64,000 bases of DNA from Boswellia sacra (Eukaryota > Streptophyta > Magnoliopsida > Sapindales > Burseraceae), in contig SNVD02006269.1 of NCBI GenBank assembly GCA_013180625.2, positions 177,523-241,522 on the forward strand. Direction: 5' to 3'. How positions within the stretch are numbered: the first letter of the stretch is position 1; each line of letters opens with the position of its first letter. Below the pieces are notes generated by a model. That model worked only from the letters and a program-made list of their open reading frames with translations, did no database searches and was not told the origin of the DNA. The position numbers were made by a program, and so were the translations under genes. Shown piece by piece: positions 1-64,000 of the stretch.

Positions 1-1075
1 AAGAAAAAAGCACTGCATTCAATGCTAAAACTGAAAAATCTGATGTTGAAAGTAATGATGAGCTTGATGAAATTGATTCTAAGCAGATAGCTTTTCCAAC
101 AAGAAATTTTGTCAAGTTCATAAAAAGAAATTTCAGAAAAAAGAATCAAGAAAGGCCTTCAAACTCAAATGAAGAAAAATTCAGGAAGTTCAACAAGGAG
201 AATGACAAGAAGAAGTCAAAACAACCTGATAAGAAAGGGCAGATTCAGTGTTATGAATGTTCTGATTACGGGTATATTCAGTCTGAATGTGCTAATATCA
301 AGAAAAATAACAAATGGTTGACAGCAACCTGGAGTCATGAATCAAAATTAGATTCAGAAGATCAAGATTGCATGAGTAGTTTTGTTGCATTTATAGCATC
401 TGCAGCTAATAAAAGGAAAACTGTTATGTCTGACATAACAAAAAATTACAGAACCAGTGTTGATCATTTATATGAAGAAGATGGTCCCAAATACTATGAA
501 GAGTTGCAAGAAACTTACAATGCACTCTATAGTGAATAGCTGAGTCAGAAAGAAGAAATCAAACCTTGAAGAATAAGATTGAGGTGTTGGAATGCGAAAA
601 ATTTTATGCTGAAAACTATATCACAGAACTGGAGACTATCTTGACAGAAAAAATAACACATATTGAGAAAATTACAATAGAACTAGTTGAAAGCAAAAAG
701 TATGTTGATCAACTCAAAATTGGGGCAGCCAAACTTGATCAGGTCTTGAGTCTTGGAAGAGAGAACTCCAACAAACATTGATAGGGATACACAGAAAGTA
801 ATGTTGCATCTTCATCAAAAACAGTTTTTGTAAGAGCTTCAACATTAGGTAAAAATTCTGAACTTAACTCTTTAAGGTCGAGTCCTAGTTCAAAGAGTAA
901 TGAAACATTTGTTTCTCCTCTGAGCTCTTTCAAATCCAGTCCTGAAAAGATAAAAAAATTCATTCCTGCTTGTTATTTTTGTGGTAAAAAAGGATATATT
1001 AGACTTAGATGCTTTAAATTGTTAAATCTTTTACATAAAAGATCAAGACAATTCAAACTGTTGTCAAAGTCTTAA
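1..1075 (+). pseudogene. SIRE-like Copia gag region (decayed)
   Basis: Gag part of a Ty1/copia element whose 5' end lies outside the window. A first zinc knuckle is near 248-293 (CYECSDYGYIQSEC, CX2CX4 pattern with Tyr in place of the usual His). A charged, coiled-coil-like stretch follows (566-781) and a second knuckle near 967-1014 reads CYFCGKKGYIRLRC, again Tyr for His. Two knuckles separated by a coiled coil, with a long post-pol region downstream, suggest the SIRE/Maximus lineage. The frame is broken by stops at 538 and 781 and by a stop near 1072, so this copy cannot make Gag. Gag would normally package the element RNA in cytoplasmic particles. Lineage is inferred; Copia membership is secure from the adjoining pol. 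Confidence 0.75.
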
Positions 1076-1139
1076 TTGCAGTGGGTTAAGAAAGAGAAGA
1101 CAGTATGCAAAGTTGCCTTTGCTGCACTTAAGCACTCTT

Positions 1140-2640
1140 CTAATGATTTTTGGCATTTTAACAGTGGTTGTTCCAGGCACATGACTGAAAATAAATAGTT
1201 TTTAACAGATTTTAAAGCATGCAGGGAAAGAAATGTCACTTATGGAGATGGAGTAAAGAGTAAGATCATTGGTAAAGGTACTTTGAATGTTAAAGGCCTA
1301 CCCAACTTTCAAAATGTCTTGTTGGTTGAAGGTTTGAAAGCTAATCTTATTAGTGTTAGTCAGATATGTGATGACAAATATATTGTTAATTTCACACAAA
1401 ACAAATGCATGGTCTTAGATAATTTTGATAAATGCATTCTAGAAGGTAATAGACATTTGGATAATTATTATTTGGTAAAGATTGTATTTCAAGCTAAGAT
1501 TTCGGATTTAGAATTGTGGCATAAAAAATTTGGACACTTAAATTACAAAGACTTGGTTAAATTAACTAAGTTAAGTGTTGTAAAAGGAATTCCTAAATTT
1601 GATGACAAAGTTAATAAAATTTGTGGACCATGTCAAATGGGAAAACAAATTAGAAGTTTACACAAATCAAATCCACATCTTAGCATATCCAAAATACTTG
1701 ATTTGCTTCGCATGGATCTTATGGGTCCTATGAAATTGAAAGCATTACAGGTAAAAGATACATATTTGTTTGTATGGATGATTTTTTTAGATATACTTGG
1801 GTTGATTTTTTTAAAGAAAAATCTGACACTTTTGAAGCTTTCAGGAATCTTTGTGTTAAGCTTGAAAATGAGCAAAATATGAACATTAGAAGGATTGTGA
1901 GAATAAGAAGTGATCATGGAAAAGAGTTTGAAAATGTTAGCTATGCTGACTTTTGCAAATATCACGGAATTGATCATGAATTTTCAACTCCCAAGACCGA
2001 TGAACAGAATGGCATTGTGGAAAGAAATAATAGAACTCTTCAAGAGATGACTATAGTAATGCTTAATAACAAGAAGTTGACTAAGAGGCTATAGGCTAAA
2101 GCAATAAGCATTACTTGCTATATTTCGAATATAGTTTTTCTAAGACCTAGCACTAACCAGACACCTTATGAAATTTTGAAAAGTAGAAAACCGAATTTGA
2201 AATATTTTCATGTTTTTTGATGCAGGTGTTACATCTTAAATGACAGGGAGTAGTTAGGAAAATTAGATCCGAGAAGTGATGAATGAGTTTTTGTGGGATA
2301 TGCACAAAACAATAAAGCATTTCGAGTTTACAATCTGAGAACTAAGGCAGTCATGAAATCTGCAAACGTAGTACTTGATGATCTAGATGATTATGCAAAG
2401 TACTCACAAGAGGAAAACATAACCATCTTCACAAAAGATACAGAGAAATCAAATTCAAACAGCAACAATAAAGAAGATCCCGTTATGAAAGAGGAAACAA
2501 CTTCTGTTACACCCGACGTAATAATGACAATTGATAATTCAGATTTGAACAGAAATTCAATCAAGAATGAGGATGATAGAAAAGATCCACCTACTTAGAT
2601 TGAGAAGGCACATCCAATAAGTTATATTATTGGAACATTA
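1140..2640 (+). pseudogene. Copia protease, GAG-pre-integrase and integrase (decayed)
   Basis: Continues the same element. The protease core near 1150 reads FWHFNSGCSRHM: the catalytic D-S-G is N-S-G. The GAG-pre-integrase zinc motif follows (LWHKKFGHLNYKDL near 1513, then CGPCQMGK near 1624), then integrase with RSDHGKEFEN near 1905 and the catalytic Glu in DEQNGIVERNNRT near 2000. The IN frame shifts around 1700-1780, and a stop at 2092 and further breaks to 2290 end it. 2293-2598 is the acidic linker before RT. Protease would mature Gag-Pol and integrase would insert the cDNA; both are inactive here. Confidence 0.85.
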
Positions 2641-2689
2641 GATATTATGATGGAAACTTGAAGCAAGGTAAGAAATCGGGTAAGATTTG

Positions 2690-4275
2690 CATGTTTGTTT
2701 CTTTAGTTGAACAAAAAAATGTGAAAGAAGCTTTAAAAGAAGATGTTTGAATTCAAGCTATGCAAGATGAACTTAATCAGTTTAAAAGAAATCAAGTATG
2801 AGAATTAGTTCCTAGGCCAGAAAATGCAAGTGTCATTGGAACTAAATGGATATTTAAAAACAAAACTGATGAAAGTGGTCAAGTAGTAAGAAATAAGGCT
2901 AAGCTAGTTGCACAAAGTTACACACAATTAGAAGACATAGACTTTGATGAAAGCTTTGCACCAGTAGCTAGACTTGAATCAATCAGATTACTACTTGCAA
3001 TTGCTTGCTTGCTTGACTTTAAATTGTACCAAATAGATGTTAAAACAATATTTTTAAATGGCTATCTCAATGAAGAAGTTTTTGTTGAACAACCTAAGGG
3101 TTTTAAAGATCCTAAACATCCTAATTTTGTGTACAGATTGCACAAAGCTTTATATGGTTTGAAACAAGCTCCTAGAGCTTGGTATGAAAGGTTGACAAAT
3201 TTTTTGATCAACAGAGATTATAAAAGAGGCAGCAATGATAAGACTTTGTTTATCAAACATGCATCTAACGATTTTAATATTGTTCAAATATATGTTGATG
3301 ATATTGTTTTTGGATCAACTAACAAAAGCAAAACTAATGAGTTTGTTGAGTTGATGCAGGAAGAGTTTGAGGTGAGCATGGCAGGAGAATTAAATTTCTT
3401 TCTTGGATTACAGGTTGAGCAAATGAATGATGGGATATTCATATCTCGATCAAAATATGTTAAAAATCTTGTAAAGAAATTTGGGCTTGAGAAATCAAAA
3501 CCAATGAAAACTCCTATCAGTACTAACCTTAAACTTTCAAAAGACAATGGAGGAAAAGATGTTAATGCAAGTCTGCATAGAAGCATTATTGGCAGCCTGT
3601 TATACCTCATAGCAAGTAGACCAGACTTGTAATTTAGTGTAGGACTTTGTGCAAGATTTCAAGCAAATCCTAAAGAATCGCATTTGGCAGCAGTTAAAAG
3701 AATCATCAGGTATGTACATAGAATACATGATTATGGTATATGGCTTTCTAAAGATACAAATGATTATCTTGTAGGGTTTAGTGATGCTGATTGGGCAACA
3801 AATGCAGATGATAGAAAAGGCACATTAGGAGGGTGTTTTTATCTTGGTACTGACTTAGTTTCATGGCATAGCAAAAAGCAGAATTCTATTTCTTTATCTA
3901 CTGCTGAAGCCAAATACATAGCAGTAGGGAGTTCTTGCATACAACTATTGTGGATGAAGCAAATGTTGAGTGATTATGGTATTGAACAAAAGCCTATAAC
4001 TGTGTTTTGTGATAATACTAGTGCTATAAATATTTCCAAAAATCCCGTTCAGCAGTCTAGAACAAAACACATTGACATAAGATACCATTTTATAAGGGAA
4101 CTTGTATAGTCTAAGGCAATACACATTGAACATATCTCCACTGATAGACAATTAGCTGACTTGTTCACTAAGGCATTGGATACAACAAGATTTGAAAATC
4201 TAAGAAAGGCTTTAGGCATCTGTCAGTTTTTAAAAAAAACACTGCTTACTGTTATGTTATTTGTATCTGCAATAT
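2690..4275 (+). pseudogene. Copia reverse transcriptase and RNase H (decayed)
   Basis: The RT starts near 2740 with several stops, then reads openly from 3009 to 3632. Visible motifs are [35 protein letters not shown] and the catalytic YVDDIVFGS near 3291. A stop at 3630 separates the RNase H domain (3684-4109: DADWATNADDRKGT, SLSTAEAKYIA, then the FCDNTSAI and KHIDIRYHFIRE motifs). The end of pol (TKALDTTRFENLRKALGIC) is near 4165-4220. RT would copy element RNA primed by a tRNA. Dead copy, but the domain order PR-IN-RT-RH fixes it as Copia. Confidence 0.9.
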
Positions 4276-5287
4276 CATAAGTTTTCTTCTAATTAACCAT
4301 GTGTGAGATGTGATATAAAACTATGTGATTGCTATGATATTGGTTGAAAATAAATAAATAAATAAAAGGATACAGAGAGGGCTACCAATATATGATGTGT
4401 GAAAACTATCATTGAGAGTAACCTCAGGGTATCTAAGAAATATGTTGAGGTCACCCACTCATATGAAAAAGACTACCTCTATATTATGTGAAAGCTACTA
4501 TATTCATAATCCAATGTGATTAATTCAAAATATGTCAAAATAATATTTTCGACATCGGAATTGATTGAAAAAATAAAAGAAAAATAGCTTTGATGTGAAG
4601 ATATCAAAAAGCTCTGAAATATGCTTTTTTAGAGTGATTCATATGATGTTCAGATATTGTTGTTATGTTATTTTTAACTATTTTCAGTTACGTTTTTCAT
4701 AACATACGATGCTCTTTGTGTCGATCTGAAATTTGATTATTCTTGTGTGTCTATGTGTCAAAAATGCCATGCCAGCATTATTGAATTGAGGGAGAGAAAA
4801 TTCAGTGGCGGGAATCCTAACTCTATTAGAATTCTTTATTATAATGGAAATCAAATTTTGAATTCTTATTCATTAATGACAGTTATTAAGCAGTTTTGGA
4901 AAGGGAATGAAAATTAAATTTTGTTGAAAACAAATTTTTTTTTTAAAATTAAGTTAAAGTATATTACGAAATTAGTTAGGGCTTCTCCTGTTCATTCTAT
5001 ACCCATTCAACAGTTTCTCCATTGTCCCTCGTCTTGCTTCTCTCTTTCTATTCTAAGAAATTTTTGCAGACCAGAAAACCCTAATAATGGCAACCATATC
5101 TGATTCTTAAAAAACCACCAGTTTTTCTCTTCTCAAAGCGACTTCAGTTATAACAGGAGCGACAACATACCGTCATCTTGGTCGCAACAACCATATGCAA
5201 AGATCGCAACTGATCTTGTTATGAGTGAAGATGAGTTAGTAAAAATTCTTGAAGTATACTTCGAAGAGAAATTTACAGATGGAACGA
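4276..5287 (+). other. Non-coding spacer between pol and the downstream ORF
   Basis: About 1 kb of AT-rich sequence with no convincing ORF, in the position of the long untranslated spacer found after pol in SIRE-like elements. An ATG opens a very short frame near 5085. I see no LTR boundary here. Confidence 0.4.
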
Positions 5288-6092
5288 CCTGCAAAGCTTA
5301 CTAACTTCAACAAATATGATTTGAGTGATCTTCTTGAGTCTATCGTCTGGTAAACAACTTCCTACCCCCTGTGAAGTCTTTAATTCAAGAATTCTATGTC
5401 AATATCTCTACTACCATTGATGATCCGAAAAACTTTCATTATCACAAGGTTTATTGTAGAGGAAAGTTTGTGAAATTCTCTCCGAATGTCATAAACACAT
5501 TCTTGGATATTCCAATAGGTAGTTTGCACTCTTTAGATGAGAATTTTAATATGGCTGAAGTGATTGAAGAATTGACTGGTAAAGAAGATATTGATTGGAA
5601 CCCAAGGGATAGAATTGACTAGCAATATCTTAGAAAGAAGTATAGGGTGATGCATTACACAATTCAATTGGCTTCCCTCTTCACACCAAAATCAAGATCG
5701 GGAAGGTAGAGTAAAATTTTTGTTCTGTTTGGGCAGAAATCGACCTATTAATTGTGGCTTGCTAGCTTATAGGATGATTGTTTAGATTGGTCCATATTAC
5801 TCTGACTATCACTTGCTTGTTTTTCCATGCTTGATTCAAGGAATTCTTGCATATAATGGTATTCCTATAAGTCCTAAAGAACAGACAGAAATTCTGTCTA
5901 AGTCAATCATTAAAGGATTTCTATAAAGATTGCATGGTAAGACTGATTTGCTTGCGCCTAAACCAAAGCCAAAGAGAGTAAGGAAAAATCACATGAGCAA
6001 TATAAAAGAACAACTTGTTTTGATAAATTTTGCTTAGACAAAAATTGTGCAGGATTTGAAGGATATCAAAATCAAGCAATTTGTTCGATAAA
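5288..6092 (+). pseudogene. Post-pol ORF, putative plant transposon protein domain (decayed)
   Basis: The best-preserved part is 5371-5622, with KSLIQEFYVNIST, then RGKFVKFSPNVINTFLDIP. This matches the recurrent 'RGK-x-FSP-x-xIN-x-xL-x-xP' signature of a domain common in plant genomes and often annotated as putative plant transposon protein. After a stop at 5620 the same domain continues in fragments (YLRKKYRVMHYTIQLAS near 5625, YYSDYHLLVFPCLIQGIL near 5797) to about 6090. Such ORFs occur downstream of pol in some SIRE-like elements. Their function is unknown and I do not assign one. Stops and shifts show it is inactive. Confidence 0.6.
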
Positions 6093-6880
6093 TTACTAAA
6101 TAACTAATTTTCTAAATGAACTAAAAATATATTTATAGTTTGTACATCTTTTTTTGAAAAAATTCTTACTTTTTTATACAAATTAATACAATACATGAGT
6201 ATACAAAACATTATGTAATTTTGACATAACATTATTTTTAGTACTATATAATGCAATGCTATATAATACAATATTATACTATACAAAGTCGCGTATCAAA
6301 TATGTCCTTATAAACTAATATAAAGTATTTTTTTAACAAATAAGCTTAAAAAACCGAGGAAAGTTCAAGAATTTTTCTTCGAGCACTGTCTTAGCCTAGC
6401 AAGCGGAAATTCCTAAACTTCGAAAGTCCACAAGGCAAGCTGAGGTCGAGGAAGGCTTTTTTTATTCGGATGCGGATGCGAAAACACCAAATTTGCACCT
6501 AGATTTAGATTTTGTCATCTCTAATTATTCTAGAGTTAGCAAATTTGTCAAGCTCTAAAGATAAATTTATATTGCTAATTTAACAAAACCAACTTTGACA
6601 TCAAATAATTTTAAATTATGTTATTATTGAATAATTTTAAATGGTGTATTATCATTTGACCCCCGATCATTTAGCGAAAGATCAAGCAATTAGCGAATTT
6701 TTTGAAAATATATACACTAAACCTCCCAATCGTTAATCTCCATTTGATCTAATTGTCATTTATCTTTTGTCAGAATATGTAATTACCTAACTACCTTTCA
6801 AACTTAAAAAAAAATGTATAAAAATTATAGATAAATAAAAGAAATATTAATAAATAAACATCACTAAAGGATATAAATCT
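6093..6880. other. AT-rich intergenic DNA
   Basis: No gene-like ORF and no recognisable transposon domain. The right boundary of the Copia element must lie in or near this stretch, but I could not find its LTR. Confidence 0.4.
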
Positions 6881-7366
6881 TTGAGAAATAATTTAACTTC
6901 TCTCTCATGGTTTCTAACTTGTGCACCAACGCCTCTGCCTCTCGTTCCGCCGCGACTTTCTCTCTCCTCTTTCTGCTCTGATTCATCTCCCTTCTTCTCT
7001 TCCTCTGCCTCTTCCGGCAAATGCTTCAAGTCCTCTCCTCTCTCTGGAAAGGGCTTTTGCTCAACCAAAAACCCATCAGTTAGAATCAAAGCACGCTACC
7101 GAAGCATGAGTAGTCTCTCTTGTGGGTTACCATTGAAAAATCAATTACTCGGTGGGTGGGAGTGCCGATTCGATTTGGGTCAGGTCTGGAGTTTCGTTGT
7201 CACAGTTGCAGCTCCGCAGCAGAGATGGCGATGCAGCAGCAACAGCAGCAGCCCCATCAACTGTTGATGCAACAATAGGTGAATGGAGAGGCGTCGGCGT
7301 CCAGCGCGGGGAATTACCTGCCAAGTCATTTTGTTGGCATCTTAGGCATCTCAAATTTTAAATAGT
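6881..7366 (+). other. GC-richer gene-like fragment, unidentified
   Basis: A patch of higher GC and CT-rich composition in otherwise AT-rich DNA. One frame is open for 128 codons (6881-7267) and is Ser/Pro-rich. Another reads MAMQQQQQQPHQ from 7225 before a stop at 7276, with VNGEASASSAGNY in the next frame. Glutamine-rich N-termini are common in plant transcription-related proteins, but this is too short and low in complexity to name. It could be a 5' region or exon of a host gene, or a fragment captured by a DNA transposon. Confidence 0.3.
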
Positions 7367-8689
7367 TATTGTTTTGGTGGTTAAGTGTGGAGATGCAGAT
7401 GATTATGATTTTTTTTTTAGAATATTTTAGGATTAGGGATTAGAGTTTTCGGCGGAGGGGAGTGGAGTCTGGAATTTTCAATTAATAAATCTGAATGATT
7501 AATTTAAATTGTAGCTTGCTGGATTTCAAGGAGTTGTCGACAAAGGATTTTTTGTTGCTATCTTCAGTATTAGGATGTTTGATTTGAAGTGAGCTTTAGA
7601 ATCTACTTGTAAATTTTTACAGTAGCTAGTCACCTTTTTTGCAAGCTTTTTTCCTTGTTTTCGGACTCTGCAACTATGAGGGGTTCTGCATTTTTGCTTA
7701 ATTTCCTTGCTCTTCTTTTCAACTACTCTAGATTCCATGACATGGATCAATCATAGTATTCTATGATTTTCGTAGGTTTACTCGGTATTTGGTATTATGG
7801 AAGTCTTTTGAAAAAAAAAAAAGGAAACAAGAAAAATCAGGAGTTTTTAGCTCGGTGAGCTTTGGATTTTTGTGGGAAGATGAGTTCTGGAGTTCTTCTG
7901 GTTGGAGTAGAGTGAGAGTGAGAATGAGAGTGAGAGAGTACGAAGCACATGATGGATTTTGTTGAAGAAAAATAATTAAAATAATTAAACTTTTTCATTT
8001 TTATTATCTTATTTGGTTGTTTTACTTAAAATATAAAATTACTCTAACACCCTTATTCGATGGAGCGGAAACTAACGATAGGGGATTAACTGCGAATTTT
8101 TGAAAACCCTAGGAGCCTGAAGTTTCACTAAATAATAGGGGTTCGAATATGTTTCCCATTTTAAATTATGTTAATTTTATCATTATAATTCTTTTAGTTA
8201 TTATTTCAATATTTATGGTGTAACTTTAAAATTGATATTTAACTCTTAAAATTAGTGTCGATGTCCCATAAAAATTATAAAATAGACTAATAATAATGTA
8301 AAAGTTTGCTTTTTAACTTTTTCAAAATTTGTGTGAACATAGATTTTTAAAAAAATTTGTTTAAATTTTTACGGATTTATTTTTACATTGAAACTTTATT
8401 CATTTAGTTGATGTAGTGATATTAATGTTGAATTGAAATTAAGTCTAATCATGAATTTTATCAAACATTGAATGCAAATTATATTTTTGTTCCTAATGAT
8501 TTGATGGATTTTTATTACTTTATATAATTATATTACGATGTAAATGTGAGATGAAATTCAAATTTTGTGTTAGTTTAACATATAGATAGGGAAAATAACT
8601 ATGATTGACGAATTTTTTTGAAAGAAAAAAATAGTGAAAGCTTGGAATTGGACAAATCATTACCAATATCAACTAGTGTTGATACTCTT
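7367..8689. other. AT-rich non-coding DNA
   Basis: No supported gene. Near-identical 15-16 bp stretches GCGAATTTTTGAAAA occur near 6694 (one extra T) and 8091 in the same orientation, and short inverted similarity surrounds them. A decayed DNA transposon of about 1.5 kb is possible but not demonstrated. Confidence 0.3.
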
Positions 8690-9528
8690 AACTTCCGGAA
8701 ATCGACCTAAAAGAACTTTAAGAATTGAAATCAATGAAGTTGATAATATATGACCATAAAACATGATCCAGGATTACGTTTCGAGAATTTTGGATTATCC
8801 TGTTAACCAATGTGATGAAATTCGACGAGCTTATATTAAAGATAGTCCATACCACCCATGCTTTCACTAGCTCCAAAATCTGTTCAAGAAAATCATCTTC
8901 GTAGCTTTCAATTTTCTTCGTTTGAAAGACATAAAAATGGCTAGAATATTCCCCAACAAAAGATGTTGCTTGTTGTTTACCATATCATCTTTTTAGAAAG
9001 TCTTATCGACATTTTGGAGAAACTGTTCTAACATTGGACGGATTTAGTAATTGAAAGAAGGTCCGTGGAAAAAAACGTGCTTTTTTGAATCATATCGAAA
9101 AGGATCCAAATTCTCCTGACAAAGTTGCCGACTGGTCATGCACTAATTTAATTAATCAATCTCAACATGTACCACAAGTTTGTGAAAGCTCATCTCTCAA
9201 CAAATTGCAGATAATAGATTACAAATCGAAACCTCGTGAAAATAGTCAGAGTTCTTGCCTTTCAAGATGTTGCATTTTTTAGGCCATGACGAAAGCCAAT
9301 CATCCTCGATCATGAAAATTTTCTTGAATTAGTGGACCATGTAGCTTCATATAATGAGAGAGTTTCAAAAGTTGTCTTAGATAAAGCAAAAAAAAAAAAA
9401 AAAAAAAAAAAAAACAAAATTGCATGAGGTTTTAATTAGTTTCCCAAATAAAGTGAGAAAGGAAATTCATGAAGAAATTGGAGAGATTCAAAGCTTTGTA
9501 TAACCGTTGATGCAACAAGTGATGAGTT
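8690..9528 (+). pseudogene. hAT / zinc-finger MYM-type 1-like transposase, 5' part
   Basis: Fragments in shifting frames match the TTF-type zinc-finger/hAT transposase family often annotated as zinc finger MYM-type protein 1-like: DYPVNQCDEIRRAYIKDSPY (near 8796), WLEYSPTKDVACCLPYHLF (near 8939), then FLNHIEKDPNSPDKVADWSC near 9085 and ASYNERVSKVV near 9348. A 27-bp A run (9388-9414) lies inside. The frame runs up to VDATSDE at 9528, where a CACTA-like element interrupts it; the protein resumes at 17048. Many stops mean a relic. Known role of the family: cut-and-paste transposition. Confidence 0.75.
9388..9414 (+). repeat. A homopolymer, 27 bp
   Basis: Uninterrupted run of 27 A inside the hAT relic. 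It may be local slippage; its exact length is unreliable in any assembly. Confidence 0.9.
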
Positions 9529-9790
9529 CACTACCAGAAAAAGCACTTGTTACTGGGATTACATACGACGATTTTTTAAAAAACACGGTAAAAAGAAAAT
9601 TCTGAGGCGGTCATATAGAACCGTTGTAAACGGCATTTAAAACTGTTCTTTTCCTTGCCCTAATTTGTTTCAGCCACTTGCAAAATAATTTCCTTCTTTC
9701 AAACACCGAAATCGCTTGTCTCTTTTGAAATCCAAATTTGCCAAGCCACAACCGCAAATCCTACTTCACGTCATTGAAGCATGTGTCTTC

Positions 9791-10351
9791 TGTTGGAATA
9801 AAAAAAAGGTTTTAAATTTTATGAGTTATAAAACCTAATTGTGCATGAGTTAAAAAGTTTGATTTCATTTGTAGGTTACATAATTTATAAGCAAATTATG
9901 TTACAGGAGTTACACTATTAATCATATAGGTTACAATGTCTAAGTACACTAGTATATAAGGAGGTCTTTAGGTTCAATTTTTAGAGACTAATCATCAAAG
10001 CTATCACTCCCCCATTTTCAATTCCAAAATTTTATAATTTTGCAACTACGACTTGTAAAACTAGTTCATATTCTTCCCGTGATCATGCTCATCGAGGAGA
10101 GTGGCTGAAAGCTATTGGGTTATATCTTGGAGCCTTTGAGGACCATCTTTTACCCGCACGAAAGGAAGGACTCTTTGGCTTTAGGACAACGTTTTACACG
10201 TGCCTTTCATAGCATAGGCCAAATTTTTCTAACATGCTTTTGTAGTTTTTATGTTTTTTATTTATTTTGTTATTTGTTTATTTAATATATTTAAAATAAT
10301 ATTGATTAAGCATGTGTTATTTTGATGAATTAATAATATTTTTCAATAACA
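9791..10351 (+). repeat. 5' LTR of Copia 9791-16205
   Basis: 561 bp, TG...CA. It ends ATTTTTCAATAACA as the 3' LTR does. It lacks a roughly 21-bp segment present in the 3' copy near position 30 of the LTR and differs by scattered substitutions. Confidence 0.92.
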
Positions 10352-11068
10352 ATCTAAAGCCAAAGATTAATCACTCGTTTGTTTTGATATTCATATATAT
10401 TTTATAAATTTTAATTTGTTTATTCTAATTATATAATTGTGTGTGTATTTTTTAAAATATAGTATTTAATTAATAAATCATTGCTTGGTTTCATTTAATA
10501 TATATATATATTTATATTATTGCAAGGTAACTTACGAAGTATTTTCCTACATGCCATAATTATTTCCTAAAGTTTTTTTTTTAAATTCTTTTAAGACTTG
10601 AAGTTATGTTTACAATAGAATAATAAATTATTTAGACAAAATTTGAAATTGTTAATACATTAAATTTTATTTATAAAACTAAAGGTTACATTTTTTTATA
10701 TATTTAAGTTTCTGTTACAATTTTATTGCATTATATTTTATTTATAAAATTGAAAGTTACATTATTTTTATCTTAAATATTTAAGTTTATGTTACAACTC
10801 TAAAATATTTATGATACTAAATTTGTTATAACTTTTATTAATTTATTAGTTTTAAAAACACTAAACAGTTTTATTTTGCTTTCAAATTTAAAATAGTTAT
10901 TTAATTTAATTATCGGTTACATATTTTTCATAAGTGTCTACTAATTGTTTAATTAGTTTGAAATTTTTATTAATTGCATATTAAATATTTTGTGACATTT
11001 ATTTTATATGTTGTGCGCAGATTTATATTAGTTATTTCCTTTGCTTTTAGATCTTTTAGTGCAAAGAC

Positions 11069-11983
11069 AATGAATAAGATTAAGGAAGCAAATAGTATAA
11101 AACCTGAAAAATTTAATGGACAAAATTTTAGGAGATGACAAAGACAATTGAAATTTGACTCACTATTCTAGGTTTAATTTTGGCTATTGAACCAACTGGT
11201 CAACCTAGTGAACCATCTAGTCAACCTAGCAATACATCTACAATCCAAGAAGCCTCTAGTTCCACTTCTACTTCAATAACTCAAATGTCAAAAGAGAAGA
11301 TAAATTATCATTGTCACAATAGAATATTAAGTGCTTTATCTGATCATTTCTATAATGTTTATGAAACTATCAAAAATGCCTTAGAATTGTGGAACACTCT
11401 TGAAGCCGTTTATGGGATAGAAGACACTAGTCTAGATAGATTTGCTGTTTCAAATTTTAATCTTTATAAAATGGTAGATTCTAATCCTATTAGAGATCAA
11501 ATTCATGAGTTCCAAGAACTTTTGAGAAGAGTTGAGAAAAATGGTGCAACTCTTAGTGAAGATTTTAAGGTATCATGTTTAATAGAGAAGTTACGTCCTA
11601 GTTGGTCTGATTTTTTCAAATCTTTAAAACATAGACAAGGAACTCTTTCTATGACACAAGTGATTAACTCACTTACAAATGAAGAAAATGATAGAGTTGG
11701 TACTTTTAATCAAATTGAAAGTACTAACATAAACTTAGTTGAAAACGCAAGGAATCTCAAGAACAATAAGAGAAATTGTTTTCTACCTAGGAGAAGGAGC
11801 TTTAAGAATAAGAATAATCAACATAATAGGTCTAAGAATTCTAAAGGCAAAGCGGATAGGATTTGTTATATTTGTGGAAGGTCTAATCATGTGGCAAGGA
11901 TTGATTTTACAAAAAGACAGAAGCCTACAAACATAAGCCCAAGCAACATCATAAAGATCAAAAGGATCAAGTACATGTCTTAG
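11069..11983 (+). pseudogene. Copia Gag with zinc knuckle
   Basis: The reading starts at ATG 11069 (MNKIKEANSIKPEKFNGQNF), hits a stop near 11138, and is open again from 11180 to 11983. The UBN2-type Gag core is visible (ALSDHFYNVYETIKNALELW, then SCLIEKLRPSWSDFFKSLKH). The zinc knuckle near 11862 is CYICGRSNHVARID, with the last Cys lost, so the CX2CX4HX4C motif is incomplete. Gag would form the virus-like particle. Confidence 0.85.
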
Positions 11984-12041
11984 AAGAAGGAATTTCAAGT
12001 GAACCAAAGAACCTCTCATTAGGTATAATAATTCTAATTCT

Positions 12042-12968
12042 TTGAGTGTCAATTTTACTTATGAAAATAATGAATGGTGGTTAGATTCAGGAGCAAATAT
12101 TCATGTTTGTTCTGATAGAAGTTATTTTAAAAATTACCAGAACTCAGGTAGAGAAAGTGTGACCCCAGGCAATAATACTACCGCACAAGTACTTGGGATT
12201 GGAGATATTAAATTGAAGATGACCTCTGGAAAGACTTTAATTCTCAAGGAAGTGCGTTATGTCCTGAAGTGAGAAGAAATCTTGTTAGTGGGTCTTCTTT
12301 AGCTCAACAAGGGTACAAAATTGTTTTAGAGTCCAATAGAGTTGTAATCTCTAAAAATAATGTATTTGTGGGTAAAGGTTATGTTTGTCATGGTTTATTT
12401 AAGTTGAATAATTTTTCAAGATCTAATAAAGTTTCCAAAGTTTTTAATATTGAAACTTCTAATATTTGGCATAGGAGACTTGGTCATGTATCTTTAAAGA
12501 AAATCAAAAGAATGATGGATCTTGACTTAGTGCCTAAAGCTATAATTGATTTTAAACACAAGTGTGAGATTAGTGTTCAAGCTAAACAACCTAGGAAGCC
12601 TTATAAGTCTATTGAGAGGACAACCCAAGTTTTAGAACTTATACATAGTGATGTTTGTGATTCTAATCGATCACCAACTAGATGAGGAAATAGATACTTT
12701 GTAACATTTATTGATGATTGTTCTAAGTATTGTTATGTATACTTGATTAAGACTAAGGATGAGGTATTTGATAAATTCAAAGCATACAAAAATTAGGTAG
12801 AAAATCAATTAGATAAAAGAATTAAAAAGCTTAGATCTGATAGGGGAGGTGAGTATACTTTAAATGCTTTAAGTATTTTTTGTGAAGAGAATGATATTAT
12901 TCATGAGTTAACTCCACCTTACTCACCACAATCTAATGGGCTGGGGTTGCTGAGAGGAAAAATAGAAA
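12042..12968 (+). pseudogene. Copia protease and integrase
   Basis: The protease motif WWLDSGANIHVC (near 12075) keeps its catalytic Asp. GAG-pre-integrase follows (IWHRRLGHVSLKK near 12463) and then integrase (LIHSDVCDS near 12640, FIDDCSKYCYVY near 12706, LRSDRGGEY near 12831, PPYSPQSNG near 12915). Stops at 12271, 12682 and 12796 and a frameshift at the NG-xAERKNRN motif near 12945 inactivate it. Confidence 0.88.
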
Positions 12969-12969
12969 T

Positions 12970-15074
12970 TTGATGGGTATGGTGATTTCTATGTTGTTAA
13001 GTTCTGGTTTACCAAATAATTTGTGGGGGGAAGTAATATTATCCGCATGTTTTATATTGAATAGAATAACGATTGAGGACTTAGAGAAAACTCCTTATGA
13101 AATTTGGAAAAGAAGAGTTCCTAATCTTAAAATTCTTAAAGTGTGGGGGTGCTTAGCTAAGGTTGGTATACCCGAGCCTAAGAGAAAGAAAATAGAACCA
13201 AAAACAATAGATGCAATTTTTATTGGATACGCCCAAAATAGTAGTGCAAATAGATTTTTAGTTATACATTATGAAGTTAGTGGAATATCTAATAACACAA
13301 TTATAGAAGCTAGAGAAGCTACTTAGTTTGAAGATATTTTTCCTTTTAGAACTAGAGTTCAAAAAACCATTTGTGGTCCATCTACTTCAATTGATAATGA
13401 GAAAACACTTACTAATTTATCAGTTGATGAATTACAAGTTGAACCTAGGAGGAGTAAAAAACATAGGAAAGAAAAGAATTTTGGAGAAGAATTTTATACT
13501 AACTTGGTGGAAGGAAATCCTAGTTCTTATAAAGAAGCTGTAACTTTCATTGATGCACCTTTTTGGAAGAAAGCTATAAATAGTGAATTTGAATCTATAA
13601 TTCAAAATAACACTTGGGTTTTAGTGGATTTTCCACTTAGGAACAAAGCAATAGATTGTAAATGGGTCTTTAGAAAGAAGTTGAAATCGGATGGTTCTAC
13701 AGATAAGTATAAGGCAAGGCTAGTAGCAAAAGAATTTTCACAAAGAGAAGGAATAGACTATTCTGATACTTACTCACCAGTTTCTAGTATCACAACAATT
13801 AGGATTTTGATAGCTTTAGCATCTATACATAATTTAGTTATTCATCAAATGGATGTAAAGAACGCTTTTCTAAATATAAATTTAGATGAAGAAATTTATA
13901 TGAAACAACCTGAAGGTTATATAGTGAAAGGACAAGAACAGAAAGTTTGTCGGTAGTTAAGTCTCTTTATGGTCTAAAGCAAGTTCCAAAACAATGGCAT
14001 GAGAAGTTTGATAAAGTAGGTTTAAGTTATGTATTTATGATTAATGAACATGATAAGTGCGTATATTATAAAGAGATTAATGAAGCCCACGTTATTTTGA
14101 GTTTATATGTAGATGATATTTTGATTTTTGGATCGAACTCAGAGATAATAAATGATGTAAAATCCTATTTGTCTAGAAACTTTGATATGAAAGATTTGGG
14201 TGAAGCAAATATGATTCTAGGCATGAGAATAAAGAAGACTTCTAACGGTATTACTTTAGATCAAAAAAAATCTATTGAGAAAATGTTAAAAAAGTTTGGT
14301 TATTTTAATTCTAAGTCGGTATCCACTCCTTATAATTCTAAGGTTGAGTTAAAGAAGAATCAAGGGGAACCAGCGTCTCAATTAAGGTATTCTCAAATTA
14401 TAGGATCCTTGTTATCATAGCAAATAAAACTAGGTCTGATATATCATATGCAGTGGGTAGACTGAGTAGATATACACATAATCCTAGTGAAGAGCATTGG
14501 CTTGCTTTAAAAAGAGTGTGTAAATATCTTAAAGGAACAACTGATTACTCTTTATGCTATAAAGGATTTCCAAATGTTATTGAAGGATATAGTGATGCTA
14601 ATTGGATTACAGACAATATAGATGTTAAATCCATAAGTGGTTATATGTTTCTTTTAGGAGGAGCAGCTATATCTTGGAGTTCGAAGAAACAAACCTCGAT
14701 TTCTAGAAGTACTATGGAGTCAGAACTCATAGCTTTAGACACTACTTATAAAGAAGCTGAATGGATCAAGAGTCTCTTCATGGAAATGCCTTTGGTGGTT
14801 AGGAATATATCATCTATTCCTATACATTGTGATTGTAAAGTAGTTATAGATTTGGTAAAGCAAACTCACACCAACAAAAAGATGAGCAGACACATAAGAG
14901 TGAGATAAAAGTTTCTGAGAAGTCTTTTAGGTAATGTCGTTGTAACTTTAGAATTTATTAAGTCTGAGTTAAATATTGCTGATCAGTTAACTAAAGGGCT
15001 TTCCTTGAAAGCTACTAAAGAATTGTCAAGAGGAATGGGCCTAAGCTCACAAGAGAGTCACCTAGGGAGGTAAC
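12970..15074 (+). pseudogene. Copia integrase C-terminus, reverse transcriptase and RNase H
   Basis: 12970-13326 is the integrase C-terminal part (LPNNLWGEVILSACFILNR, KVWGCLAKV). RT follows from 13504: KWVFRKKLKSDGSTDKYKAR, HQMDVKNAFLNINLDEEIYM, a frameshift near 13950, then LYGLKQVPKQWH and the catalytic LYVDDILIFGSN near 14104. RNase H spans 14453-15040, with GYSDANWITD, ISRSTMESELIALD and HCDCKVVIDL. The tail reads NIADQLTKGLSLKATKELS to about 15070. Frameshifts near 13330, 13950 and 14420 break the polyprotein. Confidence 0.9.
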
Positions 15075-15623
15075 CCAACCTCTGTGATTGGAGATCCCAT
15101 GAAAGAGCTTCAATTGGTAGAAACAATCCATATTGAGTGACTTATTAAGTACTACTATTATGGAGATATCTTTGAGAAGATATACTCTAGTTCATCCCTA
15201 AGACAAAAGTGCTTTATATGTGATATTAAGGAAAGGTATATTTATCTTGAATAAGTCCAAGGCAAGCATTTTCTTGCAAGGTATAGGTCACATATACCTT
15301 TGGAGGACTTACCTAAGTGAGAGTCATCGTGAGGCCGCGACCGTGAAGATTAAGCTATTTTCTAAAAACTGTCATGAGAATCAAGATTGAGAGCATAGCC
15401 TTTAATAGCGCTAACCCGCAAAAACCAAGTCTTTGTCGATATTACGCGTGTGATAGCTTGAAGTTTGGTCAAGGAACCAAGTTCAAGACATAGTTCACTC
15501 ACGTACCTCAAATAGATGCTATCAACACTAAGTGTAGGTTCAAGCTTGAAAGGCACCTACATCAATTGCATAATATAAGGTTGCAAAATTAATTTTTAAA
15601 TTTTAAACTTTTTTGTGGGGGAT
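15075..15623 (+). other. Copia 3' untranslated region and polypurine tract
   Basis: No ORF. Ends in TTTTTGTGGGGGAT directly before the 3' LTR, the expected plus-strand primer site. Confidence 0.7.
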
Positions 15624-16205
15624 TGTTGGAATAAAAAAAGGTTTTAAATTTTATGAGTTATAAAACCTAATTGTGCATGAGTTACAAAATTCATTACATG
15701 AGTTACAAAGTTTGATTTCATTTGTAGGTCACAAAATTTATAAGCACATTATGTTATATGAGTTATACTTTTAATCATAGAGGTTACAATATCCAGGTAC
15801 ACTAGTATATAAGGAGGTCTTTAGGTTCAATTTTTAGAGACTAATCATCAAAGCCATCACTCCCCCATTTTCAATTTGAAAATTTTATAATTTTGCAACT
15901 ACGGCTTGTAAGATTGGTTCATATTCTTATGATGATCATGCTCTTTGAGGAGAGTGACTGAGAGCTATTGGGTTGTATCCTAGAACCCTTGAGGACCTTC
16001 TTTTACCTGCACGAAGGGGAAGACTCTTTGGCTTTAGGACAACGCTTATACGCGTGCCTCTCATAGCATAGGCCAGATTTTTCAAACTTGCTTTTGCAGT
16101 TTTTATGTTTGTTATTTATTTTGTTATTTGTTTATTTAATATATTTAAAATAATATGGATTGAGCATGTGTTATTTTGGTGAATTAATAATATTTTTCAA
16201 TAACA
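15624..16205 (+). repeat. 3' LTR of Copia 9791-16205
   Basis: 582 bp, TG...CA, followed at once by the TSD copy TCTTC. Confidence 0.92.
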
Positions 16206-16441
16206 TCTTCCCCTCTCTAGTCCCTACTTTCTGCATCTCCATAGACCACTTAGCTCTTTTGTGGGTTTGAAATTTGATGTCACTCGTTATCGAAACATAG
16301 GCAATTAGAGGGAGAGAGAGTAGAAGAAGAAAAAGACGATGTAGGCAGTGACAAGGAAACAAGTTGGGCAGGGCTAGCATGATAGACATGCCCTTCCTCC
16401 AAGACGGGTAGCTGTCGGACAACTTTTCTCTAATCTGATAT

Positions 16442-16546
16442 GCTTATAAGATCCCCAGTAAGGGCCACAATGCTATGGCCATCTTTCTTGTCGCTTTTGG
16501 TGCTTTCTCTTATGGCAAGTATCTGGTGGGAAAGGGAAACAAGATC
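16442..16546 (+). other. Possible captured exon fragment inside the CACTA-like element
   Basis: A short clean reading AYKIPSKGHNAMAIFLVAFG followed by AFSYGKYLVGKGNKI and a stop. It has a short hydrophobic, helix-like segment and looks like the C-terminus of a small membrane protein. It is preceded by a stop at 16436 and followed by T-rich intron- or UTR-like DNA. I do not recognise the protein. Non-autonomous CACTA elements are known to carry host gene fragments, so this is a candidate, not a demonstrated capture. Confidence 0.3.
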
Positions 16547-17047
16547 TGAAGTTATTCTTCAGTGCTTGTGAATAATCCATTTTTAGTTATTGTTGTTTTT
16601 GGCATGATGATTTTGTTTATTTGTAATATAGGTTTTATGTATTTTTTGGATTTTATAAGTGGGTCTTTTTTTGTTGTTATGGAAATTAGGGCTTGGAATG
16701 TTGAGGTTTTCTGGGTTGTTGGTGTAAAGCTGTCGATTTTCTTGTATGCATGGATGGGGTCTGGAAAATGGGTTTTGGTTGGTTTTGGAAAATATTATGT
16801 GTTTTGTTGTTGCATCAAATATCTAATATATCAAAGTTCTTATCGTAGTAAATATTTCTTCAAAAAGTTGCTTGGTGACTATCCCAAATGAACTACATAG
16901 AGAAGTACTTGTTTATACAACTGAAGAGGCTATAGCAAGTCACCAAGTTGTGGGTTATACAACAATTATTGTTGTGACAAGTGTAAACCGCCGTAAAAAG
17001 GGCTTTTATGATGGTTTTTGCCCGCCGTAAAAGATCCTATTTTAATG

Positions 17048-17400
17048 GTTAAAGGTAGAACAAATGACTACTAGATTGAGATTTGTTGACACGGATGAAG
17101 TTATTAAGGAGCCTTTTTTGTGGACTTGTCCAACTATCTAATGCATCAACATTGACTTTGAAGAAAGAGATAAATTCTATTTTATCTCATCATAATTTAG
17201 ATATTCTTAATATTCATAAGCAATGATATGATGGTGCAAGTAATATGCGAGCTGAGTAGGACAAATTACAAGCATTAATTTTAAAGAATTGCTCATATGC
17301 TTATTACGTTCATTGTTTAGCGCATAAATTACAATTGACATTAGTTACAACATCTAGAGAAGTTAAATTACAATTAACTAGTTTTTATTTATATTTGATA
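17048..17400 (+). pseudogene. hAT / zinc-finger MYM-type 1-like transposase, 3' part
   Basis: Continues the relic broken at 9528: LKVEQMTTRLRFVDTDEVIK, then SILSHHNLDILNIHK, YDGASNMRAE and LQALILKNCSYAYYVHCLAHK, then LQLTLVTTSREV. Tyr-Asp-Gly-Ala-Ser-Asn-Met and the following CLAHKLQL are signatures of the RNase H-like hAT catalytic core. Several stops and shifts; the C-terminal dimerisation domain is not visible. Confidence 0.78.
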
Positions 17401-18842
17401 ACATTTAGTTTACAATTTGTTGTTTGATGATAACGTTTATAGTCATTTTTTAGACAATGTTGTAGTTAATTTTTTTATAACATTTATTTTATAAAATATT
17501 ATTTTTAATTTATTTTTACTTGATATCATATATTTCATAAGATATTATTGTTTATTGTTTAATGCTTATTTTATAATTCTTTTAGTCATTTTTTGTATGC
17601 ATTGTTTCTTAATTTTATTTGCTAACATTTATTATATAAAGCAATATTTTTTTATTTGACAATATTATAGTCATATTTTATAAGCTTACTTTTATTTTTA
17701 TTCGTAGAAGTTTATTTTATATGATTTTCATTCTTTATTTTTATTGATAACGTTTTTATAATATTTTATAAATGTTATCAAAAGTTGAACTATTTTTTGT
17801 GGCTATTACTTGCAATTATTATCGTCATTATTTTTCCTCTAGTATTTGTTTTACTAGTTTATGCTATGTATTTTTTTTTTTACTTGTAAGCAATAGTCCA
17901 ATTACCTTATTTGTTTTATGTGAAGCTTATGAGAATAGTAATTAATTTAAATGAGGTTTTCAATTTAATTATTTTGCTTTTTTTTTTGGAGAACATAAAA
18001 GCTATAATTTTTAGACCAAGTTTGCAAAATGACAATTGAACCATTGTGCAGCCGATATGATTAACAAAAGCCTTTGTTAGTAGTGTAAATTTTTGGCCTA
18101 GTGGTAAGCATCTAATCCTAACAATTGATGTTAAATTGGTCATAGGTATGCTAATTGCAGATCAGTGCTAGAACGGGGGAGGTTGTGCTGGCCTGTGCTG
18201 AAGGGCGAGCCAGGCTGGCTAAGTCACAATTGAACCATGGGCGTAAGGCTATAGGGGTGGTCAAATTAATCATATCGAACCATGGGTGGCAGTGGTCAAC
18301 CCAAAAAAAAAGTTTTATCTTTTTAAGTGTGTAATGATAACACTTCTATCGATAACGATATACAGTACAAATAGATATTATCGTATATGTGAGAAAATGA
18401 ATTGTAGAATAGTGTTATCTTTTATATAACCATAATGGTTAAAATGTAAAAATGTTATTTTTAAATGATTAATCATAACGCTTTTAATAAATATTTGTCA
18501 TCATTAATCTATTAATGATAACAGTTGCAATAGAACTGTTCCCTTAAATATATATTAGATAACTTATTGCAAAATTAGCGCTACCTTTTATATACAATCA
18601 TAAAGATAACGTTTAAAAAGTATTATAAAATATAACAAATTATAACAAATTATAAATTAGACTTTTTAGAAGATATCATGGTTTAAAAATAAGTATTGTC
18701 ATTCACCATTTTTTGCAAATTTTATTGATTCTTCAACTCTGAGTAACTTTGAAACAATGCTTTAATCTCTTAAACATTTATTATCCAAAAATAAAGTTGT
18801 TAATGATTTTCAAATTTCTTCTCTCTTTCATTTTGATTGATT
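17401..18842. other. AT-rich DNA with dispersed GATAAC/GTTATC motifs
   Basis: No gene. The hexamer GATAAC or close variants recur in both orientations across 17390-18620 (for example near 17398, 17429, 17748, 18327, 18341, 18412, 18511). Such clustering resembles the subterminal repeats of DNA transposons. A short GC-richer segment, 18150-18300, ends in a 10-A run and might be a retroposed fragment. Confidence 0.35.
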
Positions 18843-19690
18843 TTATTTATTTATTCTGGTTATTAAAATATCATCAACATATACCAATAGCAAGATTAGA
18901 GCTCCTTCATTCTTGTAGATAAAGAGACTAGCATCAGTTGAAGATGTCATGAATCCCCACTGAAGCAGAGCTCCTTTGAGCTTATCAAACCAAGCTCTAG
19001 GAGCCTGCTTGAAACCATAAAATGACTTATGAAGTTTGCAAACATAATCTGGATGTAGAGAACTCACAAAACCAGGAGGTTGAGAAAAATATAAACATCT
19101 TCCCGTAACTCTCCGTTTAAAAAGGTATTGTTAACATCAATTTATTGTATGTCCCAACTAAGAGTGACAACTAGGGAGAAAACAAGAACCAAATGTTTCC
19201 AACTAATCTATCCATGGTTCTTGTTGAAAGCCTTTGGCAACAAACATGGCTTTGTACCTTTTTATACTCCCATCAGAGTTGTACTTAATTCAAAAAATCC
19301 ATTTACAATCTGCCACATGCATAGAAGAATGAAAGGGAACTAAAAACCAAGTAGAGTTTGTCACAAGTGCAACAAATTCTGCCTGCATAGCAGCTTTCCA
19401 ATGTGGACTGCTAAGAGCTTGAGAGATCAAAGTTGGTTCGGAGGTAAGTGAAGTATTAGCAATGTAAATTTTTGGTTTGAAAATGTTAGCCTTGGATCTA
19501 GTAAGCATACGATCTGTGTTTTGAGCAGGAGTGACTGAAGTTGGAATGTTACTTGTAATAGAAATTGAAGAATTATTAAATGGAGGAGGACATTGTGAAG
19601 TGAACTATTAAGAAGAGGAACTAGGATGAAAGGTAGAAATACTAGCCGATGAGTTTTGAGAAGGAATGGATGACAGTAAAGGAATTATTA
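18843..19690 (-). pseudogene. Copia reverse transcriptase fragment
   Basis: Minus-strand fragment read from 19690 down to 18843. MLTRSKANIFKPKIYIANTS and WKAAMQAEFVALVTNSTWFL (19290-19508) are the start of a Copia RT domain. 18843-19067 gives HPDYVCKLHKSFYGFKQAPR and the catalytic YVDDILIT. The intervening bases have stops. No gag, LTR or RNase H is visible, so it is an isolated fragment unrelated in orientation to its neighbours. Confidence 0.85.
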
Positions 19691-19799
19691 TCTCTTCAAT
19701 GTATTGTTATTTCATTATTTTATTTAGATTTATTATAAATATTCCCAACACATAAAGCTTAAGCAGTATACAGTACTAGCTTTCCTTGACAGGGAAAAG

Positions 19800-20665
19800 A
19801 TTATTTGGAATTAAGGGTGTCAATGAGTTGTGGTTCAAGTTCGTACACAGAATTGAGTAGAAGATATTGAGACTTTGGCACCCAAGAATGAGCTAACAAA
19901 GAAAGATGCGTGCCTCGTTCGCCATTTACATTATAGATCATTTGGATCTCTCTTGAAGAAATTCCTGCCCGGATGTCCACGATCTCATCTTCTTTCTCTA
20001 TTGCATACAACAAACATCTTATCATCTTTTTTGCTTTTCTTTTTGCATAATTAGCTTCTATTTATATACGTTAAAGCTAGACAACAGGGTACAGGAAAGA
20101 GAAAGGAGGCTGAACGTACCCAACAAATCGCGTAGCCAATTCCGATCTTGTATCTGATAAAGTACTGGAGCCTCGAGAAAAATTTTGCTGATGTTATGAT
20201 AAGTGTGGCTACGGGATTGTCCCTCGAGTGGCCTAAGCGGATTGCCTGGTGAAGCTCACTATCAGACATGATGTTAGTGACTGGTGGCTTAATCTGATTG
20301 AGTAGATGCTTGAAGGGATCTTCTATTTTTGTCATGGCAGCTTCACAGAATGCAGTTAGATTGGCACCTCGAAGTTGCTCGGTGGCCACATTTGGTAAAA
20401 TTTTTGAAGGAATGCAGTTAGAAGGTTGCTCGAAGAAAGCGCAGGTTAGGGAGGTTAGAGTTGGCATTAGACTCGGAGTCAACGATGCCAATCCATTCTT
20501 CTGTAACAACAATGGTGATAAGGATATTGTGTGTTTTTGAAGAAAGTAGCTTGCAGAGACTCATCAAGGGATTCCTGTGACTTCTACCAGTAGCAGGCAC
20601 CCCACCACATGGCAGGCTGCAGTTGATTGCAGGTTCTCGGGATCCAGGCTAGTAGAATGTACTCT
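19800..20665 (-). pseudogene. UGT87A: UDP-glycosyltransferase 87A-like, truncated
   Basis: Minus strand, N-terminal part of a family-1 plant glycosyltransferase. In order: STAACHVV, then after a frameshift GRSHRNPLMSLCKLLSSKTH, ILITIVVTEEWIG (20418-20600), FCEAAMTKIEDPFKHLLNQI and PPVTNIMSDSELHQAIRLGH (20051-20512), and WVPKSQYLLLNSVYELEPQL (19801-20025). These match the UGT87A type, which transfers sugar from UDP-sugars to small acceptors in the cytosol. Frameshifts near 20600, 20440 and 20040 break it, and the sequence stops at about 19800, so the C-terminal PSPG donor-binding motif is absent. Identification is from memory of the family pattern. Confidence 0.75.
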
Positions 20666-21164
20666 GATGGTTTGGTCGACGAGAAACACAGCCTTGTATA
20701 GAAGATGAATATGCAGATAATATGATATATATATATATATATTTTTACAATTTCTTTTGAGCTTTATATAGAGCTTTGTAATCGTTATTTTAATGGGGAT
20801 ATCATTGATCTACGCGAAAAATTTAAAAGTCAATAGCCCTAACATCGCGAAAGTCAATCTTGATTTGTATATAGATGCTGCTAAACATGAATATTTAGTC
20901 AATTAATTGCCTTTTGGAAAAATTAAAGATAGTCATATTATATAATTATTGGAAGATTATCTATATATAATCCTTAAACTTTTTACAAAACGATTGTTTG
21001 GTATTCAAGCAAATATATATTTAATAAAGTCAAGGGAGAGAGGCAACAAATTGAAATAAGTAATGCCTGAGTAAATGCTATTTTATGCAATCGTTGAAGC
21101 TAACACGAGCTTGTTGCAAGTTTAGAAATTAGAAGTTAAAAAAATTGCAAATTGATGTAGTGAT
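20666..21164. other. AT-rich non-coding DNA
   Basis: Apart from the AT microsatellite I see no gene or transposon domain. Confidence 0.4.
20725..20742. repeat. AT dinucleotide microsatellite
   Basis: Nine AT units, just upstream of the UGT87A relic. Confidence 0.9.
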
Positions 21165-21724
21165 TGTTGAGTGTGGCTCATATGCAAGTGGGAGAGAGAT
21201 CCCACATTGGTTAAATTACAAAGCATAAGTCTCATATGGGCTTATAAAAGGAGGCCATATCGGAGACGTTATGTGTCCCATTGAAAATTCTCCTCTACCC
21301 CCTATAGTTGTAAGGCCTCACATATAAAACCTTATAGTTTAAGGGCCTTTCATTAAGGACCTTAAAGTTTGTAATATTTATTTTTTCCCCTTTGTTTTGG
21401 GTATTTGTAGTATTACCCAATTGTTTGGGTAATTACAGTTTGGTTCAACTATTCGGGTAATTACAGTTTGGTCCAATAGTTGCGGTATTTGTGTTGTGGC
21501 ACAAAATTTTGTAATTCTCTTTGAAGATAGTGGAAAGTTTCTTCAGCTGCGCCCGAGGACGTAGGTACTAATACCGAACCTCGTTAAATTCTGGTGTGTT
21601 TTCTATTTCTGCATTGTGGTTGATTGGTTGCCTCTTTAGTTGCTATTATATTCAATTATCTAGCATAGTTTGTGTTGTGCATTTGGGTTGTTCTGTTGGT
21701 TATCGCTTCCGCTTGTGCATAACA
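21165..21724 (+). repeat. 5' LTR of a second Copia element
   Basis: 560 bp beginning TGTTGAGTGTGGCTC and ending GCTTGTGCATAACA, directly followed after two bases by the primer site TGGTATCAGAGCC (from 21727). A TATA-like TATAAAAGG is near 21243, and direct GTAATTACAG-type repeats occur in the second half. No matching 3' LTR is in the window. Confidence 0.8.
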
Positions 21725-21726
21725 AT

Positions 21727-21739
21727 TGGTATCAGAGCC
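21727..21739 (+). promoter_or_regulatory. Primer binding site, initiator tRNA-Met
   Basis: TGGTATCAGAGCC is complementary to the 3' end of plant initiator tRNA-Met, which primes minus-strand cDNA in many Copia elements. It fixes the LTR 3' boundary two bases upstream. Confidence 0.9.
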
Positions 21740-21887
21740 AAAGGTTTTGGGTAGTTAGTGGCTATTGCATTGAAGCACTTACTACTGTTCTGGGCTATTG
21801 AATTTGGACTGCTAGTTATTGAATATAATAGTTTGTTTGGAGCTTGGTTATTGGTGATTTGTGTATCGAGCTTATTTGTGAGAGGTA

Positions 21888-22466
21888 GTGATGACATCAT
21901 CGTCGACTGTATTAGAGAAGACAGTGATTGTGAAAAATGCAAAAACAGATACATTGACAGTGAGAGGGTGTAGTCAAAGTAGAAAACCAGGAAAAAGAGA
22001 AAAATCTTGGTCGAGGGGTAGATTAGGAAAAGATGAGTGTGCCTTTTGTCGTGAGAAAGGGCATTGGAAGAAAGATTGTCCCAAATTGAAAAAGAAAGAT
22101 AAGGGCAAGGCTATTTCTGATGCATGTGTTATTGAACGTGAGGATGATAGTGATTTTGATATAAGTCTAGTTAGTCATCCATCCACTTTTGGTTCTGATG
22201 AGTGGATTATGGATTCGGGTTGTATTTATCATATGTGTCCACATAGGGAACGGTTCTTTCAGTTTGAAGAGCTTGATTGTGGAGTTGTGTATATGGGCAA
22301 TGATGATATTTGCCATACTGCTGGGATAGGTTCAATCCGATTGAGGAATCATGATGGACTGACTAGAGTTCTAACAGATGTTCGGTATGTACCGAAGTTG
22401 AAGAAGAATCTCATCTCTTTGGGAGCCTTGGAATCTAAAGGCTGTGGTATATCTATTCGAGATGGT
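21888..22466 (+). pseudogene. Copia Gag zinc knuckle and protease, truncated
   Basis: Open frame from 21888. It lacks almost all of the Gag core (only about 160 bp separates it from the primer site), then has a zinc knuckle CAFCREKGHWKKDC near 22041 and the protease start WIMDSGCIYHMC near 22206, continuing to VRYVPKLKKNLISLGALESK and SIRDGIL. At about 22466 it runs directly into an Athila-like element on the opposite strand; the open frame into 22538 is only an accidental continuation. Everything from the rest of the protease onward is missing. Confidence 0.85.
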
Positions 22467-23804
22467 ATTCTGCTGGGAAAACCAATTGATTCACCTGCAC
22501 AAGCACATCTTCCACAACTCTTTTGGGATATGCATTAAATTGATCAGCAAGTTGAATGGTAATACCAGTTTTCACAAAAGATCCAAGATTTAAAGAAGCA
22601 TAAATAGAATATGGCATGACATTAATAGATGCTCCTAAATCTAACATAACTTTTTCAAACTTGGCATTATCAATGGTGCATAGAATGGTGAACATACCTG
22701 GATATTTGCATTTCGGAAGAATTTTTCTTTGCAATACAGCTGAAACATTTTTCCCCACACTTACTTTCTCATTCCCTTTTAAATTTCTCTTATTGGTGCA
22801 TAACTCCTGGAGACGTTTTGTATAACGAGGTACTTGCTCGATAGAATCCAAAAGTGGTACATTTACCTCGATTTTGCAAAAAGTTTCCAGGATTTTCTGT
22901 TCTTGTTCCTCCTTCTTCGATTTTGCAAATCTACTAGGAAAAAGTAGAGGAGTAACATATGAAGGAATGAGAGTTATATTATTTACCTGAGAAGTCAATG
23001 TTTTGTTTATGGTGGATGTGGTGTCATCTCCTTCATCAGTTTGTGATTTCTTTGCCAGATTTTGGATACTTGCCCCAGTTTCCATTTGCTCTCCACTTCG
23101 AATTTGCTCTCCACTTCGCAAAGTTATCGCACAAGCATTCTCTTTCGGATTGATCACTGTTTGAGAAGATAATTTTTCTGAGCATTGGCCCTCGAATTTG
23201 CTCATGCTAGTAGCCAATTGTCCCATTTGATTTGCAGTTTTGGATACTTACCTCCATTTGTTCTACTGGCATTGCAATTGTGTGTCGTTTGGCAAGTGCA
23301 TTAATTATTTATCCTGTAGAGAGTACAATCACCTGAGTTTTATGTAGAACGCTGGTTGTGTCGCTGGATGTCGGCATTGGTGGTGGTTGCATTTGAATGG
23401 TTGCTGCACTCTAGGTTGATTGAAACCTTGTGGCCGATTTGGTATGGCATTTGGGGCAATTGGTTGATAATTCCAGTAACCGAAATTAGGGTGATCTTCC
23501 CATCCGTCATTGTAAGTGTTAGAGAAGGGATCATACCATTGCCTTGTTTATCCTGGAAATCCACCCATGGCATTGGCTTGTTCCATATCTCCTTCTTATA
23601 AAGTTGGATACATGTCGATTGGATGCTCCATGGTAGAATATATCCCACATGCATAAGATTTCTGCATATCTCCTACAGCCATGTTTTCCACAAGAGAAGT
23701 TAGCTCAGAAAGTTATTGTTCAATGTTCTGAGTGCTTACCTCATTTACACTCCAATGTAATTGTGGCTCAAATCGGCTAATGAATTGTTGGAAGTTTACT
23801 GCCA
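22467..23804 (-). pseudogene. Athila A residual gag-protease ORF
   Basis: Read from about 23804 downward with frameshifts. 22467-23226 holds MGQLATSMSKFEGQCSEKLS and the protease-like DLGASINVMPYSIYASLNLG. The DLGAS version of the aspartic active site is the usual Athila form and is intact here, unlike in B, C and G. The frame is lost 14 bp after the VNQLV codons, at the junction with the Copia fragment. Confidence 0.8.
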
Positions 23805-23885
23805 TGTCGCCTAAACACAAACAATCAGAAAAGAAAAAAAAAAAAATACGAATCAACAATGAAAACAAAACGATTAGAAAATCAA

Positions 23886-23904
23886 TCCCCGGCAACGGCG
23901 CCAA
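23886..23904 (-). promoter_or_regulatory. Athila A primer binding site
   Basis: Reverse complement reads TTGGCGCCGTTGCCGGGGA, the tRNA-Asp-type primer site typical of Athila/Tat elements. Confidence 0.88.
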
Positions 23905-23908
23905 AACT

Positions 23909-25342
23909 TGATGCGTTCGAAACTAGCAAGTATACTAGTCGCACAAGTAATAAAGTGATAAGTAAGATATCGTTCCCACGATGATTGATTCTAATTGAAT
24001 TTGTTATTCGAAAGCAACAATAAACTAAATGAGGGGGGTTTTGTTGATTGATTAACTAGATGAAATATTAATGCAAGTAAAGAATAACACAATGCAAATT
24101 TAAATAGATTGAAAAATCAATGAGAGAAACCTGGTTAAGGGATCCTTCTCTACCACAAGATATGGATTTGTGAATTAATTGTAGAATTATCATCCAATTA
24201 CACCATTGAAATTATCAACCGTAGATAACAACAAGCTCTGTTATCCCAATCTTTCCTTACTTTGTTGTTAAATAAAACAGACTCTTTATTTAATCTCTAT
24301 CCATTAAACAACCTAGAACAAGCTCTCTAAGTTTAATTCAATAGAAGCATTACGATGAGAAAGATAGGTTTATCTAAGCAATAATCACACAAGTTCGGAT
24401 TATTTAACCTAGGTTGTATTTTCCAATTGCAATCTCTGATCACAATTTGCTACTAATGATTGGAAATTCATGACAATTACGGATCAAGATTTCTAATCTA
24501 GCAATAGACAACAACAGATTATATTCAGTTGGCCATTCCAAATACAATCAGTAAGCAGTCATAAGCATTAGATATGGGAAAATACAAGCAACTTCAATTA
24601 GAGAATTGGATAACAATTTCTTACACAATCAACTCACAAAATCCATATCAAGGGCTTTGAAATCACCCTCAACCATTTCAGATTTAGTTACACATATTCA
24701 ATCAGAATAACAAATACAATACAGAGAAATTCCAGAATTGAAAAGGAAAGAAAGAACTTAGCAAATTCTTTGAAATCTTCTTTGTAGATGAATCTTCTTG
24801 GAATTGTAGTTCCTCTTCTTTCAAAATCTTCTTTCTCCTTCAAGAACTCCAGGGATGAGAGAAATCCAGAAATGTAGCCTCCTCCCACGTTTTCCTCTCT
24901 TCAAGTTATGAAAATAAAACCCTAAAATGTGTTTAAATACTCTGCTACAGTAACGTGCTACAGTAACGTAATACAGTATCCCGTATTATACATGCTACAG
25001 TGATGTGTGGAATTACATTTCTACACTTCTCATACTATTTTGATTACAACTTTCGGTGCACTGAATGGATTCATAAACCGTAAATTTCTCCAAAAAGTAG
25101 ACTTCGAGAGCTTTTCAACGGTATATGATATGTCATCAGATTCATTGTATATCATACAATTAAATCCGAGAGATGGTTGACTAGCAGAGGTGAAAATGAA
25201 GGGTTTTACTCCATTTTTGTGCAAGTTGCTCCAAAACTCCTACAAACATCAAAACCACACAAAAAAATAAAAATACCAAGGAATATAGCAAAGAAACTGG
25301 GACGAATTGATATGAAAATGATATATAAATAGACACTTATCA
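23909..25342 (-). repeat. Athila A LTR
   Basis: 1434 bp, TGATAAGTGTC...CGAACGCATCA on the minus strand. The first third is of the C type, the remainder of the B type. Confidence 0.92.
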
Positions 25343-26082
25343 CCGAGTTCCAACTCGACTTGGTGATCCACTTCCCGTCGTGGAGGCAACTTCTTTGGAA
25401 GCTCTTGAGGCATCACATCCTTATATTTCTCAAGGATGGCTTGAACTTGCCTTGACATTGGGTCCTTAGTAATGGCAACATCCTCACCATCGTTTAGTTC
25501 TTGAACGGTGGCAAGGAAACTTGGATCTTTTTTCATCCCCCGTTTGAACTGTAGCGTAGTAGCATCTTGTTCTCAACCTTTGCTACACGTTCCACCATAA
25601 CCATGCATGCTTGACTCCCATCGAGGATACTAAGGGAGTTAGAGGCTGGTATGGGGAAAGCATGGACTTGGTCGAAGAACTCCATGCCTAGCACTACTTG
25701 AAAGTCATCCATGGGGACGATGAAAAAATCAAGCTTACCGCTCCATGTGCCAAGTTGTACCGTCGTTGCCTTGGACACTCTCAATATTGCCTTGGCGGGT
25801 GAGTTTACTGCCTTGATGATGCCTCCTCCATTGGTATATTTGAGGCCTAGCCGTGTGGCCTCTTCTATGGAGATGAAGTTGTGCGTGGCTCCCGTATCAA
25901 GCATCGCACGCATATCCTTGCCGTTGATTGTGGCGCTCACATACATTAGACCCTTCTGAACATGGGTGGGTCTTTCAAGTGCGCCAATGGTGCAGAGAGA
26001 ACCCATCTCCGCTTGAGGCTCCTCATTTTGTACGCCCTCATGTTGAGCGGCTAGGGCGTTGAGAGCCTTCCTCTTTGGGCAA
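25343..26082 (-). pseudogene. Host Gypsy protease and RT start, part 2 of an interrupted gag-pol
   Basis: Minus-strand continuation of the gag at 38681. CPKRKALNALAAQHEGVQNE (from 26082) completes the zinc knuckle left at 38685. 25533-26006 is a retropepsin: AMLDTGATHNFISIEEATRL with intact DTG, and FFIVPMDDFQVVLGMEFFDQ. A frameshift near 25535 is followed by the pre-RT linker (VQAILEKYKDVMPQELPKKL, then PPRREVDHQVELELG), cut at 25343 by the LTR of Athila A. The remaining pol is not in the window. Confidence 0.88.
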
Positions 26083-27511
26083 TGATAAGTGTCTATTTAT
26101 ATATCATTTTCATATCAATTCGTCCATGTTTCTTTGCTATATTCTTTGGTATTTTTATGTTTTTGTGTGGTTTTTGATGTTTGTAGGAGTTTTGGAGGAA
26201 CTTACACAAAATTGGGGTAAAACCCTTCATTTTCACCTCTGCTAGTCAACCAATTTCTTGGAGTTGATTGTATCGATATACAATTAACCGGATAACATGC
26301 TATATACCATTGAAAAGCTCTCGAAGTCTATTTTCCTGTCTCTTATACACATCTAGATGTGTATAAGAGACAGTACCGAAAGTTGTGATAAAAATGGTAT
26401 GAGAAGTGTATATTTGTAATTCCATATATCACTGTAGCATGTTATTAAATACGGGGCACTGGAGCAAGTTACTGTAGCAGAGTATTTAAACACATTTTAG
26501 GGTTTTATTTTCATAACTTGAAGAGGGGAAAACGTGGGAGGAGGCTGCATTTCTGGATTTCTCTCATCCTTTGGAGTTCTTGAAGGAGAAAGAAGATTTT
26601 GAAAGAGGATGAACTACAATTCCAAGAAGATTCATCTACAAAGAAGATTTTCAAAGAATTTGCTATGTTATTTCTTTCCTTTTCAATTCTGGAATTTCTC
26701 TGTATTGTATTTGTTATTCTGATTGAATATGTGTAACTAAATCTGAATTGGTTGAGGGTGATTTCAAAGCCCTTGATATGGGTATTGTGAGTTGATTGTG
26801 TAAGAAATTGTTATCCATTTCTCTAATTGAAGTTGCTTGTATTTTCCCATATCTAATGCTTATGATTACTTACTGATTGTATTTGGAATGACCAACTGAA
26901 TATAATCTGTTGTTGTCTATTGCTATATTAGAAATCTTGATCCGTAATTATCATGAATTTCCAATCATTAGTAGCAAAATTGTGATCAGAGATTGCAATT
27001 GGAAAATACAACCTAGGTTAATTAATCCGAGCTTGTGTGATTATTGCTTAGATCAACCTATCTTTCTCATCGTAATGCTTCCATTGAATTAAACTTAGAG
27101 AGCTTGTTCTAGGTTGTTTAATGGATAGAGATTAATAAAGAGCTTGTTTTATTTAACAACAAAGTAAGGAAAGATTGGGATAACAGAGCTTGTTGTTATC
27201 TACGGTTGATAACTTCAATGCTGTAATTGGATTACAATTCTATGTTAATTCACAAATTCATATCTTGTGGCAGAGAAAGAACCCTTAACCAAGTGTCTCT
27301 CATTGATCTTTCATTCAAATTAACTTCTGTTTTGTTATTCTGAATTTGCATTCTTATTTCATTTAGTTAATCATTCAACAAAACCCCCCCTGTTTAGTTT
27401 ATTGTTGCTGGAAAATAACAAATTCAATTAGAATCAATCCTCGTGGGAACGATATCTCTTATCACTTTATTACTTGTGCGACTAGTATACTTGCTAGTTT
27501 CGAACGCATCA
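26083..27511 (+). repeat. Athila B 5' LTR
   Basis: 1429 bp, TGATAAGTGTC...GAACGCATCA. Has TATTTAAA (near 26482) as a candidate TATA element. Contains the Tn5-end palindrome. Confidence 0.95.
26336..26373. other. Tn5 mosaic-end palindrome, library adapter artefact
   Basis: CTGTCTCTTATACACATCT followed immediately by its perfect reverse complement, 2 x 19 bp. This is the junction adapter sequence of transposase-based mate-pair libraries. In the 3' LTR of the same element 34 bp (37509-37542) occupy this place. No plant sequence is expected to contain a perfect double mosaic end, so it is a contaminant retained in the assembly. Confidence 0.97.
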
Positions 27512-27516
27512 AGTTT

Positions 27517-27534
27517 TTGGCGCCGTTGCCGGGA
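27517..27534 (+). promoter_or_regulatory. Athila B primer binding site
   Basis: TTGGCGCCGTTGCCGGGA, tRNA-Asp-type site, one G shorter than in A and G, six bases after the LTR. Confidence 0.88.
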
Positions 27535-27616
27535 TTGATTTTCTAATCAATTTGTTATTCTGTTTTTACTACTGATTCTTGATTGTTATTTCCTGATTAT
27601 TTGTGTTTAGGCTTTT

Positions 27617-29162
27617 ATGTCCGAGGGAGAAGGGGATCAGCGACTTAAGAGAATTAAGGAGTTTCTCCAATCCTCGAATTTAAGGCTAAATCGTTCAATT
27701 TCAACTCCACCTCCAGAATTTGACCTTGCACGACATACTTCCCTCCCATCTTCTTGCAGTTCAATCAAATCTGAATCGGAAGCAATGGCGATGGAAAACG
27801 ATCAGACTCTTAAGGAGTTAGCGGCTCCAATTATTGATCAACAACCGATATGCATAAGCACCATTTTTGAGATAGATTTTGAACTTAAATCTGGACTGAT
27901 TCATCTCTTGCCTACATTTCATGGTTTTGCAGGAGAGGATCCGAACAAACACCTCAAAGAATTTCATGTGGTATGCTCAAGTATGAAGCCAACCGGCGTT
28001 TCTGAAGAGCAAATAAAATTGAGAGCTTTCCCATTCTCATTAGCAGATTCGGCAAAAGATTGGCTATACTATCTACCATCATGTACCATTACCACTTGGA
28101 ATGAGATGAGTAAACTCTTTTTGGAGAAATACTTTCCAGCCTCGAAAGTTACAAATATTAGAAAAGATATTAGTGGCATTCGACAACACAATGGAGAATC
28201 ACTTCATGAATATTGTGAGAGATTTAAGAGGTTATGTGCTAGCTGTCCAAACCACCAAATTGGTGATGGACTCCTAATTCAATATTTCTATGAGGGTCTC
28301 CTACCCATGGAAAGGAGTATCATTGATGCTGTTAGTGGTGGAGCACTAGTTAATAAAACACCAAACGTGGCAAGACGTTTGATTAGTGACATGGCAGCGA
28401 ACTCCCAACAATTCAGCAGTCAATTTGAGCCACAACTACCAAAAAGAGTAAATGAGGTAAGTACTTCAAACATTGAACAACAACTTTGTGAACTTCCCTC
28501 TCTTGTAAAAAAAAATGGCTGTAGGACATATGCAGCAATCTTATGCATGTGGAGTATGTTCTGCCATGGACCATCCATCCGGCATGTGTCCAACTTTACA
28601 AGAAGGAGATACAGAACAAGCCAATGCCATGGGTGGATTTCCAGGACAACCAAGGCAAAGGTATGACCCTTTCTCCAATACTTACAATGCTGGATGGAGA
28701 AATCACCCTAATTTAAGATATGGGAATCGTCAACCAATCGCCCCAAATGCCATGCCAAATCGACCACCAGGTTTCAATCAACCAAGGGTGCAGCAACCAT
28801 TTCAAGCACAACCACCACCAATACCAGAACCAGCACCACAACCAGCTCCACAAAATTCAGGTATGTCTCTCCAGGATATTGTTAAAGCACTTGCCACTTA
28901 CACAATGCAATTTCAGCAGGAAACTAGGGCAAGTATCCAAAACCTGGAAAATCAAATGGGACAATTTGCCACTAACATGAGCAAATTTGAGAGTCAAAGC
29001 TCAGGAAAATTACCTTCTCAGCCGGTGATCAATCCAAGAGAGAATGCTAGTGCTGTAACTTTGAGAAGTGGGAAAAAATTAGATATTCCACCAAAGAAAT
29101 CACAAATTGATGAAGGGGATGATACCACTTCTACCATGAACAAACATCCACTTCTAAGGTAA
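27617..29162 (+). pseudogene. Athila Gag
   Basis: ATG at 27617. The retrotransposon Gag core is complete: FELKSGLIHLLPTFHGFAGE, DPNKHLKEFHVVCSSMKP, LRAFPFSLADSAKDWLYYLP, FLEKYFPASKVTNIRKDISG, LLIQYFYEGLLPMERSIIDA. An extra base in the A run at 28506-28514 shifts the frame; the rest (HPSGMCPTLQEGDTEQANAM, a Pro/Gln-rich linker, LENQMGQFATNMSKFE) is read from 28515. A second shift near 29145 ends it. This copy alone in the window retains the core; A, C and G lack it. Gag would package element RNA. Confidence 0.9.
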
Positions 29163-30241
29163 ATCCTAAAACTTCCATTCATTCATATGTTACTCCTCCA
29201 CCTTTTCCTAGCAGATTTGCAAAATCAAAGAAGGAGGAACCAGAACAAGAAATCCTGGAAACTTTTCGCAAGATCGAGGTAAACATACCACTTCTGGATG
29301 CTATCAAGCAAGTGCCTCGTTATGCAAAATTTCTCAAAGAGTTATGCACCAACAAGAGGAAGTTAAAAGGAAATGAGAAGGTAAGTGTGGGGAAAAATGT
29401 TTCAGATGTATTGCAAAGAAAAATTCCTCCGAAATGCAAAGATCCAGGTACGTTCACCATTCCATGCACCATTGGCAATACCAATTTTGAAAGAGCTATG
29501 TTATATTTAGGAGCATCAATTAATGTCATGCCCTATTCTATTTATGCTTCCTTGAACCTTGGACCCCTTGCGGAAACTGGTATTGTAATTCAACTTGCTG
29601 ATCGTTCTAATGCATATCCCAAGGGAGTTGTGGAAGATGTGCTTGTGCAGGTGAATCAATTGGTTTTTCCAGCATACTTCTATGTTCTGGAAATGGAGGA
29701 TGAGACATCTCCCAATCCAACACCGATTCTTTTGGGGAGGCCATTCTTGAAAATTGCCCGAACGAAGATTGATGTTCATGATGGCACTCTCACCAAGGAG
29801 TTTGATGGCGAGGTGATTCGTTTCAATATTTTTGAGGCAATGAGGTACCCTAGTGACTTGGATTCTGTTTTTGTAGTTGATGTTATTGATTCTTTGGCAC
29901 AACAACTTTTTGAGTTAACTCGCAAGGATGTATTGAAAGTAGCCATTAGTGAGCACATAGGGACAGAAAATTCCAGAGAATCGAGAAGGCTGATACAAGT
30001 GTCTAAAGAAGTGGAGGAAGCTGTGGCAAGCTTGGATGAGACTATAGCTAGCACCACAAACAGGTATGATGTTTCGTACATTGAATTGCCTTTATCTAAT
30101 GAGAAACTTCTAACTTCCGTGATGAAAGCACCTGCCTTGGAGCTTAAGCCTCTTCTAGATCATTTGAAGCATGTATTCCTTGGTGAGAAAGATACTTTGC
30201 CAGTCATAATAGCAAAGGGTCTTGCACCATTACAAAGATAA
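29163..30241 (+). pseudogene. Athila protease region
   Basis: 29312-30241 is open: VPLLDAI-like start, KELCTNKRKLKGNEKVSVGK, VLQRKIPPKCKDPGTFTIPC, then LYLGASINVMPYSIYASLNL. The catalytic Asp of the DLGAS motif is Tyr in this copy, so the protease should be inactive. ILLGRPFLKIARTKIDVHDG follows. The 3' part leads to the RT without a strong domain. Confidence 0.85.
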
Positions 30242-30429
30242 ACTCATCCGAGTGCTCCGAGAATCACAAAACGGCCATTGGGTGACAATAGTTCGCTGAC
30301 AATCAAAGGTATTATCCCCAGCCCGTAAATGCAATGCACCGCATCTTGTTAGAAGAGGGATCCAAGCCCACTAGAGAAGCACAGCGGAAGGTTTGAATCC
30401 TCCCCATGATGGAAGTTGTTCAAGAAAGA

Positions 30430-31640
30430 AATCCTGAAATTGTTTAGATGGTGGGTGTGATTTATCCAATTTCGGACAGCAGTGGGTGAGTCAGTCCAAG
30501 TTGTTCCGAAGAAATCTGGTGTTACGGTGGTTAAGAATGACAATAATGAGCTAGTTTCCACTCGTATCCAAACCGTGTGGTGAGTTTGTATTGATTATCG
30601 AAAGCTCAATTCTGCAACTCGCAAGGATCACTTTCCTTTGCCATTCAGTGATCAAATGCTGGCGAGATTAGCAGGTCATTCTCATTATTGTTTTCTTGAT
30701 GGCTATTCAGGATATAATCAGTTTGTCATTGCACCTGAGGATCAAGAGAAAACTACATTCACATGCCCATTCGGTACATTTGCCTATCGACGCATGCCAT
30801 TCGGTCTTTGCAATGCCCTGCCACTTTCCAAAGGTGTATGGTAAGTATTTTCTCTGATTATGTTGAGAACATCATTGAGGTATTTATGGATGACTTTAGT
30901 GTTTTTTGGTGATTCTTTTGATAAATGCCTTGACAACCTTACCCTTATACTTCAAAGATGTATAGAAACTAACCTTGTTCTGAATTGGGAGAAATGTCAT
31001 TTATGGTAGATCAGGGTATAGTTTTGGGACATGTTATTTCTGCTAAGGGTATAGAGGTTGATAAATCCAAGATAGATCTTATATGTTCCTTACCACCTCC
31101 CACAAGTGTGCGGGATATTCGTTCGTTTCTTGGTCATGCAGGTTTTTATCGTAGATTCATCAAATATTTCTCGAAGATAGCATTGCCCCTATGCAGATTA
31201 TTACAGAATGATGTGGCCTTTGAATTTGATGAGAAATGCAAAGAGGCATTTGAGAAACTGAAGGAACTCTTGACTTCGGCTCCAGTAATCCAATCTCCGA
31301 ATTGGAATCATCCATTCGAGATCATGTGCGATGCAAGTGACTACGCTGTGGGTGCCGTTTTGGGTCAACGAATTGGCAAAATTCCACATGCCATTTACTA
31401 TGCATCTCGGACTTTAAATGATGCTCAACTTAATTATTCTACCACTGAGAAAGAGCTGCTAGCGGTTATTTTTGCTTTAGAAAAGTTTCGATCTTATTTG
31501 ATTGGTACTAAAGTATCCGTTTATTCTGATCATGCAGCTTTGAGTACTTGCTCACAAAGAAAGATGCTAAACCAAGGCTTATCAGGTGGATACTCCTTTT
31601 ACAGGAGTTTGACTTGGAAATCAAAGACAAGAAGGGAAGT
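30430..31640 (+). pseudogene. Athila reverse transcriptase and RNase H
   Basis: VPKKSGVTVVKNDNNELV (near 30510), IDYRKLNSATRKDHFPLPF, FLDGYSGYNQFVIAPEDQEK, FAYRRMPFGLCNA, a frameshift near 30820, the catalytic FMDDFSVF near 30885, then another shift. 30985-31650 carries GHVISAKGIEVDKSKIDLIC, SFLGHAGFYRRFIKYFSKIA, and RNase H (FEIMCDASDYAVGAVLGQRI, YSTTEKELLAVIFALEKFRS). Three or four single-base lesions stop translation. Ty3/gypsy order RT-RH-IN. Confidence 0.92.
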
Positions 31641-33050
31641 GAAAACTTAGTTGCAGACCATCTCAGTCGCATTGTCCATGATAAGAATGCACTGCCATTA
31701 CAAGAAAGTTTTCCAGATGAACAATTGTTGTCTCTAAATGTAGTAGCCCCTTGGTATGCAGATATTGTCAACTACTTAGTTACCAAAAAGCTACCACATG
31801 ACTTGACTCGAGCTCAAAGAGACAAGATCAAGAACATTGCCAAGTATTACATATGGGATGATCCGTACTTATGGAAGCATTGTTCTGACCAAGTGATAAG
31901 AAGGTGCATTTCTGAATCTGAATTTAATTCAATTTTAACCTTCTGTCATTCTTATGCACGTGGAGGTCATTTCGGACCAAAAAGAACAGCCCTTAAAGTT
32001 CTTGATTGTGGATTCTACTGGCCATCATTGTTCAAAGATGCATATCTGTTCTGCAAAGCTTGTGACCGTTGTCAAAGGACAGGTAATTTAAGTGCCAAAA
32101 ATCAAATGCCACAAACCCCTATACTTATTGTTGAGATTTTTGATGTGTGCGGTATTGATTTCATGGGTCCTTTTTCTTCATCTTTTGGTAATGTTTACAT
32201 TATACTTGCTGTGGATTATGTTTCTAAATGGGTGGAAGCAAAAGCTACGAGAACTAATGATTCTAAAGTTGTTGTAGATTTTGTGAAATCTAACATTTTT
32301 GCGAGATTTGGAACACCAAGAGCCATGATAAGCGATAGAGGGACACACTTCTGCAACCGATCATTTGAAGCCTTGCTCAAGAAATACAACATCACTCACA
32401 AGGTGTCTACTGCATATCATCCACAAACTAGTGGTCAAGTTGAAGTTTCAAATCGAGAAGTCAAGTCCATTCTCGAGAAGACAGTGAATCCGAACCGAAA
32501 AGATTGGAGCCTACGATTGAATGATGCACTTTGGGCATACCGAACTGCTTATAAGACACCTATTGGTATGTCTCCATATAGGTTAGTCTATGGTAAGCCA
32601 TGTCACCTTCCGGTAGAGCTCGAACACAAAGCATGGTGGGCAGTAAAGCTTTGTAACATGGAGATGGATGCTGCTGGAGAACAAAGGAAGCTTCAACTGC
32701 AAGAATTGTAAGAACTTAGAAATGATGCCTATGAGAATTCCAGAATTTACAAGGAGAGAACTAAGGCATTTCGTGATAAAATGATCTCCAGGAAGAATTT
32801 TGAAGTGGGACAGAAAGTTCTTTTATTTCATTCTCGCCTCAAGTTATTTCCAGGTAAATTACGATCTCGATGGGTTGGACCTTTTGTTATTACTAATTTT
32901 TTTCCCCATGGTGCAGTGGAAATCAAGAGCTTAAAAACGGATAAAGTATTCAAGGTGAATGGGCACAGGTTGAAGCCTTACTATGAGAATTCAGTGATGC
33001 AGGACATCGATGAGGTACCTCTCTACGAGCCCACTTATCTTGATGGGTGA
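31548..33050 (+). pseudogene. Athila integrase
   Basis: Open from 31548 to 32711 and again 32781-33050, split by a single TAA at 32709. The zinc-binding HHCC module is near 31948-32075 ([20 protein letters not shown] ... CKACDRCQ). The catalytic DDE triad is present: [12 protein letters not shown] near 32149, [12 protein letters not shown] near 32325, [12 protein letters not shown] near 32435. The C-terminal part ([28 protein letters not shown]) is typical of Athila integrases, without a chromodomain. This is the best-preserved pol domain here. It would join element cDNA to chromosomal DNA. Confidence 0.92.
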
Positions 33051-33399
33051 GGATAGATAACGTCAGGCTGAGGACGTTAAACCAAGCGCTTATTGGGAGG
33101 CAACCCATGTTTTTGCAACATAAATAAAAAGAGACAAAGAAAAGAAGGTAGTATTGATCAATTTTTGTGGTTCGAGGAGATTCCTCTCATGGGCTATTAT
33201 AATTGATCAGGTTTTATCTCTCTTTTGGCCCATTTTTGCTTTTTATTTCTTTTTGGTTTTTTTTTTTATTGTCATTGTTTTTCTTATTTTGTCTCATTTG
33301 CTTTGTTGTTTGTTTATGACTTTCATTTGCTCTTGTGTTTTTATTTCTTTTATGTGTCTCTATTTTCTTTTCTTTTCTTGTGTTTAATTTGATTATTCC
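33051..33399 (+). other. Spacer between integrase and cargo
   Basis: Contains the conserved GGCTGAGGACGTTAAACCAAGCGC and GGGAGGCAACCCA segments that follow pol in Athila-type elements, then T-rich DNA. Also present in C at 43428-43640. Confidence 0.6.
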
Positions 33400-34097
33400 G
33401 TGCTTCAAGTTCAGTTGTGCAACAGCTTGAGGAAACATTCAAACGGAGTTGAAGCCATTGTTCGAAGGTTTGAAACGTGCATATCTGGGAGAAGAACAAA
33501 CTCAATCGCCTTATCGGTAATATCTCTCCTTTTCTTCTCTTCAATGGATGCTGATATCTTTCTATCGAACCTTCGTAAATATTTCCCTTCACTTCCTCAA
33601 AATGATGTGTTTAAAATTTATAAAGTACGGATGACTAGACTTTGGGCATTGATGCTCCTAAATGTGCCTGCTGATTTCCGATGGCTTATCGAAGCCAAGG
33701 TGAGATTGTCCGGTGAGCCGGACATTAATCTCGCAAAATACATGCCTGGTCTAGGAAAGAGCTACTACGCCAAGAGGCGAAGAGCGAAAAGGTTACAAGT
33801 ATGTTATAAATGTGCTAGATGAATTGTAACCAGACTTGTCGTTCATTAGGTTTTGCGTCCAGGAATAGAGAAGATAAACTTTCATTTATTAAGAATGGTT
33901 TAGGTAATGAGTCGCTGGATAATGTTTTGTTAACTCTCGAGTCACATTCTTGTGGACTTGTTCAGCGTGAATTGCTTAATCTATGGACACAATTTCGTGA
34001 TGAATTTCAGTGTTATAGTCTAGGGAATCTGACTAAAAACGACCCTGTTTGCCAGTTTATAAGAAAACTGGAGGGGAAGCAAATCTCCGACTCATAG
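33400..34097 (+). pseudogene. Cargo ORF 1: cysteine-rich, basic, carlavirus-CRP-like protein (frameshifted)
   Basis: The likely start is the ATG at 33544 (MDADIFLSNLRKYF), though the frame is open from 33400. A predicted helical N-terminal part leads to a GKSYYAKRRRAKRL basic stretch and a Cys cluster CYKC...CNQTC, then LSFIKNG. A basic run directly before CX2C, then CNxTCR and a terminal hydrophobic-x-x-Gly segment, is the layout of the nucleic-acid-binding cysteine-rich proteins of carlaviruses and relatives, which act as silencing suppressors or transcription regulators. A one-base loss at about 33821, in the middle of the Cys cluster, creates a stop; the rest reads in the next frame to 34097. 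Homology is inferred from layout only. Confidence 0.6.
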
Positions 34098-34321
34098 AAG
34101 GCGTTTCAGCCGTTACTGGACGTAAAACCAGAGGAAGATGTGCGCCACAATCACAACTACTTGTCTATTTGAATGTGTGTTGTTGTTGTAGAATTTTTTT
34201 TCTTGTTTCGTGTGATCTGATTATCATTGTTGTTTTTGTGTTGTTGTTGTTTGTTGATTTTGATTGTTTTAATTTCAAGTTTTCTTTTTGACAAACCATA
34301 TGACTACCCTATGGCATAAGT

Positions 34322-34510
34322 ACACGTGGGAGACAAGTATGGGGGTTTTGTCAACCCCGGCCGAAAGTGTATCTCTATTTTCCATGCTTCACGTGGGAGA
34401 CAAGTGTGTAGGTTTTGTCAAACCTCGCCGAAAGCATATCTCATTTTTTCGAATCTCGGGGCGATAAATCTGCATCGAGCAACCCGCACCGAAAGTATGT
34501 CCCCATGTGT
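34322..34510 (+). repeat. 67-bp tandem repeat with G-box cores, upstream of LOG in B
   Basis: Two clear units and one diverged unit, period about 67 bp, each starting CACGTGGGAGACAAGT (CACGTG at 34323 and 34390). C has three clear units. CACGTG is the plant G-box, bound by bZIP and bHLH factors. Confidence 0.75.
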
Positions 34511-34534
34511 CAAAATTTGAGAGTTTTATGGGTG

Positions 34535-34542
34535 TATATATA
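34535..34542 (+). promoter_or_regulatory. TATA box of the cargo LOG gene (copy B)
   Basis: TATATATA 98 bp before the LOG ATG at 34640, a normal distance for a plant core promoter with a 60-70 nt leader. Conserved in C. Confidence 0.5.
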
Positions 34543-34639
34543 CATTCTGCATATTTTCATATGTCATTCCATAACCTGTTTTGCAATTGAAAAGCATAAT
34601 ATCTAACGTGTCTTACACAAGATTAGAGCACTTGTAGAA

Positions 34640-35291
34640 ATGGAGAAAACACCAATTCGGCGATTCCGCAATATATGCGTATTTTGCGGATCGCCATTTG
34701 GTAAAGATGGAGAGTTTACCACAGCAGCTCTTGATCTTGGTAGGACATTAGCTGCGAGGGGTATTAATTTGATTTATGGAGGGGGTAGGCTTAGGTTAAT
34801 GGGGTGTGTGTCGACAGCTGCATCCTTAGGAGGAAGCAAAGTTCTCGGCATTATCCCTAAACCATTAGCTGTACGAGATATCGTAGGCAACACCATGTGG
34901 GAAGAGTTACAGGTTTCTAGTATGCATGAGCGTATTGCACATATGGTCATTAAATCTGATGCATTTATAGCTTTGCCCGGTGGTTATGGTACATTAGAGG
35001 AGATATTTCAAATCACCTCTTGGGCACAGCTAAAACATCCATCGAAAACCCATTGGTTTGTTAAATGTCAATAATTTTTTTGATGGTTTGTTGTCCTTTC
35101 TTGATCAAGCTGTAGACAAAAATTTCATCTCACCGTCAGCAAGGCAAATGCTGGTTACAGCTTTAACTGCAGGAGAGTTAATTGACAAACTACAAGAATT
35201 CGTCTATTCACCTGATCCAACAATGGCTCAGATAAATTGGTTTGGAGAAGGCAACAAAAGGCGTCAACTGGATTTAACCCTCCATCTGTAA
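34640..35291 (+). pseudogene. LOG: Cargo ORF 2: intronless LOG-like cytokinin-activating enzyme, frameshifted
   Basis: Same gene as the intact copy at 45051-45701. The N-terminal 130 residues are open: NICVFCGS, MHERIAHM and LPGGYGTLEE are present. Differences in conserved positions: GGGSLGFMG of the C copy is GGGRLRLMG here, and NTIGEEL is NTMWEEL; both lie in the nucleotide-binding region. An extra A at 35032-35035 shifts the frame after ITSWAQLK; the remainder (NFFDGLLSFLDQAV ... LDLTLHL) reads in another frame (35058-35291). Plant LOG genes normally have several introns; none is present. Probably non-functional. Confidence 0.88.
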
Positions 35292-37241
35292 TCTCTATTT
35301 GCTGGTTTGCTTCGATTTTGTTTGATTTCTTTTTAGTGTGTTTATTTGAGATTTTTCATGTCGTTTCTTTTGAGCTTTTACAGGTTATTTCTTTCGTCCC
35401 AGGTAATATTTTCTAATCTCGGTTTTTAGAGTGGTGGCTTAAAAAGTTCAAGTTCTCTTGAAACGCATTCTGGATCTCTTCAATCCATAATGGCTGAATA
35501 CGGAGGCTAACTTCTAAACTTTGTAGACCCATTCTAACTAACTTGTTTTTGTTTGCTGACTTGTTGAACTTTGTTATTTTATGAGTGAGTTTAGTTTTGC
35601 GTAATTTAGAGTTGTTATGTGTTTTTCTCTTTATCAGTTTCGATTCAAAAAAACAATTGTGGAAAAACCTGAGAATGGCAGAATATGGGGTTTTCTTAAC
35701 TCTTGAAACGCATTCTCTCAAAATAAGTCTGTAGTTTGTTTATTTTATGTTGTTTGAAGTGTCTTGGTTCTTGTTTTGTTCTTCATAATAAAGGTATATA
35801 GGCTGGAAACCTTAAGTCTACGGGCTACTGGTCCTAAGGATTGTTGAAATATACAATCTTGACTCAGTTGTAACAATGCCACGTACCTCTTTTCTTGCAT
35901 TTTGTGGGTCGATGATAAGATAATGATTGAATTAAAAATAACTCTTGGAAAATGATAAATGATGCCTGGATCTGTGTGCTTGAAATATTTATTGGTTTTC
36001 GCTTTGCTTTTGATTCCTTGCGCAACATTGAGCACTGAGCTATTATCACTGAGTTATTTGTTCACTTAGAGAAAGGTTATGTAATTTAAATGTTTCTTCA
36101 GATTTCAATGAATTCTAGAACTTGTTTGATGGTCACTCGAGGCGAAATCCTAGACTGTGCAACATTGGGGAAATGATTTAGCCATCTTTGGACCGTTTGA
36201 GCCTTAATAGCCAACCTTGACTGAAATTGATCCCTAGTTACCCCTTTGAGCCTTTGTAAGCCTTTTTCTTTGTTAACTCACTAAAAGATTTCCTAACCTC
36301 AAATGAATTTATTCCAAACAGTTTATCCCCTTACCTATGAGCATGTAGATCATTCACAATTAAATTCTGAGCTATGTTCTGGTTTTGGGAAGTTAGAGGA
36401 GGTTGGGATGTGTCATGAGCAATGCAAGTGAGTTCTATTGTGTTTGTAAAAAAAAGAAAAAAGAGAAAAAAAAAGATAATCTGTACTTATCGTCCACGTA
36501 CTTACACATTGAGGACAATGTGTTGTTTAAGTGTGGGGAGGGGAAGTGTAATAAAAAAAAAGAAAAAAGAAAAAAGACAACAAAAGAAGAAGAATAAGAG
36601 ATCTATACCCTTAAGTGTTCTTAAAAAGAATGAAACAACAAAGTGTGGGGGTGTAGTTTTCTTTTGTTTTCTACAAAAAAAAAGATTGAGTGTTCTAAAT
36701 AAGGTTGGGGGAGTAACTTGGTGAATTGAAATAAAGTTGTGTTATAGGGTTGAGCTCTACATAGTCTTGAATGATTTATGTGTTTGTGGGTGATTTTAGT
36801 CAAATTATTATCCTTTATCATACCTTCACCCAAGCCAAACGTTACAAGCTTAATAAAGTCCTACTTGATCCTTGGTGTTGTGCATGTCAACATTAGTGGA
36901 GAGTGACTTGAAAAGCAAGCCTATGGAGTTCATTTATACAAACATCTTCAATATTAAATATGATTCATTTTTATGCATAAACTCATCCGAGTTACAAGTG
37001 ATTAGGTGAGAATGGCTCTACACACACACACTTGAGGAATTGAAGTGAAGCGAAACTAATCTTTGAGATGGAATTCTTGATCAAGTGCATTATTTTGAAG
37101 TTTTCCTTGGGTTATAATTAAGTACAATCTTTGAAGCCTATTTGCAAGATGAAGCATTTGTGTGTTTTAATTTTTTGTTGATTCTGTTTCGGTTTAGTTT
37201 TATTTCATATTGTCGTAGTTGCTCGAGGACTAGCAAAGTCT
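35292..37241 (+). other. Athila B 3' untranslated region
   Basis: About 1.95 kb without a credible ORF. Notable: CTCTTGAAACGCATTCT occurs twice (35455-35471, 35700-35716); purine-rich A/G tracts at 36450-36475 and 36550-36600; two earlier PPT-like AAGTGTGGGG motifs (36529 and 36641) before the true tract. The same order of motifs is present in C. Confidence 0.7.
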
Positions 37242-37256
37242 AAGTGTGGGGGAATT
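37242..37256 (+). promoter_or_regulatory. Polypurine tract of Athila B
   Basis: AAGTGTGGGGGAATT directly before TGATAAG of the 3' LTR; the plus-strand primer site. The same tract precedes the 3' LTRs of C and D. Confidence 0.85.
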
Positions 37257-38680
37257 TGATAAGTGTCTATTTATATATCATTTTCATATCAATTCGTCCA
37301 TGGTTCTTTGCTATATTCCTTGGTATTTTTATGTTTTTGTGTGGTTTTTGATGTTTGTAGGAGTTTTGGAGGAACTTACACCAAATTGGAGTAAAACCCT
37401 TCATTTTCACCTCTGCTAGTCAACCAATTTCTTGGAGTTGATTGTATCGATATACAATTAACCGGATAACATGCTATATACCATTGAAATGCTCTCGAAG
37501 TCTATTTTCTGGAGAAATTTACGGTTCACGAATTTATGTAGTGTACCGAAAGTTGTGATAAAAATGGTATGAGAAGTGTATATTTGTAATTCCATCTATC
37601 ACTGTAGCATGTTATTAAATACGGGGCACTGTAGCAAGTTACTGTAGCAGAGTATTTAAACACATTTTAGGGTTTTATTTTCATAACTTGAAGAGGGGAG
37701 AACGTGGTGGAGGCTTCATTTCTGGATTTCTCTCATCCCTTGGAGTTCTTGAAGGAGAAAGAAGATTTTGAAAGAGGAGGAACTACAATTCCAAGAAGAT
37801 TCATCTACAAAGAAGATTTTCAAAGAATTTACTAATTCTTTCTTTCCTTTTCAATTCTGGAATTTCTCTATATTGTATTTGTTATTCTGATTGAATATGT
37901 GTAACTAAATCTGAATTGGTTGGGGTGATTTCAAAGCCCTTGATATGGATTTTGTGAGTTGATTGTGTAAGAAATTGTTATCCAATTCTCTAATTGAAGT
38001 TGCTTGTATTTTCCCATATCTAATGCTTCTGATTGCTTACTGATTGTATTTGGAATGGCCAACTGAATATAATCTGTTGTTGTCTATTGCTAGATTAGAA
38101 ATCTTGATCCGTAATTGTCATGAATTTCCAATCATTAGTAGCAAAATTGTGATCAGAGATTGCAATTGGACAATACAACCTAGGTTAAATAATCCGAACT
38201 TGTGTGATTATTGCTTAGATCAACCTATCTTTCTCATCGTAATGCTTCTATTGAATTAAACTTAGAGAGCTTGTTCTAGGTTGTTTAATGGATAGAGATT
38301 AAATAAAAAGCTTGTTTTTTTTAACAACAAAGTAAGGAAAGATTGGGATAACAGAGCTTGTTGTTATCTACGGTTGATAACTTCACTGCTGTAATTGGAT
38401 TACAATTCTATGTTAATTCACAAATTCATATCTTGTGGCAGAGAAAGAACCCTTAACCAAGTGTCTCTCATTGATCTTTCATTCAAATTAACTTCTGTTT
38501 TGTAATTCTAAATTTGCATTCTTATTTCATTTAGTTAATCATTCAACAAAACCCCCCCTGTTTAGTTTATCGTTGTTGGAAAATAATGAATTCAATTAGA
38601 ATCAATCCTCGTGGGAACGATATCTACTTATCACTTTATTACTTGTGCGACTAGTATACTTGCTAGTTTTGAACGCATCA
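37257..38680 (+). repeat. Athila B 3' LTR
   Basis: 1424 bp; retains the 34 bp missing from the 5' LTR at the adapter site. Confidence 0.95.
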
Positions 38681-39836
38681 GGCAATCCCGCACCCAATGA
38701 GGACTATCACAAATGAAGCAAGGACTTTTAGGTTTAAGGGCATCGGACTTACCTTTGTTAGGTGTGTCGCGCTTGTCTCCCCCGGTTGGTTTACGTGCAC
38801 CATCTTCCTTTCGAGTATGGTCTTTCTTGGTATTCTGCTCTCCCCCACCTTTACCATGGTTGGCCTTCCTCTCCTTCGATTGGGATGAGTAGTCTACGAG
38901 GGATTCGGCCACGGCTATAGCGTCATCAAGATTTTACACACTGCGCCTTTCGAGCTCAACCCTCGTCCAATCTTTTAACCCATTGAGGAAGTAGAAGAGA
39001 GAATCTTTTTCGGACATACCTTCGATTTCAAGGATTACAGTGGTGAAATCCTTGATGTACTCTCAAATGGTGCCGCTTTGCTTCAATCGACGGAGTCAAC
39101 CCCTTGCCTCCTTCTCGGCATTGCTAGGAGAGAAGTGCTTCAGAAGTTCTCTCTTAAAATCCTCCCATGTGCGAAGGGATAAGATGCCTCTGCTCGCGTC
39201 GCCATGCTTTTGATGCCACCATAATTGGGCTGCATCTCGTAGGAATGTGGGTGCAATGCCGATCCTCGAAGCGTCATCATGGACACGTTTGGCTTCGAAG
39301 TATTGCTCCAAGCCGAACAGGAAGTTTTCGACTTCCGTGGCGTTGCGAGTGTCATTGTATGTGGCAGGAGTAGGCACGTGCATGGTGCTTAGCCCAATTG
39401 TGTAAGACGGGTTAGCATGATCACATTGATGCTTCTCCCATTTTGTGCGAGATTCCTCCACATCCGCAAAAGTTGCTCGCAACTCATGTTCCACAAAGGT
39501 CCGCAAGCCGATGAGCTCTCGTGTAAGGTTGTGTAGCTCCTTTTCATAGGCATTGCTAAACTCAAGGATGTTGGACTTTGTTGCTTGGGTGATCTCTCCA
39601 TAATCCGTCTCTAGGCCTTCGAGACGGTCAGAGAGGCCCTAAATTGCATTGTCCATCCTCGAGATAGCTTGCTCTAAGCTAGCAACACGAGGCTCTAAAG
39701 ACTCCGAGGGTGGAGCTTTGGACTTACCTCATTTTCCTTGTTGGCGTGGTTGAGGTTACTCCTCTCGTCCACGAACTTGCTCCTCCATGGTCACTTCAAG
39801 GTCGGATGCCATGCTCTTGTGCTCGAACTGTGCTCT
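38681..39836 (-). pseudogene. Host Gypsy Gag, part 1 of an interrupted gag-pol
   Basis: Minus strand from ATG near 39790 (MEEQVRGREE). Gag core: NATEVENFLFGLEQYFEAKR, DAAQLWWHQKHGDASRG, TWEDFKRELLKHFSPSNAEK, then after stops EYIKDFTTVILEIEGMSEKD and the zinc knuckle CFICDSPHWVRDC at 38730-38685. Athila B is inserted right after this knuckle; the protein resumes at 26082. Stops near 39740, 39620, 39095 and 38930 inactivate it. The gag core, DTGATHNF protease and Met-type primer site suggest a chromovirus-like or related Gypsy, but no integrase is present to decide. Confidence 0.88.
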
Positions 39837-39845
39837 GATACCAAC
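39833..39845 (-). promoter_or_regulatory. Host Gypsy primer binding site
   Basis: Reverse complement reads TTGGTATCAGAGC, the initiator tRNA-Met site, between the LTR fragment at 39850 and gag. Confidence 0.88.
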
Positions 39846-39849
39846 AGTC

Positions 39850-39914
39850 ATGAGCTTAGAGGTTTGCGTAGCACGCTCGGTGCGGTACTTGACCCACTTG
39901 CACCGCAAGTTGAT
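39850..39914 (-). repeat. Host Gypsy 5' LTR, proximal fragment
   Basis: The last 65 bp of the LTR as read on the minus strand. Athila C splits the LTR; the rest lies at 49091-49554. Confidence 0.7.
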
Positions 39915-41330
39915 TGAAAAAAATAAGTGTCTATTTATATAGCATTTTCATATCAATTCGTCCATGTTTCTTTGCTATATTCCTTGGTATTTTTATGTTT
40001 TTGTGTGGTTTTGATGTTTGTAGGAGTTTTTGGAGCAACTTGCACAAAAATGGAGTAAAACCCTTCATTTTCACCTCTGCTAGTCAACCATCTCTCGGAT
40101 TTAATTGTATTGATATACAATGAACCCGATGACATATCATATACCGTTGAAAAGCTCTCGAAGTCTACTTTTTGGAGAACTTTACGGTTTATGAATCCAT
40201 TCAGTGTACCGAAAGTTGTAATCAAAACAGTGTGAGAAGTGTAGAAATGTAATTCCACACATCACTGTAGCATGTATAATACGGTACACTGTAGCACGTT
40301 ACTGTAGCAGAGTATTTAAACACATTTTAAGGTTTTATTTTCATAACTTGAAGAGGGGAGAACGTGGTGGAGGCTTCAGCTCTGGAATTCTTTCATCTCT
40401 TGGAGTTCTGAAGGAGAAAGGAAGCTTGGAAAGAGGAAGAACTACAATCCAAAGAGAATTACATCAAATTTGATTAGTTTTTCCCTTCCCTTTCATTTTC
40501 TGGAATGTCTCCATGTTGTATTGTATTTACCACGTTCTTAAACATGTGTAACTGAATCTGAATTGGTTGAGGGTGATTTCAAAGCCCCTGATATTGTTTT
40601 TGTAAGTTGATTGTGTAAGGAATTGTTATACAATTCTCTAATTGAAGTTGCTTGTATTCTCCCATATTTAATGCTTATGATTGCTTGCTGATTGTACTTG
40701 AGTGGCCAACTGAATATAATCTGGTTGTAATTTATTGCTAAACTAGAAATCTTGATCCGTAATTGTCTTGAATTTCTAATCATTAGTAGCAAAATTGTGA
40801 ACAGAGATTACACTTGGAGAATATAACCTAAGTTAAATAATCCGAGCTTGTGTGTTTATTGCTTAGATCAACCTATCTTTCTTATCATAATGCATCCATT
40901 GAATTAAACTCAGAGAGCTTGTTCTAGGTTGTTTAATGGATAGAGATTAAATAAAGATCTTGTTTTATTTAACAACAAAGTAAGGAAAGATTGGGGTAAT
41001 AGAGCTTGTTATTATCTACGGTTGTAACTTCAATGCTGTAATTAGATGACAATTCTATAATTAATTCGCAAATCCAAATCTTGTGGTAGAGAAGGATCCC
41101 TTAACCAGCTTTCTCCCATTGATTTTTCATTCAAATTTACTTTCTGTTTTGTTATTCTTTACTTGCATTCATATTTCATTTAGTAAAGCATTCAACAAAA
41201 ATCCCCCCCTGTTTAGTTTATTGTTGCTGGAAATAACAAATTCAAATAGAATCAATCCTCGTGGGAACGATATCGACTTATCACTTTATTACTTGTGCGA
41301 CTAGTATACTTGCTAGTTTCGAACGCATCA
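39915..41330 (+). repeat. Athila C 5' LTR
   Basis: 1416 bp. C type throughout, including the distinctive AGGAAGCTTGGAAAGAGGAAG segment in the second part. Confidence 0.9.
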
Positions 41331-41335
41331 AGTTT

Positions 41336-41353
41336 TTGGCTCCGTTGCCGAGG
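41336..41353 (+). promoter_or_regulatory. Athila C primer binding site (mutated)
   Basis: TTGGCTCCGTTGCCGAGG: two differences from the Athila consensus seen in A and G. Confidence 0.8.
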
Positions 41354-41445
41354 ATTGATTTTCTAATCGATTTGTTATTTTGTTTTCATTGTTGATTCAT
41401 ATTTTTGTTTGTTTTTTTTTTTTTTATTGTTTGTGTTTAGCCAAC

Positions 41446-42948
41446 ATGGCAGTAAACTTCCATCAATTCAGTAGCGGATTTGAGCCACAAGTACCATGGA
41501 GAGTAAATGAGGTAAGCACTCCGAACATTGAACAACAACTTTCTGAGCTAACCTCTCTTGTGGAAAACATGGCTGTAGGAGATATGCAAAAATCTTATGA
41601 CTGTGGGATATATTCTACGATGGAGCATCCAATCGACATGTATCCAACTTTACAAGAAGAATATATGGAACAAGCCAATGCCATGGGTGGATTTCCAGGA
41701 CAAACGAGGCAATTGTATGATCCTTTCTCTAGCACTTACAATGCTGGATGGGAAGATCAACATAATTTCAGTTACTGGAATCATCAACCAATCACTCCAA
41801 ATGTGATACCAAATCGGCCCCAAAGTTTCAATCAACCTAGAGTGCAGCAACCATTTCAAATGCAACCACCACCAATGCCACATCCAGCACCGCAACCAGC
41901 TTCGCAAAACTCAGGTATGTCTCTCGGAGATATTGTTAATGCACTTGCCACTAACACAATGCAATTCCAGCAGGAAACTGGGGCAAATATCCAAAACCTG
42001 ACAAATCAAATGGGACAATTGGCCACTAGCATGAGCAAATTTGAGGGCCAAAGCTCAGAAGAATTATCTTGTCAAACGGTGATCAATCCAAGAGAGAATT
42101 CTTGTGCGATAACTTTGCAAAATGGAGAGCAATTAGATGTCCTACCAAAGAAATCACAAACTGATAAAGGAGATGACACCACTTCCACCATGAACAAAAC
42201 ACTGACTTCTCAGGTAAATCCTATAACTCCCATTCCTTCATATGTTTCTCCTCCACTTTTTCCTATTAGATTTGCAAAATCGAAGGAGGAACAAGAACAA
42301 GAAATCCTGGAAACTTCTCACAAAATCGAGGTAAATGTACCACTTCTGGATTTTATCGAGCAAGTACCTCGTTATACAAAATGTCTCAAGGAGTTATGCA
42401 CCAGCAAGAGAAAGTTAAAAGGGAATGAGAAAGTAAGTGTGGGGGAAAATGTTTCAGCTGTATTGCAAAGAAAAATTCCTCCGAAATGCAAAGATCCAGG
42501 TACGCTCACCATTCTATGCACCATTGATAATACCAAGTTTGAAAGAGCTACGTTAGATTTAGAAGCATTTATTAACATCATGCCATATTCTATTTATGCT
42601 TCTTTAAATCTTGGACCTTTTGAGGAAACTGATATTACCATTCAACTTACCAAAAGTGTTGTGGAAGATGTGCTTTTGCAGGTGAATCAATTGGTTTTCT
42701 CAGCAGACTTCTATGTCCTTAAAATAGAGGATGAGACATCTCCTAATCCAACACCGATTCTTTTAGGGAGGCCATTCTCGCAAACTGCTAGAATCAAGAT
42801 TGATGTTCATTATGGCACTTTGACCATAGAGTTTGATGGCAAGGTGATATGTTTTATTATTTTTGAGGAAATGAGGTACTCTAATGACTTACATTCTGTT
42901 TTTGCAGTTGACGTTATTGATTATTTGCCACAACAATGTTTTGAGTAA
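41446..42948 (+). CDS. Athila C residual gag-protease ORF (core-deleted), 500 aa
   Basis: An uninterrupted frame from MAVNFHQFSSGFEPQVPWRV. This ATG corresponds to an internal Met of the full Gag in B (MAANSQQFSSQFEPQL), so the complete Gag core is missing by deletion. Remaining parts: HPIDMYPTLQEEYMEQANAM, a Pro/Gln-rich linker, NQMGQLATSMSKFEGQ, KCLKELCTSKRKLKGNEKVS, protease-like LDLEAFINIMPYSIYASLNL and ILLGRPFSQTARIKIDVHYG. The protease motif is DLEAF rather than DLGAS, so activity is doubtful. A frame of 500 codons surviving in a defective element is notable; whether it is selected is untested. Confidence 0.7.
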   Translation: MAVNFHQFSSGFEPQVPWRVNEVSTPNIEQQLSELTSLVENMAVGDMQKSYDCGIYSTMEHPIDMYPTLQEEYMEQANAMGGFPGQTRQLYDPFSSTYNAGWEDQHNFSYWNHQPITPNVIPNRPQSFNQPRVQQPFQMQPPPMPHPAPQPASQNSGMSLGDIVNALATNTMQFQQETGANIQNLTNQMGQLATSMSKFEGQSSEELSCQTVINPRENSCAITLQNGEQLDVLPKKSQTDKGDDTTSTMNKTLTSQVNPITPIPSYVSPPLFPIRFAKSKEEQEQEILETSHKIEVNVPLLDFIEQVPRYTKCLKELCTSKRKLKGNEKVSVGENVSAVLQRKIPPKCKDPGTLTILCTIDNTKFERATLDLEAFINIMPYSIYASLNLGPFEETDITIQLTKSVVEDVLLQVNQLVFSADFYVLKIEDETSPNPTPILLGRPFSQTARIKIDVHYGTLTIEFDGKVICFIIFEEMRYSNDLHSVFAVDVIDYLPQQCFE

Positions 42949-43647
42949 ACTCGCAAGAATGGAGTGGATGTTGCTATGTGGAACACATAAGATTATAGAA
43001 GTTTCAAAGACCAAGAAAGCTGATACAAGTGTCTAAAGAGTAGATGAAGCTGTGACAAGCTTGGCTGAGACTATAGCTATCACCACAAATAGGTATGATG
43101 TTTCGTACATTGAATTGCCTTTATCTAATGAGAAACTTCTTCCTTCTGTGATGAAAGCCAATACCTTGGAGCTTAAGTCACTTCCATATCATTTGAATTA
43201 TGGATTCTTGGGTGAGAATGATACTTTGCGAGTTACAATGGAAATGGGCCTTGCATGAATACAAGAAGATAAACTCGTCCGAATACTTACAGATCACAAA
43301 ATAGCTATTGAGTGGACAATTGTTGAAATCCAAGGCCCATCCATATGCATTGACCGTATCTTGTTAGAAGAGGGATCCAAGCCCATTAGAGAGGCACAAC
43401 AGAAATTGGATCCTTCCATGATGGAACCAACGTCGGGCTGAGGACGTTAAACCAAGCGCTTATTGGGAGGCAACCCAATGTTTTTGAAAAATAAAAGAAA
43501 AGAAGAAAAGAAAAATAAAATGAGGTAATAATGATCGATTTTTGTGTCTCGAGAAGATTCCTTTCGTAGGCCATCAAATTGATCAGGTTTATCTCTCTTT
43601 GCCATCTGTCTTATTTGTTTTTATATTTTTTACTTGTTTTTTGACTT
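42949..43647 (+). other. Athila C pol deletion scar and spacer
   Basis: Residual protease-distal sequence (NRYDVSYIELPLSNEKLLPS in 43052-43258), the deletion joint near 43426, and the post-integrase spacer with GGCTGAGGACGTTAAACC. No RT, RNase H or integrase remains. Confidence 0.85.
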
Positions 43648-44438
43648 TTGTTTGCTATTATGTTGTTATCTCTTTTATGTGTCTTTAGTTTCGTTTCAGC
43701 TCTTTTCTTTTCCTTTCTTTTGTTTAATTTGATTACTCTGTGCTTTGAGCTCATTTGTGCAGCAGCTTGTGGAAACATCCAAACGGAAGTTGAAGTCTTT
43801 CGCCAAAGGTTTGAAATGTGCATATCTTGGAGAAAAACAAACCCGATCGCATTATCGGTAATATCTCTTCTTTTCTCCTCTTCAATTGATGCCGATATCT
43901 TTCTGTCGAACCTTCGTAAATATTTCCCTTCACTTCCTCAAAATGCTGTGTTTAAAATTTATAAAGTACGGATGACTAGACTTTGGGCATTGATGCTCCT
44001 AAATGTGCCTGCTGATATCCGATGTCTTATCGAAGCCAAGGTGAGATTGTCCGGTGAGCCGGACATTAATCTCGAAAAATTCATGCCTGGTCTAGGAAAG
44101 AGCTACTACGCCAAGAGGCGAAGAGCGAAAAGGTTACAAGTATGTTATAAATGTGCTAGATGGAATTGTAACCAGATTTGTCGTTCATTAGGTTTTGCGT
44201 CCAGGAATAGAGAAGATAAACTTTCATTTATTAAGAATGGTTTGAGTAATGAGTCGCTGGATAATGTTTTATTAACTCTTGAGTCACATTCTTGCGGACT
44301 TGTTCAGCGTGATTGCTTAATCTATGGACACAATTTCGTGATGAATTGCAGTGTTATAGTCTAGGGAATCTGACTAAAAACGACCCTATTTGCCAGTTTA
44401 TAAGAAAACTAGATGGGAAGCAAATCCCCGACTCATAG
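43648..44438 (+). pseudogene. Cargo ORF 1 in C: cysteine-rich, carlavirus-CRP-like protein
   Basis: Nearly identical to the B copy. Here the Cys-cluster region is unbroken (GKSYYAKRRRAKRLQVCYKC, then NCNQICRSLG), but a one-base loss at about 44312 shifts the last part, and translation in the open frame ends at 44364 instead of 44438. The ATG used in B is ATT here, so translation would need an upstream Met (43648 or the Met in RFEMCISW). Each copy therefore has one frameshift, at different positions, so the ancestral ORF was longer than either. Localisation would be nuclear or RNA-associated if the family resemblance holds. Confidence 0.6.
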
Positions 44439-44661
44439 AAGGCGTTTCAGCCGTTACTGGACGTAAAACCAGAGGAAGATGTGAGCCACAATCACAACTA
44501 CTTGTATCTTTGAATGTGTGTTGTTGTTGTCGAATTTTATTTCTTTCTTGTTTCGTTTGATCTGATTATCAATGTTGTTTGTGTGTTGTTGTTGTTTGTT
44601 GATTTTGTTTGTTTTAATTTCAAGTTTTCTTTTTGACAAACCATATGACTACCCCATGTCA

Positions 44662-44912
44662 TACACACACGTGGAGACGAGTGTGGAGGTTTTGTCAACC
44701 GTCGCCGAAAGTATATCTCTACTTTTCATGCTTCACGTGGGAGATAAGTGTGGCGGTTTTGTCAAACCCCACTGAAAGTGTATTTCCATTTTTCATGCTT
44801 CACGTGGGAGACAAGTGTGTAGGTTTTTGTCAAACCTCGCCGAAAGCATATCTCATTTTTTCAAATCTTGGGGCGATAAATCTGCATCGAGCAACCCCCA
44901 CCGAAACTATGT
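44662..44912 (+). repeat. 67-bp tandem repeat with G-box cores, upstream of LOG in C
   Basis: Three clear units plus one diverged unit, CACGTG at 44668, 44734 and 44801 (spacing 66 and 67 bp). B has one unit fewer. Confidence 0.78.
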
Positions 44913-44946
44913 CCCCATGTGTCAAAATTTGAGAGTTTTATGGGTG

Positions 44947-44954
44947 TATATATA
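44947..44954 (+). promoter_or_regulatory. TATA box of the cargo LOG gene (copy C)
   Basis: TATATATA 97 bp before the LOG ATG at 45051, same context as in B. Confidence 0.5.
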
Positions 44955-45050
44955 CATTCTGCATATTTTCATATGTCATTCCATAACCTGTCTTGCAATT
45001 GAAAAGCATAATATCTAACTGTCTTACACAAGATTAGAGCACTTGTAGAA

Positions 45051-45701
45051 ATGGAGAAAACACCAATTCGGCGATTCCGCAATATATGCGTATTTTGCGG
45101 ATCGCAATTTGGTAAAGATGGAGAGTTAACCACAGCAGCTCTTGATCTTGGTAGGACATTAGCTGCGAGGGGTATTAATTTGATTTATGGAGGGGGTAGT
45201 CTTGGGTTTATGGGGTGTGTGTCTACAGCTGCATCCCTAGGAGGGAGCAAAGTTCTCGGCATTATCCCTAAACCATTAGCTGTACGAGATATCGTAGGCA
45301 ACACAATCGGGGAAGAGTTACAGGTCTCGAGTATGCATGAGCGTATTGCACATATGGTTGTTAAGTCCGATGCATTTATAGCTTTGCCGGGTGGTTATGG
45401 TACATTAGAGGAGATATTTCAAATCACCTCTTGGGCACAGCTAAACATCCATCTGAAACCCATTGGTTTGTTAAATGTTAATAACTTTTTCGATGGTTTG
45501 TTATCCTTTCTTGATCAAGCTGTAGAAAAAAACTTCATCTCACCGTCAGCGAGGCAAATCCTTGTCACAGCTTCAACAGCAGGGGAGTTAACTGACAAAC
45601 TACAAGAATTCGTCTATTCGCCTGATCCAACAACAGCTCGGATTGATTGGTTTGGAGAAGGCAATAAGAGGCGGAAACTTGATTTAACACTCCATCTGTA
45701 A
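45051..45701 (+). CDS. LOG: Intronless LOG-like cytokinin riboside 5'-monophosphate phosphoribohydrolase, intact
   Basis: 216 residues, the usual LOG length (about 210-220). LOG enzymes remove ribose 5-phosphate from cytokinin nucleotides to give active free bases in the cytosol. Visible: CVFCGS at 13-18, YGGGSLGFMG at 46-55, MHERIAHM at 95-102 with the conserved Arg98, and LPGGYGTLEE at 112-121 with Glu121 of the family PGGxGTxxE motif. The usual Lys after that Arg (MHxRK) is Ile here. WAQLNIHLKPIGLLNVNNFF and FISPSARQILV follow. The C-terminus is KLDLTLHL, an LxLxL pattern like the EAR repression motif. No intron, unlike host LOG genes, so the source was probably a cDNA. It lies inside Athila C between the cargo promoter and the 3' UTR. 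Confidence 0.92.
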   Translation: MEKTPIRRFRNICVFCGSQFGKDGELTTAALDLGRTLAARGINLIYGGGSLGFMGCVSTAASLGGSKVLGIIPKPLAVRDIVGNTIGEELQVSSMHERIAHMVVKSDAFIALPGGYGTLEEIFQITSWAQLNIHLKPIGLLNVNNFFDGLLSFLDQAVEKNFISPSARQILVTASTAGELTDKLQEFVYSPDPTTARIDWFGEGNKRRKLDLTLHL

Positions 45702-47668
45702 TCTCTATTTGCTGGTTTGCTTCGTTTTTGTTTGCTTTCTTTTTATTGTGTTTATTTGAAGTTTTTCATGTTATTTATTTTGAGATTTTTCTGGTTGTTT
45801 CTTTCCTCCCAGGTAATATTTTCTAATCTTGGTTTTTAGAGTGGTGGCTTAAAAGTTTAAGTCCTCTTGAAACGCATTATGGATCTCTTTAATCTATAAT
45901 GGCTGAATAAGGAGGCTAAGTTCTAAACTTTTTAGACCCATTCTAACTGACCTATTTTTGTTTGCTGGCTTGTTGGACTTTGTTATTTTATGAATAAGTT
46001 TAGTTTTATGTAATTTAGAAGTTGTTACGTGTTTTTTGTCTTTATCAGTTTCGATTCGAAAAAAAACATTGTGGAAAAACCTGAGAATGGCAGAATATGG
46101 GGTTTTCTTAACTCTTGAAACGCATTCTCTCTCAATAAATCTGTAGTTTGTTTATTTCATGTTGTTTGAAGTGTCTTGTTTCTTGTTTTGTTCTTTCATA
46201 ACAAAGGTATATAGGCTGGAAACCTTAAGTCTGCGGGCTACTGGTCCTAAGGATTGTTGAAATATACAATCTTGACTCAGGTGTAACAACGCCACGTACC
46301 TCTTTTCTTGCATTTTGTGGGTCAATGATAAGATAATGATTGAATTTAGAATAACTCTTGGAAAATGATAAATGATGCATGGATCTGTGTGCTTGAAATT
46401 TTTATTGGTTTTCGATTTGCTTTTGATTCCTTGCGCAACATTGAGCACTGAGCTATTATCACTGAGTTATTTGTTCACTTAGAGAAAGTTTATGTAATTT
46501 ACATGTTTCTTCAGATTTCAATGAATTCTAGAACTTGTTTGATGGTCACTCGAGGCGAAATCCTAGACTGTGCAACATTGGAGAAATGATTTAGGCCATC
46601 TTTGGACTGTTTGAGCCTTAATAGCCAACCTTGATTGAAATTGATCCCTAGTTACCCTTTTGAGCATCTGTAAACTTTTTTTCCTTGTAAACTCACTAAA
46701 AAGATTTCCTAACCTTAAATGAATTTTTTTTTCAAACAGTTTGTCCCTTACCTATGAGCATGTAGATCATTCACGATAACATTTTGAATTATGTTCTGGT
46801 TTTGGGAAGTTAGAGGAGGTTGGATTGTGCCATGAGCAATGCAAGTGAGTTTTATTATGTTTGTAAAAAAAAAAAAAGAGAAAAAAAATCTGTACTTATC
46901 TTCCCCGTACTTAAACATTGAGGACAATGTATTGTTTAAGTGTGGGGGAGTGGAATTGCAGTTAAAAAAAAAAGAAAAAAAAGGAAAAAAAGAGTTCTAT
47001 ACCCTTGGGCGTTCTTAAAAAGAATGAAACAACAAAGTGTGGGGGTGTATTTTCTTTTGCTTTCTACAAAAAAAAAGAAAAAAGAAAAAAAAGAAAAAAA
47101 AAAGAGAGTTCGAGTGTTCTGAATAAGTTTGGGAGAGTCATTTGATGAATAAGAATGAATTTTTTATGTCATGGGCTTGAGCTCCACATAATATTGAATG
47201 ATTTTATGTTTTTGTGGGTGATTTGAGCCTAATTATTATCCTTTATCATACCTTCACCCAAGCCAAACGTTACAAGCTTAATAAAGTCCTACTTGATCCT
47301 TGGTATTGTGCATGTCTACATTAGTGGAGAGTGACTTGAAAAGCAGGCTTATGGAGTTCATTTATACACACATCTTCAATATTAAATATGATTCAATTTT
47401 ATGCATAAACTCATCTGGGTTACAAGTGATTAGGTGAGAATGGCTCTACACACACACACTTGAGGAATTGAAGTGAAGCGAAACTAATCCTTGAGATGAA
47501 ATTCTTGATCAAGTGCATTATTTTGAAGCTTTCCTTGGGTTGTAATTAAGAACAATCTTTGAGGCCTATTTTCAAGTTAAAACATGTGTGTTTTAATTTT
47601 TCTTTGATTCTGTTTAGATTTAGTTTTGTTTTCATATCGTTGTAGTTGCTCGAGGACTAGCAAGTCTA
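45702..47668 (+). other. Athila C 3' untranslated region
   Basis: Collinear with B 35292-37241: repeated CTCTTGAAACGCATTCT, A/G-rich tracts (46865-46890, 46962-46993, 47068-47105) and PPT-like AAGTGTGGGGG motifs (46938, 47035). No ORF. Confidence 0.7.
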
Positions 47669-47682
47669 AGTGTGGGGGAATT

Positions 47683-49090
47683 TGATAAGTGTCTATTTAT
47701 ATATCATTTTCATATCAATTCGTCCATGTTTCTTTGCTATATGCCTTGGTATTTTTATGTTTTTGTGTGGTTTTGATGTTTGTAGGAGTTTTGGAGCAAC
47801 TTGCACAAAAATGGAGTAAAACCCTTCATTTTCACCTCTGCTAGTCAACCATCTTCTCGGATTTAATTGTATGATATACAATGAATCTGATGACATATCA
47901 TATACCGTTGAAAAGCTCTCGAAGTCTACTTTTTGGAGAAATTTACGGTTTATGAATCCATTCAGGGTACCGAAAGTTGTAATCAAAACAGTGTAAGAAG
48001 TGTAGAAATGTAATTCCACACATCACTGTAGCATGTATAATACGGGACACTGTATCATGTTACTGTAGCAGAGTATTTAAACACATTTTAGGGTTTTATT
48101 TTCATAACTTGAAGAGGGGAGAACGTGGAGGAGGCTGCAACTCTGGAATTCTTTCATCTATTGGAGTTCTTGAAGGAGAAAGGAAGCTTGGAAAGAGGAA
48201 GAACTACAATCCAAAGAGAATTACATCAATTTGCTAAGTTTTTCCCTTCCCTTTCATTTTCTGGAATGTCTCCATGTTGTATTGTATTTACCACGTTCTT
48301 AAACATGTGTAACTGAATCTGAATTGGTTGAGGGTGATTTCAAAGCCCTTGATATGGTTTTCGTGAGTTGATTGTGCAAGATATTGTTATCCAATTCTCT
48401 AATTGAAGTTACTTGTATTCTCCATATTTAATGCTTATGATTACTTGCTGATTGTATTTGGGTGGCCAACTGAATAAAATCTGGATATTGTCTATTGCTA
48501 GATTAGAAATCTTGATCCGTAATTGTCTTGAATTTCTAATCATTAGTATCAAAATTGTGATCAGAGATTACAATTGGAGAATATAACCTAAGTTAAATAA
48601 TCCGAGCTTGTGTGTTTATTGCTTAGATCAACCTATCTTTCTTATCATAATGCATCATTGAATTAAACTCAGAGAGCTTGTTCTAGGTTGTTTAATGGAT
48701 AGAGATTAAATAAAGAGCTTGTTTTATTTAACAACAAAGTAGGAAAGATTGGGATAACAGAGCTTGTTGTTATCTACGGTTGATAACTTCAATGCTGTAA
48801 TTAGATGACAATTCTACAATTAATTCGCAAATCCATATCTTGTGGTAGAGAAGGATCCCTTAACCAGCTTTCTCCTATTGATTTTTCATTCAAATTTACT
48901 TTCTGTTTTGTTATTCTTTATTTGCATTCTTATTTCATTTAGTAAAGCATTCAACAAAAATCCCCCCCTGTTTAGTTTATTGTTGCTGGAAATAACAAAT
49001 TCAATTAGAATCACTCCTCGTGGGAACGATATCTTACTTATCACTTTATTACTTGTGCGACTAGTATACTTGCTAGTTTCGAACGCCTCG
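47683..49090 (+). repeat. Athila C 3' LTR
   Basis: 1408 bp, TGATAAGTGTC start, preceded by the polypurine tract 47669-47682. Differs from its 5' LTR by more sites than the B pair does, so C looks older than B. Confidence 0.92.
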
Positions 49091-49554
49091 TTGATCAGTA
49101 GCTTGATGCTAATCTTCTCGCTCATGAGAAGAGAGGATCGTTGAGCCGAAGAGCCTGTAGGCAAAGAAGAGAAGAGATGGAGACAAGAATTGCTAAGCAA
49201 AAGAGGTTTGTATTATACTAGAGAACTCTTTACAATGCTTGGATTTGTGTGGATTTGTGGATGATTTTCAAATGAGACTTGGAGGGGTTTATATGGTGAA
49301 CCACCTCTTAAATGAATAGCTAAGATCTAATGAATCTAAGGGTCCTAATTCATTCTTATCTACTAAATTATCTAGATATGTACAAGAGAGTATTATCTAC
49401 TAAATTATCTAGATAAATACAAGAGATAATTCTAGAAGCTTATCTTGCTAGAGAATTCTAGAAGATGGGCTTGGGCTTTGGCTTTCTAGAAGCTAGGCCA
49501 AGCCTCTAGGCATATTTGGGCCACTCTAACAAGTAAATTGGGCGAGTCATAACA
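49091..49554 (-). repeat. Host Gypsy 5' LTR, distal fragment
   Basis: On the minus strand it begins TGTTATGACTCGCCC and includes a TATA-like CATATAAACCCC near 49290. Joined to 39850-39914 after removing Athila C and one TTGAT it makes one LTR of about 524 bp. The other LTR of this element is not in the window. Confidence 0.75.
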
Positions 49555-50297
49555 TTAGGCTTTATTTAATGCTTAGAAGTATGTTTAGGAGTTTTGTGAA
49601 TTGTTTAACCCTTTGTTTGTTTTGTGAGGTGAAAATACGTGTCAAGGTAAGTCTACTTTCCTTTCTTTATTAGAATCATGATTAAGAATTTATTTCTTCG
49701 CAAATGCTTTGAGTCATGCTTAAGAGCACATTCTAGAATCATGCTTAAGAGCACATGAATAGAATCATGCTAGGAAAACTTATGATTGCTTTGAAGTATG
49801 GTAGAAAATAGCATAGAATAGGTGTGAATGACCGTAATTGCCCCTCCAATCTTGGATTGAGCTAGAACAGCCATGTTTTGATGTGATTGCCATGATTAGG
49901 CTAGAAATGCCATGGTTTATCACAATAACAATGTTTAGGCTAGAAGTGCCGTGATTTCTTATAAATTGATATGAATTATGCTAGAATGGCAATAGGTAGA
50001 ATTACCGTGAGAGAATTATCAAATATAGGTCGAAGTGTCATGATTCTAGATTATGGCTTTGTATTGAATTTTAATTGATCAATTTATTATGTATGTATGA
50101 ATATGCCATGAGTATATGATGATTATAATGATGCCATAAAGTGATGGTGGACTCACAATGATGGTAAGAGACCATTACTTATTATGATCATTGAATGTAT
50201 GCTTGAAGAGGCTTGATAAATATTGAATAGACTCACATATAGTATTGAGGAATTCTACCTTATAAAAACTAACATATGACTTTGATCAATTAAAATG
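49555..50297. other. Unassigned DNA with degenerate 40-bp repeats
   Basis: No ORF. About four degenerate units with a GCTAGAA-x-TGCCATG core at 49861, 49900, 49939 and 49980 (period 39-41 bp). Upstream, ATCATGCTTAAGAGCACAT is repeated near 49710-49760. Confidence 0.5.
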
Positions 50298-52107
50298 TGC
50301 TTGTCTACATTAGTGGAGAGTGACTTAAAAATGTAGGCCTATAGAGTTCATTTATGCGCACATCTTCACTATTAAATATGATTCATTTTTATGTATAAAA
50401 TCATCCAGGTTACAAGTGATTAGGTGAGAATGGCTCTACACACGCACATTTGAGGAATTAAAGTGAATTGGAACTAATCTTTGAAGTGAAATTCTTGATC
50501 AAGTGCATAATTTTAAAGTTTTCGTTGGGTTATAATTATGTACAATCTTTGAGGCCTATTTGCAAGTTGAAGCATTTGTGTGTCTTAAATTTTTTTTTCT
50601 TTGATTCTATTTAGATTTAGTTTTGTTTTCATTATCGTTTTAGTTGCTCGAGGACTAGCAAAGTCTAAGTGTGGGAGAATTTGATAGGTGTCTATTTAGA
50701 TATTATTTTCATATCAATTTGTCTATCTTTTTTTGCTATATTCCTTGGTATTTTTATGTATTTGTGTGGTTTTGATGTGTGTAGGAGTTTTGGAGGAACT
50801 CACACTAACTTGGAGTAAAACCCTTCAATTTTACCTCTGCTAGTCAACCAACTTCTCAGATTTAATGTATTGATATACAATGAACCAGATGATGTGCTAT
50901 ATACCATTGGAAAGCTCTAGAAGTCTATTTTCGAGAGAAATTTATGGTTCATGAATCCATTCAGTGTACCAAAAGTTATGATCAAAATGGTGCGAGTAGT
51001 GCAGAATTATAATTTTACAAATCACTGTAGCATGTTATTATTCGGTAGCAGGTTACTATAGCAGAGTATATAAACATATTTTAGGGTTTTATTTTGATGA
51101 GAAGAAGAAAGGAGGAGAACGAGTTGGAGGTTGTCTCTCTTGATTTCTCTCATCTCTTAGAGTTCTTGAAGGAGAAAGAGGGGCTTGAAAAGAGGAGGAA
51201 CTACAATCTTAAGGAGATTCATCTACAGAGGAGATTTTCAAGAGATTTGCCAAGTGTTTCCTTTCCTTTTCATTTTATGGAATGTCTCTATATTGTATTG
51301 TATTTATGACTTGTTTGAACATGCATAACTAAATCTGATTTGGTTGGGGGTGATTTCAAAGCCTAGATATGGTTTTTGTGAGATAATTGTTCAAGAAATT
51401 GTTATCCGACTCTCTAATTGAAGTTGTTTGTATTTTTCCATATTCAATGCTTATGATTGCTTGCTAACTTTATTTGGGTGGCCAATTAAATAGAATCTGG
51501 TTGTTGTCTATTGCTAGAGTAGAAATCTTGATCTGTAATTGTCTTGAATTTCTAGTCGTTAGTAGCAAAATTGTGATCGAAGATTGCAATTGAAAAATAT
51601 AACCTAAGTTAAATAATCCAAACTTGTGTGTTTATTGCCTAGATCAACCTATCTTTCTTATCGTCATGCTTCCATTGAATTAAATTTAGAGAGCTTGTTC
51701 TAGGTTCTTTAACGGATAGAGATTAAATAAAGAACTTGTTTTATTTAACGACAAAGTAAGAAAGATTGGGTTAACACAACTTATTGTTATCTACGGTTGA
51801 TAATTTTAATGTTGCAATTAGATGACAATTCTATGGTTAATTCGCAAATTCATATTTTGTGGCAGAGAATGGTCCCTTAACCAAGTTTCTCTTAATGATT
51901 ATTTCTCACTTCATTTAACTTTGCGTTATGTTATTCTTCATTTGCCTTCGTATTTTGTGTACTTATACATTCAACAGAACCCCCCATTTAGTTTATTGTT
52001 GCTATCTAATAACAAATTTAATTAGAACCAATCATTGTGGGAACGATATTTTACTTATCACTTTATTACTTGTGCGACTAGTATACTTGTTAATTTCGAA
52101 CGCATCA
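50298..52107 (+). mobile_element. Athila-like element D, 3' end only
   Basis: Begins abruptly in the Athila 3' UTR (TCTACATTAGTGGAGAGTGAC, as at B 36890), then polypurine tract (50668-50681) and an LTR from 50682 to 52107 (TGATAGGTGTC...CGAACGCATCA). It is more diverged than A, B, C or G and so the oldest copy here. No coding region remains. Confidence 0.88.
50682..52107 (+). repeat. Athila D LTR
   Basis: 1426 bp, diverged from the other Athila LTRs but collinear. Confidence 0.9.
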
Positions 52108-52585
52108 AGCGATGCACGGGCTGTTCAGCACCACAAATGATACGTGTACCACTCTAATCATCATAAGAAAACCGCGATCAACATAGATATGCACATATAA
52201 GGTGTTTTTATTGCATAGGTTGGTTTAAAACTCGCAAAATGCGCTAAAACACATTAAATCGCGTAACGACGCACAGGCCGTTTGGCACCACATATGACAC
52301 GTGCACCACTTCAGTTATCGTAGAAACACTTGGTTCTCTTGAAAACGCTGGTAAATGGCCTTTTTGTTGTGCAGTTTGATTCAAGACTTGCAAAATGCGC
52401 TAAAACGCATAAAATGGAGTTAAATCGAGTAATGGTGCACGGGCTGTTTGACGGCACAAACAACATGTGTACTACTCCGGTTATCATAAAAACATATCGA
52501 TTAGTGTAGAAAACAACAAAGAAGGTGTTTTTATTGAGTATTCTGGTTTAGAACTCACCAAATTTATAAAATACTAACACAGATG
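52108..52585 (+). repeat. Satellite-like tandem array, left part
   Basis: About three monomers, starts marked by GCACGGGCTGTTT-like sequence at 52114, 52271 and 52437 (spacing 157 and 166 bp). Each includes GGTGTTTTTATTGCATA and CGCAAAATGCGCTAAAA. Interrupted at 52585 by LTR element E. Confidence 0.75.
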
Positions 52586-53357
52586 GGTTACAATGCATGG
52601 GTCTATTGGTCAATTCAGAGGAAGTGCAAATTGTTACAATGATCAAGAGTGCACATGAACCAGAATGAGGGACAATTTCAAACAGAACTGGTACTAATGT
52701 GGAAAGAATTAATTTTCAGGATTTATATCCATACAAGTTCTTGAAGTCAGCTTTCTAGCACATTTTATGGTGTGTCATTTGGAGTTCTCTACAGAAAGTT
52801 ATGAATATTTCTTCATTGCTAGTTCGTAATTAATGCAGTATTAAACTTACTCGGGAATTTGAGTTTTCTAACTTAGTTATTTGTGCTTTTATTATCTATT
52901 GAGTCTTTTTATAAGTCTTAGTCATTAATTTAGTGGTCAATGTATTAATTAAGCTGTAATTATTATTGAGACCATAAGAACACATTTAATTATTGTCTTT
53001 TACCTATGGTTGGAGGGTTATTCCAAGTTATTTAAGTCCTAAAGCTGTGTATTCAAGGAGAAGCTCGTTTAATTCTAATTTTAATGAAATTTCAGTCTTT
53101 GTACTGATTTCTCTTTAACTCTGTATCTCTTGGTGGATTCCATAGAGTGGTGAGTTAGTTTGAGCCCTGTATCCTTTGTTTACATTATTGGGTGGTGAAT
53201 TCTATGTATCCCATTGGTATTTACTTCGGTGGTGAGCTTGTTATCCTTTGAAAGAGTGTTTGTTCGATTCCATTTTGTTTGCTCCGGCCATTGGTTGCGT
53301 TGTTTATCAACTTGAAGATCCTATCCTGATTTGTTACAATTCAGCAGCCCGGCATCA
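52586..53357 (+). repeat. 5' LTR of element E
   Basis: 772 bp, ends CCCGGCATCA. The first base is mutated (GGTTACAATG versus TGTTACAATG in the 3' LTR). Confidence 0.88.
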
Positions 53358-53384
53358 GATTTTGGTATCAGAGCTTTTGGTTCA

Positions 53385-53940
53385 ATGGCTGGTCGTACTC
53401 GCAAGGCTGCTTCTATTAGTCAACCGCCTCCTCCTCAAAGAGACGAATAGGATTTGATCATTGAAGATCTTAGGCGGCAGATCCAACAACTCCAACAACG
53501 TTTAGTAATTATGGAAAATAAAAAATGCATAGGTGGAACGTATGGAGAAGTGGAAGATCAAAGTCCTTTGGACAATTATTATGATAATGATGTCACTAAC
53601 AATGATGAATCGATGGAGAAAGATGAAGAAGAGCATGACTTCTTTGAAGATCATGGAAAACCACCAATATTTGATGACTTTTATGGGTTGCCAAATATTA
53701 ACAAAGATGTGACTAAAACCTATTCAAGCAGAGAACAACATTGTTCAAACATAGACTTTGTTGTTGGACATCATGAAGAAGCTAACGATTTTCATTCCTT
53801 GCTACATAACTTAATGCTTCATGAGTTTGTTGCAAGCTATTGAAGTGATTGGATGAGTATTGTCACAAGAATTGGCAAGTACAAAATTCTTCATTCTCAT
53901 CCTTGGAAGTTCCATGCTAGTTTACCACAGTTAAGGTGTG
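53385..53940 (+). pseudogene. Truncated Gypsy Gag N-terminus of element E
   Basis: ATG 53385 reads MAGRTRKAASISQPPPPQRD, stop at 53448, then an open frame 53454-53843: a coiled-coil-like DLRRQIQQLQQRLVIMENKK followed by an acidic region and EEHDFFEDHGKPPIFDDFYG. It stops at 53843. The Gag core, zinc knuckle and all of pol are missing. Confidence 0.7.
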
Positions 53941-54015
53941 TTAAAGGATGTTCTCGGCTTACCAAAATTTGAGGACGAATTTTTCTTTCTCAACCAGAGG
54001 AGCTTGACACGGGAG

Positions 54016-54788
54016 TGTTACAATGCATGGGTCTGTTGGTCAATTCAAAGGAAGTGCAAATTGTTACAATGATCAAGAGTGCACATGAACCAGAATGAAG
54101 GGCAATTTCGTAAAAGAACTGGTACTAATGTAAAAAGAATTAATTTTCAGGATTTATGTCCATAAAAGTTATTGAAGTCAGCTTTCTAGCACATTTTACG
54201 GTATGTCATTTAGAGTTCTCTATAGAAAGTTATGAATATTTCTTCACAGCTTGTTCGTAATTAATGCATTATTAAGCTTACTTAGGAATTGGAGTTTTCT
54301 AGCTTAGTTATTCGCGCTTTTATTATCTATTGAATCTATTTATGAGTCTTAGTCATTAATTTAGTAGTCAATATATTAATTAAGCTGTAATTATTATTGG
54401 GACCATAATAACACATTTGATTATTATCTTTTACCTGTGCTTGGAGGGTTGTTCCAAGTTATTTAAGTCCTAAAGTTGTGTATTCAAGGAGAAGCTTGTT
54501 TAATTCTAATTTTAATGAAATTTCAGTCTTTATACTGATTTCTCTTTAACTCTATATCTCTTGGTGGATTCCATAGAGTGGTGAGTTAGTTTGAGCCCTG
54601 TATCCTTTGTTTACATCATTGGGTGATGAATTCTGTGTATCCCATTAGTGTTTACTTTGGTGGTAAGCTTGTTATCCTTTGAAAGAGTGTTTGTTGGGTT
54701 CCATTTTGTTTGTTCTGGCCATTGGTTGAGTTGTTTATCAACTTGAAGATCCTATCCTGATTTGTTACAATTTCGTAACCCAGCATCA
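54016..54788 (+). repeat. 3' LTR of element E
   Basis: 773 bp, preceded by the purine-rich AGGAGCTTGACACGGGAG. Confidence 0.88.
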
Positions 54789-55144
54789 ATATGCACCACT
54801 TTGGTTATCATAGAAACACCTCAACTATCATAGAAAAGCACGTAGATGGTGTTTTTATTGCATAGTTTGGTTTAACACCGGCAAAATGCGCTAAAATGCA
54901 TACAAAAGTGTTCAATTGCGTAGCGGCACGCAGGCTATTTAGCACCACAAATGACAGGTGCATCACTCCAATTAATATAAAAACACTGCAATTAGCATAG
55001 AAATACGCATAGAAGGCATTTTTATCGCAAATGTTTGATCTAAAACTAGTAAAATGCATTAAGACAAGTCAATCGCGTAACAACGCACAGGCCATTTAGC
55101 ACCTCATATGACATGTGCGCCACTCAAGTTATCACAAGAATACT
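54789..55144 (+). repeat. Satellite-like tandem array, right part
   Basis: Continuation of the array: monomer starts near 54926 and 55085 (159 bp apart) with an incomplete unit before. Ends at the LTR of Gypsy F. Confidence 0.75.
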
Positions 55145-55912
55145 TGATGCCAGGCTGCTGAATTGTAAAAAATCAAGATAGGATCTTCAAGTTGATAAAC
55201 AACTCAACCAATGGCCGAAACAAAAAAATTTAAACCAACAAACACTCTTTCAAAGGGTAACAAGCTCACCACCAAAGTAAACACCAAAGAGATACAGAGA
55301 ATTCGATCACCACTCAATGATGTAAACAAAGGATACAGGGCTCAAACTAACTCACCACTCTATGGAATCCATCAAGAGATACAGAGTTAAAGGGAAATCA
55401 GTATAAAGACTGAAATTTAATTAAAATTTGAATTAAACAAGCTTGAGCTTGAATACACAGCTTTAAGACTTCAATAACTTGGAACAACCCTCCAAGCATA
55501 GGTAAAAGACAATAATTAAATGTGTTCTTATGGTTCCAATAATAATTACAGCTCAATTAATACATTGACCACTAAATTAATGACTAAGACTCATAAATAA
55601 ACTCAATAGATAATAAAAGTGCAAATAACTAAGCTAGAAACTCAAATTCCTGAGTAGACTTAATACTGTATTAATTATAAACCAGCTATGAAGAAATATT
55701 CACAACGTTCTATAGAGAACTCCAATTGACACACTGTTAAATGTGTTAGAAAGATGACTTCAAGTCTTTTACGGACATAAATCCTGAAAATTAATGTTGT
55801 CCAAATTAGCATCGGTTATTTGTTGAAATTGCCCCTCATTTTGGTTCGTGTTTGATCATTGTAACAATTTGCACCCCTTTATGATTTATCATGAAACCCA
55901 TGGATTGCAACA
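55145..55912 (-). repeat. 3' LTR of Gypsy F
   Basis: 768 bp; on the minus strand starts TGTTGCAATCCATGGG and ends GCAGCCTGGCATCA. Preceded by a purine-rich tract (GAGGGGAGCTTGATAAGAGAG). Confidence 0.88.
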
Positions 55913-55970
55913 CTCTCTTATCAAGCTCCCCTCGTTGAGAAAGACTCGACCTCGAGTCTTAGTTGTTGTT

Positions 55971-57077
55971 TTAACCAAGATAAGGACTAAGGTTAGAGAC
56001 ATTAAATGTGTTGGAAACATCATAATGCTCAGGTAGCTCAACTTTGTAAGCATTCTCTCCTATGCATTGTAAAACTTTGAATGGTCCATCAGCTCTAAGC
56101 TTCAACTTGGCATATTTACCTAAAGGAAACCTTTCCCTTCTAAGGTGTATCCACACTAGATCTCCTTCTTTGAACTCAGCATACTTCTGATATCTATTTG
56201 CTGCAGCTTTATACTTCTCATTTTGCTTGAAAATCTTCTCCCGAACTTGTTCATGCAGCTTCTTGATATTCTTAGCTCTTTCTTCTGCATCACTACTAAA
56301 TTGAGTGTTGGAAGGAATGGGAGCTAAATCCAAAGGATTTATTGGATTTTTACCATAAACAACCTCAAAAGGACTATGACTAGTGGTTTGACTTGACGAT
56401 CTGTTGTAAGCAAACTCAATTTATGATAAAATAAGATCTCATCGGCATAAATTCTTACCAATATAACTCCTCAGAAGATTTCCGAAGCTTCTATTTATAA
56501 CCTCAGTTTGTCCATCTGTTTGAGGATGATGAGATGAACTAAAGTTTAGTGTAGTCCCCAGCTTTTTCCAAAGTGTATGCCAAAAATGAGATAAAAACTT
56601 TGGATCACGATCTGAGACCTTAGGAATGCCATGCAATTTCACAGTCTCCTTGAAGTACAAATCGGCTACATGAGTTGCATCAATTGTCTTGTTACATGGT
56701 ATAAAATGAGCCATTTTAGAAAATCGATCAACCATCACCGTGATTGAATCTTTGTTTCGTTGTGCTCTAGGTAATCCTACCATAAAATCTAAGCTAACAT
56801 ATTCCAATGGATCATTAGGAACAGGTAATGGAGTGTACAAACCAGTGTTCTGCCCATGACTTTTTGCCACATGACAAATTGTACACCTCTTCACATGCTT
56901 CATCACATCCCTTTCCATCTTTGGCCAATAAAAATTTTCCTTCACAAGGGCAATAGTTTTATCTCTCCCAAAATGACTGCTAATGCCACTGCCATGTGCT
57001 TCATTAATGACTAATTCTCCCAAGGAACATTGAGGAATACACAATTGGTTTGCCTTGAGTAGATAACCATCCTGCAA
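55971..57077 (-). pseudogene. Gypsy F integrase
   Basis: 56439-57077: zinc-binding HFGRDKTIALVKENFYWPKM and CTICHVAKSH, then catalytic core DFMVGLPRAQRNKDSITVMV, the second Asp in VSDRDPKFLSHFW (the usual SIVSDRD is shortened by two residues), and HHPQTDGQTEVINRSFGNLL with the Glu. A break at 56335-56440 precedes the C-terminal part (55971-56333: FKEGDLVWIHLRRERFPLGK, VSNTFNVSNLSPYLG). No chromodomain motif is evident. Confidence 0.9.
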
Positions 57078-57169
57078 AACAAATTGGTTAGATGAAAACT
57101 CATCACAATTATTCCATATTTTACCAAAATCTGGATCAAAGCTCTTTTAAAACCTCAAAACCAACAACA

Positions 57170-58300
57170 TTCACTTGCATAAAGGTCAGCAAAGAATGTC
57201 CTCGGCTCAATGCATCAGCCACCACATTTTGAACTCCAGTTTTGTGCTTGATGGTAAAGTTGAAAGCTTGAAGAAACTCTACCCATCTAGCATGTTGAAC
57301 GTTAAGCTTCTATTGGCTGTTGATAAACTTCAAAGCTTCATGACCAGAATATAGAACAAATGGTTTTGGCAAGAGATGCAGACTCCAATGCTTCAAAGCT
57401 CGACAAAAACCATACAACTCTTTGTCATAAGTTGAGTACTTTTTGCGAGATTCATTCAATTTTTCACTAAAGAAAGCAATCAGTCTGCCTTCTTGGCTAA
57501 TAACAGCACCAATACCAATGTTGGAAGCATCACATTCAACTTCAAAAACCTTGATAAAATATGGAAGTGATAAAATAGAAGCTTCTGTCATCTTCTTTTT
57601 AATCAGCTCAAAGCTTCTTTGTGCATCTTTTGTCCACGTAAAACTATTACTTTTCAAGCATTTAGTGATTGAAGCCATTATAGTACTGAATTCTCTAATA
57701 AATCGACGGTAAAATGAAGCTCATCCATGAAAACTTCAAATGTTGTGGACTGATGTAGGAATCGGCCAATTCTGAATTGCTTCAATCTTGCTAGGGTCCA
57801 TCTTAATTCCATCTTTTGAAACCACATACGCCAAGAAAATAAGGCTTTCGGTGAAGAACTCAAACTTCTTCAAGTTGGCATAAAGCTTTTCACTTCTCAA
57901 AAGATGGAAAACTTGCTAAAGATGATCTAAGTGTTACTCCTCTTTGCTGTATACAAGAATATCATCAAAATATACAACAACAAACTTGCCAATGAATGGT
58001 TTAAAGACATGATTCATCAACCGCATAAATGTACTTGGTGCTTCGGATAGGCCAAATGGCATCACCATCCATTCATAAAGCCCCTTCTTTGTTTTAAATG
58101 CTATCTTCCATTCATTATCAAGTCTCATTCGAATTTGATGATAGCCACTTCAAAGATCAATTTTTGAGAAGATAGTAGCAACATGAAGTTGATCAAGAAG
58201 GTCGTCAAGCCTCGAGTAGGAAATCTATAATTAATTGTTATCTAGTTAACAGCCCTGCTATCAATGCACATTCTCCAAGAGCCATCCTTTTTAGGCACCA
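57170..58300 (-). pseudogene. Gypsy F reverse transcriptase and RNase H
   Basis: [42 protein letters not shown] and the catalytic [12 protein letters not shown] in 57934-58128, with a stop just after. Thumb and connection pieces are at 57678-57863. RNase H at 57310-57678: [40 protein letters not shown]. Stops and frameshifts at about 57680, 57920 and 58150 inactivate it. Confidence 0.9.
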
Positions 58301-59160
58301 AAAGAGCTGGGAAAGCACAAGGACTCATGCTTTCCCTCACCAACCCTTTAGTGATAAGCTCATCAACCTGCCTTTATAATTCTTCATGTTCTTTAGGACT
58401 CATTCGATGGGCTGATTTATTTGGCAACATAGCACCTGGAACAAGATCAATATAATGTTGTATGTCTCTCATTGGGAAGGCCTGGTGGTATCTCATTTGG
58501 TACAATATCATGGTATTCTTCAATAAGATACTTTATCTCCGAAGGCAGTTCATTACTAACTTCATTTTCTTCTAACAACAAGAACATATAAATTTCACTT
58601 CCCTTCCCCAACTCTCTTCTACATTCTGTTTTGGTAAGTAAAGCATTTCCCTCCCCTTTAGTAGGTTTAGGAACACATTCTAACTTCGAAGGACCCAAAA
58701 TAACTTTCACCCCATCTTTAAAGATGTATAAGTATTCCTATAGACATCATGCATTACTCTCCTATCATACTGCCATGGTCTACAAGAAGTAAATGACAAG
58801 CATCCATAGGAACAACATCACACCATATTTCATCTTTATACTTTTCCCAATAGAAAATGAAACAAGGCAGCATTTGATCTCATTATCCTTTCGAAGCCAT
58901 GAAATCTTGTAAGGCTGAGGATGCTTCTCTGTTTTAAGGCCAAGTTTATCAATCATCTCCATAGACACCACATTTTCAAAGCTGCCACCATCAATAATAA
59001 CATTGCACACCTTGCCATGAGAAGTACATCCGGTATGGAAGATATTTTTGCGAAGCCAATCATCTTCTCATTCTTAGGCAACACTCAAACTCCTTTGAAT
59101 AATAAAGACAGGATCACCTTGATATGCATAAGTGACTTCCTTTTCATTAACAAATTCTAG
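58301..59160 (-). pseudogene. Gypsy F protease and linker to RT
   Basis: 58780-59010 reads CNVIIDGGSFENVVSMEMID, KLGLKTEKHPQPYKISWL: the DGGS form of the aspartic protease loop common in this Gypsy lineage. Frameshifts near 58780 and 58710 follow; 58447-58710 is the linker ending [20 protein letters not shown]. Confidence 0.82.
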
Positions 59161-59161
59161 A

Positions 59162-59815
59162 TTACCAAAATTGATCAAGGCATCGGTCTTCATCACTTTC
59201 TTCCTCTACTAGTGTTACAATTTTACGATTAGGACACTTGGAAACAATATGTCCATAGCCTTGGCATTTGAAACAGCGACATGAACTAGCATTTGAAGAG
59301 CTTTGGGGTTGTTTGGAACTATTACCATGCTCATTCTTTGAAGAAGCTTTTGGGTTGGTTTTCAAACCTAGCTTAGGCTTAGGATAGGAACTATTGCCAT
59401 GATTGGGAGTAACATCACGATTAGCAAAACGAGAGTTACGAACGTGTGCCTCTTTAAGTTGTTTCTCCACTTTAAGAGCAAGTCTACACACATCATTGTA
59501 GGACCAGTAGGGTTGCAATTGGACCACGTTACAGATTTCAGATCTCAATCCCCCAAGAAAATGTGCTATGGTTTGTTCTTCTGGTTCAGCAAGATCACAT
59601 TTCATCATCAAATTATCAAATTCTGTCACATACTCTTCTACAGATAACTCTTTTTGCTTAAAATTATGGAACTTAAGGAAAACATCTTGCCTATAATTTT
59701 CAGGAAGGAATTTCCTCTTAAGCTCTCTTTTTATTTTCTCCCATATCAAAATTCTACTTCTGGCCTCTCTTTCTCTTTGTTTCTTCAAATTCCCCCGCCA
59801 TAAAGAAGCATACTT
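59162..59815 (-). pseudogene. Gypsy F Gag C-terminal half
   Basis: Open 59162-59788: IWEKIKRELKRKFLPENYRQ, FHNFKQKELSVEEYVTEFDN, EEQTIAHFLGGLRSEICNVV, then a Ser/Asn-rich linker and the zinc knuckle CFKCQGYGHIVSKC. The N-terminal half is absent; recognisable Gag ends near 59815. Confidence 0.88.
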
Positions 59816-60018
59816 TTTTATTATCTATAATGCCCTTGTAGTGTCATTATTTATTCTAACAGCAAAGTTAGGGAGGGGGTTGTTGTTATATTCTCCCCGA
59901 GCTTGAGCTCCATGTAAAACCCCTTAACCTCACTTTCTTTCTTTCATTCTTAACAAAACCAACACAGCACGCTCACTCTTCCCTTCCTTTCTTCCTTGTG
60001 TTTGGACGATTCAATTTG

Positions 60019-60156
60019 ATGGCAGCTGCAAGGAGATTATTTAGGGATTTTTCATGCCAAAGAGTCATTTCATCCTCTCTCGGCCGCACCAGGCATTCTT
60101 CTTCAGATGCTGCTACTGCATCTTCTAAGATGAAGATCCCTCACTTTTCCAAAAAA
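60019..60156 (+). CDS. Candidate first exon of a host gene with organelle presequence
   Basis: ATG 60019 opens 46 codons, MAAARRLFRDFSCQRVISSS then LGRTRHSSSD..., ending KIPHFSKK at a consensus GT donor (60157) in phase 0. Arg- and Ser-rich with almost no acidic residues, like a mitochondrial presequence. CT-rich DNA before it (59925-60010) fits a plant 5' UTR. A possible acceptor TTGAAATTGCAG ends at 60345, but AAA TAA would follow in frame. Downstream exons are not in the window: Athila G starts at 60525. I do not recognise the protein. It may be a gene relic truncated by transposons on both sides. Confidence 0.4.
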
Positions 60157-60524
60157 GTAAAACTTTGCTCTTTATCTAACAATTTATTTATTTTTCTCAT
60201 AGATATATTCTCGGCAACCAAACAAGGACTTTGAATTTGCTTTCGATTTCATTTGTGTTGTGTGTTTATTTATTTATTTATTTTATATACATATGAAACT
60301 AGTAATGATGATTGATATTGATATATATGCATTTGAAATTGCAGAAATAATCGATAACAGAAGGCTAGCTTAAAATAAGAATTCAGAGGCTTCACCTCAC
60401 TTTTCTTCGCAGTGTGAATGCTTTTCAGATTACTTTTATGAGCTTTTTTATTTCATATTTTAATATTGGCTATTCAGTCACCAAAGGACTAGAAGAAATC
60501 TACATCTTCATCATGAAGTATACT
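60157..60524 (+). other. Intron-like AT-rich DNA before Athila G
   Basis: AT-rich, with TTTATTTATTTATTTATTTTATATAC and a possible acceptor at 60345. No other gene. Confidence 0.3.
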
Positions 60525-61948
60525 TGATAAGTGTCTGTTTATATATCATTTTCATATCAATTCGTCCATGTTTCTTTGCTATGTTCCTTGGTATTTTTAT
60601 GTTTTTGTGTGGTTTTGATGTTTGTAGGAGTTTTGGAGCAACTTGCACAAAAATGGAGTAAAACCCTTCATTTTCACCTCTGCTAGTCAACCATCTTCTC
60701 GGATTTAATTGTATTGATATACAATGAACCCGATGACATATCATATACCGTTGAAAAGCTCTCGAAGTCTACTTTTTGGAGAAATTTACGGTTTATGAAT
60801 CCATTCAGTGTACCGAAAGTTGTAATCAAAACAGTGTGAGAAGTGTAGAAATGTAATTCCACACATCACTGTAGCATGTATAATACGGGACACTGTAGCA
60901 CGTTACTGTAGCAGAGTATTTAAACACATTTTAGGGTTTTATTTTCATAACTTGAAGAGGGGAAAACGTGGGAGGAGGCTGCATTTCTGGATTTCTCTCA
61001 TCCCTTGGAGTTCTTGAAGGAGAAAGAAGATTTTGAAAGAGGAGAAACTACAATTCCAAGAAGATTCATCTACAAAGAAGATTTTCAAAGAATTTGCTAA
61101 GTTCTTTCTTTCCTTTTCAATTCTGGAATTTCTCTGTATTGTATTTGTTATTCTGATTGAATATGTGTAACTAAATCTGAATTGGTTGAGGGTGATTTCA
61201 AAGCCCTTGATATGGATTTTGTGAGTTGATTGTGTAAGAAATTGTTATCCAATTCTCTAATTGAAGTTGCTTGTATTTTCCCATATCTAATGCTTATGAT
61301 TGCTTACTGATTGTATTTGGAATGGCCAACTGAATATAATCTGTTGTTGTCTATTGCTAGATTAGAAATCTTGATCCGTAATTGTCATGAATTTCCAATC
61401 ATTAGTAGCAAAATTGTGATCAGAGATTGCAATTGGAAAATACAACCTAGGTTAAATAATCCGAACTTGTGTGATTATTGCTTAGATCAACCTATCTTTC
61501 TCATCGTAATGCTTCCATTGAATTAAACTCAGAGAGCTTGTTCTAGGTTGTTTAATGGATAGAGATTAAATAAAGAGCTTGTTTTATTTAACAACAAAGT
61601 AAGGAAAGATTGGGATAACAGAGCTTGTTGTTATCTACGGTTGATAACTTCAATGCTGTAATTGGATTACAATTCTATGTTAATTCACAAATTCATATCT
61701 TGTGGCAGAGAATGAACTCTTAACCAAGTGTCTCTCATTGATTTTTCACTCCATTTAACTTTGCTTTGTGTTATTCTTCATTTGCTTTCGTATTAAGTTT
61801 AGTTAATCAATCAACAAAACCCCCCCTGTTTAGTTTATTATTGCTGGAAAATAACAAATTCAATTAGAATCAATCCTCGTGGGAACGATATCTACTTATC
61901 ACTTTATTACTTGTGCGACTAGTATACTTGCTAGTTTCGAACGCATCA
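60525..61948 (+). repeat. Athila G LTR
   Basis: 1424 bp. C-like up to about 60900 (for example CATATCATATACCGTTGAAAAG), B-like from about 60960 on (GGAAAACGTGGGAGGAGGCT). Confidence 0.92.
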
Positions 61949-61953
61949 AGTTT

Positions 61954-61972
61954 TTGGCGCCGTTGCCGGGGA
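61954..61972 (+). promoter_or_regulatory. Athila G primer binding site
   Basis: TTGGCGCCGTTGCCGGGGA, the unmutated Athila-type site. Confidence 0.9.
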
Positions 61973-62061
61973 TTGATTTTCTAATCGATTTGTTATTTTG
62001 TTTTCATTGTTGATTCATATTTTCTTTGTTTTTCTTTTCTGATTGTTTGTGTTTAGACAAC

Positions 62062-63345
62062 ATGGCAGTAAACTTCTATCATTCAGTAGCGGATTTGAGC
62101 CACAAGTACCATGGAGAGTAAATGAGGTAAGCACTCCGAACATTGAACAACAACTTTCTGAGCTAACCTCTCTTGTGAAAAACATGGCTGTAGGAGATAT
62201 GCAAAAATCTTATGAATGTGGGATATATTCTACGATGGAGCATCCAATCGACATGTATCCAACTTTACAAGAAGAATATATGGAACAAGCCAATGCCATG
62301 GGTGGATTTCCAGGACAAACGAGGCAATGGTATGATCCTTTCTCTAGCACTTACAATGCTGGATGGGAAGATCAACATAATTTCAGTTACTGGAATCATC
62401 AACCAATCACTCCAAATGTGATACCAAATCGGCCACAAGGTTTCAATCACCTAGAGTGCAGCAACCTTTTCAAATGCAACCACCACCAATGCCACATCCA
62501 GCACCGCAACCAGCTTCCAAAACTCAGGTATGTCTCTCCAGGACATTGTTAATGCACTTGCCACTAACACAATGCAATTCCAGCAGGAAACTGGGGCAAG
62601 TATCCAAAACCTGGCAAATCAAATGGGACAATTGGCTACTAGCATGAGCAAATTCGAGGGCCAAGGCTCAGAAAGAATTATCTTGTCAAACGGTGATCAA
62701 TCCAAGAGAGAATTCTTGTGCGATAACTTTGCAAAATGGAGAGCAATTAGATGTCCTGCCAAAGAAATCACAAACTGATGAAGGAGATGACACCACTTCC
62801 ACCATGAACAAAACACTGACTTCTCAGGTAAATCCTATAACTCCCATTCCTTCATATGTTTCTCCTCCACTTTTTCCTAGTAGATTTGCAAAATCGAAGG
62901 AGGAACAAGAACAAGAAATCCTGGAAACTTCTCACAAAATCGAGGTAAATATACCACTTCTGGATGCTATCGAGCAAGTACCTCATTATACAAAATGTCT
63001 CAAGGAGTTATGCACCAGCAAAAGAAAGTTAAAAAGAATTGAGAAAGTAAGTGTGGGGGAAGATGTTTCAGCTGTATTGCAAAGGAAAATTCCTCCAAAG
63101 TGCAAAGATCCAGGTACGTTCACCATGCCATGCACCATTGGTAAAACCAAGTTTGAAAGAGTTATGTTAGATTTAGAAGCATCTATTAACATCATGCCAT
63201 ATTCTATTTATGCTTCTTTAAATCTTGGACTTTTTGCGGAAACTGGTATTACCATTCAGCTTGCTGATCATTTTAATGCATATCCCAAAAGAGTTGTGGA
63301 AGATTTGCTTGTGCAGGTGAATCAATTGGTTGTGTCATCTCTCTC
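62062..63345 (+). pseudogene. Athila G residual gag-protease ORF
   Basis: Same core-deleted ORF as in C but frameshifted near 62080, 62450 and 62690. Retains HPIDMYPTLQEEYMEQANAM, DIVNALATNTMQFQQETGAS and the protease-like DLEASINIMPYSIYASLNLG (Glu for Gly, as in C). It loses similarity to C right after VNQLV at 63333. Confidence 0.85.
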
Positions 63346-63735
63346 TCTGCTGTGAGTGTACAACTTCTTTGTCTTGAATGAGAGATTCTTGTTATGTTGC
63401 TTCGACATCTTCTAATTCCAAATTCTGTCCTTGAGGTTCCTGGTACGAGACCCATGTCTCGAAAAACTGTTAAACAAAGATTTGCAGTTGGTGGACGATG
63501 TGCAAGCATGTGGTGGAGTTTTCACACTACCTCCTCATAGAGTGGGGGTGTGGCGGGGATTGTGTATGTTTCAATATTTTGAGGCAGTGGGGGTACTCTG
63601 TGACCTTACATATATGTTTTTTTGAGTATTTTGCTCCGAGTTGTTGATTCTCTGTCACAGACATAGTTTAGTTAACTGCGCAAAATGGATGGATATAGCT
63701 ATTAATGGCACTTAGGACAGATAATGCTAAGGAGT
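63334..63735 (+). other. Diverged block inside Athila G
   Basis: About 400 bp that still aligns patchily with the protease-distal region of B and C (for example TTTCAATATTTTGAGGCAGTGGGGGTACTCTGTGACC against B 29822-29860) but is far more diverged than the sequence on either side. Confidence 0.55.
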
Positions 63736-64000
63736 CTAGAATATTTTGATATATGTCAGTGTCCAAAGAAATGGAGGAAGCTGTGGCAAGCTTAGATGAG
63801 ACCATAGCTATAACCAAAAATAGGTATGATGTTTCGTGCATTCAATTTCCTTTATCTAATGAGAAAATTCTTCCTTCTGTGATGACAACCCCTGTCTTGG
63901 AGCTTAAGTCACTTCCAGATCATTTGAATCATGGATTCTTGGGTGAGAATGATACTTTGCAAGTTACAATGGAAATGGGCCTTGCACGAATACAAGAAGA

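Follow-up and report, generated by a model that had tools for sequence, protein, structure and literature searches.

Why does an intact gene of the LOG family lie inside a plant retrotransposon, and whom does it serve? The question is raised by a 64,000-nucleotide stretch of Boswellia sacra DNA (hereafter the window), in which two LTR elements, B and C, both hold a LOG-type sequence ahead of the 3′ LTR (Table 1). Ordinary plant LOG genes contain introns. The original prediction, made from the letters of the window, was that a LOG cDNA had been captured by an Athila ancestor and spread with it, giving a mobile element the means to raise local cytokinin.

Table 1. Coordinates of the features of elements B and C within the window
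Feature	Coordinates	Strand	Basis or remark
Element B 5′ LTR	26083..27511	+	TSD GGCAA 26078-26082
Element B putative primer-binding site TGGCGCCGTTGCCGGG	27518..27533	+	sequence
Element B gag (Retrotrans_gag)	27617..28666	+	PF03732 E 2.3e-19
Element B pol fragments: ORFs for RNase H and integrase, which C does not have	30985..32711	+	PF17919, PF17917, PF17921, PF00665
Element B NABP core, broken: frameshift after CxxC motif	33547..33965	+	
Element B LOG copy, broken by +1 frameshift	34640..35291	+	comparison with element C LOG
Element B 3′ LTR	37257..38680	+	TSD GGCAA 38681-38685
Element C 5′ LTR	39915..41330	+	TSD TTGAT 39910-39914
Element C ORF homologous to the end of B gag (C-terminus) and protease-like part, without capsid and without a Pfam match	41446..42948	+	
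Element C NABP: open frame matching Viral_NABP and Carla_C4, of the cysteine-rich nucleic-acid-binding type; conserved core 43888-44307	43648..44364	+	PF05515 E 1.6e-9, PF01623 E 2.1e-5
Element C intact LOG-family ORF, 216 codons	45051..45701	+	profile, structure and ORF evidence
LOG ORF C-terminal tail ..KRRKLDLTLHL, disordered: basic stretch and EAR-like LxLxL	45660..45698	+	residues 204-216 pLDDT <50
Element C 3′ LTR	47683..49090	+	TSD TTGAT 49091-49095

Results

The LOG gene and the elements that carry it

The LOG frame of element C runs uninterrupted from ATG to TAA over 216 codons and contains all of the motifs that had been read in it (CVFCGS, YGGGSLGFMG, MHER, and PGGYGTLEE). Its product matches PF03641 (E 1.9e-38; 132 bits, cut-off 27) and TIGR00730 (E 8e-51; 172 bits, cut-off 96), and its best relative of solved structure is Arabidopsis LOG3 (PDB 2a33, E 3e-67). 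The AlphaFold2 model, computed from 52 aligned sequences, has a mean pLDDT of 88 and superposes on 2a33 at 0.6 Å rmsd over 178 columns. A complete LOG-family ORF is thus borne out, and the choice between LOG and another lysine-decarboxylase-like family falls to LOG. Against the NCBIfam cytokinin equivalog CtkRMPhLog, the protein scores below the cut-off (118 versus 300).

Element borders were taken from self-comparison of the window and inspection of LTR ends and TSDs, and the predicted TSDs of both elements were found at their LTR-fixed borders. A run of A is present at the start of the 5′ LTR of C; the 3′ LTR ends in CTCG in C and in ATCA in B. K2P distances between LTRs are 0.043 within B and 0.041 within C, as against 0.118–0.132 between B and C. 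Because the between-element distance is so much greater than the within-element distance, B and C must have inserted independently and belong to different lineages; their age may be about 1.6 My, a figure that applies an assumed rate to the LTR distance.

Element B has the features of Ty3/gypsy elements, with gag, RNase H, and integrase in gypsy order between its LTRs and a 5-bp TSD, and its putative primer-binding site is one we take to be complementary to tRNA-Asp. The Pfam scan of element B ORFs gave no match to reverse transcriptase. For both elements the label Athila is an assumption taken over from the original prediction. The Athila lineage (OTA Ty3/gypsy elements with env-like ORFs after pol) shares with these elements the extra ORFs in sense orientation that follow pol and precede the 3′ LTR, the 5-bp TSD, and the lack of a second RNase H in B: in one damaged copy, the B ORF at 31548-32711, the Pfam scan found no additional RNase H (aRH) between RNase H and integrase, and absence of aRH is given as an Athila criterion (PMC6317226). 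They differ from it in having NABP and LOG in that place and no match to Athila ORF-1 (PF03078), for which the 20 ORFs scanned, of 22 in the window with at least 150 aa, gave none; ORF-1 is reported in 16% of Athila elements and is not obligatory (PMC6317226).

LOG had been placed between gag/pol and the 3′ LTR. This holds for B; in C the gene is preceded only by a remnant of the gag C-terminus and protease-like region. Positions 41444-43426 of C correspond to 28389-30414 of B, after which the alignment jumps to 33059 of B, so that C is without the gag capsid part and without the stretch of B (~30414-33059) that holds RNase H and integrase. Element C could therefore move only with help. The prediction that the same gene sits at the same place in B is right as to position, but it left unmentioned that the B copy is broken, with an altered GGGSLGFM motif besides the frameshift.

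Other parts of the window hold further repeats. Two more family copies, at 60524-64000 and 22469-25342 (minus), have the 5′ organization of C and are likewise without the gag capsid part; the capsid-deleted elements may constitute a separate, helper-dependent subfamily. A remnant of another copy, comprising an LTR and ~0.4 kb of internal 3′ sequence, lies at 50296-52109, and adjoining ~770-base units form direct (92%) and inverted (~86%) repeats at 52587-55944. Copia-type gag and reverse transcriptase pieces and another minus-strand gypsy-type gag/integrase occupy 1283-3632, 11180-14420, and 21888-22538, and 56439-57077 and 59162-59788 (minus).

A virus-type neighbor and a family of copies

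The original prediction overlooked a virus-type gene beside LOG. In element C this frame scores 38.5 bits against Viral_NABP (gathering score 23); it has lost the start codon of its relatives, and its C-terminal end is frameshifted. NABP is thus broken in both elements of the window, and an open 184-codon frame is present in 13 of 45 fetched host copies. At E 1e-3 or better the frame has 154 relatives, commonly of 182 aa; hosts named among the best 120, which were listed, include Populus, Xanthoceras, Acer, Orobanche, and Striga. Individually, 42 of 43 aligned relatives match Viral_NABP (E 1e-3), and cysteines C85, C88, C93, and C97 are invariant across all 43. Carlavirus, allexivirus, and mandarivirus CRPs (Viral_NABP, Carla_C4) likewise have a Cys motif preceded by a basic stretch; the element protein differs from them in its length (~182 aa) and in being retrotransposon-borne. 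A search for PDB relatives of the frame gave none at E 1 or better, and tblastn confirmed no relative of either LOG or NABP among viral contigs. The structure model of NABP is poor (pLDDT 61). Its best match to viral folds is not significant (E 0.077), the top named matches being mostly flexivirus CRPs, and we discarded the fold comparison as evidence because of the quality of the model.

Both genes belong to a large family. The host genome (638.6 Mb) holds at least 150 full-length LOG copies with 94–100% identity to the LOG protein, 9 of the 150 having an internal stop; the figure is a lower bound, since the best candidates were scored and a LOG3 search adds further places. Of 40 stretches fetched around well-scoring LOG copies, and hence selected by their LOG match, 39 carry NABP upstream of LOG in the same orientation, often in two or three pieces and therefore broken, with its start usually ~1.15 kb ahead of LOG. 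An LTR match of >200 bases lies downstream of LOG in 37 of the 40, usually ~2.6 kb past the LOG start. The search of the host genome that the prediction called for thus upholds its central claim, that LOG is carried and spread by an Athila-like retrotransposon. Judged from these sequences, LOG is one half of a pair with a flexivirus-type NABP upstream, a conserved two-gene module between pol and the 3′ LTR.

The same pairing occurs in another plant: three gene models of Orobanche gracilis (P0197, P0208, and P0214) each join NABP and LOG in one model, and P0197 was rechecked with Pfam. Element-type LOG relatives and the NABP family are both found in Populus and Xanthoceras. Populus, Xanthoceras, and Acer are rosids; Orobanche and Striga are lamiids. 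Protein clusters among the listed rows reach 327 members for LOG and 566 for NABP, as expected of transposon genes. From the neighbor gene and the copy numbers, rather than from their DNA, we infer that the relatives in other genomes are retrotransposon-borne. Separately, sequences of 8723, 2128, 2425, 4511, and 21,981,555 bases (the last from Xanthoceras) recur in the LOG and NABP lists, a hint of linkage but not proof.

A quick tree of 64 rows gathers the element-type LOGs into one clade relative to the canonical LOGs sampled (SH-aLRT 96); because two long bacterial rows set its root, the date of capture can be given just as "old." A recent local capture of a LOG cDNA, one way of reading the original prediction, is not what this one old clade indicates, nor what the recurrence of the same neighbor gene family in Populus, Xanthoceras, and Orobanche indicates. 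At the base of the clade branch P0028 and P0048, which keep K99 and have no LxLxL tail. Six rows from Xanthoceras and metagenomes (P0028, P0032, P0039, P0048, P0049, and P0067) have the canonical pocket Lys without the tail, and this group is perhaps the ancestral form.

Pocket and tail of the LOG protein

The element LOG shares with AtLOG3 (2a33) and AtLOG8 (1ydh) the fold, the catalytic Arg and Glu, and PGGxGTxxE. It differs from plant LOGs in the replacement of a pocket Lys and Glu and in a basic LxLxL tail, and the identity of element-type LOGs to eight aligned canonical LOGs is 44–50%, or 51–57% over the aligned core. For CgLOG, Arg99 and Glu122 are the proposed catalytic residues and Met96, His97, Lys100, Glu125, and Trp129 the proposed prenyl site, and alanine changes of AMP-binding residues, Ser19 excepted, are reported nearly to abolish activity (PMC4979012). 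The window LOG keeps R98, E121, M95, H96, and W128 and has I99 and Q124 at the equivalents of CgLOG Lys100 and Glu125. It thus departs from the cytokinin-specific prenyl-site set (Met, His, Lys, Glu, and Trp) at Lys and Glu.

These replacements are not peculiar to one copy. Ile99 and Gln124 are present in all 45 gapless host copies, in which the Met (44), His (45), and Trp (45) are kept together with catalytic R98 (44) and E121 (45) and PGGxGTxxE. Among the best 120 of 7,579 matches, the relatives listed, K99 is kept in 14, replaced in 105, and unaligned in 1, and E124 is kept in 13 and replaced in 107; the prenyl-site His is kept in 54, R98 in 114, T118 in 117, E120 in 116, and E121 in 117. 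None of these catalytic and pocket residues varies among the canonical plant LOGs listed for comparison, which are the best 120 of 7,992 matches gathered with LOG3 and LOG8 as the only queries. The original prediction took the product to be active cytokinin, as for LOG in general; with two proposed prenyl/adenine-pocket residues replaced, a plain cytokinin product is doubtful.

Also overlooked was the EAR-like tail. LxLxL occurs within the last 14 residues of 93 of the 120 listed relatives and of none of the 120 listed canonical LOGs; it is a short motif, present in an average of 1.9 of 120 shuffled proteins. It is found in all 45 gapless host copies and in 24 of 33 representatives at 75% identity, and is absent from the last 14 residues of the other 9 representatives and of 27 of the 120 relatives. 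A looser pattern, a basic pair ahead of the terminal motif, takes in 95 of the 120. Of the 14 listed relatives that keep K99, 12 have no tail. LxLxL is one of two consensus forms of the EAR motif (PMC6283911, PMC9956375).

Selection on the module

Between B and C, 34 of the 46 LOG differences fall at third positions and dN/dS is 0.17 (p 6e-9), with out-of-frame controls at 1.39 and 1.75; here and below, codons reading as stop in either copy were dropped from dN/dS counts. NABP gives a B–C dN/dS of 0.32 from 13 differences (p 0.045). For the gag-remnant ORF the values are 0.51 between C and B (p 2e-5) and 0.69 and 0.74 between C and copies D and E, neither of the latter significant; constraint on this frame appears weaker than on LOG, or none. 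The synonymous difference between B and C is just 0.07 over the NABP cores and 0.22 over LOG (intervals as in Table 1), suggesting recombination within the family, with mosaic members as its outcome.

The host copies tell the same story at larger scale. Of 48 places examined, 3 were not gapless and were dropped; the LOG frame is fully open in 41 of the remaining 45. Mean distance among these is 0.020, 0.013, and 0.086 at codon positions 1, 2, and 3, and that of 300 downstream noncoding bases, 0.073, is near the third-position value. Variants common to two or more copies comprise 10 nonsynonymous and 51 synonymous changes; among singletons, 70 are nonsynonymous, including 3 stops, and 59 synonymous (p 7e-7; single-base codon differences, codons with more than one difference dropped). 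Pooled pN/pS is 0.12, a value biased low since the fetched copies were selected by protein score, which lowers pN; the B–C pair and the contrast of shared with singleton variants depend less on that choice. Because shared variants are mostly synonymous and singletons are not, we conclude that selection acts as the lineage replicates and slackens in individual insertions, a pattern that a LOG protein serving the element would produce. The LOG–NABP module is almost certainly selected for the element, and the LOG gene, staying open in well over a hundred copies, probably helps it.

Discussion

With a probability of roughly 0.6, proposed protein roles included, we favor an old, amplified Athila-like family whose NABP–LOG accessory module acts on the host cell. 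Both proteins would be synthesized wherever the element is active, NABP conceivably from a spliced transcript, and would act on the host cell in which it replicates. The CRP-like protein would bind RNA or DNA and counter silencing or reprogram transcription, like its viral relatives: viral CRPs are reported as silencing suppressors, and one of them, CVB p12, is described as a hyperplasia-inducing transcription factor (PMC12172455). By analogy with these, an anti-silencing role for NABP has about an even chance. The LOG-type enzyme would hydrolyze a nucleotide 5′-monophosphate, either the precursor of a cytokinin or some modified nucleotide related to one. That it is active on some nucleotide seems likely; cytokinin as its product is conceivable, though we lean slightly against it. 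The tail would bring the enzyme to the nucleus and to TOPLESS-type co-repressors, and we put forward a working EAR-like tail just as tentatively.

It is useful to set this reading against its rivals, the nearest of which is the plain cytokinin-activating cargo first proposed, with active cytokinin made from iPRMP promoting division of the cells where the element transposes. The LOG fold and catalytic residues are kept, the window copy also retains three of the residues proposed to form the prenyl site (M95, H96, and W128), and hyperplasia is what CVB p12, a viral relative of NABP, induces (PMC12172455). Yet K99 and E124 have given way to Ile and Gln in every gapless copy and are replaced in most of the listed relatives, canonical LOGs as listed never vary there, and the alanine changes in AMP-binding residues were nearly abolishing (PMC4979012), all of which makes this cargo unlikely. 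The changed pocket could also mean that the LOG fold is a scaffold or decoy, a catalytically weak nucleotide binder in which the EAR-like tail, through TOPLESS recruitment, is the working part. The tail is indeed conserved, and disordered in the model, but retention of R98, T118, E120, and E121 in nearly all of the best 120 listed relatives favors catalysis, and we think a decoy improbable. More ambitious than either is a cassette for immune evasion and cell reprogramming, in which the CRP would counter RNA silencing while a re-specialized LOG with a TOPLESS-recruiting tail would destroy a non-cytokinin nucleotide, either an N6-modified AMP or a plant-immunity nucleotide signal. Such a "LOG without cytokinin" would have been molded and retained by the transposon lineage from early eudicot history onward; we count it an outside chance.

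Two further explanations deny the element any use of the gene. Plant LTR retrotransposons are known to capture genes, Bs1 and others among them (PMC7264820), and a host LOG cDNA captured once might have been copied as a passive hitchhiker. Strong purifying selection in the replicating lineage speaks against this, as do the same neighbor beside LOG in Orobanche and the presence of both families in Populus and Xanthoceras; the B–C dN/dS and the contrast of shared with singleton variants led us to reject passive cargo, which we regard as highly improbable. Still less credible is that the host duplicated the segment, or that a tandem family of host genes just happens to have LTRs nearby. The LOG copies of B and C are 10.4 kb apart, and the surrounding 1.47 kb are 93% alike, but the TSDs of the two elements differ, LTR distances between the elements are about three times those within each, and the arrangement of NABP upstream and LTR downstream recurs in nearly all of the 40 stretches from other places. 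LTR distances and TSDs lead us to reject duplication for B and C, and these distances, together with the copy number, support the view that LOG moved with the element.

The cargo is not the wholly new kind that had been proposed. A YgdH/LOG domain has been published in LTR-retrotransposon (Ty3/gypsy) consensuses of Citrus sinensis, C. clementina, and Populus trichocarpa (PMC9289625, citing Steinbauerova et al. 2011), which resemble the present elements in having a LOG/YgdH-type domain within an LTR retrotransposon. As given in that article, the account runs to two sentences and contains no neighbor gene, pocket, tail, selection, or copy analysis, and the words carla, NABP, and silencing suppressor are absent from its main text. 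The same source describes orchid Ty3/gypsy elements that also recruited a host-type enzyme as an extra ORF; there the enzyme is an m6A demethylase and the range two Phalaenopsis species, whereas the NABP–LOG module is older and wider. In the open-licence literature searched, we found no NABP–LOG pair on a retrotransposon in print. LOG in retrotransposons is therefore known, and as far as that literature goes the two-gene module, the changes of pocket and tail, and the element-level selection are new.

Extra ORFs are reported to be common in plant retrotransposons, with proteins that are mostly divergent and of unknown function (PMC6317226). Here the accessory ORF is an enzyme of known fold, under measurable element-level selection, present in at least 150 full-length copies, and with a regular virus-type partner. 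What a plant retrotransposon gains from an accessory gene thereby becomes a directly testable question, one in which transposons, the silencing suppressors of plant viruses, and the metabolism of hormones or nucleotides come together. The annotation of host genes is touched as well. Two Populus entries annotated as LOGL10, P0050 and P0064, are of the element type by their tail, and P0050 falls inside the clade; these may be transposon genes counted as host genes. Catalogues of LOG genes in such genomes, Populus "LOGL10" being an example, may thus include genes that belong to transposons.
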